Positions 1 to 64,000 of a stretch of 64,000 nucleotides of DNA are shown piece by piece. The notes beneath the pieces are model-generated. The model was not told the DNA's origin, did no database searches, and saw nothing but the letters and a program-made list of their open reading frames with translations. How positions within the stretch are numbered: the first letter of the stretch is position 1; every line of letters begins with the position of its first letter. The DNA lies in contig NC_089731.1 in the NCBI RefSeq assembly GCF_035083965.1, forward strand, positions 9,088,501 through 9,152,500, in the 5' to 3' direction. This stretch comes from Branchiostoma lanceolatum (taxonomy: Eukaryota > Chordata > Leptocardii > Amphioxiformes > Branchiostomatidae). A program made the translations under genes and the position numbers.

Positions 1-136
1 CCCACTGTTTTTCAAGTGTCTGATTTATGTAACCTGGCTAATTAATGTTGATAAAGGTTGAATTGTCAAGGTATTTTCTTTAACAATTTTCTCTTATTTA
101 TATCTTTGTTCTAATGTAGTAATTTTCTTCCTACAG

Positions 137-1835
137 ATTGGTTTTGCAGCAGCAGATGCTGCAACAGGACTGAAGCTGATAGAAAAAGGTGTCCAGAGAG
201 AGAACCTGGCCCTGCTGGCTGTCCCACTCACTCCTATCCAGATCCTGCTCCCTTTTGTGATCAGCCGGTACACTGCAGGCCCCAGGCCCATGGACACTTT
301 CCTAAAAGCCATGCCCTTCAGGTAAGGGGGGATATCTAATGTTCTTTCTCTTTTCAGGTGTATTTCATATTTTCAAAAAGTTACCAGTAACTTACTACAT
401 TGTATAATATTATGTACCATCGATAAGGGACTTTAGGTTTTAGTTTGTGCGAAAGATAATAACAAAGGGTGTTATCCATACAACTTTTCCATTTCTCTTT
501 GCCTATTTTTATAATAATTAGCTATCAAATGTTAACTGCACCCGCTTCTTTGCCATTTTATGTCATTTGTATGGATGAATTGAAGAACTAGTCTTTAAAA
601 TTTTGTTCTGTGATCTTTGCTTACACATTCTGAAGGTGCAACAAACAATGAATTGTTCTTTAATTTCTCATGAATATCTATGTTTCTCTGATGTAGGTTA
701 TTACTGGGTATAGAGCTGGCTGTCATGGTGTTCCTGACTCCATACTTTAAGAACGATGACGGCACCTTCCCACTCTACTACTACGTCATGATTGTAGCCA
801 GCTATTCCCTACATCAGGTAAACTGCGCATACAACATTACAACACTTGTAATTTTGAAAGACACTTCTCATTTGATAGTCTAAATTGTTTAACCACAATG
901 CAGCAATAAGGCTCCAACACAGTAGATACATGCAAGATATATCACATACATTACATGTAGATGAATCTGTTAAACGTCAAGTTTGAATTTTGGACTTTTC
1001 ACTAACCTCTACCTTCTCCTTGTGCCCAGGCTACTCTTTAATGACCTTTGACCTCTCCCCGTGCCCAGGTGGCCTTGTACAGTATGTTTGTGTCCACCAT
1101 GGCGTTCCACGCCCAGATCAGCGACCCCGTGATCGGCGGGACGTACATGACGCTGCTCAACACGCTCGCCAACCTGGGTGGGAACTGGCCCTCCACGTTC
1201 GCGCTGTGGTTGGTGGACGACATCACATGGTCTAGGTGTGATGGCGTGGAAGGTTTGATGTGTGGGAGTGCAGATCTGAACAAGGTAGGATATTTCTATT
1301 GTTTATAGTACAGTGCATTTACTTTAGTATGTTCCCTTAAAATCTGTACACTAATCTAACAAGAAGAGAGCATTGAGAAACAAACAGATTTCTGATCTAC
1401 TCTGCATAATCCTTTACATGCAATTTTGAGCGAGATCATACTAGGATATTGTTTTCTTGTCTTATTGTATTCTTACCATCTTAGTTGTACAGAAGATGAT
1501 TGAATCTCTGAAAATTTATAATTTCTCTTAAGATCTAAAGATGCTGTTAGGTTTTTTATACCCAATTTAGAGTACATGTGCATGTACTACACAAGAACTT
1601 CAGTCCAAACCTTTTTTCCATCTGAAAATCTTGATGTATTTTTAATATGTTTGTTATTTTTGATATGTTACAGGCATGTGAGGTCGCCGGCGGGACCTGT
1701 AGTACTTGGCTGGATGGCTACTACATAGAGTCTGCAGCGTGCCTGGTCATCGGGTTCATATGGCTGAAGTTAAGTGCCAACACTGTTAGAAAACTGCAGA
1801 ACAAAGAGCTGTCAGCCTGGTCAGCTTCATCATAG
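137..1835 (+). CDS. SLC33A1: Acetyl-coenzyme A transporter 1, C-terminal four exons (5' part lies outside the window)
   Basis: Four exons join in phase: 137-321, 697-817, 1069-1284 and 1674-1835 (stop TAG). Each is flanked by AG and GT. They give the last ~227 residues of a protein that is about 550 aa in vertebrates. The conserved SLC33A1 segment GGTYMTLLNTLANLGGNWP lies in the third exon, and several hydrophobic membrane segments are visible (for example around LLALLAVPLTPIQILLPFVI and the final LVIGFIW stretch). SLC33A1 is a major-facilitator-type carrier that brings cytosolic acetyl-CoA into the ER/Golgi lumen for protein and ganglioside acetylation (family knowledge). The window starts in the intron before exon 137, so the N-terminal half is not visible. 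The gene converges on the ABCG gene on the other strand. Identity is near certain; exact orthology is inferred from the protein alone. Confidence 0.93.
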
Positions 1836-4152
1836 AACACTCATCACGGCCGATGTGCATATAAACTTTCCTTAAGTTTGTAAATTCACAAAATATTTCC
1901 GCAACAACCAGATATAAATTTCTTACAAGGCCAGTGTCACACGCCAGTGGTCAGTTCTGTTTGATCTTTACATTTGCAGGGTTAAAAAACAACAGAGAAC
2001 AGGTTGTAATGTGTTATTGACTGCATAATATTATACATGTAGCTCTGTCACTGCCTAGGAAACAGTGAATGGATAAAAGTGATTTTGAGCAAAACCATAT
2101 TTTTTTAAGAATCTGATTCATTCGTGAAGTACATGTGACGCATGTGTTAAACTGTAGTTAACCTCCTCCCTGCTACCATACCTTGTAACGTGAGCAAATT
2201 GGGTGACCCAAGCCTAGCCCATCAGGGAGAAGGTCATATCAAAAACTATAGGAGTTAACAGTAGTTGTTTTTCTGCTGGATGATCCGTCCCAAACCACAA
2301 ACACTGGTGGTCACACAGACTGTTTAGATTTGTGACACTCATTCCTCTTGAAATGGTACATTCCAAAATCACACATTCCTATTGGTTAGGACACCGAGGA
2401 CACCGCACAGCTGAAATGAGGACCACCTCATTAAAGTTATAGAATTTAAATAGACTACATCTTCATCATCTAAGATTGATGCAATAGTTTTTTTCCTGTT
2501 TTTCTTAAAGAAGGATTTCTTAAACAAATACAGAATTTGAAAAACTTCTTGCAATGATTTCATTTTGCAATCATCCTCCATATGGAATCTCTTATAAAAT
2601 CATTTTAGTGATTGAATGATAAAATGAATAATAATATACATATGTATATTATCTATTCTGTTTTCTGTTACATGTACATTTCTGGTAAAAATGTTAATGT
2701 TAGTCAAAATACAAATTTCAATGGGACGGATAAATGGATATGTCCTTCATTTGTATTTATTATATACATACAGGCCTTTTGTACTACATGTGCTTCCATT
2801 CATATTTAACATAAGTGAATTAAGAATTGTAAATTAATTAGGCCAAAAATGTGGTTTTGGCTACACATTCCTATACACATAAGTTGTGTACTTCCTGAGA
2901 TGATAATGGTTAAAAAGGTCTTCATTGATGTAACATAGTGGTTAGTGTAAATTCTACTTGAATCTATTTCAATGTATGATTTCTGATTAAAACACAATGT
3001 CTTTACCAAGTTTGTCTTTTATGTGTTATTATTTGTTAATTTGTTCATCATAGACTGTTTTGTGTGCTGAAACTCAGTGACCATTATTTTGAAAGAACCC
3101 ATATTCTACAGTTTTTCACCTAATCAATACCTTTGCAAATAGTTTAATGGAAAAGATGGCTATGAAGGAAACACGTACAGAAGCTACATTATCAGTAAAA
3201 TTGTGATTTAATTTGTTTATCTTGTTCTTTACATTTATGTATTCCATATACAATGTTGGAATGTAATATTTTTCCATCCTAATTATCATGTAAGTTCTCC
3301 ATTTTTATTAGTATTAGTACACATTTGACATTTGATACACAATCAGTATGAACTTATCATATGTAACAAATTGGCAAATAATAACTGTTGGTTGCTTCAC
3401 TAAGGCACTGTTTCAATTGCATCACAAATTGTTACACTCAGTTTGCATTTTGAAATATAAAAAGATTTATATACAAGATTATAAGTTAATTCATGCACTG
3501 TGGTAAGATGGTTAGAGTGTATGTGAAAATACTGTCATCATTAGTTAAAAACATTAACTGGTTCACAGAGCCCTGTGTGGTTCTTGGCTGGGGGATGTAA
3601 CATAGGTTCCAACCTTACAGTTTACAAATTTTCCCACACCATGCAATAATTCTTAAAAACGGTATATTTCCTGGTATATTGAGTTTGTAACAACCAATTT
3701 TTACAAAACGTCTGCTTATGGGTATATCAAACCGCACTTAGTGAACTGTCTCTGTTATACATGTGCTCATGTTTTTGTGCGGTATATCTTAACCATTGAT
3801 TTAGTCATAATTCAAAACATTCCAAATGATTTGCTCTTTTAGTGAAAGGGCAAAAGTATAATCTTTTTCCTCATCGTCTTTGACTTATTTGATTAGAATT
3901 GAACCTTGCTCATTGAGGAATAGGTAAAAAAACAATAAGTGCAGATTTTAAGTCAAAATTTACCGTAACATTTTCTTCATATTTCCTTATGGCTAACATG
4001 TGGATATGAAAGTAAAGTGCCCACACATTTAGTACTATTTGCATGATAATAAAGTTCATGGTCCGAATTTCTAAAAAGATTTAGCTCAAGACTTTTGCAT
4101 TGTTTGTTCTGCAATGTGCACCGTTCAAAGCCCGCGGTTGAAAGCAGGCAGC
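1836..4152 (+). other. SLC33A1 3' UTR and convergent intergenic DNA
   Basis: AT-rich DNA with no convincing exon on either strand. It should contain the SLC33A1 3' UTR and the 3' UTR of the opposing ABCG gene, whose stop is at 4153. An AATAAA hexamer on the + strand at 4048-4053 is the best placed polyadenylation signal seen near the far end. If it is used, the two transcripts would nearly abut. The short open frames here show no similarity I recognise. Confidence 0.5.
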
Positions 4153-7100
4153 TTATCTAGGCTTGTAGATGAAGCGGAGGATGACATAGGCCAGTGCCCT
4201 GAACACCACGATGAACGCCACCAGCATGGCGATGTCCGTGTACAGGGGCAGGTCCACCTTCAGGCCGCCCAGGATGGCCTCGGACGGCAGGACCGGCACC
4301 GTGCCGTTCAACGTGCTGTTGCTACGGCACAGCTCGAAGGCAGAGGTCGCCGGTGGGGCACAACTGCAGGAGAGGAGAAATATATGTTCTGAATCAAAGT
4401 CGAGCTGCAATTGCCAACACAAAAAGTGGACTTACCCAAATTTTCGACTGATCAGCTCCACTCTTTGTCAAGGAATGAGCATTTTTTGTGTTGGCAATTG
4501 CAGTTCACCTCCAGAATGACTTCTACCAACACAGTTGAACTTTCAAGTGAAGAAACACACGTTGTGTTAGATGTGCCACGTACTTCCTGAAAATTAGTTT
4601 CCGTACCCATAAATGAGCTTCACGTACATGTAGCTCATAATCAAGGGATGTAATGTTAACTCACATTGTAAATTGTTTAATCTGTAATGCGTTTTCTTCT
4701 TGCTAAGATAAGATGTTACTTACAGTAAAAGATAGTTACTTATAGTAAATCATAGGCAAGGTAGAATCATGTAGGGGAATGCACTGGGGGTCAAAAGGAG
4801 GTTATTCAGGCAAGTGGATAATACAAAATATGGTTTGTAGTCCATCGTAAACTCGGAGGCACAGTGGGGAACTCACCGCACCGTCGAGCATATTCTTACT
4901 ATTGTTAAATCAGCACAAATTGTTACACACATGTACATTAGAAAAGTGGAAGGACTACCTACCTGAAGGGGTTGTCTGGGGTAAACTGTATCAACAGCAT
5001 CCCGTGGAAGGCGTAGTTCATGAAGGAGGAGTATTTGACCCAGGCCAGCCAGTGCGGCACCTGTGTGGTGTAGAACCCTCCCAGAAGAGACGATCCCATC
5101 ATGAAGATAGAAGCCACCGTCACAGCGCGCTGGAAGTCCAGACAAGCCGCACTGATGAACAGACCCAGGGACTGCGGGAGGTAGAAAATACTAGGGTTAA
5201 AAGTACAGCCTTTATGATAGAAATCTACACGTAGGCCCTATAATGCAACAAGTAACAAAGCCTTAAAACGTTAGCAAGACGTTACTGGTACTGTGAAAGC
5301 TACTGTTTGAAATGGCTAACATACTTCTGAGCAAAAAATGTTAGTAACTGAGGGAAACAGTGGAGCATTTGTACGGTAAAATGTGTAGTATCGACTCAGT
5401 CCTCTCCTTGGTGCTGAAGAGCATTCATCTGGTTTTTCCTTGCAGATCAAGCGTATTGATATGTACTCGCTGGCTTTGGGTGTTTCTTCAGAAGCTCACT
5501 TTCCTGTACTGTGTTTAAGATTTGTCCTTTCTTTTAAGCTAATAGTTACATTTACGTATGTGTAACATGTTAAAGCTCATATTGTACCATTACTTTTCAT
5601 ACTCTCAATGTAAATCTTGGACTAAAGGTCTGTTTTATTACAAACTAGAGTTCCACGAACACATTATCTTCGCCAAATAATCAAGGCTTATTATGGAAAG
5701 TGATGAATATTTACGTGCTTATCACCCCCTGCAAATTTGATCATGCACCATACCATTTGGACGTTATGATTGGGCGAATGAGTCCAGTCTAGATAGGGTT
5801 ACAAATCATTTGGTGGTACAGGATTAGTATATGTGTAGAGTGTGCTGATATATGTTATAACTGGTCATGAAAAAATGTGAGTATGTTGATATTATATGGG
5901 CCACAAAGGTTCGATATGGCAGTGTTGAAAGTTGAAAGTGATGATGAAATAGTACAGTCAATACATATTAATAGAATGAATCTGGCACGTTTTAGGTGTT
6001 TTTAGTCAGGCTTTCTATTTTGTCCCTATTTCGGTATGTCGCCAACCGTGTTGAACAAAAATGCTTAAACTGAATGCGTCAAAAACCAGCAGGACCCACA
6101 CCTCTGCTTGGAGAATAGTTTATTTATTTGACCTACATGTACGTTTATGCAAGGCTATCTGTTTACATGACCTGACACTGTCCCATGTCCCATTGAAAGG
6201 CAGTGGGTTAAAAAACTTTCCTTACTAATTATGCAAATTAGCTCCTTATTTGCATAATCAGTCATTGATAATGTAAAGCACCATCCGAGCTCTCTACATA
6301 CCAAACATCACGACGATCTGTCGACCCCTTCTCAAGTTATTCATGTCCCAATGTCAAAACAAAAACAACCACTGCAGTTCTTAACAAGCCGCTAGGGGGC
6401 CAAAATTTACAGAACTTACTTTCTGTGGCATGAACTATCTACCACACAAAAATCATGACCATAGCACTTTCAGAAAATATGCCCCTAAATTTTGAAGCTC
6501 TGCTGCAGTACCTTTGGTACCCGCTAGAAGGCCCATTATCGAACTTGACCTTCCTCTCTGTAAATCCTACCCATCCACTAAATATCATACAGATCCATCA
6601 ACAGCTTCTTGAGTTATGTTGTCCACAAGAAAATTCACATCCACACAAAGCCCGCTGCAGTACCGACGGAAAATACCAGGGGAACCATTTTTGAACTTGA
6701 CCTCCGTTTCTACAACATCTACACACCTGCAAAAAATCATGAAGATCCATCAACGTTTCCGTCACTTTTTTTGCCTACATACAAACACAAAAAAATGCAA
6801 AGTCCGCTGCAGTACTATTGAAAAACGCAAGGTAAACCATTTTCGAACTTGACCTTCCTTTACACAACCACTACACACCTACCAAAAATCATTAAGATTC
6901 ATTGAAGTTGTCTTGAGTTATGCTCCTGACATACATTCAGACCCACCCAACAGATTTTTCAACCGAAAACATAATCTTCTCCGAGTACAAGTACTCGGCG
7001 AAGATAACAAAATATAGTTTAGGTGTATCTTAAGGCAGCATACCTTTGTTGCACAACTCTCACAGAATTAGTAGGATAGGTCTTCCTTTATACTTTAAAA

Positions 7101-10100
7101 AGTCTAGTGTCTTTACCTGTCCAGCCAATGAGCTGAGCATAAGGACCGCCCACGTGGCGAAGAACGGTCCGACCGAACTGAGACCGGCCATCCAGTAGCA
7201 CAGCGTGAGGAACCCGCTGGGCAGCAGGAGGGTCAGCGGGAGCTCACTGGTCAGTTTGGCCAAGTAGTAGGCGGACAGTCGGTAGTACCCAGCCGCTCTC
7301 TCCTTGTTTAGTACCACAAGCTCCATGGGGACTGTAACGTAGAGTTTGATATTGGTTTAAGCATATTACTGACTAGGCATGGACAATACAAAATGGTAAT
7401 ATGCATAATCATATAGAATTCCATCGTATGTATGGCAAGTTATGTGCGTAGCGTGCGTAGTCCAGTGGTTAGCGATCTTGCCTCTGGAACTAGAAGCCTC
7501 GGGTTCGATCCCGGCTGTGTCGCTCACCCGACATGCACGCTACCGGAAAGGGTCGCAGTCCTTAGGACGGGACGTTAAGCCATGGTCCACTGTTCACTGT
7601 GCTTGTCGAAAAGAGCTAGGGAAATTTCCCCTGTACAATGAACCTGTGAATACTGTACATAACGTCTTTCTTCCTGTCACGACCAGTGGAAGATTAGCTC
7701 ATCTGTTCATTGAGTTCATTTGAGCTAAACTGGTTCGAGATCACGAGTTTATGAAGAAGAAGAAAAAAGAAAAGAAACTTACATGCGCTAAGGGCATCCA
7801 TGACGAAAACGAAGCCCCAGTACATGACGCAGAAGAACAGCTATGGAAAAAAAACAATTGACACGTTAACAACAAAAACATGCTAAATGTCTACCAGCCA
7901 TCTTAATACATTACTCCTATAACTTAATATTCCATAGACTACATGTATGTATACACACATATATATATATAATCTCATATTAAGCATATTAACCACGTAT
8001 ACTAATCCGTTCATTTCTTATCCCAACCGTAACCAGTATATATATATTTAGCTAACATAGCGTACGATATAACCAAAATAGCGCTTCCAATTTGGCCATA
8101 GAATTTGTCCTTACAAAAACCATCCCTAACATTGCAGGAAAGTGACTAAAAGAATTGACTCCTGTGTTGACAGTATCCCCACTTACCACTCCTCCCACGT
8201 CCATGATCCGTTCCTCGCTGTGAGGGACCTGGAACCACATCAGCCCAATGATCAAGCCGATCCCGAAGGTCTGGATGAAGTTCCACTTACTCAACATCTT
8301 GGGTCGAAGTTGGAGGAAGTTTCTCTGAGTCAGCACGCGGTACTGCGTCAGGAAACCGGTGGGCCACTTACCCTGCTTCTCGTCAGGAGTGTCGTCATTC
8401 TGAGAACTCCACTCCCGCCCTAGTTTTAACAAAGATTACAAAACTGTATCAGAGATTATAGCAAATATATATAATTTGTATAGGGTGCCTCTTTCAAAGA
8501 GACCATGTGATGACTGTAGGTACTTCTTTTTCTTTGTGCTGCTTCAGCCAAAAATGGGACAGCTATATATCCGTACGTATATCTACTATGACTGTCCCAA
8601 CGTTACACGATACTTTTTTCACTTTGGTGAAGCTACATTTAGTCCATTGCTTTACAGGATATTCTCTCATACTAAACGCAAGATTCTCATATGTTGTGGT
8701 ATTGGCACATCCCTATGTTATCACAATTTCAAATATACTTAAAAAATGTAGCAACTCTTAAGTCCCAACCTGACGAGCCGTCAGCCCAGTAGGTAGCGGT
8801 GCCTTTCTCGCTGTCCATCTGCACATAGGTGGACCCTCCGTTGCTGCTGCTTGGGTTAGGCTCTTTTTCACGTCTGATCACGAGTTCAGAGCCCCCTGTC
8901 TCTCCTAACGGGGACATTCTACATGTCTTCCTGTTGGGGAAACATCCAACAAGCTATATATTTGCTTTTACTTTGCGAAAACATGCTGTCAAAAGTATGA
9001 TAGTCATAATCCTTTGCCAAACGCTGCATATTTGCATGAAAGTAGTAGTGGTGCTTTTGTACGATAAACTGTGTTGTACCGACTCGAACCTCTCCTTGGT
9101 GCTGAACAGCATTCATCTGTTCTATCCTTGCAGAACAAAATTCAGCTTTACGAAAACATGCTATACGAAGGGGACGCAGTCATTCGGGGGTCCTGTATTT
9201 GAGGAGAGTCACGCCTCCAGCACGTTAAAAAAACACGTGCGCCATTCGTATCAATAAGAGTTAGGGGTCGAACCCTGTGTGAGCGGATCAAGCCTATCAG
9301 TCTGGTTTTACTCAGCTTTTACTGACAAAATTCCAAACTGGTGTATGACGCCTCGAGATTGGTTACAAACCATCATGCTCATTCAAATCTTATCATGCGT
9401 ATCATCTCTAAAAATACAGTCATGTTAATGTGAACATTATGTGATTATACAGTTTTGATGAGGAGCTAAGCTCTGTCAGCAAAGAACAAACGGTAGATTA
9501 TCTAAGTACCTGTCTGAGATGTTCGCTTTATGTGACAGTTTGATAAATTGTATGTTATCTAACTAGCTGATATGAAATCTGACATACCGTCTCTCATACG
9601 AGCCAGCTAGGATCTTCAGCTCAACCTCTTTACTGTCCTTCATTTTCTCCACTGAAAACAGAAAATAGTGAAATTAGTGATCTATATGTAAATGTCCACA
9701 AAGGTTCATTTTTACAAAGCTGAATTTAAAGTTTTGGTATTCTTAGGAACGCTATGATTCAAAAGGCATAAATCCCACCCGAAACATCAACTAAGAAGGA
9801 AATAACGAAGTCAACTTACAAATGAAATCCGCCGGATTGTAGTGAGGTTCACAGGGCATCCCTAGCTTTTCGAAGAAGTCCAAAACTTCGCTCGCTTTTC
9901 CGAAGTACGCCAGCTGAAATGTAGTAAATACGTGTAACATATTCGGTTTAACGAATAAAGCTGACCATGCACATGACGAGACTTAGAAGTATTGCTGCGT
10001 TAACCACTAGCTAGCATTAGTGATTTCCTTCGATCCATACCTCAGAAGTGTTGAATACTAATATGTAACGTACGTTACGTAACGTTAGTACATATAGAAG

Positions 10101-13100
10101 TGCATAATCATCTACCTCTCCATTCAGAACCAGACACAGCTTGTCGAACACCTTGAAGATCTGTGAGGACGGCTGATGGATGGTGGTGACCACAGTCTTG
10201 TTCTCGGACATGGCGAGTCGCTTCACCGTCCGGATCAGGCTCAGGGCGGTGCTGGAGTCAAGACCTGATGTCGGCTCCTTAGAAGGAAAAGGAATTTGTC
10301 TTTAAGACATCGATTCATACTTGATGTGTCCATACTAAAAGTTATGTTCCATATTGACAAACAAGTACTAGAATATGATATCGCCATCCAGTATATATGG
10401 GTTTACTTTTTAATCACTTAACAATCTGATATATGACTAGTAAGTGTCAAACAACACTACAAAGAGAGAGTTCAACATGTTTAAACCAAAATAAAGCTGC
10501 CAGCAGCAACAGGCTATCATACCGACACACAAAAAATAAGAATTTATCATTACTTTGTATACCAGTAGGACTAGCTAATACAGTTTTCACGTAGTGTCCT
10601 GCTGGATAATATGCTCGTTTGTATAAAACGCAATGTTGAACGTACGTCCAGGAGAATGAGGGCCGGGTCTGTCAGCAACTCACACCCGATGTTCGCGCGC
10701 TTTTTCTCTCCTCCCGACAGCCCCCGCGATAGGTCATTTCCGATCTCTGCCAGAAACACACAAATAAACAAGGTTATCTGTACGTGAAAATAACAGACAT
10801 CGCGCCAAGAGATGGATTCAAAACATGAATAGAAATTTGGAATGCATGGCTCAATGCTACATCGACAGATTGTCGTCTATAATGGTGCTATTTGTATTGA
10901 TGATATAGAACTTTGCAAGTTGCTGTGGTATTCAAAAGGGAACATCAAGGTTGTCGGTACCTCTTTTTATTAATGCTCCTTTCAGAAGTTCATCGAAAAC
11001 TATGTACTTTTATGTTGTCGTCAGAACATTGAAAGGTAAGATTGACTCACGGGTGTCCAGGCATTTCTTAAGATCCAGCACGTCTACAATCCAGTCGACT
11101 TTCTTCACTTTCTCAGCGTACGGCATAGCGTCTGGCAGCCGCAGCATGGCTGTGAACTAGTCATGTCAACAACACGAGTTAGATGCCATTAATACTGTAA
11201 CTGTACATGTTGTAAACCTTTGAACAATGATATCAAGAGTCTACCTATATTTCAAGAACAATATTTCAAGAACAACATTGACATTCGTGCTGAAACTGTT
11301 GTAAAGCTTCAAGGATATCGTGAGTCTACCTATTGCGACGGCTTTCTTGCAATGTTTATTGTATTACAAGAACGACATTGATATTGAGGCGCGTTTTCTA
11401 TGTTGATTCGTTGATTCATACTTGGGGGCGCTGGACACTATTCTTCACATGATCGAGAAGTTTTGTACTATGAGAAACGAACATGTGCTAACACACTTTA
11501 AGATATAACCAACTAACCAGCATTACTATTATCATACATGCATAGTTTACAGGTACATCAATAACAAACTCACCATAAGCGTATCCCTGAGCGTCAGAGT
11601 GGCAAAGAAGATGTCCTGCTGCAGTACGTAGCAGATCCGCCGCTTGAGTCTCTTGCAGAGCGGCTCGCCGTTAAACGTGATGGACCCCGTGTCCAGACTG
11701 GAGTCAGGAATCCTGCCGGCCAGAGTGTTCAGTAGGGTCGTCTTTCCTGCACCTGTTGAAGCAAAGCCAGAGATTCTCATGTAATGCCCAAGTAGAATCA
11801 TGTCAACACAACCACCGCCAATTACCTTTCAGCAGCCTTCACAAGGGTGTAATGGACGCTGCTATCTCTTGCCGCGTGGTGGCGCTGCGGCAAGAAGAAT
11901 GCGGTCCCAAACGTGACTGACTTTACACCCCCCTCTCGTCTCTGTGATCTTCCTATTCATAGAGAGTGCAACATGGTTCCGCAGACGTTCGACGCTGCCC
12001 ATGACCAACGAATCCTTTGCTACGTTAGGTACGATCTAAGGATGCTATGATTATCTGATTACCTTATGACTAGTACCATAAAAAAATTAGAATATAATTT
12101 ATCGAAATTATGATCATTATGACCATCAACCCAACGTACCACTAGGTCCCATGACAGCGAGTATCTCCCCAGGCTCCACCACCCCAGCCACGTCCTTCAG
12201 CAGCACTTTGTCCTCCACCACGACCTTGACGTCCCGCCACACCACCCTCGTGCCTCGGGACGAGCCCCTGTTGATGCCGTTAGCACGGCGGCCGAGAGAG
12301 GGCGTGGTCTCGGTCCCCTCCCCTCCCTCTTCGATTGGGAGGTACATGTTGTTCTCTCTATGGGAAAGATGATATTCGCAGTGAATTCGAGTGTACGATT
12401 ATAGCATATTTGTCAACATATTGTTTTCTTCACAGGGAATGTGGCAAAGCGATCCAAAAGCACGTAATGTTTTCCTATCTTTATTCTCTACAAGACAATG
12501 CTGAAGCGATCTTACAAGGAACGCATAGCATATTGGGAAAAAAGTATTACATGTAATATGTGCATTTTCACTTTGATATATGCCATATGTATGGTACGTA
12601 ATTGTGGACCATTGGATTTGACGAGTTAAAGTAATCTCGAAGAACATTAGTGGCTCCTATCACTTTCCTAAAACTGACCCCGACCTTTCAAAGGGTCTCA
12701 TTTTAAGCGTTTTGTTGGTACTAAACCAGCCAAACTGGCCCAATGTGGTCACTTATGCAATGCAAAAAATAGCCCACAGTTGTCAACAATAGCAAAAGTG
12801 TAGGTGTGTTCTCTCAAGCACGTACGAGTATGTACATTGAAACTGTCAGTGATGGTTTCATTTCATTTTGAAGTGTGATTTATGTCCACCCCGTGTTGTG
12901 AATGTATATAGGAGTGTGAAGTTTGACAGATAAAAATGTCTGGACCTACATTGTATATATCTGAGCGTCATACTTATTAGATTATTTTGTTTTTAACAGG
13001 ACAATATTGTTAGACTGTACCATTACCCTTTTTCGCACGATATCCAGTAACACTTTTATTCATGTTTCTTTTTTTGTAGAACACATTTTGAGTCGCTGAA

Positions 13101-16100
13101 GATTAAAATCAATCAGAAATCACTAGTTTTGTAACTTTAAAGCAGCCTTTTTTCTTAGTTTCTTCTGAAAAACCTGACGTTTGGATTTTACTGTTCGCAA
13201 GCGCACTGACGCACAAGTGGACGTCATCATAAAACGTAATGACGTCATCTGGTTATCAGCCACTTTTGTATGTGACCGGGCTATGCGACCTTAGAAGACG
13301 ACAAAACCAGTAGTCAAGTATTTCTTTTCACTGATAAGAATTGAAATTTCTTAAGTGAATTTATTGCAGGCTGTTGAACAATGTTTTATTGCACCCATGG
13401 TTCAAAAGTTAACAAAAGTTTATAGTGCCAAAGAGGTTCACATAACCACTAAGTCTACAGTCAGAGCACACTGAGAGGAAAAGAATTCCTGAGAGTAGGA
13501 GTGGAGAGCAGATTTACGACTCTCAACCCGCGTAATTACACCTTGATGATGCCGCGCGGCGCCATTTCGTGCTCCAGCCGCCATTTTGTGACGTCATATC
13601 CAAACGACACTGTCGGTGACCGGTCAGCCGACATTTGCCGGGAGGCGAGTACATCTGTAATGTGGTTATTGTACAGCTCAGTAAACAGTGATGGATGTGC
13701 ACTATTGAGACACAGAAAAGGGTTCTCGGTTCATGACAAATTCAGAAAGGTATTGACCTGTCAAATGACCGCTATTTTTCGTGCTTGTCGGAGCGCGAAA
13801 GTGCAAATATGGACAGGTGGCCAACATATAACTCCTCCGTAGACAGATCCGCCGATCGGATACGCCTCCCTTCAAACTAACTAAGGTACCTTTCAGTGCG
13901 TCAGACGTGCACAGTCGAATTTTTAGCAGTTTGCAAATGTTTGGCCATATATCTAAACGCGAGTTGACATTACTGTGAGCAAGGGTCGACTTTATGGGTC
14001 GACTCTAGACTGCCAAAACACTGGCAAAGTCTTTCTAATCTTAGTAGTGACTAATTACAACTCATAAAGTGTACGTTTATCCATACTACGACTGTACGCT
14101 TATGAAAAAGTTGGCTAGGGAAGCCAACATTACCTTTTCATGGTACTTTTTTTAATGGAATCTTTAAACATAAATTTCCCAACAAGTCTTCGCTAGCGCG
14201 CTATCTTCGTGTGTGTAAAATCACTTTCTAGCAGTGAATTTTCTTGTTTCTGACAAGAATGGGAAAATTTGTAGGTTTTCTGAAAGTAAAGAAGTGTCAA
14301 AACGCCTCTACAATTTACTTAACATTCTTATTTGATCTGAACACCGCGTTTCTAAATTCTCTTATGAAGTCGAAAAGACATTTTCAGACGCACGACTTCG
14401 GGGACCGTTACGGTTGATCAGGTTTCAGTTATTTTTGACCTGTACAATACCTCAGCCTTTTAGACTGTGCCCGGTATCGCTAACATCGCGATCTAAGGCT
14501 AGATAAAGCACGCAGCTGAAGGATGTGTGACTACAAGAAAAGGGAGCAATGTAGAAGTAGGCACTTTGGTTCGGGTCGTCTGACACTCACACCGTGCGTC
14601 AGGTGTGTCACGGGGTCAACGACCTCACGTTCACCTGACCGGTCACCGTGCTTAAGTCTCAATTTGCTGAAAAAAGCTTCTTTTTTTGCTTGTCTGTTGT
14701 CGTTTTTCCAATGTAGAATATCTATGCTTTGAGGATGTCGTTATCCACATAAAACTATTCATAATAGCAAATGGCTTGTCGACGAGAAACTTTGTTTCGG
14801 CTCGGTGATGTTTTACTTTTATGGCTTTGTATAGTACCCGTGACAAAGCAGCATATGTCTTCTTACTTTCCTTGTGTTGGGTATATACGTGTAATATATG
14901 CTACTGTAACTGCTAAAGAGAGGTTACAATTAAAATAAGTTTTTATCGTCCCATTTATATACTTTTTATCATCGTCGTCTGATTGCAGAATAAAAGCAAA
15001 AGAACAAAGAAACCAAGAATGGTTCCCATTAGTAAGATCAAATGATTAACTCCGGGTTATCATACTGATATGAACTATTCTTTGGCATTCCTTTTTATTT
15101 TCACAAAAACAAAACTTAAATCATCTCCATGTCGATCTATGCAAGAATCTTTTTTTTTCAACTTGAAAAAAAAAACATTTGAAATCTCGTCATCGTTATA
15201 AAAAATGTGTATGTAAATTTTTACAAAGTTGCAAGTGGTCTATAATGGACATGTAAGGTTAGACTAAGTGAGAAAAAGCTGTCCGCGCTTGCAATATTGG
15301 TGTAAGTTGTAAAGCGTTAGGGCAAACCAAGGGGGAGTGTCATGTACAGTAGTGGGGCAATATGCTATGCAAGAACTATTTTCACTGTGTGTGCGTTTCT
15401 TTTTTTGCCATTTTAGAACACATCCACCCTTCAACGCTCCTCCTCCCTTCCCAAATAGTCACAAATCCTCAATAGTTGTGGTCCAAGGTCAATACATACC
15501 AAAGCACAAAGAACATGCTTAAAAAATCTTTCAAGCACATGCCGCTCTCAAAATCATTTTACCATCTATTGATAAAGTTTTTCAATATTTTACAGTTTGT
15601 ATGACAACCCATTACCTTAGAAATCAAGACCTGGCCATTGGTTTGTCTTTTAGCTCACGCGAGTGTCAAATAACACAATATTTGAGGAACCACTGTTCAA
15701 CCGTAACGGAATTGAAGACTTAATACGCACGTTCCTAAATAAACTGACCGGCGGGAGTTCTTAGCATCTGACAAGCGCTTTGGTACACAACGTCAGGGTA
15801 GGAAAATATAGACTGCGATCCAGGCTGAAATGTGTATAGATTTACTAAAGAGTGCGACAAATCAAATCTACCTGACATGACTAAAGGTAAACACGATAAG
15901 CAATGGCATGTGGATCTACCAATTTGAATGAAAGCGCCAAGTCATTTCCCTTGTAGTTGGTAGTTTCTGCATAAAGTTATGTACGGGTGCAATATGGTAT
16001 CTGATGTACTAGTTCGAAAATTTCTCAATGCGTTTGGCTATTTTTGTTTGTAGCACGACGCGTTTTCTTTCTTAATACTTCTCTTTTAACAGGCATGTAC

Positions 16101-17214
16101 TGCCTGGCCTGGCAAAATGGCCTTTATTATACATTTTTGTTCGAAACTGTGCAAGACTCTTATTAATTATCCGTTTGGTTCCAAAGGGATGATCTTAAGA
16201 CCTTTACTACCACCATACAATTCCCCAATGCATAATTACAAACTTAACGCTGGTGACCAGAACTTAGCTGAATCAGGAAGAAGACTTATTCAGAACCCGT
16301 TAATTATACCATTTTGTTTTATGGTGTTTTGCTACTTTTTCAAAGAAAAGACTTTATGGATTTCTGCCCGTAATAGTCACAAAGTATAAACATCGTAAAG
16401 GAATAATACTAGGGCCGGAAAATTTGCGTAAAACAGGAAAGTGAAACGATGTGGCAGAATAGTTAAAATCTTTTTTGTTTGTTTCTGATCGCGAAGGTGC
16501 TAACATGTAAAGTTTGCCAACATGCAATGTGCTCGAATCGTGTGTAGCAGGAAAGGTGAAGGCATGTAAAGGTTTGAAACATAAGCCCTTGCGCCAGACA
16601 AACTCCAAACATAAATAAATACGATACTGGCCCAGATTTATAACTATGGCCACCGGGAGGTGTGTACGTGTTGAGTTACACCAAGCCCATGGTCTGCAGT
16701 CTAGATCTCGCCAATAAATTTACTATTGGCAAAAGACAACGAAACCTTTCAATGAAGTTTCAAAACTTCATGCAACACAGGTATATATATCTAACAATGA
16801 GCATTTGTACCCGAAAATAATGTACAAAAATGTAATCTTCTCATTCACAGTAGGTATAGCCCGATAAAATGACACCTTTTGAACAATATCCATGTTCTAA
16901 TTCTAACTGACATTTTTTCAGTCGTCATTTCAATCTCTTTAAATTCGGAATCCAAATGTCAACTTGGTACAGGCTACTTAACTTCACTGCCACTGACCTA
17001 AATCTGAACAAACTGTAACTTACAATACAATGTTGCAAATGATGCCTGAAACACGTATACAACTACTCAGCCTCTAAGTACACGACCGTAAGACTGACCC
17101 GGCAAAGCCTTCATGATACCCTGGTACTCACAACATGTAGTTCGCCAGCCTGTAGCCGGCCGAGTCTGGCCGGGGCCAACTCTTGGGTCTCCCCGCGTGT
17201 TCTTTGGTCAGCAT
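4153..17214 (-). CDS. ABC transporter, subfamily G half-transporter (14 exons, first exon variant 1A)
   Basis: Minus-strand exons: 17132-17214 (1A), 12140-12357, 11574-11752, 11051-11156, 10646-10746, 10116-10277, 9820-9913, 9588-9651, 8770-8930, 8187-8419, 7783-7840, 7117-7331, 4963-5171, 4153-4363 (stop TAA). Their lengths sum to 2,094 nt, i.e. 697 aa, with every junction in phase. The nucleotide-binding domain comes first: Walker A GPSGAGKTT near residue 97 (split by an intron), signature LSGGEKKR near 205, Walker B ALILLDEP near 223-231, and H-loop TTIHQPS with His near 263. Six-helix permease follows from about residue 430, ending in ILRFIYKPR. This NBD-TMD order and size define an ABCG half-transporter, which acts as a dimer to export lipids, pigments or metabolites. 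The sequence looks closer to the broad ABCG group with plant-like members than to ABCG1/4, ABCG2 or ABCG5/8, so I give no symbol. Substrate unknown. Confidence 0.93.
4405..4503. repeat. Stem-loop element in the last ABCG intron
   Basis: Two perfect 21-bp inverted arms (4405-4425 and 4483-4503, core TTGCCAACACAAAAA / TTTTTGTGTTGGCAA) enclose a 57-bp loop. A weaker nested pair, AGTGGA / TCCACT, lies inside. This looks like a small fold-back element. No clear target-site duplication was found. Confidence 0.7.
5367..5446 (+). repeat. Dispersed repeat, copy 1 (CTCTCCTTGGTGCTGAA family)
   Basis: About 80 bp resembling 9053-9134. Both run from TTTGTACG through CCTCTCCTTGGTGCTGAA and GCATTCATCTG to CCTTGCAGA. 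Both copies lie in introns of the ABCG gene. Nature unknown; probably the core of an interspersed element. Confidence 0.6.
5664..7007. mobile_element. Interspersed element with internal degenerate tandem units
   Basis: The ends are short inverted repeats, TTATCTTCGCC at 5664-5674 and its complement at 6997-7007 (followed by the palindrome around CCGAGTACAAGTACTCGG). Between about 6480 and 6960 are three or four degenerate units of ~150 bp. Each contains CTGCAGTAC, CGAACTTGACCTTCC and ATCATNAAGATCCATCAAC-like words. A single related unit occurs at 53105-53290. No transposase or RT is visible, so this is probably a non-autonomous element. Boundaries are tentative. Confidence 0.5.
7436..7778 (+). 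mobile_element. tRNA-derived SINE
   Basis: The head has an RNA polymerase III A-box-like TAGTCCAGTGGTTAG (7458-7472) and a canonical B box GGTTCGATCCC (7502-7512). A non-tRNA body of ~230 bp follows, then an A-rich tail (GAAGAAGAAGAAAAAAG, about 7751-7778). It lies just before ABCG exon 7783-7840, in an intron. It is not a functional tRNA gene, since the cloverleaf is incomplete and an unrelated body follows. Confidence 0.8.
9053..9134 (+). repeat. Dispersed repeat, copy 2 (CTCTCCTTGGTGCTGAA family)
   Basis: Diverged second copy of the repeat at 5367-5446, in the same orientation, in the intron between the ABCG exons at 8770-8930 and 9588-9651. Confidence 0.6.
12358..17131 (-). other. Long first intron of the ABCG gene (from exon 1A)
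   Basis: 4.8 kb with no recognisable exon. It holds a GC-richer patch at about 13,200-13,900 with CRE and YY1-like motifs (separate entry). Short open frames show no family resemblance and are taken as chance. Confidence 0.6.
13240..13596. promoter_or_regulatory. CRE / YY1-type motif cluster
   Basis: Two perfect palindromic CRE/ATF sites TGACGTCA (13240-13247 and 13589-13596). The second abuts GCCGCCATTTTG, the YY1-type core found in many metazoan promoters, and another GGCGCCATTT lies just upstream. The patch is more GC-rich than its surroundings. It could be an internal promoter or enhancer of the ABCG gene. Activity is inference only. Confidence 0.35.
17132..17214 (-). CDS. ABCG alternative first coding exon 1A
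   Basis: 83 nt from ATG (17212-17214, G at -3) to a GTGAGT donor at 17131. It encodes 27 codons plus TT, beginning [16 protein letters not shown] and ending GYRLANYM. The two trailing bases complete a Leu codon (TT|A) with the first base of the exon at 12140-12357. Its peptide matches exon 1B (21258-21340) at RPKSWPRP-x-S-x-GYRLA, which shows that the frame is real. Downstream in the transcript lies a 4.8-kb intron. Confidence 0.82.
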
Positions 17215-17934
17215 CGCTTCTTGTTCTGGTGCGAAATGGAGCGAGAAGTTTCCGACAGGGGAGTTTTACAGCGTGACCGTCTCTTAAGGTTTGTTTACTC
17301 TCCTCCCATCCGGCGTAATGCGTCCTTCTGATTGGTTAACGCGGTTTATGGTTAGGGTGTTGCAACCTTGTGGTAAATCAATTAACTAACTTCAAGTGCT
17401 GCTGGTAAAACAGGGAAATTAGGGTATATTCACGTTTGAAGGGTGTGGGTCAAGGACTGGGTCGAAGACTTAGAAAGAAACAGAGAGAATGTCGCTATTT
17501 TTATGAAGCTGATGCAGACAAATCGACACATTTGATGCAAAACGTCCATGGCAAAACAAGCTAATTTTGTTGCCGTTTAGTCTATCGAGTCTCAAATCAA
17601 ATCTGTGAGGTCGGCATTGTATACCATGCATAAAATCTCGTTTGTGTTGTTTTCAGTCCTTAGTGGGTAACGTGTCGATGCCGACATGTAGGACAACTCC
17701 ACATTGATACACGATACTGCTAAGGATAACGCCTTTGTATGGCAGGTTCTCATGCGGATCTGCAAAACAAACATCATGCTACATGCACCCAGTGCGACTT
17801 AATGCAGGTCTCCATGCCACGAGTATCATCGCAAATTGCCGAGAACCTCAGACGTCAATGATTGTATATTTACGACTGGAGAATTTTCTTTTATCACATA
17901 TAATTTTTTTTCCATTTGAACAATTTGATTTGCT

Positions 17935-18778
17935 AATGATGACTTGGATTGGTGTCAACATCAGTGGGAGGACCATTAACAACTTAAGGTTCGCAGATGA
18001 CATCGGCCTGATTGCGACCTCACCGGAAAGACTTCAGGAGCTGCTGGATCTTGTAAATACTGTATCCATGGAGTATAGTCTAGAGATCAGCACCAAGAAG
18101 ACCAAGGTCATGGCAACAACAAAACAACCCACAGTACTGAAGATCTACTGCCAGGGGGTCCTGCTGGAGCAGGTACCAATCTTTAAGTATCTGGGCGCCA
18201 TTATTGATGAGACAGCTGGAAGCAGTCGTGAGATCAGTGCACGCCTGGGAGCAGCGCGGACCGCCCTTAGTTCCCTGGAGACCATCTGGAAGGACAGGGC
18301 ACTGCAGATCTCTACCAAGCTGAGGGTGCTGAAAGCCCTGGTCTGGCCCGTGGTGACATATGGCTGCGAAGCATGGACACTTCATGCTAAGGACACTCAG
18401 AAGATCCAAGCCTTTGAGATGAAGTGTTACAGGAAGCTACTAAGGGTCAGCTGGACAGAACATCGTACAAACAACTCAGTGCTAGAAGAGCTGGGGATTC
18501 AAAGGACACTACTGAACATGGTAAAGAGAAGGAAGCTGCAGTACTTTGGCCACGTCACTCGAGCGCAGAACATCTCAACCCACATCCTGCAAGGGAAGAT
18601 CTGCGGCACCAGAAGCAGAGGGAGGCCACGCAGGAGATGGGGAGATGACATAAAGGAGTGGACAGGACGGTCACTTGCAGAATGTACCCAGAGGGCGAAG
18701 GACAGGGAAGGATGGAGGAAGCTTGTGCTGAAGGCGACCATGGTCCCCGACCCTCAAGATGAGGATGGGACTAGGTGA
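17935..18778 (+). mobile_element. 5'-truncated LINE (non-LTR retrotransposon) reverse-transcriptase fragment
   Basis: An open frame in the + strand (open from 17735; similarity from about 17935) carries the reverse-transcriptase active-site segment LRFADDIGLIATS, KTKVM, the thumb-like FKYLGAIIDE, and the C-terminal motifs YGCEAWTL, FEMKCYRKLLRVSW and GRPRRRW. These are typical of the RT/C-terminal region of metazoan non-LTR elements. The endonuclease and the N-terminal RT are missing. The stop TGA is followed immediately by a GGTGAA-type tandem tail (about 18770-18795), a usual LINE 3' end. The retained frame of ~280 codons has no internal stop, so the insertion may be young. It lies between the two ABCG first exons, on the opposite strand. 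Clade not resolved. Confidence 0.88.
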
Positions 18779-18795
18779 AGGTGAAGGTGAATGAT

Positions 18796-21257
18796 GACTG
18801 AATGATCGCACTGTTAAGTCACAAACTGTTTTGTTTTGTTTATAGATTATCAACTGCTACCTAGGCCTATTTTACTACCCGCTTGTGTTAGTGCTTGTGC
18901 TAACGTTAGTGAAATGCAATGAAATATTCTAGATATATTCAGCGTCGCGGTTATCAGATTTATTTGTACAAATGTTATAACTACTTGTATCTGGCCCTGA
19001 TCTCCGATAGGTGTTCGAAGTAGGCACTAACTCCCTCTAGTGAAGTAAAGCTGTGTTTAGGCACCGATGTTTATATTGTGTGAATGTTTGAAATTCACAT
19101 CAACCGACCTCTAGGTTAATCACTGAGGAGGTGGGATTGAACCTCCTTGGTGTAAGTAAGGATTTCATAAGTGTTGGGTCTTACTAACTAGTATTCAGAA
19201 CAAGAGATGTGAATGTGAAAGAGCCAAACGGTAGAGTTGTACTATTAGAAAAGAGCACGTAATAAGCAAAAAAACACAGATTTGCTACGAAGCCTGCTAT
19301 GCAGATTAATGTAAACCAAGGTGTAAATCTTTGTTGATCCAAATGGGGATGAGCCCTATACGGTACATTGTCTCATCATGGTCTGTTTACGTTGCCTGGT
19401 ATGTTGAGGGAGGGAAATGAAAGAAATTGGGGCCAACTACTCGCCCCCGACCGCAACCTCCACTTGGAGAATATTCATTGCCCCCTCCCGCTTCATGCAT
19501 GGTAAGAAGTATAGTGCACGCTATTTCATCGTTAACCTTGTCGGCGACATCGTCAGAATAAAGTCTAAACTTACTCAAACAGGGCTTTGTAATGCCATCT
19601 GGTGTTGAAGTTCACGTTGAACGAATTCCGCTAGGAGGCATTACTACCTGCAAGCTTCGCATTGGGGTTATGATTTTACCAAAATGTCACGGCATATTAG
19701 TACATTGTAACTTAAGTAAAGTTCATCATATAGATGATTTCATGATTGTCAAAAGATGCAGACCTCTCATATTTCTCAACAGACACACAAAAGAATATAA
19801 ATGTTTTCTCTACTCTAATATTTCCCTTCATCTATACAAATATGATACGTATAATCCTGCTACTGTCCTCACCACAATATGAGATAAAGTAGTCATTGTT
19901 CGCTTTATTCCCGGGGGGGAATGACAACAACAGCGCTTGAATAGCTCCTCCTACTTGCGTGCTTCTACATGAAGATGTATTGTGGTATTTATGCCTCAAG
20001 GTACGTTTGTCCGGTCGCGACCGTTTGTCAACCCTTAACAAACCGTCCGGAACAACGAATCGCTGACACAACTCTTGTGTCCCTTACATGCCGTGCCATT
20101 GTATGTTTAGATGCTCACGACCTACAGCAAAACACGTTGTTTTCCTTTACCATGTTATTTTGTTTTTGTTGTGGGAAGGTCCTAGTCTATGCAAGACCGC
20201 GCTCGGTCCAGGACAGAATGACACATCTTAACATAAATCACCAAACACTGCTGACATGCGACACGTCAAGTCGACTAGAAACTAGGAATCGTAAATCTCT
20301 GACAATTGTTAAAGTTCAATGTTCCCAATAGTTACATTGTCAGAGTCAAGGAAACTACAGAATATAATCACCCCCCTCCCCACTTAAGCGACATCACGAA
20401 ACTATAAATTCGGTACATTCAGTGATAATTTGAAATATTTCCGAATTAGATTCCCACATTCAAAGCAGCCAGTGATGTGAGTGATTTTATGGTAATGCGA
20501 CCAGTGCTGCATGTTGTCATCTAATGCACCAAGGAGGTTTTGTATATAAAACCTCCTTGAATGCACACAGGGCACGCACAAGTTGAAAACTAACACCTGG
20601 AAAGTCTCAACAGCCCAACATTTGACGAGACCGCATTACAAGTAGTCACCCATACAAAGCTTAGATGCATGCAGGCCATTTTACTGTGTTGTGTAACTTG
20701 ATCGTGCAGCTTGACAAATGGCGAGAGACAAAGATCTATCAACATCAGGTCCACTCGTGAACAGATGACCGTGACCGTCAGTAAACAGTAAACTGTGTAC
20801 AGACAGACTAACATGAATAGGAACGAGAGTAAATTCTGATGCAAGACTTTGGTGACACAAAGGAGGTACATGTCAAGTCTTAGTCCAGTGTCGCAGCTAT
20901 CGTGGCTTTGTGGCAAACATACAATCTACGCCTGTCTATGGTAGCTAAAATAACGTGGGCATTTGGTGAAAAATATAGACTATAGTTACAGTTTCCTACG
21001 ACACTTTAATAAACAATCGTGTTTCGAGTGACTTCGAATGGAACGACTAAATCTGACTGTTGATTCTGAGGGACTACAACTACGTGTGATCTTCTTCCTG
21101 AATCACAAACAGCAACGCTGCATGGCTTTTGTAGGTTTAGCCAAGGGACCTATAATGTATATTTGGGTCAACATACTGATCGTAAGCTGGGCTTGATTTG
21201 TGAAAGACACCTACTCTAGTCTACGCCAGTGTATTGTAACAGACCCGTCATACTCAC
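18796..21257. other. Intronic or upstream DNA between LINE fragment and ABCG exon 1B
   Basis: No coding exon recognised on either strand. It contains one small palindromic element (20530-20559, listed separately) and otherwise AT-rich unique-looking DNA. If exon 1B splices to the ABCG body, all of this is intron. For transcripts starting at exon 1A it is upstream flank. Confidence 0.5.
20530..20559. repeat. Short palindrome of the AAGGAGGTTT type
   Basis: Perfect 12-bp arms CAAGGAGGTTTT / AAAACCTCCTTG around a 6-nt centre GTATAT. The hexamer ATGCAC occurs on both sides (20525-20530 region and from 20561), which could be a target-site duplication. A larger relative lies at 43717-43785. Confidence 0.55.
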
Positions 21258-21340
21258 AACAAGTTGCTGGCTAGCCGGTACCCAGTCGAGGACGGCCTCG
21301 GCCAGCTTTTAGGTCTATCTTTGCTCTCTTCTGTCGACAT
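21258..21340 (-). CDS. ABCG alternative first coding exon 1B
   Basis: 83 nt from ATG (21338-21340, A at -3) to a GTGAGT donor at 21257, phase 2, exactly as in exon 1A. The peptide begins [16 protein letters not shown] and ends GYRLASNL. If spliced to 12140-12357 it gives the same 697-aa protein with a different N-terminus. The exon sits 537 bp from the start codon of the divergent Tie-like gene, so it probably has its own promoter in that gap. Splicing to the ABCG body is inferred from phase and from homology to exon 1A. Confidence 0.78.
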
Positions 21341-21876
21341 GTTTACCCCCTCATTTGGCTAACTATGCAGCAGTTCGGATTTCAACACACCGTGGGAGAA
21401 CACTTCCCCTCGGGGCTTATTTTCATTTTACACACCAGTTCGACCTGTTGACTGCAGATCGCTCGTCACTGACAACTCGCTACCGATTGGCTGGTACTAT
21501 GAGCACCGTTTTCTCTTTTGATTTTAAGGGCCATAGATAGTGTTTGTGTAAAGAGATGTTCTTGAAAATGCTACACTGTTTCAATATGATTGCAATACCG
21601 CGTGGGGGAAAAGAAATCATAGGTAACGTCACGTTTTTACTTCAATCGCTAGATGACGCTCTTATACAGTCACAATTTACTGACCCAAATCGGTCCTCTA
21701 CACAGCAATAAGTGGGACTTTTGATGAATAGAATACGCACTGTTTTTGTCTGAAGGACGTAGAGCATGAGATGTAGAGTGCCTCTCTAGCTCTCTTACCA
21801 CACGTAGTTACAACACTGTATCCGTGAAAGTTCAACTCCAATAGACGCCGGATGGACGCAACTAACAAAATGAACG
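21341..21876. promoter_or_regulatory. Divergent intergenic gap between ABCG exon 1B (-) and the Tie-like gene (+)
   Basis: Only 536 bp separate two start codons pointing away from each other, so promoter elements for both genes are expected here. I see no clear TATA box at a fixed distance from either start. A bidirectional promoter is inferred from layout only. Confidence 0.4.
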
Positions 21877-24800
21877 ATGGTGCAGGTTCTTCTGTGGATA
21901 TCTTTATTTTGGCTCTTCAGAATAGGTAAGTCTGATAAGCATCGTTTGCAAATGTTCAACCATCCTGGATTTTTTGATGAATTTTATTTTCGTCTAGATG
22001 TTTAACGTTTTTGTTTGGCAATGATAATGTCCCCTCACATCTATTTCTTGATCGCCATTGTTCTCCTTCCTTGAATTCTAACAATGAAGAAGAAAATGTC
22101 TTACTTTACAAATGCCTTTGAGGTATACAAAAATAATTGCCGAGTAAGTAACATGTACTAGTCACAAAGAGTAAGGCAGGCAGGCTCTTATATTTCTTGT
22201 TGTATATCAGGTACTTTTTTATTTTTCTTATTGTTTATTTCGGGCTCAACGGCCCATTTTGACAGACAGACACATATACATCAACGATACATCTAAACGG
22301 AGAGGATTTTTCTAAGAGATACGACAAAAAAGTTACAAGAACTGTGTGCGTCTTTTTGTGATCTGCTAATTTACAAATACGATCCTTTCTTTGTACGTAA
22401 TACTTTCTGTAATTCTTTCAGTCAATGATTGTCATCTTTCTACAATCCCCAAATAGTGAAAGACAAGCCGGGTCAAGATATCTTTCCTTTTATTTCGTTC
22501 AGAAACTATAGAAGCTGTTCCGGATGTTACGTTGGTCACTGAGTACCAGTTTGTGCCGTCCGCATCTACCGGTCAAAACACATCTCTAAAATGTGTGGTC
22601 GGAGGAGACTTCAGTGGGGTGGAGTTCAGTGCCGAGCGGAACCGGCGCCTCCCAGCGGCTCGTAGCAGTGTAGCAGCCATCGATGACGAGTCATGGCCAG
22701 GGCGCATGGTGACGTTCTTTCCGGAAGGTATTGCCTGTGTCACTCTTATCATGCCTCTGGTGTTCTCTTAATAGCTATAGACAATAACGTTTACAGATAA
22801 TGTTAGTCAAATATGCTATGGATGAACAATGTAGGAACAGTACTATGTTTTTTTTCCACGGGCTTATTGGTCCTTATTGTTCTTTATGATAACTTTTATG
22901 TATTTATGCTAAACTTTTAGGTGGCCTGGACAGGGTAGGAGTCTTCTCAAGTACAGTGACCTTCCCAGATGACCAGAAGGTCAAAGTCACAACCGTTGGA
23001 ATCTCAGCTGACGGTGAGTTGTCTCTTTAGCGGAAATCTGATTTTAGAGGTCGCACACTTGATCGATAAAGCGATAAAGGTGTAAGCAGTTTGTAATATT
23101 CTGTGCTTGTTTGTGCACAAACTTATATTTGACGACTCTATTAGAAATTCAAACCTACTGTTTGTCATTATCAGTGCTTTTAATTTAGGATTGCTTCGTG
23201 GTCTTGGTATGGATGGTTATATTTTTAAATGGCCCTGCTTGTAATCAGAGAAAGTGATTTTGATGTTATCGCTTTTTTCGAATATAGCCAACATCTACCC
23301 GAAGTACTTCACTGTAACAGCGAACAAGGGAGATTCCGTCACACTGTACACACAAGCGGTGGAGCAAACACAACAGGTTAGGACTGTTCTTTGTCTTCTC
23401 TATTGTTGGCATTTTCCCACGACTCTGACAATGTACGTGTTCTCTGCATATAGAGTGGTTTTACGTACCCCAGTGATATGTACATCTACTGAAACACGTA
23501 TACTGGCGTTCGGTTTGCCCATATGCACATATCTGCTGTTAAGACAATAATACGATCACATACTAAGTATTCATTATCCTAATCCCCTTGATACTTAGTT
23601 GTTCCAATAAAAATATCATCTGCCTTTTTCTCAAGATCAGTACTCAGGATGTCATATCTACATGTATAAAGCTGCTTTGTGTGTCTTCTCCGTTAGACTG
23701 ATGTCCGGTGGCGGAGAAACGGTTTCCCGTTGTTCGGCCCGACCCAGTTCACCCTGGAGCTGACGTCCCTGGACCCACGCTTCCAGCCCGGGGTGTACGA
23801 GTGCTACTACCTTAGCGACTACAGCCAGAAACGCCACGCCATTTCTTTGCTTATCGTCAGAGGTCAGAATGACAAAGATTTTGTAGCCTCTACCAGAACC
23901 AATGGATGGCTAAAAAATAGAAGAAATTGGTTAGAGTGAATAGTATCTAAGGGAGTCGGCTACGGAGAGAGCGTCCAATATGCCAGAGGCCGCAAACTGT
24001 AACTTTTATAGCGGACTAACTTCTCTGGCATGGTATCCGTCTGTTTGGCCAATTTCTACGATTTTTCCAGCGACCTGTGGAGACTGGTAGAGGCTAAAGA
24101 TTTTGTGCATGTAATGTAGTTTGAAAACCATCAGAAAATTTGAGAGCTTGAAAACGTTGCTATTCGGCATTTTAACATCTGCTTGGAGTCCTCGTGACTG
24201 ACCGATGTCTGGATGTTGTTGCTGTCTAGCCTGTCCTGAGGGGCAGTGGGGAGGGGAGTGTGACCTGCCGTGTCCAGTCTGTCTGAACGGCGGGCAGTGT
24301 CAGGTGGAGACCGGGGAGTGTGTGTGCGCCCCTGGCTTCATGGGACCCACCTGTCGGACACGTATGTAGAACTATGCCTGTTCCATTGTGTCATCTATAA
24401 AGCATATTATTTCGGTATTCATTAGAGTTTTACGTTTATCATTGATAAAAGTATGCCAATAGTGTTCTTTCGCGTTGGAATTACACATAGATGTATCATG
24501 TAGAATAGAGTAATGTTATAATCTTTTTGCTTTATCCTATTTCTTTTCTAGTTTCATCCAATTGTCACTTGGTATCTTTCATTTGTATCTTAATTGGCTG
24601 GGTCTGTCTTTTGATTCTTGTAGGCAAGATGCTTAATCTGACTCGGACACCCCCAATGATGAGCTTGAACAAAAGTATCCCCACCCCATCACCTTTGTTT
24701 ATGCTCTTTAGCTTACTTTATAGACGCCACCTTTCGTATTCATTTCATGTTCTTTTGATACATGTTTGCAAATGTGTCACAAACAGCTTGTGGAGGCAAC

Positions 24801-27800
24801 AGGTTCGGAAGGGACTGCAGCTTCCGTTGTGACGAGTCCGACCGAGACGACCCAGCAGGCTGCTCGGGACACCTGTTCTGTCTGCCCGACCCGTACGGAT
24901 GTTCCTGCGGCCCGGGCTTCACCGGGCTTCTCTGTCAGAGAGGTAACAAACCAGAAAATGGTTATGAGACATGGAATCTCTGACTGATTTCTACTTACTA
25001 GTTTCTACTACGCGTGCGAGTAACATTCCAGAAAGACCAACCCGGCATAGCTGCATGTGATATTGGAATTCTTTGGAACTAAATACATGATATTATGTAA
25101 CTATTTGGCGCGCTCCTGAATCAGGAGAGAAAACAGAGAAATAAGAATAAAGGTACAAAATATTGATGTGTTGAAAGAAAATTTTGATAAAGAAAATGAA
25201 GAAGCATTCGAATAACTTAAAGATAACGCATTGTACAACTCTGTTGATACTGTAGAGTGCAGTCCTGGCACATTTGGCGCGGGATGCCAGTCCACCTGTC
25301 ACTGCTCCAGTATTGGTCCAGACGCGTGTGACCGTTACACCGGGGCATGTCGGGACGGGTGTGCTGCTGGCTGGACCGGCCCCAACTGTCAGGAAGGTGC
25401 GGCTTATTAACATACACGTATACAGTATGGGTAATTTTCGAACCACAGGCATAAACGCCACACCAGAAAGACCAGGCGGAGGCCCTGCTTTGCAGCCAAT
25501 CGTTGCTTTGAGTGTTTCTTGTTATCTGATATTAGCGTGCAGTACTAACGTTAGTGACAACTATTCATTTCTGCACTAGAAGCGACATCGTTCCGTGAAG
25601 TTTGCATCCCGAATCCGTGTCGGAATGGAGGTACATGTTCCCCGGAGCTGGCAACCAGCGGCTTCTCCTGCTCCTGTGAGCGCGGCTATACAGGACAACA
25701 GTGTGAAGAAGGTATCAACACTCCCTTATACTCTATAGCTAAGTTTCTTACTCAACTTCTATCAGATCTTTTCATTGCTGGTTAAATAAAGATTTGTCAA
25801 CCTTCATATTTGGTTCGCCACGAAAAATTAAGCAATATAACGTTACATTTCAAGACGTTGCAAAGCCAGGGGAAAGGTGGAGCTAACGTTGCAAGTCTCC
25901 GTAGACATGTACACATCAAGTAAGTTCTCCAATTCTCGTACCCGTTCAAGGTCATATCGCACGAACTAATTTGATGAATTCTAGATCTATTTCACTGTCA
26001 TTTTCTTGGAGTTTCGCAGGAAAAACGATACAGGTACCTCTGTTCACTGTGTTTTCAGAACTTGACGAATGTGAGTCGACTCCATGTCAAAACGGCGGGG
26101 TGTGCTATGACGAGGTGGGGTCCTATGTGTGCGTGTGTCCGGAGGAGTACACTGGAGTCAACTGCGAGGAAGGTACGCCTTCGGCAACAATTTTTTGGGA
26201 ACTTTACCATATGCACGCATGGGCTACTCTTCGCAAATGTTTAAAGGCCTTTCATTAAGAAGCATGTCATGGAAATATATAATTCGAACTTGTTAAAAAC
26301 GTAACCGAGCATCTCAAATGTTTTGCCTTCAGAAACATTTGTTTTCCCCTTTTCCAGACCGGGACTTTTGTGAGTCCGATCCTTGCAGGAATGGCGGCAC
26401 TTGTGTTACCGCTCCTCAGTCGTTCATGTGCCTCTGTCCGGAGGGATACATGGGTATTACCTGTTCTATAGGTAAGCTATCATAATTATCATGTTCAAGT
26501 ATTCATCATCGGATAGATTGTAGCCTAGATATGCTTACGGTATTAAAGCGCCTTCTGGCGGGCTATGTAATTATTGTGATTGGCCAATCAATAATTCTAA
26601 TAATCATTTGCCGCAGGCTATTGGTTGAATGCCACCTAGATACACCAATGAAAGCGTAGCAAATACACACCGACCGTAGATTTTTTTACCTGTCTATCAA
26701 AGTTTGTCTGCCTGCCATTGGCTAAAGTGCAGAAATTTTGACCAATCATGTTAGCAATAACCTATATGTTAGCCAATCAACATCAATGTTACTTGCCCAA
26801 CAAACCGAAATAACTGCTATTTATTCAGTGAACGCTAGATGTCGCTGCAGGACCGTGAACGATACATGAACTTGATATCACTTGTTGTAACTTCAGAAGT
26901 AGACGAGTGTGCCTCGGACCCGTGTCTGAATGGTGGCAACTGTACTGACGGCGTGGCCTCCTACAGCTGCGCGTGTCTGTCGGGATTCAACGGGACGGAC
27001 TGTGAGATAAGTAAGTGTTTCATCCATCAACGACGCCATCCGCTCTTTAGGCCTTTTTTTTCTGACAAGTTCACAAAGCAAACCACTATGATTCAATTTC
27101 TTCCCAGACCGTCGCTCTGACTTTCTATCCTACTGTTTATGTCGTTATTATCCTTTGCAAAAACCAAGTTTGTAGTGTGCACGAATTCTTAGTGCTATTC
27201 AGTTCAGTTATCAATAACAAGTGGCTGTTGCTTATACTGTGATTCCAGACATAGACGAATGCCACCGTGACGCATGCGCAAACGGAGGGATCTGTGAAGA
27301 CGGAATCAACGGTTTTACCTGCTTCTGTTTCCCAGGATTTACAGGGCCAACATGTACAGGTGATAATCTGTTTACAATTTTACCTAGGGGCTCACACAGA
27401 ATAATCGGTAAAGAGATAAATAAAATAAGCACAATTAGAGAATAAGACAGGGTAGCTTTGTGTAGTGTATAGCGTCTCTGCATGGTTTCTCAGCCGATAA
27501 CTTAACTTTGATGTGGCTGTTATATGTCTGAAATATTGAAACGGACAACGCAGAAATGAAAAGTACTGGTTGTGTCGATAGTTTTTCATGTGTTGTACAA
27601 GTGTACCTACTGTATGGTTCTGATTACCGTTAACAGAAAACCCGGATGACTGCGCGTCTTCTCCCTGTCTGAACAACGGCACGTGTATAGACGGAGTTCA
27701 CATGTACTTCTGTAACTGTACAGACGGGTATGGGGGAGAGAGGTGTGAGGAAGGTATACTTCGCCCGGCCGTGTCACTCTTTTTATGTGTTAAACAATTT

Positions 27801-30643
27801 TTTTCATCGTTTTCGACAGTAGGAGCATTGTTGACTTTGATTTTTGTGCTTTCTCTGATTAAGCAAATAGTACGACCCCCTATGGAACGAATTAGTCTGA
27901 AAACCAATCTATTGCAAACTTCAGAAATAGACGAGTGTGCATCGGACCCGTGCCTGAATGGCGGCAACTGTACTGACGGCGTGGCCTCCTATAGCTGTGT
28001 ATGTCTGCCGGGGTTCAACGGGACGGACTGTGAGATAAGTAAGATAAAGTCATCTTTATTTTCATTACTGCTTAGCCAACAATACAGCAGATTACTAGCA
28101 GCTGAGCGATGGGGATGGACATGCATTTGTACAAAGAACGTACAGGACAAGTGAAACTCGTTGTCCATTGTCATTCTTTGTGTTGTACAAAATTAAGAAA
28201 GCAACTTCACAACTATTTGTGGAAGCTAGTTCTAACGTATTGTCAACATGTTTAACACTATAAGCTAAACTTTTATACCGGTGAGTCAAATATACCACGC
28301 AGTCGATTGTATCGTTTTTAATCCTTGTGAAGCACATAAGATGAGATTGTTCTGAAGTTCTTAAACATGAACAATCGATATTGTTCAATCGATGGTGTAA
28401 GCTTTTAACATATAGGACTGCTTCTTCTGAAAATTGCCAGGAAATGCTTTTTTTTGGTTCCAGACATGAATGAATGCCACCCGGACGCATGCGCAAACGG
28501 GGGTACCTGTGAGGATGGCATCGACGATTTCACCTGTGTCTGTTCCCCGGGTTTCACTGGGGCGACATGTCTCGGTACATTGTTTGGTTGTTTATTTGTT
28601 TAGAATATCAATTATAACACACAAGTACATCGTAGTTACTATAATTCTTCCTGTAGCCCTATGTTATTGTCTGCTTTGTCCTCCCCATTTTTCAACGTTC
28701 CGTGTACGACGTCATGAGTCCAAGTGAAGTGGAATATCTTTGCTTTGGTAATATTCCTGGTACTAAGAATTCTACCGGCCTGTGTAACCCATCTCTCGCT
28801 ACCACAGTACCAGGGTCTGAATAGGCTTGGCGGACGGTCAGTCTGGCTGGCCGCTTGGAGCTCGAATTATATAGTCAACTAATCATACTAGCTTTGTCAC
28901 TTTTCGACTCACAGAAAACATCAACGAGTGTGAATCTTCCCCATGTCTAAACAATGGGACGTGTATAGACGGAGTTAACGAGTACTTCTGTGACTGTATA
29001 GACGGGTATGAAGGAGGGAGATGTGAGGAAGGTACTTTAATGCAACTTAATGTCATTATGAGTCACTTGCTTTCAGTATTCTTGCGTCGTGGGATGTGGT
29101 AAAATCTTAGGAACGATCTGAATTCTGACATGTGCACGCAACCATTTTTGCTATTTTTCATCAGGAAAACTAGCTAGGTAGCAAGGAAATGTTAAGATTT
29201 TCATTCCTAACATCAGCGGTGAGATCATAAAGGCGTACAGTTTGCATGTAATTTATTCGAGTTAATGACAATAATCTTTATTTTCCAGAGACAGATGAAT
29301 GCCTGTCCCTCCCATGCCATAACGGCGGGACCTGTCGCGACGCCGTGGCAACTTTCACCTGCTCCTGCCCTCAAGGATTCAGCGGTGACCTCTGCCAGGT
29401 CATTGAACCCAACATTACTGACCTTGACGTTCCAAGCATCAACCTTGAGGATAACGTGCCGATTCTTACATCAGCGAAGGAACCTGAAAGCAGAAGTGAG
29501 ATTAAAACATTTCTCGCGGCTACAGTCCTTGGTGCTGATAAAAATGTTGTTGACAAGAACGCCACCTTGAACAATACCGCCCCCTCAAACAGTGGTGGTG
29601 ATGATTCCGCCATGTTCAACGGTACCGACTCTAACGTCAACGCAACTCTTGAAAGTGCAGAGCTAACAGGTAGGAACTGATTAGATTAATGATATGTAAC
29701 TTTACCATAGCAGCGTGATAGCAGTATGATATCGATAAACCAAAAAATCTTTGTTACACAAGAATTTTCAAGTTAAAGATATCGTGATTTTTATTTGGTA
29801 TTGCGTTGTATCATAATTGTATATCAAAAAGTATCATACTATCAATAGCATATGCCACGGTTTTATCAGACCGTTTAAAGCCCATTCTTTATACATATGC
29901 ATATGCATATGCATATGTAGACGAAGAACAAACGATCTTATATGCATACATACGTCTAACTGGGTACACAATACTACACATGTATTTTTCATTTCATTTT
30001 TAGAACAACATGTCCCCAGTCCTGCGGACAATCCTACCTACCCATATGAGCACATTAGCGGCAACCTTCACTCTTGGAACGACAGCTATCTCCAGGACTG
30101 GGAGATGCTCCTTCAGACGGGATGTAACGGAACCATCCTCAAGTTAGAGGCAGGACCCAACAGTTCGCTGATTTGTAAGTTACAGATGTGGAGATGTTAT
30201 GAATTACAGATAGTTGAGGTATATAAACGTGGATGTTCCAGACACGCTTATCCGTTTAAGACGAGGATAACTTCAATACGATGCTTGGCGCTAGCGATGT
30301 CTTTAAGTGTGTCAATGTGACTCTAGGAGTGGCATATGAGCCTGCTGTCTCCCTGAACGGTAGCAATAACCTGGAATCCAAATCTATTATAGCTCCCGAG
30401 TCTCCGCGAAGAGAGACTCGGTAGCTATAATAGGTTTGGATTCCAGGCTACGGTAGCAATGAATTTCTCACTAAGTCTCAGATTCCTAAACTGACTTATC
30501 TGGTTCCCATATTTTCTGCAGGTTTGGAAGACGCCCCTCCGGACGAGTCCACGTCCACCCTCCCCCTGCAGGTGTTTGCCCTGGTGGTCAGTCTGGCCGT
30601 CCTGGTCAACTTTGTAGCCATGACCTGGTGGCAACACTCGTGA
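21877..30643 (+). CDS. Tie-receptor-like, kinase-less surface protein with Ig-like and 13 EGF domains (20 exons, 922 aa)
   Basis: Exons: 21877-21925, 22503-22727, 22921-23013, 23288-23376, 23697-23862, 24230-24361, 24787-24942, 25256-25396, 25580-25711, 26059-26172, 26358-26471, 26897-27010, 27249-27359, 27637-27753, 27925-28038, 28464-28574, 28915-29031, 29289-29669, 30004-30174, 30522-30643. They total 2,769 nt, with all phases compatible. A signal peptide ([14 protein letters not shown]) comes first, then two Ig-like regions with little cysteine conservation. Three atypical EGF modules follow whose spacing and words match TIE1/[24 protein letters not shown] (as in Tie2), and [10 protein letters not shown]. 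Ten ordinary EGF modules come next, many with calcium-binding D-x-(D/N)-E-C starts and C-x4-T-C O-fucose sites. A Thr/Asn-rich stalk and a C-terminal hydrophobic run ([16 protein letters not shown]) end in TWWQHS. There is no FNIII or kinase domain. The C-terminus fits a single-pass anchor with a tiny tail, or a GPI signal. Probable role: extracellular ligand binding or adhesion; partner unknown. Confidence 0.88.
29894..29917 (+). repeat. Short ATATGC tandem repeat
   Basis: Four copies of CATATG/ATATGC in the intron between exons 29289-29669 and 30004-30174 of the Tie-like gene. Simple-sequence repeat. Confidence 0.7.
30368..30449. mobile_element. 82-bp palindromic mini-element with 11-bp direct flanks (AGCCTG family, copy 1)
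   Basis: Arms 30370-30404 and 30413-30447 are inverted repeats of 35 bp with two mismatches (outer word CCTGGAATCCAAA, inner CCGAGTCTC). The 11-mer ACGGTAGCAAT occurs immediately before (30357-30367) and immediately after (30450-30460), as expected of a target-site duplication. It lies in the last intron of the Tie-like gene. Related elements are at 37223-37325 and 54051-54102. Confidence 0.82.
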
Positions 30644-30977
30644 TGAAGGGAGAGAGCTTAATATCACAAGAAGAGAAAATCGTGAAATTCACTTTTAAAG
30701 GTTGCAAACAATACAGTCGCTAAGACGTATGTATTGTTATAATCATCGAAGCGCCAAGTTGGGGTTGGGACAAGCCTGGCCATTGAGTCAGGCTCAAGTT
30801 GTACGGCCTTTATATGTTCCATAGCAAATATTTTTGTTTTATCTTTTTTCATAACTTCTTTCATTTTTAATCACCACCTGAGCACCGCCGACCACACAAT
30901 AGCCGTGCACCTGGGTGTGCCTTGAATCGGGCTCAGTTAGTGCGGCCCGGTAAATATTCCACCGTACAGTCCATGTT

Positions 30978-31290
30978 GGGGGGTGTCCCTGTGGTGTAGT
31001 GGTCTGCGCTTCTGTCTCTCACCACATCTGGTTCAAATTACGTGGACCAGAAGGACTGGGGTTCAAGCCCCAGGTAGGACACCTCTGGACAAGAGGCGCA
31101 TTGAGTCATACCAAAGACTTTATAAGAATGGTACATACTTCTGAAACAGTATGGAAGTTAAACACACCTCACTGCCAGTGGACTAGCCCCCTGCTACATT
31201 GATTGCACCACAGTGTGGCCCAGGGCTATGAAACGGAGATGGGCACCGCCCTATACATCAATAATGGTGTGGGAGGATTTTAACAAACAG
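30978..31290 (+). mobile_element. tRNA-derived SINE, second family
   Basis: An A-box-like TGGTGTAGTGGTCTGCG (about 30992-31008) and a B box GGTTCAAGCCC (31060-31070) are followed by a ~200-bp body. That body is shared with a headless copy at 44136-44372: both contain GGTACATACT, CCAGTGG..TAGCCCCCTGCT, GATGGGCAC and a GGTG(T/C)G..AGGA end. It sits in the presumed 3' UTR of the Tie-like gene. Confidence 0.75.
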
Positions 31291-31694
31291 TCCATGAAAT
31301 GTCAAATGGAGATGTAGAAAGGGTGATCATGCATGACTTTATGATATGTTACTAACTCTTTACTAACGGTTAAAGCCACTTTTCAATGAAAGTCACGTAG
31401 TCAACATTCACAGCAACGTTTTAAACTTTCAACACGTACGAAGTTTGCTCTGCTGCTATTTAACTGTATTGGGTTACGAGCCGGCAGAAATACATTTCCT
31501 TAATATACATTTATCGTGCGTACATACTGAGACCTTTGCTTGTATTCTGTTGATAACTCTTTACCACAGGTTTGGTTAATTCTAGACAGATATCATATTG
31601 AGGAACATCAATGATTTGCAATTATACAAAGTCATGATCAGCCAGCTGTTAATTGCGGTATCTGTAGTGTTTTATGAAGGCCGTGTGTTTACAA

Positions 31695-31700
31695 AATAAA
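31695..31700 (+). terminator. Polyadenylation signal AATAAA, Tie-like gene
   Basis: First canonical AATAAA hexamer downstream of the Tie-like stop codon, about 1.05 kb after it and before the GOLIM4 promoter region. Confidence 0.5.
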
Positions 31701-32396
31701 GGAACTACTTATCTGTATCTAGTCTTGGACACATACCATTGTTTCTATCTCTTTCTCTGATAATGAACTATTGAAATTTGACTCTCATGATAAAGAAAAA
31801 AACTGATATCTAAATCACATTCTCTGAGTCACCTTTGATGACTTTTCAATTATAAGACTGAGTTGTGGATGAAAGCTACTAGCAGATTGCTGCAGTGTAT
31901 TTCCCAAGACATCTATTGAACCTCATACGATGTCATTTTCAACTGCCCCGGCGGAGAACTTTCTCTTGTCCCAGGGTCACAAGTGAAAGTTCTCTAAATG
32001 CCCCGCCCACTTCCCCACGTCCCGGCATGCAGCGCGCTGACACGTCGCCATGTTGACATGCAGGTAGACCGAGACTTGTGGAAATAACTTTTTACTTCCC
32101 TTTAATTCTATCAACTCGAGCTAGAGAAGGACTCGGCCACTTCTCTGCCGTTTCTACAATCCCTGATACGTCTCTGTAAGCGTTTTTGGAAGCGTCCCGC
32201 CCGGTTTCAGCTGTGGATATATTTATTTTGGCATGTAAACACAGGCTGAGTTTTGACGGAAGGAAGGAAGATCAGTGCTGCACCTGTAAAACGCCCCCCT
32301 CCCCCCTACATCAGCTGACAGCTACCTGTACAGTACCTGGTAGTTAGTCCGCGTTTGCCTGACCACAGAGACGGTTGGATGAGAGAGGACGTCAGC

Positions 32397-35300
32397 ATGA
32401 TTTGTGCCCGGCGTGGCCAGGGGAAATGGCAGACTCTAATTTTCGTGTTGGTGCTGGTGGGGTTTGGGTACGGTGTTTACGAGTATAACCAGCTACAGAT
32501 CAGACATCAACACGCAGAACATAGGTCACAGAAATACCAGTCACAACAGGAGTCACTCTCCGCGCAGCTACAAGGTGGGCTATTCCTGTTCTACTTCTAT
32601 GTTACTATTTTTAAAGATGTACTGTTACTCTTATTTGCACAGCTGGCACTGGCAGAATGTTTCAGTGTACAGGCATGCGGTCATTAAACCACACTGGTCT
32701 GCAACATTTTGATATGTTTAATAGTTACTTCATTTGTCGAAACATTAAGTCACCAAGAAATAAAAACCTACATAGATTATTGACCCTGAACTGAAGTGAA
32801 ACCCAGCACCAAGAGATCACGTCTAGCAAAACAATAGACGTTAAACAACGACGACAACAACAATACCATTATCACTACATGTCAATGCAACGTTTTGATA
32901 TGAATTTTGTTCAGGTTTGGATTATTCAAATTGTAAATCAGTCGTATGCTATACAAGCACCAGCCAATATCCAAAGCAGAAACGGTCGTTGTCATCTACA
33001 GTAATTAATGATGCTAACTAATCACGTTCTTTTAGCAATAGTACTTTAAGGCCACTAAGCCTCCTCGGCTTAACCACATAATCAATATTGTTTGTATAGT
33101 TAAATAGCTCTTCACTTCAGTACCCATTGTAGTCAAACATACTTGAAACAACAAGAAGCATTGTCCTCTTTGGGAAGAGATGTCAGGCAAACACTCAACT
33201 TGGACTAGGTTGAGGATAACCGTAATTGATTTGTGTGGTATTTGCGAGTACAATGAAATATATCAAAGAGTATATCTTTTAGGGTACAGGTGAGACTTAA
33301 AACAATTGATTTTTAATCTTTGTCCTGCTGAGGGCTCACATTGTCACAAGAAAGATTCAATGTCTAAAAGTAAAAGCCCTGTCAATTCAACTTGTTAACA
33401 CCATGCAACTTATTTCTTTCAACTTCTGGTTATGAACATGATTGCATTGTTTATATTTTATCAATGAGTATCATTAAACAAAGTCTGACTCTGAATGCAA
33501 ATACTGATAGTGATCAAGATATCACAGATATCGTTTCTTGTATTCAGACTTAACATACTACTACTAGTACTAGTATTAGTACATACATGTATTTCTTTTG
33601 TGCTGAGAAACACTCTCCTTGTTTTGTACTGAACTTTTGGGCCATTATATATCAACTTACCTTATTTTCAGAAGGGTTCAAGAATTGAATGCTTTAGTTT
33701 AAATCCTGATTACAATGCAAATTTTATTGTCTGTCAATTACTAGAGATCTATGTTTGCATGGGTATGTTCTACTTACTAGTAACTACTTACTAGTACATT
33801 GATCTGTCAGTGGTTGGACAAGTAAAAGTCCATGAATTATAGGTGGTGTTAATTCTATGAAAAAGACCTTTGAAGCAAATAATCACTTTTTCGGTGTGTT
33901 CTTATTTCAGTTGCCATATTACGAAGCTGTGAAATTATACCACTGAAATTGTGATCTTAAAAGCATTATTGCACAATGAACAAAGTAATTAGAGATTTGA
34001 AAAAAATATGTAGACAGAGTGTGTATGACATTTCATAATAATATTTATTGTTGCAGAAAACCTTGACTTTCATAATTCAATGTAGGACTTTGTGCAATAC
34101 TAAAAGGGAGAATCATTTGTCAAGTAGATCTGCTTCATTCACCTTTGATGGTCCAACAATTGCAACCTTAACTGGAAATAATCAACACAAATAAGGTGAC
34201 AACTGACCTATTCAGAGTGAAGAAATCATTGATTAACAGTGATTTAGCCTGTAGCATACAGATATAAACAGAGGCACAGTTGACTTCTAGGTCTAAACAG
34301 AACCAGAAGTCCAGCTGTTGTAAGTTAAACTTGTGACATTTGCATCTAAACAGACACCGACCCCCTTCCTGCCAAGGTGAAATGCCTTGTAGCACTTGAA
34401 CTGTAGAACTGTGTGAGAGATTCAAGATAACTTTTGATATTTGTAAATTCTTAGGGCAGCGATTACATTGTAGAATTTTGATATATTGTTTTTCTCTCTA
34501 TTGCATTTTGTAAATAACTCAACCTTTTCCAATTCCTTTTCAGTTGTCTACGAACATCGGTCAAGACTGGAGAAGTCTCTACAGAAAGAAAGGAATGAGC
34601 ACAAGAAAACTAGAGAAGGTCAGATTTTGAACAAAAAAAACTGCTGTTATGACAAATCATATGTTGTTAATTAATTGTATGTATCTGTGGGTATGGATGA
34701 ATCTGTTTATATACTAGTATTGTGACTATTGTCCAATGATGTAATGTCTATCCGTTGTATCTCTAAGTATTGAGGGAAGATTGTTTTGTAATTAAATTAG
34801 TCATCACAGTGCATGAAGCAACAATTCAAGTTGCTGCTTTCACATAGCTAGAAAGCAGACATCCAACAGCCTCGTGACCTCCTAAAAGCTGCAAGAAAGT
34901 GTCATTTGAATTGCTCTGATCACTTGATGCTTGAGATTCATAAGTAATAAAAGATGATTATCATAGTTGAAAAAATTGTAATGTTGGCTGTAATATGATA
35001 TTACTTGGCTTGTAGTCTTTAGAAATTAAGTCTACCTTGAATATAGTGACATTATCATTACCTAAACCCTTGTATATGTAATAAAGCCTGAGCCTTTAGT
35101 GAGTGGGTCTGTCTCTATGGAGAAAAAGGCATTGAGTAAACACCAGTGTTGGTTGTGTACCATTCATGACCCGGATTTGAAGGCTGTGTCTGGCACAGTG
35201 TTCTCACCAGCGCCCGTCCTCCCGTCATTTGACGGGTTTTTGTCGCTCATGACGGACAAAATATTTGCCCAACCCGTCATTTTTAATGGAAAAAATTGGT

Positions 35301-38300
35301 GTGTAAAGATATTTAGACAGAGTTTAGAATTTTGCAAAAACTCCAGAGGATCACCGGAAAATCGCGACGAGGGCGATCTAGATCATTTCTAATGCCCGCC
35401 GGCGACAACCCCAGCCACACAAAGAGCGCCGTGGTGGATACTAGTATTTGGTGGCCGCCGAAAACTCGGCGTCATGCGCCGCCCTCCCCACAGTTTTGGC
35501 TGGTCGCATCGGGCTGACGTTTGTTTCTGTTTTGTCCCTCTCGGTTCACCGTCAGTTATTGTTATCAAAGAAGCCTAAAAATTCAGAAATATTCCTATAG
35601 CTATCAGGCTTTCTGTAATCTGTAAAACATTATTAAAGTTTCAAGCCGCGGCGGCTGAGTTGAATGCGCTTTCCTCCCGTAAGAAATGGTAAACAGGCGT
35701 CAGATATTCTATTCCACCAATCACAGTGCGTCGTCTCCGTCGCGTCAAGAAATACCGACCAATGACATGCGAGTCTCGCTACTCGCGTGATTTCAGCTAA
35801 GCGTGAATTTGCGAGATGTTAGAGGAATGGCGGGGATCGCAAGGATCGCACGACGAAGCGGCTGTTTGAAGGCTTGAATCGACAACTTTTGAAGACATTC
35901 AGTGCAGTTACCGGAGAAATTAACCGTGGAAAACATGGGAGAAAAAAATGGACGTCTTTATGGCGTTCTTTCTCAAAGTAGGGTGTCAAATTTCTCATTA
36001 TGTTCAATAAGTGAAGAGCGGCCTAAAATGGAACCAGCCGATTCCTACCTGGCCGAAGTCTACTCTACTCTACTCTACTCTAATAAATACAGGGAGCATA
36101 CGGGACAAGTGTTGAAAAATTTTAATTTTGCCGACTTATTCTGTGTGTATTTTTTGTAGGACGTAGATACGTAATAAAGTTTTGTTGTGCTTGATTTTCT
36201 TTTCTTTGCCGATTGTATACAACATATAAATGTAGCTTGTGTGTGAACATTCGATCTTACCGCGATGATCGACGGCACGCCTCCCCCCAAAATTAAGCCT
36301 GAAACCCTTGTGTAATTTTTCACCGAAAGAGATGTCATTAAACTAAGCTTATTCTACCAAGAAATTTGCCCCTCAAAATGCAGGAAATAGCGTTTCAGAG
36401 GGTCTAGATTCCAAAATTTTCCGGGGGAGAATACCCCCGGACCCCCCTAGGATAGGCGCTAGATATGTTCTTCTCGACAGGAAAATTGAAATGACGGGTA
36501 AAAATTTCAGGCTGGCGAGAACACTGGTCTGGCATAAAGCATACATGTACTAGTACACGTATCGCTTAACCTTCTTTCTGCCACCTTCGGCTGAGTACCT
36601 TGCGATTGTGTTCAATACAAATTTAAGGCCAATGGCTGCCTCAGAAGGTTGACACCGACTTGGTTGTAGACATGATGCATAGATAGATCACTATGCTGAT
36701 GGTTAATGCAACTAATAAACGATTTGAGTACACTGAAATCACCACTCATAATATTTGTGTATCTGGGATGTTGCGCCTACTTATAAACTCACAGTGTAAA
36801 ATATTCAGTGTAGACGTAACTTATTTTTGGGAAATCTTAGCAGTTACTTACATTTTACTTAGCATTTGCAGCAGTATTAAAGAGGTTCATCTGCAGTATA
36901 CTGTCTTTCTTTTTTCAGCGCGTGAACAAATATGATCATTTACCGATATATCAAGACCTGAAGAAAAAAGTTTTCTCTCTTCATAATCAAATCTGTCATC
37001 AGAACTAGTAAATTACAATTGATAATTGTGATTCTCTTATTTTCAGAATACGAACAGAAGCAGATTGAATCAGAACAGGTTCTAGCCAAAGAAAAGGTTT
37101 GTTTTAGAACTTGTTTTTTACTTGCCATATGTTTGATATTTTTTGTGGCTTTATATGTCTGATTAGGGCAGATGTGTATGTCTGTAGTCAACTCTGGTAG
37201 CTTTTTTAAGGTATGCTCATAATAGCCTGACAAATCGCGCTCCTAGTGTCCAGCCGGTTTCCGTGACCGCCTTTTCTTGGGTGGGGGTCAGTAACCTCCG
37301 GCTGAGAGCTTGTGTAAATACAGGCTATGCTCATAACAATTGAGAAGGAGCAGATTTGTAGATTAAAATTGAATGCAATGTTCATTGTTTCTTATCTTTT
37401 TCTCAATTCTCTTGAAATAGGTTTGATATTCAATTTTGAAAACTGTCTTCTTACAGCAAGAAGCAGAAAACAGATATGATTCTCTGAACCAGCAGTATAA
37501 AATGCTAAGGGTAAGTAAACCTGTTGACTAAAATTTTAGAGTCAGACATACATTGTAGTGTGTAAATTGTCATTGGTGAGACTGGTATTGCTGATCATGG
37601 TTGCTTAATACATTGTACATTTTATGCAAAATCAACATGTAAAGATAAAGAGAAATCAGATACTGATTTAAGAACCAAGATTCTATGGAGTAAGTACTAA
37701 GATATTATAAACAGGTTTGGCTGCTGCCTTCAGAAAAATCCTACAATATAAATATGAGTGTGCATATAGGTGTATGTTATTTTAGATTTGCCAAACCATA
37801 CATTGCAAAGTAGAATTTTATGTTTTGTCTATCATAGCGTTAATGTGGCCAGCAACAAGTAGCCATATACACAATTGTTACTGTTCACTGCTTCTTTAGT
37901 TTAAAATGATCTCAACACATGACATTTTCTTTTCTGGGTGCTATATCCTAATATTGTGTAATCATGGTCATAGAATCAGCATGAGGACCTGGAGAGAGAA
38001 TATGCTTCACTACAGGACCAACATGTCCGCCTTGGTGACGAACACAAAAAAATTGTGGACCAACATCTGGACAACTACCAGAAGTTAAAGGACCAAAAGG
38101 ACACAGATCTTCAAAGACTCAAAGGTGACGATACCTCTACATGTACAATATTGGCCAACTTTTAATAAAATAAATTTAATTTTTTATTTTTATTTTATTC
38201 AAATTGCAACAGGCAATACATGACCACCCAGGCAGCAGTAGCTGATTTTGGGCGTCAAACACAGCACATACAATTACAAGGTTGAAAACTACGCATATAT

Positions 38301-41300
38301 ACAAATAAGGTCACTAACGTACACAATGATTTATTAAAGATAATAATAAAAATAAAAGTAATAATGATAAAATGTCAAAGAGTTTTGAGGTTTGAGAGGT
38401 CAGAGGTCAAGGTTAACAATACTTAAGTAATTAAGATTTGGCATGGTAAGTTGACAGGGATGGCTTAAATGGAAGGCTTTGTAGAGGAAATATATGCTTC
38501 GACAGCCTTAAAAAGTTTTTTGTTTGTTAGAAATTAAAAGAAATTATAAAATGATGACAGAATTATTTTCCTCCTAGTAAGTATAACATGTAGTTTCAGT
38601 TTATCATATATTCTTTCTCCATCTATTGCTCAAATCTATCATATTTCCCTCTCTTTTCCACTAACTATTTTCCATTTTAACTAAATCCCTAATTTGTACA
38701 ATGAGACTTAGAACTAATGAACTATTTTCCATTCACAGATGTTATTCAGAACCTGAAGGACAGAAATGCACAACTTACGAGGGACCAGGAAGAACTTGTT
38801 AAACAGATTACAATATCTCAGGTCAGTGTGATCTACTGTACATCTATGAAAAATGAAAAATAAGATCCATAACAAAGCTTTGCGAGGAGGATTATAGAAA
38901 ATTTGCATGAATCAAATCAATAGGAAAATTTCCTTCACATTGACTTGAGGAAAAAAAATGATTATCTCTCAAACTCAACACACTCCCTACTGTTCTCTAG
39001 TTTGAAAGTTATGATTATGTTCAAAAGGTTTAGGTTCTCTTATTGGCTAAGGATAGTAGTAGTCTACCAATCACATGACGATATATCACCTCATTACCAT
39101 AACATTTATGAATGGTTTGTAAAGGGCCAATCAACTTTTGTTGAAAAGTTGATCCAAACAGCAAGCACAGTGTGATCAAATGTTATGTTATGCAATTCTA
39201 GTGGGAGATAGATACATAATGATAGCGTACATAATACAGTTACATGTATGTATGTATTAAACAGGACGGACAGAGGCGCTTGGAGTCAGAGAAACAAGAG
39301 CTGCTACAGCTGATCAGTGAACAGCGGACAGCTGTGGCAGCTGCACAGTCCCAGCTAGAACAGCAACAGGCTGAGCTGGAACAGCAGCAAGTTGAGCTGG
39401 ACAACCATGCTGTTGTGCAGAAACAGATGAAGGAGAAACACAGGACAGCACAGGCAGAGCTGGAGCAGAAGCTGACGGGGGTAGGACAGCAGAAACAGTT
39501 GATTAGACAGCAACACCCTCTTCAGCAACAGCCCATAGCACAGCACCAGGCTGTGCAAAAGCCACTAGTGAATAGGCAGGAACATGTTGCACAGTTGGCA
39601 CAGAAACAACCTGATTTGAATTCAAAGGTATTGATATTTGGTTCTTTACTACATGACCTTTAATTTGTCTTTATCAAACTGCTTTGTTTGTCAGTAACAG
39701 AAAGTGAGCGTGATTAGTTGCCATCTGATTCATATTCATAGTCAGGGTATCATCCAGAAATACAAGCAGATAGCAGGTCATCCACTGAATGGGATGTCCT
39801 TTTTTGCCAGTTTGTCCCCCTTGAAAACTGTTCATAAAAGATTGCTTCTCAGAACATCACTGTCCACAGCAATGTATCAACTTGATTTGTTCAAATCTGA
39901 ATATATGGTATCATAAGGAATTCAAGTCATTACATTTGTTCCTTGATCATTCCTTGCTCACTTATGTTTTTAAGCAGTCTTCCGTCCTACGTGGTTCAGT
40001 CCTTCTTGCCTCATGATCCAACTATAAGTCTTAGCTATAGAGTTTGACTGTCCAGGTGTTGCAGCTGATTAGATTAGACTCTTTGCACATGGCTCTTGGA
40101 GGATTAATATTACAGATGAAATTAGAACTAAGTCTAAGGTTTCTCGTCATTTCTGCTCTGCCTTGATAGCGGTATGTGCTAGGTGCAGCTGCAGCTCCAG
40201 GTGCATGGCAGCGGCGGCAGTGGCAGCCACAGGTGCAGACGTTGCCAAGGCAACAGGTGCTGCAGGTGATGCAGCTGCCGACTGTGACAGATACACTTTT
40301 CTTTCTTTGCCCCTCTGCTTTCCCTTTATTGCAGCCTTGCAGACAATTATTATCGAATGTTTTGTTTCTTACCTTAAAAATTTTGTTTTTTTTCAAATTC
40401 AGATTTCTTTATGCTTATTTCAGTGTTATGATATCTAGGCAAAAAGATGTCATTATCATGGCAATCATATTGGTTCTGATATCGATGTTGTGAATCAGAA
40501 TTAGACACAATGATAGTGTCTGCAGGGCTGTGATAAGCTAATTGCCATCATGCTTTCATCTGACTTAAACAGCATGTATTCTGACAGCATGAACATCAGA
40601 GCTAGACAACATGGAAAGTGATCTTCAAATGCAATGCTAAATAGTATCAGATTATGTACAACATTTAAAAGCTCTCTTTGTCAGATTTTGGGCTTGAAAA
40701 TCTAACAGCCATTGCTTACAAAGATTCTGGAATTTATAACTCAGTTAAACTATGGACATTTGTTTTCTAAGTCATTCTATGCCACTTGAAACTAAATGTT
40801 GCAATATTCTATTTACCGTCAAGCACAACAATGTAATTGCATTTTGTCAATTTCAAACTATATATATTTTAAGATAAAATGTATTTGCCTCCAAAATGTG
40901 GGAAGAACATTTTCAAATTTGTGCCAATCTTGCAAAAAGGGCTTTTATGAGACAGTGTGGCATTAGTGTTTAGCGTATTCATTAATTGTGCAGTGCTTGT
41001 TTGACATTGATTGGCATTCTTGTATTGCGCTGGTAGAAGCATGCACCTGTACCGTACATCAGAGGGCGCCCTGTACGCAGACAACAGCTGCTGCAGAAGG
41101 TAGGTGGGATGACCGAGCTGCATGTGTGGATGGCAGAATATTGCACAGAAATAACACACTAACTAAAGAACTTTCCTCTACATTCATCAAGGTGTGCACA
41201 GGACATTTCATCTCATATTTAATCCAAACAGAAAAGGCAATATATGCATTTAAAGGTGATAGTCTAACCCTTACTGATACTTGATAAAGTGTGTACTTTC

Positions 41301-44300
41301 TAAGAAATGTGTCTCTTTAATGTAGTTACTGTACTACTAACAATTGAAAGGACAATAAAGCAATTTGATAAAGTGGAGTGCAGTAAAGACATTGCATAGT
41401 TTACATGTTGTAGATATGGCACCTCAGTTACTAAATTTCACCTATTAGATTGTATCAACTCACATTCTAACGCTTTTTGTCTTTCATACTAACTCCGCAT
41501 TTTTGTTTTCATACTAACCAATAATATTTTGACTCCTCTTTGATGAGAAGTTTCGGTACTTAGATTGTTTACTAACCACAATTCATTCTTTACTCCATAC
41601 AATAGGACGTCTTTCTATAATCATCTAGAGACATATACCAAAATCTAGTTCTACTTACAATGAAATGTTAGATAATACTAATTGATATATTTTAAGTTCT
41701 ACCCATTAGATGTAATGGCTGCATTGATAATCAACTGGAGCTTGAACTTCAAAATATGCTGTTTATCACAAAACTGCATTAAATACAACAAGATTGATAT
41801 CAATTATATCAACCTTTAACTAACACCCCATATCATTTGTAAAGTTGATAAGAATGATGATAACAGCTGTGTGTTATCTTCCAGGAGAATGTGGAGCAGC
41901 CAGGTGCACAGCAGCCGTTTGTACAGGTGCCAGGTGCAGGTGAGGACTTAGATGTGGGAGGGGGGCTGCACCCTGGTCTGGACGAGACACACAAACAACT
42001 GCTGGAGGCTCAGAAGAGAAGACAGGAACTACAGAACCAGTTCAGGGATGGCTTGGTGGGCACTATTTCTTACTCTGTTGTAGCCCTTACCCTAAAATCA
42101 GCTTATTTGGTAATGATTACAATTTGTGTCTTTTTCATAAACGGTTGTAACTACGGTAATTTTGAATTTGTGGGGATTTAGATCCCCCTCATTTATTGTT
42201 GCACTGAACTGAACACAAGTTATATGCACCTCTCTTTTCCAGGGATTGCCAGATGAAAATGCCATCCAGAAAGACAAGCTAGGAGACAAGAAAGACAATG
42301 ATGACAATCAAATTATACACCAAGGTTTGTCCCTGTTCATGATTTCTTCCATTGTGTTATAAAATTATATTGTTTATGTGTCATTGAATATTGATATTTC
42401 ATGAACATTGATATCTAGCTGCAAACTGTTGTATCTGTTTGGCTGGTATACCTGCCCTTTGACATAAGATTCCAGCTTTGCAAGCATGTATTACTGCAGT
42501 AGCTGGTTATATTACACTGATTGGCCTGTCCCACCTAACCATACCATACATGTATGCATACAACAGAGCTGACAGGAACTTGTTTCCTCTTATTTTTTTG
42601 GCAGCACTTCGGGTGTGTAGCAGATACATGTTGTATACTTACGTTGTATTTTGTCTTCTGTTGTCTTGCTAGATGGATGGCAAGTGGGAAAGGTTGGGAA
42701 TGGGGATGGAAAAGATGACCTTGATGACCAGGACAGCATACAGGTCAGGCACATCTCTTACTTTTAGAATTAACAAGCTAAAGATAGGATGTTGCTGAAA
42801 AAGCGAATGTTGTGTATTATCAAATGAATAAAATGATGTTAATATTAAACGTTTTTGTTGATGTGATGTGCTAATGGTTATAATGCATTAAAAGCTGCTC
42901 TGTTTTCTATAAAAGGCTTGTCTTCAACAATATCATATTGATTGTTATCAACAATATCTCCTGTCTGTACATGTTCTTTTTATCAGAATATTCTTATACT
43001 AATTGATTATGTATTTCATATTGTTCATCACAGAACATGCGAGGACGATCAAACTTCATCGGTCAGCAGCTCGCAGGAAACCTGCAGGATGGATCAGACC
43101 AATTGCTGGCAGGGGGGGACAGGCTACAACCACTTGGGGACGACCCAGACAAGCAGCTGCAGCTGCAGCAGGTGGGTGAAGAGAACCAGGTGCAGCCAGA
43201 TGACAGCCTGCATCACCCGCTGGATGCAGGGGATGAAGATGATGCTCAGCAGAAGGATGAGGATGGCCAGGTGCTAGATCAGGTACTGACACAGATAGCT
43301 TCTGTTGATTGCCACAGGGTTTAGTTTATAATGACTTAGAGACTTGGTAATGTAGCTTCCAAAGTTACAATACTTTCAGCATGCACCCTCTTACCTTTGG
43401 GAGCGGATTTTGTCAAAAGTGGAAAATTCATATTGACCACTGACCATGTCTTTATCTGTGACTTGTCTGATCAATATGGTATAATTTCACCCTCATGAAG
43501 CCTAAGAAACCACTTGTTTCACATCATACATGTATTTTCTAAAGCTCATCCTCTCGCTCAGTTGCTCCAGTCCATTGAATTGCCCTCATACTCTACAAGA
43601 ATCACATGGGTGTTGCGTAGCTTAAGCAGGGGTGTAAAAACTTCTACTTGTAGGCCATGATAGTGACCAATCAGAATCCTCAATCCGGTAACAAAAGAAA
43701 TGGCATCATGTATAATCAAGGAGGCTTAAAATAGAATTTTAAATTTGATTTGATTTAATTTAATTTTGATTTTAAACCTCCTTTGTATAATTCATGCCTA
43801 ATTCTGCCCCTCAGGATGACCTTGAGGTCAAGGGTCTCCACCCCTTAGGTCAGGCTGGGGAGGAGGCCGTGGGTGGACAGGATGCCCAGCCTGGAGACCA
43901 GGGGCCGTTTGCTCTGGGACAGGACATGGACCAGGACCAACCAGAACAACAGGGCGCAGCACCCCTCGGAATGGACCAGCCAATGGTAAGGAGGGGCTAA
44001 AAACTTGTTTATACTGGAAAATTTAGGTCAGTGTATTTTTGTAGCAATAAGCTGTGTAGATGCCCTTGTGTAGATCGTTCTGTTGAAGTGGCTTTTTTCT
44101 CAGGAATTTCTTAAAGCACGAGAGATTTGTACCTTGGCCCTATTCGATGCCCTTGTTGACTTTAAATGTCTTTAGACTTTAAAAATGGTACATACTGCTT
44201 TCTCTGTCTAGCACTCAGCGTTTGGGAAAGAGTATGGTAGTTGAACGCACCCCATTACCAGTGGCCTAGCCCCCTGCTGTAGTGATCGCACGAAGTTGTG

Positions 44301-46274
44301 TGACCCAAGGGCTACTGAAACAGATGGGCACTGTCCTATGCACCATCTGGTGCGAGAAGGACTAACCAACTATCATGAACTGAGAGATTTGGGAAGTATA
44401 ATTTTCCATAGTCCCTCTCTACATTGACATGTTTCTGTGTTATGGAAGTCTGTTTGTTGCCCTCGACTGCAGGTAAAACATGAGGTGGAAGTTCTGGTGC
44501 CAGGTGGTCAGGAAAGTGACCAACAGATGATGCAGGTGGAGAGGCCTGACCAGAACCTGCCACAGGTCACAACTTCCACAACTTAGTTTGTGCTAAAATG
44601 CTGAGAGAAACATTTTAATAAGAGTGCTTTAAGAGAGATATGAAGGGGATAACAACTGGCATCCATCCTATAGACATGTTCTTCGTTGGTTTGTTTTGAT
44701 TTGTACAAGATACAAAAATAACTTTAAGAATATTGTAAAATAAAAGTAGATGATATGGTTTCAAGGTCTTATATTTAGAACAAGTCATCCACAAAGTCAT
44801 GTTTGTGTGACCTTAGTAAGGCCCCTTTCACATCTGTTTTATACAGTTTAATTACTTGCCAGAAGTTGTTTCAGCCATCATAGCTTTGCTGCAAATCTTT
44901 CATATAACTTTTGTGACTGTCACTTTAACGAGATGGGACTGTAACAGCACAATGTTGTTCTGACATCAGGTGGCTGTTGACCATGAGGTGCAGGTGGACC
45001 ACCCGTTGGCAGGTGGCGGCCAGGTGGCTGACAACAACATCCAGCCTGTGGTCCAACTCCCCAATCTCATGCCAGTACAGAACAGAGGTGAGTCAATCAT
45101 CAAACACTAGTCAAACTAAAACACTGATTTTTTTTGTCTACTGCTTTTAAATTAACTTCTCAGCAATGATTTTTGCATTTTTCTTGCATTTGTTGATTGC
45201 ATTTGGAAATACAAATTAACTCATAACGAATACACACAAAAAGTAATGAAATGTGTGCTTGCGTGCACACAAATAGCAGCCGGACTTTGCAAGTTTTGCT
45301 TGAATGATTGACAATGTAAGATATTTGCTTCACAATGCATGCTAACACTGTCATACTCACACTGGCAGATGGGGATAATATGGCGGACCCGGTAAATGAC
45401 GACAACCGTGGCATGCAAGACGTGGACAAGGACTTTGATGATGGTAACGAGGACCAGGCTAACGATCAGGTGGAGGGGGGTGTGGGTGACGGACATGGTG
45501 ACGATGATGATGATGACGATGATGATGATAGAGAGCCTCATGATGGCATAGGCCAGGTTAAGGTGCATGGCTTCTTTTAACTGCAAACCTCTTGAATCGC
45601 TAGATGAAATGCACGTTTGTTGACTGTAATTTTGGTGGCTCTTTGTATTGTTGTGCTTTTTTTCACTGCTGTTGTGCTTCTTAACTGAAGAGTTTGTAGA
45701 GTAGGCACTCTGATGTCCCCTGGTTGTTGTGTACATGTCTTTTCCTTGCTTTATCTATTGTTACTAACTGTTGTTGACTGGGGGCAACAGTGAAGATACT
45801 TATCTATAATAGTTTATGCATATTTGTTGTTTTTTAGTGTTCACTTTGTAGCTGCAGAAGATGTCTCAGAATTAAGAGGGGAAAATAACAATATTGCTTA
45901 CAGTTTGTCAAAAGGCAGGATTCAATACTTTTATGCCATCTAAAACTTAGCTTTCATGATTGTCTGTTTAGGTCCTGGCAAAATGTTAGTTTTATCTTAA
46001 TCTGTTTTCTGCTAAACAGCACTTTTCCTGAAAATGAGGTTTGTCAATAAAATTTTTTGGATAATTTCCACCATCGAATATGCATGTAGTTACATATATG
46101 TGTGAAAGGAACAAACAAACAAAGGTTTTAAACAGCTAGACTGACTTTTTAATGTCTCTTTTTCAGGCTGGCGGTGACATCAGGCAAAGGGAGGACCAAG
46201 ATGAGTTTCAAAATGATTATGCCTTTGGGAGGAGACATCCCCTCTCACACCCTCTTAACAGAATTGCTAGATGA
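32397..46274 (+). CDS. GOLIM4: Golgi integral membrane protein 4 (GPP130), 18 exons, 784 aa
   Basis: Exons: 32397-32574, 34544-34618, 37047-37096, 37457-37510, 37974-38124, 38739-38821, 39265-39627, 40170-40256, 41037-41099, 41885-42055, 42243-42324, 42673-42743, 43034-43282, 43815-43985, 44473-44565, 44970-45087, 45369-45556, 46167-46274 (TGA). All phases fit. Exon 40170-40256 is the least certain. The start is taken at 32397 (A at -3); an in-frame ATG at 32379 has a weaker context. A short basic N-terminus precedes a type II membrane anchor (about residues 12-30), then comes a lumenal coiled coil to about residue 310. Its segment VVYEHRSRLEKSLQKER is essentially that of vertebrate GOLIM4. 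The rest is Gln-rich, then strongly acidic with an Asp run. Vertebrate GPP130 cycles between cis-Golgi and endosomes and is manganese-sensitive (family knowledge). Confidence 0.93.
35196..36526. mobile_element. Non-autonomous hAT-type DNA transposon (1,331 bp) in a GOLIM4 intron
   Basis: Terminal inverted repeats begin CAGTGTTCTC(A/G)CCAGC at 35196 and end with its complement at 36526. The 8-mer GTCTGGCA flanks both sides (35188-35195 and 36527-36534). Ends starting CAGTG plus an 8-bp duplication are the hallmark of hAT elements. Subterminal CCCGTCATTT words are repeated in both orientations. No hAT transposase motif is seen; the longest open frame (35902-36159) resembles nothing I know. A TCTAC pentamer run lies at about 36060-36082. 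Confidence 0.87.
37223..37325. mobile_element. 103-bp mini-element with 11-bp target duplication (AGCCTG family, copy 2)
   Basis: It starts TAGCCTG and ends CAGGC(T). The 11-mer TATGCTCATAA flanks it exactly (37212-37222 and 37326-37336). It lies in the GOLIM4 intron between exons 37047-37096 and 37457-37510. The termini match those of copies 1 and 3 but the interior differs. Confidence 0.78.
43717..43785. repeat. Palindromic AAGGAGG element
   Basis: Outer arms CAAGGAGGCTTAAAAT and ATTTTAAACCTCCTTTG flank an AT-rich centre of TTTGATTTAATT-type words. TATAAT occurs on both outer sides (from 43711 and from 43785). It is the larger relative of the palindrome at 20530-20559 and lies in a GOLIM4 intron. 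Confidence 0.6.
44136..44372 (+). mobile_element. 5'-truncated SINE, same body as 30978-31290
   Basis: Shares the body words of the SINE at 30978-31290 (GGTACATACT, AGTGGCCTAGCCCCCTGCTG, GATGGGCACTG) but lacks the tRNA-like head with A and B boxes. Lies in a GOLIM4 intron. Confidence 0.65.
45501..45532 (+). repeat. GAT/GAC triplet run inside the GOLIM4 coding region
   Basis: About ten consecutive Asp codons (GAC/GAT) in exon 45369-45556. They form the acidic run of the lumenal tail and are a likely length-variable microsatellite. Confidence 0.75.
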
Positions 46275-47198
46275 TGGCATTGGTCCAGCATTCCACCAGT
46301 AACGATTTCTTGTCCAATCCCACCTGTATTGAATGTCTATTAGTCCAAATCTATCCATATTTGGTATAATTGGTTAGTAACCATTCTCTGACTAGGGGTT
46401 GTGTTATATAGAATTATAAAGCATTATAAGGGTGGCATTGAAATTACTGAGAGCTTTATTCGGGATAGGACAGTTCACTTCATGCTCATTATTTCTTAAA
46501 AAATGAGAAAACTTTCAACCAAAAAGAATGTGTGAGAGAAGCAAAAGACATTAAATAATTCTAAAGCTATGCACTAATCATCATTTGCAAAATTTCTTTG
46601 CAAAGTATATATGAAGTTTATATTGTCATTACATGTAGGTATAGTTGATACAATCAGGAAAATGTTCAAGACAATTCATGTTGTACATATGTTATAGGCT
46701 TTGGTACTCTTAGATACAAACTTGATGTTTGTAGATTTTTGCTTGAACTACTAACTAATGGTACTTGTTAGAACCATGTTTATAAGTCTGCTTATGCAAT
46801 AGAAGTTTCCACTTGGTGATAGACGGTGCTCATTAAGAAATATGTTGTTTTGTCTCATTATTAGTTCATTGTTTTACTTTCAAAGGATGCTTGAGACCAA
46901 TCTTGGCTGTTCATCATTATTAGCTCTTCAACCAATAGGGGAGTGGCCAGGGTGCAGCTTAAGTTCTTCCTTTCTACAATTTTGTTTTTCTTTGCCTTGG
47001 TGGAGGTACATGCATGTACATGGGACTATAGCATCAGTCTATTGTTCAGCCTGTCAATATATCAGAATACAGATCTGTTTGCATGGTATGTACATGTAGG
47101 AACTCTTGTTAACACGTGGAGCAAATGAGCCATTGTCATGACAACATGGACCAGAACTTACAAAGTACAATCACTCCATATGTATTGTCATGGCAATG

Positions 47199-47335
47199 TC
47201 ACTTGCCCCGTGTTACATATAATTATTCCATGATCTGTATGATAATGACCATTGTGTAGTTTTGCACTGCAAAACTACACAATGGTCATTATCATACAGA
47301 TCATGGAATAATTATATGTAACACGGGGCAAGTGA
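47199..47335. repeat. Perfect 137-bp palindrome (68-bp arms, 1-bp centre)
   Basis: Positions 47199-47266 and 47268-47335 are exact inverted complements, with a single C (47267) between them. The outer word is TCACTTGCCCCGTGTT, the tip GTTTTGCA-C-TGCAAAAC. No target-site duplication is visible at the ends. It lies in the presumed GOLIM4 3' UTR. Confidence 0.95.
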
Positions 47336-48663
47336 ATTTGCACTTTATAGTTCCTATGGAACTTCATGTTGTTTTACAGGTGCAGGATGTGGAATACTCT
47401 TGGTTGTTTGGAAGGTTTCTATTATATACATGTATAGGGTAAACATGTTATAATTTGATGGGGACAAACCATTGTGCAGTTGTAACAAAATTTCTTGCAG
47501 TCTGTTGGAACCTGAAAGTAATCCATGGAGGGCTTAATTTGTAAATGATATATTGTAAAACACAGCAAAAAGTCACGAGAAAAATAAATTGATAATTAGA
47601 ATAAGCAATAATACATGTATATGATAATATGGTAATGCATTTAATCACAGCAACTTCTCTCTTCAGCCTAGCCCCTAGAAGACTCTGTTTTTGTCTTGCT
47701 ATCCAGTTTTATGTTTTACTATACTGTAAGTGCAGAAATGTTCACGGTGGTTTTCCCGGCGACTGTTTCACCGCACACATTTTGTCCAATACTGCAGCAG
47801 TATTTAACTACAGCGCTGCCACGAATGTAAGACCACTGCAAACACTCCATTTTAGCTTTAGCGCGAAATAAAAAACCACACGAACTATCAGTTTTATGTT
47901 TCACTATATTGCCATAGATAATTTAGGCAGGTACCACAGAGATGTACTGAACTGAGGCTTTATGTAAAGACTGTAAAACATTATACTGTTATAGTGTTAA
48001 GGATGTCTACTGTTATAATGCTCCAACTAGTAGATCTAGAGTCTCAAAATACAGAAACAGTGAATACATGCAACCAATGCTGCTTTGCATCGTAAGAAAA
48101 TAAACCAGAGTGTTGTACATTACAAAATGTAGAATCTACTGATGTAGCTATAGGATATTAAGATACATTGTATAATGATACGGTTGAAGATGACTGCAGC
48201 GTATACAATCTTGTTGTGCAATGGATTACATCAATTTGTCAAAATGTACATAATCTATGCTCCAATGATCTTGTCCAGGTTAGCCCATGACAGATAACTT
48301 AAGATATCTTTTGTGTACTCATTTAAGAGGTTGTGGTTATTACTTCAGAAAGGTACACTAGTTTTCATTGGATGAGCTTTTTGTAGCAACTGTATTCTTT
48401 GCTATTCCATGTTCACAATCATCGGTTTTACTATTTAATTACTCTTTATTATAACCAGATCATCAGACTATGTTACACCAGACTTTCTTGACGTACCACT
48501 TAGGGTATTTGGTCCAAAGTTTGACACTGTTGCAGTGTTTAAGATTTTCTAATGTATACTCCTAAAACTGTATGGTTAGACCTACATTTTTGTAGGTGAG
48601 ATTTTATAGGGTAGTGTTGGGTACTATGAGTTGTGGAAATCCCACTACATATGGCAAACATGA

Positions 48664-48669
48664 AATAAA
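48664..48669 (+). terminator. Polyadenylation signal AATAAA, GOLIM4
   Basis: AATAAA followed within 25-45 bp by a T/GT-rich stretch (ATGTGTGTTTATTTGTG), the usual downstream element. Other hexamers occur earlier (for example near 48,098), so alternative ends are possible. Confidence 0.5.
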
Positions 48670-49555
48670 CTGTTTACTTTTAGTATGTACTTATGTGTGT
48701 TTATTTGTGATTGAACAGAAAGATCAGATTGTTTACACATAGATTCTTGTCTTACATTGTATCTGTGAATTCAGGGTTTCAAATTGCTCACATTGACAAT
48801 CGTCTATAACATTACAGTATGTTTCAAACATACATGTATGTAACACATTAGATAATGCAACAACCTAGAGCATTTTATGAGTCTTGAAAACTAGAAACAT
48901 TCTATTTGCTGTAATCTTTGAGAAATGGACATCTACCTGTAATGCCACTATGATGAAGTGTCTGAAAGCGGCACAAAAATCAGTTACACAGTGATCCCTT
49001 TAGTTTCATGTGCCTACCATGTGTAGGAATGACTAGAAGTTCGAGTTTTTTTATTCCAGTATCAAGCTTTATAAAATGCTCTGGATGCCTTTAACAAACA
49101 CATTTTGTTGATAATTTCTATTGTAGCAACAGCATTTTAAACTTCATCTTTTTTAATCATAGCAACGTTGTTTTCATCAAAAGCTAAAACAGAATTTTCT
49201 CAACGGCAATGGAAAAATACCCTTTGGGTGGCTTTAACAAACATTTTTTTGTTTCAAGAGGCATGAAGGATGGAGATACATGTTGTACATACATGTACAT
49301 GACAAGAGAACTTTTTGTGTTTTGCTTATAATTATGTCTGGGGTGATTCTGAAGAATGGGAGAGATGGTGATTCAATGCATTGCAAGATTAAGTATGGTG
49401 TGCTGAACATGTCTTTTCTCTTTGTTTTGTCTGTGGCATAGTACATTGTACCTACATGTACCTAGAGACTTGACACTACTACTAGTATAAAAAGGTATCA
49501 CTTTAAAGACACTGGAATAACAGAGAAGCAGTTATTACAGTTGTCTACATGTACA

Positions 49556-49561
49556 TTTATT
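49556..49561 (-). terminator. Polyadenylation signal (AATAAA on the minus strand), ZAD-like gene
   Basis: TTTATT on the + strand, about 210 bp beyond the minus-strand stop at 49773. It gives a compact 3' UTR. Confidence 0.5.
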
Positions 49562-49772
49562 TCAAACGGTAGAAATTGCCATTACATATTTCGTATTATG
49601 TATTAGTTAATAATTCAAGCAGAACGAGAAGAAATACTGTGGTTTCAGGAAAACAGGATCACAGCATGTCTATTGTTAACATCAACTTGGCGCCCAAACA
49701 CAAGAAGACTGACAGAAGAACCTAGCACATGTCTGCTACAAACGCACAAATGAAAGGACACTTTCTGCATAG

Positions 49773-52333
49773 TTAGCTCTCAGCCAGCCAAAGAGGTTCT
49801 TCCTTACACTTGATGTGCACGAGATTTTGCGGATCTGCTCCAGGTAATGCTGATGTGTTGTCAGCGAGAGCCTTGAGGTACTTGGCATCACCAGCGTCCT
49901 GTACAACCCACTTCTGGACTGATGGGTTTGTGGCTATCCCCTGCCAGAAGACACAAAAGGTGGGAGATTAGACCTTTCTTTTCAGATCAAAGCAAAAACA
50001 GCCACTGTCCAACAAATAATTATCAGACTAGTGATTCCACCCATCCTTGCCATCTAGGCACACAGTTTTTATTTTGTGATAACAATCACATGCATGAATG
50101 ATGAGGGAGTGCTAGTATCTGATTGGATGATGGCTGGCTAAGACTAATCAATGCCCCTAGGCCTAGGACAGATAATCATAGCCTGTTTACCTGGGCCACT
50201 ACTTCCTTGCATAATATCATTGCAAACTTCAGGCCTGGTATATGAGGGTAACCCCACCAAATTAAAGACTAAACATAAGACTTGATAGAATTTTTGTAAG
50301 TCTGAAAGTAGTGTGTGTGTATCAAATCGTTCAGGACTTGGTTAAAATAAGAGATGAGAAGAAAGCCTTACCTTTGCTGTGTCAACTGGGTCCATGGATG
50401 AACCTGTACTATTTTGTATCAGGCTGTCCTCCTCTTGGTTCAGTGGAAAACAACTGTCATAAGTAGTAGGAGTCATATCTATACTGTCACTAGTAGTAAG
50501 AGTCAGAGCTCTACCGTCACTAGTACTAGAAGTAGGAGGATTCAGACATCTGTGTAGACCTTGGGCTGATGCCGGTGCAATTGGTACATATCTTGCTACA
50601 TGTCTCTGTATTTCCAATTCTGAGGGGACCACAGCTGGTGCAATGGGCACATATTTTGTTAGATGGAGCTTCATCACCTTAGGAGGGATGTTTGTTTTCT
50701 TCTTCCTCTTTCTTTTCAGACCCCCTGACTTTGGTTGTATAGGAGATGTATGTGCGGGCGTATGTGCTAGGCTGATGGATACCTTGGCCTTGCCCTGTAG
50801 TGTCCTTATCAAGGATTGTTTCTCTTCTTGTAGTTTCTGTAGTCTTGTAGACAATTCCTCATCAATCTTGCCAAGCTTCTTCAGCTTTGGGAAACAGGAA
50901 GAGCACACAATGTTGGACAGCCCTTTCTGACTCCAGACTTCTTCGTCAGGCCATAGGTCAAAGATCTGGTGAATCTGTGGATGGAGCTCTACCACAGCCT
51001 CACCAAATATGGAGCGATAATTCCTAGTAGTTACCACCTTCTGGCAAAGCAGACAGGTTTTCTCACCAGACTTTGGTTTGGGGCCCGACAACCACAAACC
51101 AATACTGGTCCCAATGGTTTGGGGTTGTTGGGTCAGGGTGGGCTCCTTGGTATGATGTTGTTGGGTCAGGACGGTCCTCTTGGTTTGGGGTTGTTGGGTC
51201 AGGGTGGATGCATTGGTTTGAGGTTGTTGGGTAAGGGTGGGCTTCTTGGTTACTGGTTGTTGGGTCATGCTGGTCCTCCTGGTTTGTTGGGTCAGGGTGG
51301 ATGCATTGGCTTGGGGTTGTTGGGCCAGGGCGGGCTCCTTGGTTTGAGGTTGTTGGGTCACACTGGCCCCCTTGGTTTGAGGTTGTTGATTAATGGTGGT
51401 CTCAGTTCCCAAGACCTCTTCAAGCAGCTGAAAATATTGAGGTGTGAATGTCAATTGTAGTGCAAATATTTGTCCTGTTTCTGTTTTGTCCACTTCAGAT
51501 GCAGATCTGCCCCCTCCCACAATCCACCCCTAAATGTATGAATACAAGTTTTGCATAAACAAGAGGGTTGCAGGGATGTGTAGATGGTACAAAAGACTAC
51601 TACTTTGTCTTCAAAAGCTCCACCTCCTTTGCAGACTTCCTAGAACGGCGGCGTATATATTTGGGGGAGGGGGTACACAGGCCAAAGTTCTCTAATGCCG
51701 GCAAGGGAGATTCTCTAATCTCCAAGCTGATCTACACGGTGCACCAAAAATTGTATATGCAAGGATATAATGTCCTTGGTATATGCTAGCCAGAGAAGGT
51801 CCAGTCAGCCAGTCCGGACTGGAGCTTATCTGGCTGACTGGAGCTTCTCTGGCTAGCATATACAATTTTTGGTGCACCGTGTAGATCTGCTTGGAGATTA
51901 GAGTTTCGCTGAACAAAAAGGGAGTTTCGCCGAGGGCCGACCGCCTATCTGTCTTTAGAAGGATAGAAGGACGGTCGTCCAAGGAAGCCTGCGAAGAAGG
52001 CTAGCAATAATGGACGTTTTGCAGAAATGGACCATCCAAAAATTACATCTACATGTAGAAAGACTGTCCCAAGATCTATCTATTCTTCATATACACTCAT
52101 TAACATGCTTGAACATATGCAAAGATACCATACAATACTATACACTATACACGTACGTAAAGATACTTGTCATCATTCTGCTCCGCCGCTATTACCTGGT
52201 CTTTCTGTACATCATGATCAGGAGACTCTTGTCCGGTTACGACATCTTCCTTCTCTGCCTGTTTCTTCGCTTCCCGCTCTGCCAGCCAAGCAAACAACCT
52301 CTTGAGCTTCTTGCGACTCTTACGCCTCGGCAT
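49773..52333 (-). CDS. ZAD-like zinc-binding protein with Gln/Pro/Thr repeats (3 exons, 453 aa)
   Basis: Exons 52196-52333, 50372-51427 and 49773-49940 (stop TAA), all joined in phase 0. Residues 1-46 are very basic and then charged (MPRRKSRKKLKR...). Residues ~59-150 hold about eight degenerate 12-residue units around TQQPQTK. A Cys-x2-Cys pair (~171/174, CLLC) and a second pair (~221/224, CSSC) bracket about 46 residues, followed by a predicted helix. This is the layout of the ZAD (zinc-finger-associated) domain, a zinc-bound dimerisation fold at the N-terminus of many insect zinc-finger factors and of vertebrate ZNF276. A nuclear-localisation-like KRKRKKK follows, then two copies of (K/R)YVPIAPA. 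No C2H2 finger is present. Acceptor 51427 is preferred because of its pyrimidine tract; an open frame extends to 51520. Likely nuclear; function unknown. Confidence 0.75.
51713..51903. mobile_element. Fold-back element with 48-bp inverted arms
   Basis: Arms 51713-51760 and 51856-51903 are inverted repeats with one mismatch (outer CTCTAATCTCCAAGC, inner GGTGCACCAAAAATTG). The centre holds a second nested inverted pair around GCTAGCCAGAGAAG and the palindrome CCAGTCCGGACTGG. It sits in the first intron of the ZAD-like gene. The outer word TCTAATCTCCAAGCAG recurs at 54,393-54,410. Confidence 0.78.
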
Positions 52334-53104
52334 TTCTCCTGAAAAATTGAAGTCCCAGAATGTTCATAAATTTCAAGGACATGACTTCTACATGATATCA
52401 ACTATGTTTCCCGGCTGAAAAATTATGGGGAGTAGGGCGTTCAACTTTTAAGAGTTTCACATATAAACAAGGCCTCATGAGATCTCGTAATCTGCCATGC
52501 AATAAAGGAACTCATCTTGATGTTCCACTAATAGCTGCAACGTACCATATGGGAGCTCAAGAGATGAGAATGGCTGGAAGCCGCAGATCGGCTGTGCACT
52601 GATTGTGTATACCTTAACACAATGTGACATCACCCTTATGTCTCCTTTATACTTATAGTTATATGTGCACAGAGGTAACCAGTATGTACCTACATGTATG
52701 TATTGTCAAAATCTATGTCCTGAGTAATAGTATCAATGGTTAGATTTGATGCTGATCATGAAGCAAGTACAAAAGACAATATTATGTATGGGGGGACAGT
52801 GAGTTGGCGAAGCTGGAAGTAGAATGGCAAGAGTAGGCACAAAATCACCCCTAACCTATAATGGCTGGTTACGCAAACCCAGTGACTATGCCATATTGAT
52901 TTGATTAAATGAATGACATCTGTGCGCGCATCATTTTTAGTCCATTTTACAAAAAAAGGAGTTTTCTACCATACTGAATAAAATTACTCTTTTTACACAA
53001 CCAAGTAATTTATTCAAATGACGTTTCGGTGACCATCTGTCACCTTCATATGACAAGAGTTGCAAAAAGATATTTCGGAAACCAGATACTAATGTCGTAG
53101 AAAT

Positions 53105-53290
53105 TTGACCTCAAACTTTGAAGCTCTGCTGCAGTACCTGAGGTACCTGCTAGGAAGCCCATTATTGAACTGGACCTTCCTTAAAGCTTTCTACGAACCC
53201 TATCCATCCACTAAAAATCATGGCAGAACCATCAACAGCTTCTTGAGTTATGTTGTCTACATACAAACACACATACATACTGTACACCTG
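53105..53290 (+). repeat. Single unit of the 5.7-7.0 kb interspersed repeat
   Basis: Matches 6480-6640 closely: GAAGCTCTGCTGCAGTACCT, then GGTACC..GCTAG, CCCATTAT, TTGAAC..GACCTTCCT, CCATCCACTAAA and ATCAACAGCTTCTTGAGTTA. Confidence 0.75.
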
Positions 53291-54050
53291 TGCAAATTCA
53301 ATGTTCGTTGATATCTCACAAGGCTATTTCACAAGATTTACTTCATGATCAGGTCAGTAAGATTTCATTCATTGACAAGATGTTCCTGTCAAATTACATA
53401 AGAATCGTTTTTTCCTGCAGTACTGAGTCCTGACGGTATAATCTTGTGAATAACATCCATGATCCTGTTGATCCTAACATCTATATAACCCAAACCTGAG
53501 TTATCTTGTAAATTCGTATACCGAACCCAGTGTTCTTTTGCCCAAATTCTCGAACAGATGTTCTAAAAGAATAAAGTCATTGGACGTTTGTTCCTTTTTT
53601 TGACCCTGATGTAAAAGTTAATAGTAGATAACGAAACTATCAACTTAGTACAGGGAAGGGACAATTGTCATGTTTTATATCAAACACTATCTAATATCAC
53701 AAATCAGTTACAAGTAAATGAACATCTATCAGTATTTGCACAAAGTCCAATGTTACCAAAATAATCACACATTTTAGAATATTTTTTCATGTAAGGTTAA
53801 CGTTATCCAAAATAATCACGCATTTTAGAATACTTTTCTGATATCTATTTTTCCCTGTGTCCTTGAAAATGTGGTTGCTTGTGGCAGTTTGTTTAATATA
53901 CACTAGCCCCCGCCCCCCTCCCCCACAAAAATGTCAGGAACACAGGAAGACGTCAACATCAAAACGAAATAAATCTCCAGTTACCGCCATAAACCTCCAA
54001 GTATCTTCAGCTAGCTGTTTCTAACGGAACATAGCAATTACTACAGTCCT

Positions 54051-54102
54051 AGCCTGGAATCCAAACCTTATTATAGCTTCCGAGTCTCTCAGGCTATAAC
54101 GT
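54051..54102. mobile_element. 52-bp mini-element (AGCCTG family, copy 3)
   Basis: Begins AGCCTGGAATCCAAAC and contains TTATTATAGCTTCCGAGTCTC, the same words as the 30368-30449 element. It carries CAGGCT near its right end and is flanked by the 9-mer TACAGTCCT at 54042-54050 and 54103-54111. It appears to be a half-length relative of copy 1. Confidence 0.72.
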
Positions 54103-54349
54103 TACAGTCCTGCTCACATTCAAAAAAAAAAAAAAAATGTCTGTATAACTTTAACAACGATGCGTAAATAACGGATGTAGCGGCGAGCATTCTTACCTGA
54201 TAAACTTGTCCGCTATCTGACAAAGTATTAAATGTTACCGAACAATAGGTTCCTGAGTTATTTTTTGGAGGAAAGTATTAGTTCAATGGCCGATCGGACT
54301 CGAATGGCACGCAAAATGACTGAACTTTCACCTTTGTAACCTCTGACGT

Positions 54350-54503
54350 CATCTCCAAGCAGATATTGGGGTAAATAAATCAAAACGTTTTCTAATCTCC
54401 AAGCAGGCGGGAGAAAACCATAACGGCTCACTGAGTGTCTGCTAGAGAAGTCCGCCAGTCAGAAAACGCCATGACTTTTCACCCTAACATCTGCTTGAAG
54501 ATG
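54350..54503. mobile_element. Imperfect inverted-repeat element
   Basis: Arms of about 27 bp at 54350-54376 and 54477-54503 (CATCTCCAAGCAGATATTGG against the complement of CATCTGCTTGAAGATG), about five mismatches. The interior carries TCTAATCTCCAAGCAG, also found at the ends of the 51713-51903 element. TGACGTCA occurs just outside both ends (about 54,344 and 54,515). Confidence 0.55.
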
Positions 54504-56974
54504 TAACGTGAACGCTGACGTCACAGCCCAGCCAGACGGAGTCGAAAAATCACGTTGAACATCACATTGATTATCATTATTTACAACCAAAACAATATTT
54601 CCAAGCTTTTACCAACCTCCAAAAAACTACATTTCTACTAAAATCACAAAATCCACTAATAAACGTGGGACTTTTCATCAGCCACTACCTCCAAAGAAGG
54701 GTCAAACCCCCCAGTATTAAATGTTTATGTAGAAATATTAGCATGATACATAGAATAGACACTCGTTACCATTGTTACCCTTTCTACTGTTTTTACCCTT
54801 GCAATTAGCCTACGGGCATGAGTTTGAAAATAAAAGATTAATTTTAATTATCAAAGGTCGTGGCGGGCCATAAATTAAGCAAAACTGATTACCTGTAGAA
54901 AAGGGGTTGAAAGGCTTTTCGGCTGAAACGGACGTTGATTGGTTGAATGGTTGGCCGAGGTTGCGGGAAAAACATGATACGACACCGCCATTGAAATATC
55001 CCGACCAGGCGAACATCTGTTAGGGTCATGTACGTTACACAACTGTGCTGTAGTGTTCCCACTCGGCACTGAGGCGGTCGTATTGTCCGCGTGGATCAAA
55101 CTTTGACGCGCTAATGATCAGTGACCAAAAATGTCGGATGCTAGTCAGATCACTGCCTAAAAGTAAAAGTATACAAAACACGGCTTACTCGACTTATCTT
55201 CATCTGCTAACGGTTAAGTTAAATCATTGTAATCCATTTATTTCAATGACAATCATAACAAAACATATGCACTTCTTTTCTTTAGACAGTACTGATGGGG
55301 TGACAACAGCTTGGCTCCATCATAGTGTAAATTGTTCTTTTTACAATAACATGTTTTACGAACATTTGAAACTGTTTGTCACAAGAAATGTCAGGACTTA
55401 TGGCAAACCAAGCAAATCAGACACATCCATGGCGGAAATCTTGGATAAAGCTAGCAAATAATTCAGCCTATTTGGCGATTTCGTCAACGTTTTTACTATT
55501 GTTCCATGCAGGAAACCTAAGGTAGCCTAGGAATGGTGATAATATAATAAAAGTACGCAGTGCGATACTTTCAGTTTTTATGTCTTCCCAGCAGTAAATA
55601 AGTCTAGACGTTTTAATTGAAACGGCTGGCGTATATGACATGACAAATCCGAGAAGATAGCTAGGTTGCGAGGACAACAATCTATAGAAATGTGTCCATC
55701 TATATTTGCCTCAAGGTGTTAGGAGTTCAGAATTTGTGATCGACATTCTTTAGCTTTATGGACGTAACACACGATTGACAACTGATTATAATCCCCTTCT
55801 TATCTCCCTTAAGACTCCCTCTGTCCTGTTTTTTCACCAAAAGTCGAGTCAAGAAATTTTCCTATGATGGAAAAATGGGTTGGAGGTCAGTTCAACCTAC
55901 CATATACCGTCACCCAAGCTGGTAGCAATCTTTTTTTTTTTTACTAAAATGATATAAGGCCAAAGAAAAAAGTGTTTCCGGTTACCCGACAGACCCTAAA
56001 ATTTCCGATCTGGCATCTAAGTGATCAAATTCAAAACGTTGACTTCCTGTATCTCTTACACTGTTAATAATGATGGCTTTGAATAGTTGATGTAAGAATG
56101 TAGAATAAGCATTATACATTATACCTATAAAAACATACTTGTGTTTGTACACTACTGTATGTCTGTATGATTACAATATCATGTTGAAAATACCAGACTG
56201 AGTCCTTGATGCATTTCAGTTTTACATTGCTAAAGTGTGTTTGTTTCACACTTCGGTGAAAATCTGAAAAGAAAAAAAAAGAATTAATTAGAAAAAAAGA
56301 TAATAAAAGAATAAGAGAATTCCTGCCTGCCGACCCTAATTTTTCAGGACTAAAAATACGGAAAAAGGATATTTTTCCTATGCCTAAATAGTCAACTCCC
56401 ACAAAAAATTCATGATTCTAGAGTAATATTTCTGCAGAGATACTAATGAGGACCTAATACTTAAAGACTTGAAAAATTGTCTACAAGAAGTCATTATTCA
56501 TACATCAACAACTCAGTTTAAGTGATTTCGATCCTTTAATTTGATACCCAACAAAGAAAGGGAATCCACATATTATGTGCACGCGTTGTTATGATTATAA
56601 CCATTGCACCTCTCTTTAAAATTCAAACTAGAACCGCTTACAGATAGCTCATTCATTATACATAATCATCTCTTCTGTAGCAAGTGCTTGTAGTTAAGTC
56701 TAGCATTAATTTACATATCGTGATATTTGATTTGAATCCTATCTTCTTGTGAATCCTAATCATGGGAGAACACAAATATTCCGAACATTGCTTGGCTTAA
56801 TACATACACAATAGATTCGATAGCAACTCTTTAGTAGATAGTTTGATTTCTGGTCCTGCGTTCAACATCAGTGACTACAGAATTCACGAGGTCACATCTT
56901 GTATCTCGGGTATCTGCTCTATGCTCGAGCGCCCAAAATACTTAAGTATGTGTCTAAAATCTGCAAATCTAATA

Positions 56975-58497
56975 TCAGTAGCCACTCTTAGTGAAAACGT
57001 TACGAATGTTTTCATACATTTTCTTGAATGCCCGACGGTAAATCTGGTAGCGAAACGCGTAGACGATGGAGTCGGAGAACGTTGCGCTTTGCAGGAGGAT
57101 AGTGGTGATGTCACACCAGGGAGCTGCGTTAGCCAGAGATATCGAACCGACCTTCATCGAAACGCTGACGACAAACGCTGGTAGCCACGTGATCCAGTTG
57201 ACCAGCACGACGATGAGCAGCGTGTTGACCGCCTGTATCTTGGATTCCCGATCTTCAGCCTGGGCGTTCCACGTCAGCTTCTGGTCATGTTTCTTCTGGC
57301 TTCGTCTGGTCTCGTAGTAGATAAGGCTGATCAGGCAGACGATAGCTACCATGGCAAGAAGGTTGAGGACTGTGGCTAGTGTTAGACCCTCAGGACCAGC
57401 CAAACACGGCGTCATCAGAGTTTGTGGTTTCTCAAAGCCCCCAAGGACCTCCGCAGCAGACCCAACCGGCAGGGTATGGATCGGAGACACTCCGACGACT
57501 GCCGGTATGACGGCACTCAGAAAACACAGACACATGCCGAATGCCATCCGCCGACGGGTCAGGACTTTCTTGTAGCGCAGTGGAAAAGCGATGTGGATGT
57601 AGCGACAGATCCACACACAGAGAAGCGAGTGAATGGACAAGGTAGACAGGAAAATGATGAAGAAGGCTTGCAGCCTGCACCAAGGTCCGGCCGGATATCT
57701 ACCATGTGATAGACAGAAGATAGCTATGGGATTGTAAGCCATGGCTAGCGCTGCGTCGGTGATGGCCATTGTGGCGAGGAAGTAGTTACCTGGTTCCTGG
57801 AACAAGATTATTAATCATTAATCGACTAGAATTCTTATGTTTTGCAATAAGTTTTCTCCAAGGCCGCACCATCATACAGTATTTTCTACTTGCAAATAGT
57901 AGCTCAGTGTCCACAGAATCTTCTGTGCAGCACAATCCATGACTCATCAAATAAAAGCCTTGCCATGCCTTAACGATATCTAATAACACGTGAGATGAAA
58001 GATGATTCACGGATCACGTTCGAATTCCACGAAATAACGCCCACATTTCGACACTTACTCCTTAAAACCTTTAAATATTCCCCTATCCACCAACTGAATC
58101 CAAAATCCCAGATGGGGCTCTAGATCTTTTATTTGTCGCTACACGGAGACCGTGACGCGACGCGTAATCTTGTTTGAAGAATGCACGGCGACTCAGATCT
58201 ATACCAGACGTTAATGAAAAAGGTAGACACCTTCATGTGATCCGTAGTTAAGATGACTCCGACAAGGCAGCCGTTACCAAACAGCGAAAGGAGAAGGAAG
58301 CAGACCATGACCAGAACCAGCAGCGGCGCTAACGACGGTACTGCCCCGTACAGACCGCAGAAGGCTGGCTCGAAGACCACGGTAGTCAAGGTGGTGTTGT
58401 CCGTGGTCGCATTGCCCACGACTTCGCAGACTCCGATCACTTCAGTGACATCTCGCACCGCTTGAGCGATGGAACCTGTTACGTTTCTCTGGTTCAT
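56975..58497 (-). CDS. Rhodopsin-class G-protein-coupled receptor, orphan (2 exons, 362 aa)
   Basis: Exon 1 is 58231-58497 (ATG with A at -3, 89 codons) and exon 2 is 56975-57796 (stop TGA), joined in phase 0. The N-terminus carries several N-glycosylation sequons (NVT, NAT, NTT). Helix 1 contains the GN of LLSLFGNGCLVGV. Helix 2 has LATMAITDAALA. WCRLQ carries the disulphide Cys at the top of helix 3. The DRY position reads CRY (VWICRYIHIAFPLRY), the CWxP position reads TWLP, and the NPxxY position reads DSIVYAF. The loop 3 region KKHDQKLTWNAQAEDRESKIQ is basic and helical. These support class A membership; the altered switches prevent assignment to a ligand group. It could be a lineage-specific amine- or peptide-like receptor. 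No identifiable orthologue. Confidence 0.87.
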
Positions 58498-59822
58498 TTT
58501 GCCGCTTAAACGTAGGACAGTTTTCAGAATTCAGTCGTAGATGTTATCCGAAAAAAGGGTACTAGATCATAGAGGATGGGGAAATTACAAGATACCACAT
58601 CAACCACGGCCACTCCGAAAGAGAGGTATATAGCAAGTTGCATTGACAGTAATAGAATCGCACTTGCAGTAGAATAATGGATGCATTTGCAACACACGGC
58701 GGCAACCATTTGTACAAGGTCTCTTTGCGGGCACATGCAAAGTACAACATTGAAGTTACTCGAAAATAAGCTTGGTAATGGCATTTGAATTAAGATTCAA
58801 CTCACACTTCAAGTCCTGGTCTCAAACCACACAGGAATACAGAAATAGATATATTGACTTTGATAATGGACTACATAATAATGAAGGGTGATCATGTATC
58901 TTATGTGGGTTTTTTCACATCGTATTTTGATACTTTCAGGTATGCGTCTTGGGGTATCTTTATAGTCTTGTACACATCAATAAGATCATATCTCTGTAGT
59001 CTTCTGTACAACAAGAGCTGAATATGTACGTCATAGTAAGTTGGTTGGATTTTGACGCTTGTTCGGTATGATTGGCTTATAGAGCAGACACAAAGCTAGC
59101 CTGGGTGCCATCCTAATCAGTTTTTCGCAGAAAACATCTAATCTGACCTTCAAACTGAGGATGGGACAAGTGGAAGGTGGAGCAGTCTTTATTGGCCTCT
59201 TTCCCAGTCTGGCCTATCATTCTTTCTTGTGCTCGTCTAATTCCAATTCATGATGAACTCCAATGTGCTTCAAAAATCTAATAGTTAGCATCTAGAGTAA
59301 CAATTATCACCAAAATGCAATTCAGAGAACCGGGAACTACCTGTGTATTCCCATGCGTGCGTTCCACGCAAACTCGCGGACATCAAAAAGAAGTCCACGA
59401 CTACATATTGGAGAACTAATGCCATGTTGATTTGATTATATGGATGACATCCTCTGCGAATAAGAAAAGTTAAGCAAAAAAAGCTGCCTTCATTATGAAC
59501 TCTACGTGGTCAGGAAGGTTGAACAAATGACTAAACACAAAGAGTATGGTATAGCGAATGATAGATTCTTCATTTTCATTTCTTCACATCCTCTTCTTTG
59601 GCATTCTATGATATTGGTATCGTTTTCCAATATTTTATTTTGTAATTTACGGCATATATTTGATCATTTTGCAGCTGCTTTGTACGATTTACAGAATGGT
59701 GGAAAACCTTTATTCATTTTTGGTATCGGACCAAAATTGATGCGCGCGCGGGCGTCATCCATATAATCAACATGGCTTAAGTAGCGAATAATGAATGATA
59801 CATTCGAGAAGAAAGAGGGTTG

Positions 59823-60528
59823 GGGTTTTGTGCGCGGGAGAAATTTGCGCGTGAAAAACTTGCGCGTGAAAAAATAAAGTTCAAGAAAAGTGTCTGAAAA
59901 TGTGCACTACAAAATTCTTAGTTAGAAAAACGTTACCCCATGATATGATTTTGCATCTGTTTCCTGAATTTTGGGTTTGAATTTTAGGTCCCTTGGGAAT
60001 ATCTAAGCTGACTCCCAAGGGATTTAAAACCTTTTTTGGAGGTTTTAAGCTTAAAACTTGAAATAAGATGACCCACAATGGAATTAAGTATCTTATTGTT
60101 GCATTCTACAGTTCAAATGATTTTCAAATGTAAAGTTTTCACGCGCAAAAAAGTTTGAAATTTGCGCTTGAAAGCATCTGCTTGAGAAAAGATTAAATTA
60201 GGCTAATAGAATGGAGAAAACCTTCAAATAGTTACATTTCACAATACAAAACCTTACATAAGTAAGTTGACTATGTATTTCTTAAAGATTTAAGTGATTT
60301 TCAAATGTTTAGGCTTCTAGCCCCCAAAAATTTAACTATTCCCAAGGGACCTATTCCCAAGGGACTAAAAAATCAAAAGTTTTCAAACCATAAATTCAGG
60401 TGTCAGATGAAAAATTGTATCATGGGATCATAAGAAAATTATACTGCACATTTTCTGACACATTTTAAAGAAATTAATTTTTTCACGCGCAAATTCTTCA
60501 CGCGCAAATTTTCACGCGCAGAAAACCC
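59823..60528. mobile_element. 706-bp element with long imperfect terminal inverted repeats
   Basis: The left end GGGTTTTGTGCGCG is the inverse of the right end TGCGCAGAAAACCC. The match continues imperfectly for roughly 150-200 bp inward, through TTGCGCGTGAAAAA blocks, GTGTCTGAAAATGTGCA and CCATGATA. The octamer TTGCGCGT or its complement recurs at least six times. CCCAAGGGA words occur near the centre. No open frame of note; non-autonomous. No clear target-site duplication, so it is probably old. Confidence 0.75.
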
Positions 60529-61184
60529 GTTCCCAAGAAAGAATGGTCAGAAAGCTTTTTTTCATTTACATATGAAATACTTCAACACATAAAGAGGCTT
60601 TTAAGGACAAAGTGACGTCAGTCTCGAGATATGCATTCCCCGTGGGCGAGAAGCTAAGACCCCGAGACGTCAGTCTAAGGAGCGCAATGTTTCTGGCTCT
60701 CTTCTAGACACTGAGTCTTAGAGTCCTGTTCAGCTGGTCTAAAAGCTCAACATGCTTAGCATCTGCACCAAATTAGCGTAAGAGCCTGAATGCCTGACTT
60801 GGGTGCTAACTACATATTAAAGTAGATAGTGGAGTGAAACTGTGTATATGAACTTGTGTTCATTGGTATAGAAATACCACAAGTCTCCTCACTAGTCACT
60901 GTAAATCCATCTAAGTTTGTGGGGTCGGGGACGTAAAGTTCGCGGTAGGTGGGGGTTCACTGTGTTAACGTTTGAAGTTGCCAATACAATTATTATTATT
61001 TTCATTCAGTAACACATCATCTGCAGAACCAGAACACTTGCTGCTGCTGTGATTCGCCGTTTAACACAATCAACAAATGAAAGGATTCCATTGCAAGCAG
61101 CATGATTAGTAGCTTTGCCTCAAAGGCTTTTTTTTATAGTTTTTGTGACATAAAAGCTGTGGATGGATTTTTCTAACATTTTCC

Positions 61185-61190
61185 TTTATT
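61185..61190 (-). terminator. Possible polyadenylation signal, ACTL6A
   Basis: TTTATT on the + strand, i.e. AATAAA in the ACTL6A sense, about 1 kb beyond its stop codon. Nearer alternatives were not obvious. Confidence 0.35.
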
Positions 61191-62184
61191 TTTTTGGATG
61201 AAGGTAGCTCTTGATGTCAGAAATAAATGGTTGTATTTTGGGGACCAACAGCACTTTCATTTCAACTTCTGCTGTGTGTTTGTGTCTTAGTTCCCCACAC
61301 ACGACCACTCAAGAAGTTATGAATTGATTTTCACGATGTTCATAGGTGTAGAGACATGAACATATGTCACCTACAAGTTACTGTATGCAGATGAGGACTT
61401 CCTTAGCATAATCAATACAGAAATGCTGCTAGCACATAGATCATGCCATTGTTTATGACTTACATGTACATGAATTAACATAGTAGAAAACACATTGTAG
61501 GAAAAGAAACACAAACACAACATACATCACAAAACAGCTTTCATTCCCATGTAAATTTAAGTCTATTTCTAAACAATTCTATGCTTGGTATACAAACTAA
61601 GGCCCTAGCCAGTCCAAGCACTTCCAGGTATATACATGTATACTGTAAGTAAGGCTAGAAGTAAAGTTTGACATCAAAACAATTGTTTCTTTTTTCTGTC
61701 AAAACTACATATATATTACCCAATGTACTGAACAACAGCCAGACTACACTGTAATGAGATTGTAGCTAGATGAAGTAGGTTTTACAAGGACTACATGATG
61801 ATGATGATGACATATACATACAGTGTTATGACTCATAATAATTGTTGTGCAGCTTGTAGTTGTACTAAAAAAATATAGATGCAGAACTTCTGTGTTATGC
61901 ATTGAAGCCTCATGATGATGATGGCACTAAGATTCAGATGTACAAGTACGCTGCATGTATGCTATCAATATTCAAAATGAAGTAGTTTGGTACCCTTGAT
62001 ATCCCTTCAAAAGGTTTTAAACTGGTTACCCAAATTGCCACCCCTATCAGCAACAATTACCAAAGCCAAAGTTCAACAAACTTAGACAGAAACATTGTAA
62101 AATGTTTGTCCCTTCAGGTGGCTACTTCATGTTTTTGGTACTTAAATACAGAGTTAAGTTGGTGCAAGTTTATGACAGGCAAGT

Positions 62185-63900
<1,716 letters not shown>

Positions 63901-64000
63901 CTGGAAAATACAACAAGAAAGGCATGGTCAGACGTATAGCTCTTCAGTGTGGGTAAGTTTGATGTCATAATTTGGCATCAATATTTATAGATGTAACTGA

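Follow-up and report, generated by a model that had tools for sequence, protein, structure and literature searches.

TIE1 and TIE2 (TEK) are the closest described relatives of the protein encoded by the lancelet gene analyzed here. In TIE2, the second Ig is the angiopoietin-binding domain, with F161 and P166 mattering most (PMC8294587), and membrane-proximal FNIII contacts mediate the Tie2 homotypic interaction (PMC8560823). TIE1 does not bind the known angiopoietins, and a described TIE1 binder is SVEP1/Polydom, which has 10 EGF-like domains and binds through CCP20 (PMC10281526). An invertebrate Tie, the sea urchin SpTie1/2 (Stevens 2010, through citations in PMC12113024 and PMC6494969), is described as a receptor tyrosine kinase (PMC12113024), a survey reported no TIE member in the silkworm and the subfamily as almost absent in lower metazoans (PMC5979338), and the ancestral bilaterian gene of TIE1/TIE2 is listed as unknown (PMC6389290). 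No paper on the lancelet gene was among the matches listed in literature searches on the gene, its evolution, and the TIE2 binding site, a scope that includes neither D'Aniello 2008, on amphioxus tyrosine kinases, nor Stevens 2010.

The predicted lancelet protein shares with TIE1 and TIE2 a second Ig and, after it, an identically ordered set of three atypical EGF modules. Unlike them, it has no recognizable Ig1, ten Notch-type EGF modules take the place of Ig3, FNIII, and kinase, none of which was found in the window (the whole 64-kb stretch of DNA analyzed), and the last 22 residues are free of basic residues. The protein is also an invertebrate Tie relative like SpTie1/2, but differs from it, compared by description only, in that SpTie1/2 is described as a receptor tyrosine kinase. 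With its tandem six-cysteine EGF modules, it resembles Delta-like 1 and the Notch arrays. The predicted protein and the searches described below strongly support a Tie-type head joined to Notch/Delta-type EGF modules, with no kinase, Ig3, or FNIII in this window.

Gene model and neighboring features

Rebuilding the model from the DNA gave a 922-residue protein, encoded by 2769 bases in 20 exons at 21877-30643 on the + strand. All introns are GT-AG, the exons join in frame, and the TGA stop codon lies at 30641-30643, so that the coordinates, exon number, in-frame closure, and stop of the original prediction were reproduced; the protein words quoted there are correct in the rebuilt translation. 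Phase 1 applies to 18 of the 19 exon junctions, and phase 0 is found only at exon 4/5, inside the second Ig. The features are the following:

21877..21925, +, exon 1: start codon, then a hydrophobic N-terminus (putative signal, judged by eye)
22503..23013, +, exons 2-3: place of Ig1 in Tie, Tie identity unsupported
23288..23862, +, exons 4-5: Tie-type second Ig with LIVRA(C) at its end
24230..24361, +, exon 6: counterpart of Tie EGF1
24787..24942, +, exon 7: counterpart of Tie EGF2 ([11 protein letters not shown])
25256..25396, +, exon 8: counterpart of Tie EGF3
25397..25579, +, intron 8 (183 nt), dividing the Tie-type head from the EGF array
25580..29031, +, exons 9-17: Notch/Delta-type EGF modules no. 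1-9, each with six cysteines and its own exon
26897..27753, +, exons 12-14: copy 1 of the duplicated three-exon EGF block
27925..29031, +, exons 15-17: copy 2 of the duplicated three-exon EGF block
29289..29669, +, exon 18: EGF module no. 10 and start of the stalk
30004..30174, +, exon 19: remainder of the stalk
30522..30643, +, exon 20: hydrophobic run at the C-terminus (TM or GPI signal), followed by TWWQHS and the stop codon
31695..31700, +, AATAAA, first polyadenylation-like hexamer past the stop (a hexamer match, which says nothing of use)

An out-of-frame ATG is located at 21870, 7 nt 5' of the proposed start codon. In addition, 27 nt of exon 1 (21887-21913) are repeated with 89% identity about 10 kb downstream, at 32206-32232, which may be chance.

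Elsewhere in the window, fragments of an acetyl-CoA transporter 1 gene (PF13000) lie at 62-322 and 1045-1305 (+), and ABC transporter exons at 7063-11828 (-), where three of the four ORFs scanned matched ABC_tran or ABC2_membrane and the flanking ORFs look alike by eye. An open reverse transcriptase fragment (RVT_1) at 17708-18775 (+) is found about 3 kb upstream of the Tie-like gene. Downstream of it, Gln/Glu-rich coiled-coil-like ORFs at 32319-45577 (+) presumably resemble Golgi integral membrane protein, as judged by eye; the one scanned, 39235-39660, had no Pfam match. The ORF at 50345-51529 (-) has a sub-threshold zf-AD match and a tandem repeat array at 51115-51388, and a rhodopsin-family GPCR (7tm_1, 1.2e-18), for which the best PDB chains are adenosine receptors, is encoded at 56978-57814 (-).

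The Tie-type head

When residues 1-350 were compared with the PDB using phmmer, the top three matches were TIE2 chains (2gy5, 9lv4, and 4k0v; E 4.1e-44 to 3.2e-43), with the TIE2 alignment spanning residues 110-349 and the next best of the 30 PDB matches at E 7.8e-07. The EGF triad alone retrieved TIE2 at 2.1e-29, and the best non-Tie chain, SCARF1, at 3.6e-08, so that SCARF1-type EGF proteins are a weak match, 21 orders of magnitude behind TIE2 in E-value. EGF1, EGF2, and EGF3 scored best against EGF1, EGF2, and EGF3 of TIE2, respectively. Triad identity is 66/132 with TIE1 and 62/131 with TIE2, in comparison to 74/132 between TIE1 and TIE2 themselves, and none of 2000 shuffles with fixed Cys and Gly and other residues shuffled reached the score against either receptor. 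The second Ig is likewise Tie-type, as 0/2000 shuffles scored as high, and is closer to TIE1 (30 of 80 positions identical) than to TIE2 (23 of 80). Of the TIE2 residues used in these comparisons, 233 were checked against the PDB chain. Within the TIE2 motif F161-E169, F161 and P166 pair with F and P in one alignment, but not in the MAFFT alignment.

The original prediction of a Tie-type second Ig ending in LIVRAC and of three atypical EGF modules in Tie order agrees with these results. The Tie match also held for its Tie-like stretch, but not the length of about 370 residues, as this stretch ends near residue 350. These alignments strongly support a common ancestry of residues ~110-350 and the ectodomain of TIE1/TIE2.

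A weak first Ig-like region had also been placed in the Tie order. Against TIE2 Ig1, its score was equaled by 59 of 2000 shuffles in local alignment and by 900 of 2000 end to end, and against TIE1 Ig1 the counts were 502 and 788 of 2000; in the control, the same shuffle test linked TIE1 Ig1 to TIE2 Ig1 with 0/2000. With a TIE1+TIE2 profile, the region ranked third among 1001 sequences. Pfam PF10430 (Ig_Tie2_1) did not match the protein, whereas it matched human TIE2 at 1.4e-45, and a PDB search with the two Ig regions alone (E up to 10) did not retrieve TIE2. Assignment to Tie Ig1 was dropped because of this PDB search; the shuffles and PF10430 do not support it either. No Ig family was detected by Pfam (E up to 1) in the 922-residue or 350-residue protein; the 192-residue Ig region alone matched Ig_3 at 4.4e-05, below the curated cut-off of Ig_3. 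Each presumed Ig (22503-23862) contains one cysteine, SLKC in the first and GVYEC in the second, so that a canonical Ig disulfide can be formed in neither. The TIE2 Ig2 chain of the PDB match is cysteine-free.

The absence of kinase, third Ig, and FNIII that had been proposed was confirmed within the 64-kb window. A six-frame motif scan of the window found no HRD-type or VWSYG-type kinase match, and its two DFG-type matches (38241 and 40681) are both in non-kinase contexts. In tblastn searches of the window, the best E was 3.9 with the TIE2 kinase part and 1.2, outside the gene, with TIE2 Ig3-FNIII, and neither a third Ig nor FNIII was among the Pfam matches of the 922-residue protein. Of the features of TIE receptor tyrosine kinases, the Tie-type Ig2 and the three Tie EGF modules in order are present, and the PF10430 Ig1, third Ig, FNIII, and, in the 64-kb window, the kinase were not found. 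By its predicted sequence, the protein is outside the TIE receptor kinases, though part of its head belongs to that family.

EGF array, stalk, and C-terminus

Residues 351-736 form ten tandem EGF modules with six cysteines each. DLL1 (2.6e-54), the best PDB match, and NOTCH1 (1.2e-46) lead the best 60 of 103 sequences at E <= 0.001, in agreement with the Notch/Delta-like modules that had been proposed to follow the Tie part. Consensus sites in the array number 7 for O-glucose, 6 for O-fucose, and 8 of the hydroxylation type. With E up to 1, Pfam found only EGF-type families in the 922-residue protein, with the Teneurin EGF model PF25024 passing its cut-off, and no kinase family; unlike Notch ligands (DSL family), the protein lacks DSL and MNNL, and unlike Notch receptors it lacks LNR and ankyrin repeats.

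Exons 12-14 and 15-17 are a tandem duplicate. In blastn between the blocks, exons and exon edges align but introns do not, and other matches are at most 16 nt; a 171-nt row with 100% identity is an artifact, as both blocks included intron 14. Identity is 91% between exons 12 and 15, perhaps a result of gene conversion, and 77% and 80% in the other two pairs. For the three pairs pooled, dS is 0.72 and dN 0.108, a ratio of about 0.15 (0.10, 0.10, and 0.19 for individual pairs). The six duplicated EGF exons are under purifying selection. This constraint speaks for the array and says nothing direct about the Tie head.

The predicted stalk and C-terminal hydrophobic run with a six-residue tail were recovered. 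Half of the N-glycosylation sequons of the protein (8/16) are in the stalk, whose single PDB match is at chance level (0.81). The hydrophobic run covers residues 898-916, with a mean hydropathy of 2.39, and is followed by the tail TWWQHS; the six most hydrophobic 19-residue windows listed are all within exon 20. The last 22 residues contain neither K nor R. A stop-transfer helix without K or R nearby is unusual, and such a C-terminus is compatible with a GPI signal. The run could be either a TM helix or a GPI signal.

Scanning 30176-32310 for alternative C-termini (acceptor score at least 5, at least 35 codons) gave, apart from the modeled exon 20 acceptor, a 25-codon in-frame extension of exon 20 and a 49-codon ORF from 30572. 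The extension (30447-30521) follows an alternative acceptor before 30447 that scores 8.1 versus 7.2 for the modeled exon 20 acceptor with the full matrix; the modeled one scores 4.1 in the leave-one-out matrix. Intron 19 contains an inverted repeat at 30367-30450, with 38-nt arms that are 92% complementary and an 8-nt spacer.

Possible function, alternatives, and origin

Taken jointly, the best explanation, which we put forward tentatively, is a Tie-derived kinase-less surface protein that would serve as a decoy or co-receptor and would have originated from a Tie gene through shuffling of phase-1 exons. A single gene, presumably transcribed into one mRNA, would give a probably secreted surface protein with a distal head of Tie-type Ig2 and three Tie EGF modules. 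The ten calcium-type EGF modules and the sequon-rich stalk would keep this head away from the membrane, in which the C-terminal run would anchor the protein as a short-tailed TM helix or via a GPI anchor. The head would most likely bind a Tie receptor or a fibrinogen-domain ligand of the angiopoietin type, with no signaling of its own; binding without relaying a signal would point to a membrane-bound decoy or co-receptor. This explanation builds on the architecture in the DNA, the homology of the head, and the purifying selection on the duplicated EGF exons. Against it stand the first Ig being unlike Tie Ig1, the presence of just two cysteines in the Ig region, the alignment-dependent retention of the TIE2 angiopoietin hot spots, and TIE1 as the closer relative in Ig2. 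As TIE1 does not bind the known angiopoietins, a Tie-type Ig2 does not imply angiopoietin binding, and the heterodimer version is weakened by the absence of the FNIII unit of the Tie2 homotypic contact. SVEP1/Polydom as a hint that EGF arrays partner Tie was set aside, since its reported TIE1 contact runs via CCP20.

It could be asked whether exons 1-8, encoding a Tie-type protein, and exons 9-20, encoding an EGF protein, belong to two genes that were misjoined, which we judge very unlikely from intron length, splice scores, alternative starts, and polyadenylation-like hexamers. Lancelet gene models have been reported to contain many prediction errors, including false fusion (PMC4967905), AATAAA hexamers are present, for example, at 25146 in intron 7 and at 25785 in intron 9, and as the EGF exons are all phase 1, a false join would keep the frame. 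However, intron 8 is the second shortest of the 19 introns, its donor (7.2) and acceptor (6.3) have leave-one-out matrix scores inside the range of the other introns, and neither AATAAA nor ATTAAA occurs in it; if it is retained, the frame stops after a few codons. The only alternative start exon that passed the thresholds in the scanned range 24001-25579 starts within intron 5 and continues into the Tie EGF1 counterpart, and the restriction of the listed hydrophobic windows to exon 20 also argues against two genes. A decaying or non-expressed copy, to which the single cysteine in each presumed Ig would fit, is extremely improbable: the frame is open over 20 exons with GT-AG sites, and the low dN/dS of about 0.15 in duplicated exons whose introns have diverged beyond alignment argues against decay of the array.

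The main rival to a decoy or co-receptor is an adhesion or matrix-binding molecule with a repurposed Tie-type head and neither an angiopoietin-like ligand nor a role in Tie signaling. We consider this possible, if doubtful: the ten six-cysteine EGF modules with their O-glucose, O-fucose, and hydroxylation-type sites resemble adhesive or Notch-type arrays, the TIE2 ligand-binding motif is not clearly kept, and Ig1 has diverged, but the triad adjoining the ligand-binding Ig is well kept, nearly to the level seen between TIE1 and TIE2. With regard to origin, derivation from a Tie gene is favored, indirectly, over an ancestral partner because a sea urchin Tie kinase has been reported (PMC12113024), and loss of the kinase end in the lancelet gene would be the simpler direction. 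The phase-1 exons fit exon shuffling, and a high rate of phase 1-1 exon shuffling has been reported for lancelets (PMC4284660). That the gene is instead a remnant of an ancestral protein that had no kinase and supplied the Tie receptors with their ectodomain appears unlikely. The triad is about equally far from TIE1 and TIE2, suggesting that the gene lies outside the TIE1/TIE2 split, and tyrosine kinase families are considered likely to have shuffled extracellular parts among each other (PMC8662651), but the sea urchin Tie1/2 implies that the kinase form is probably older than chordates, and the divergent Ig1 looks derived. The silkworm survey counts against a deep ancestry (PMC5979338).

It is conceivable, albeit with considerable doubt, that an invertebrate chordate evolved its own membrane-bound kinase-less Tie. 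Its head, held on a spacer of Notch-type EGF modules, would capture ligands of the angiopoietin type or pair with a Tie kinase, as a natural decoy or co-receptor layer in a lineage that has no vertebrate endothelium. The gene also bears on the dispute of whether new domain combinations in lancelets reflect true exon shuffling (PMC4284660) or prediction errors (PMC4967905). Outside vertebrates, the beginnings of the angiopoietin-Tie system are poorly resolved, and an invertebrate Tie head without kinase would show that evolution employed, or re-employed, the Tie binding module separately from the kinase. Such a gene would make testable what the Tie head bound before there was vertebrate endothelium.
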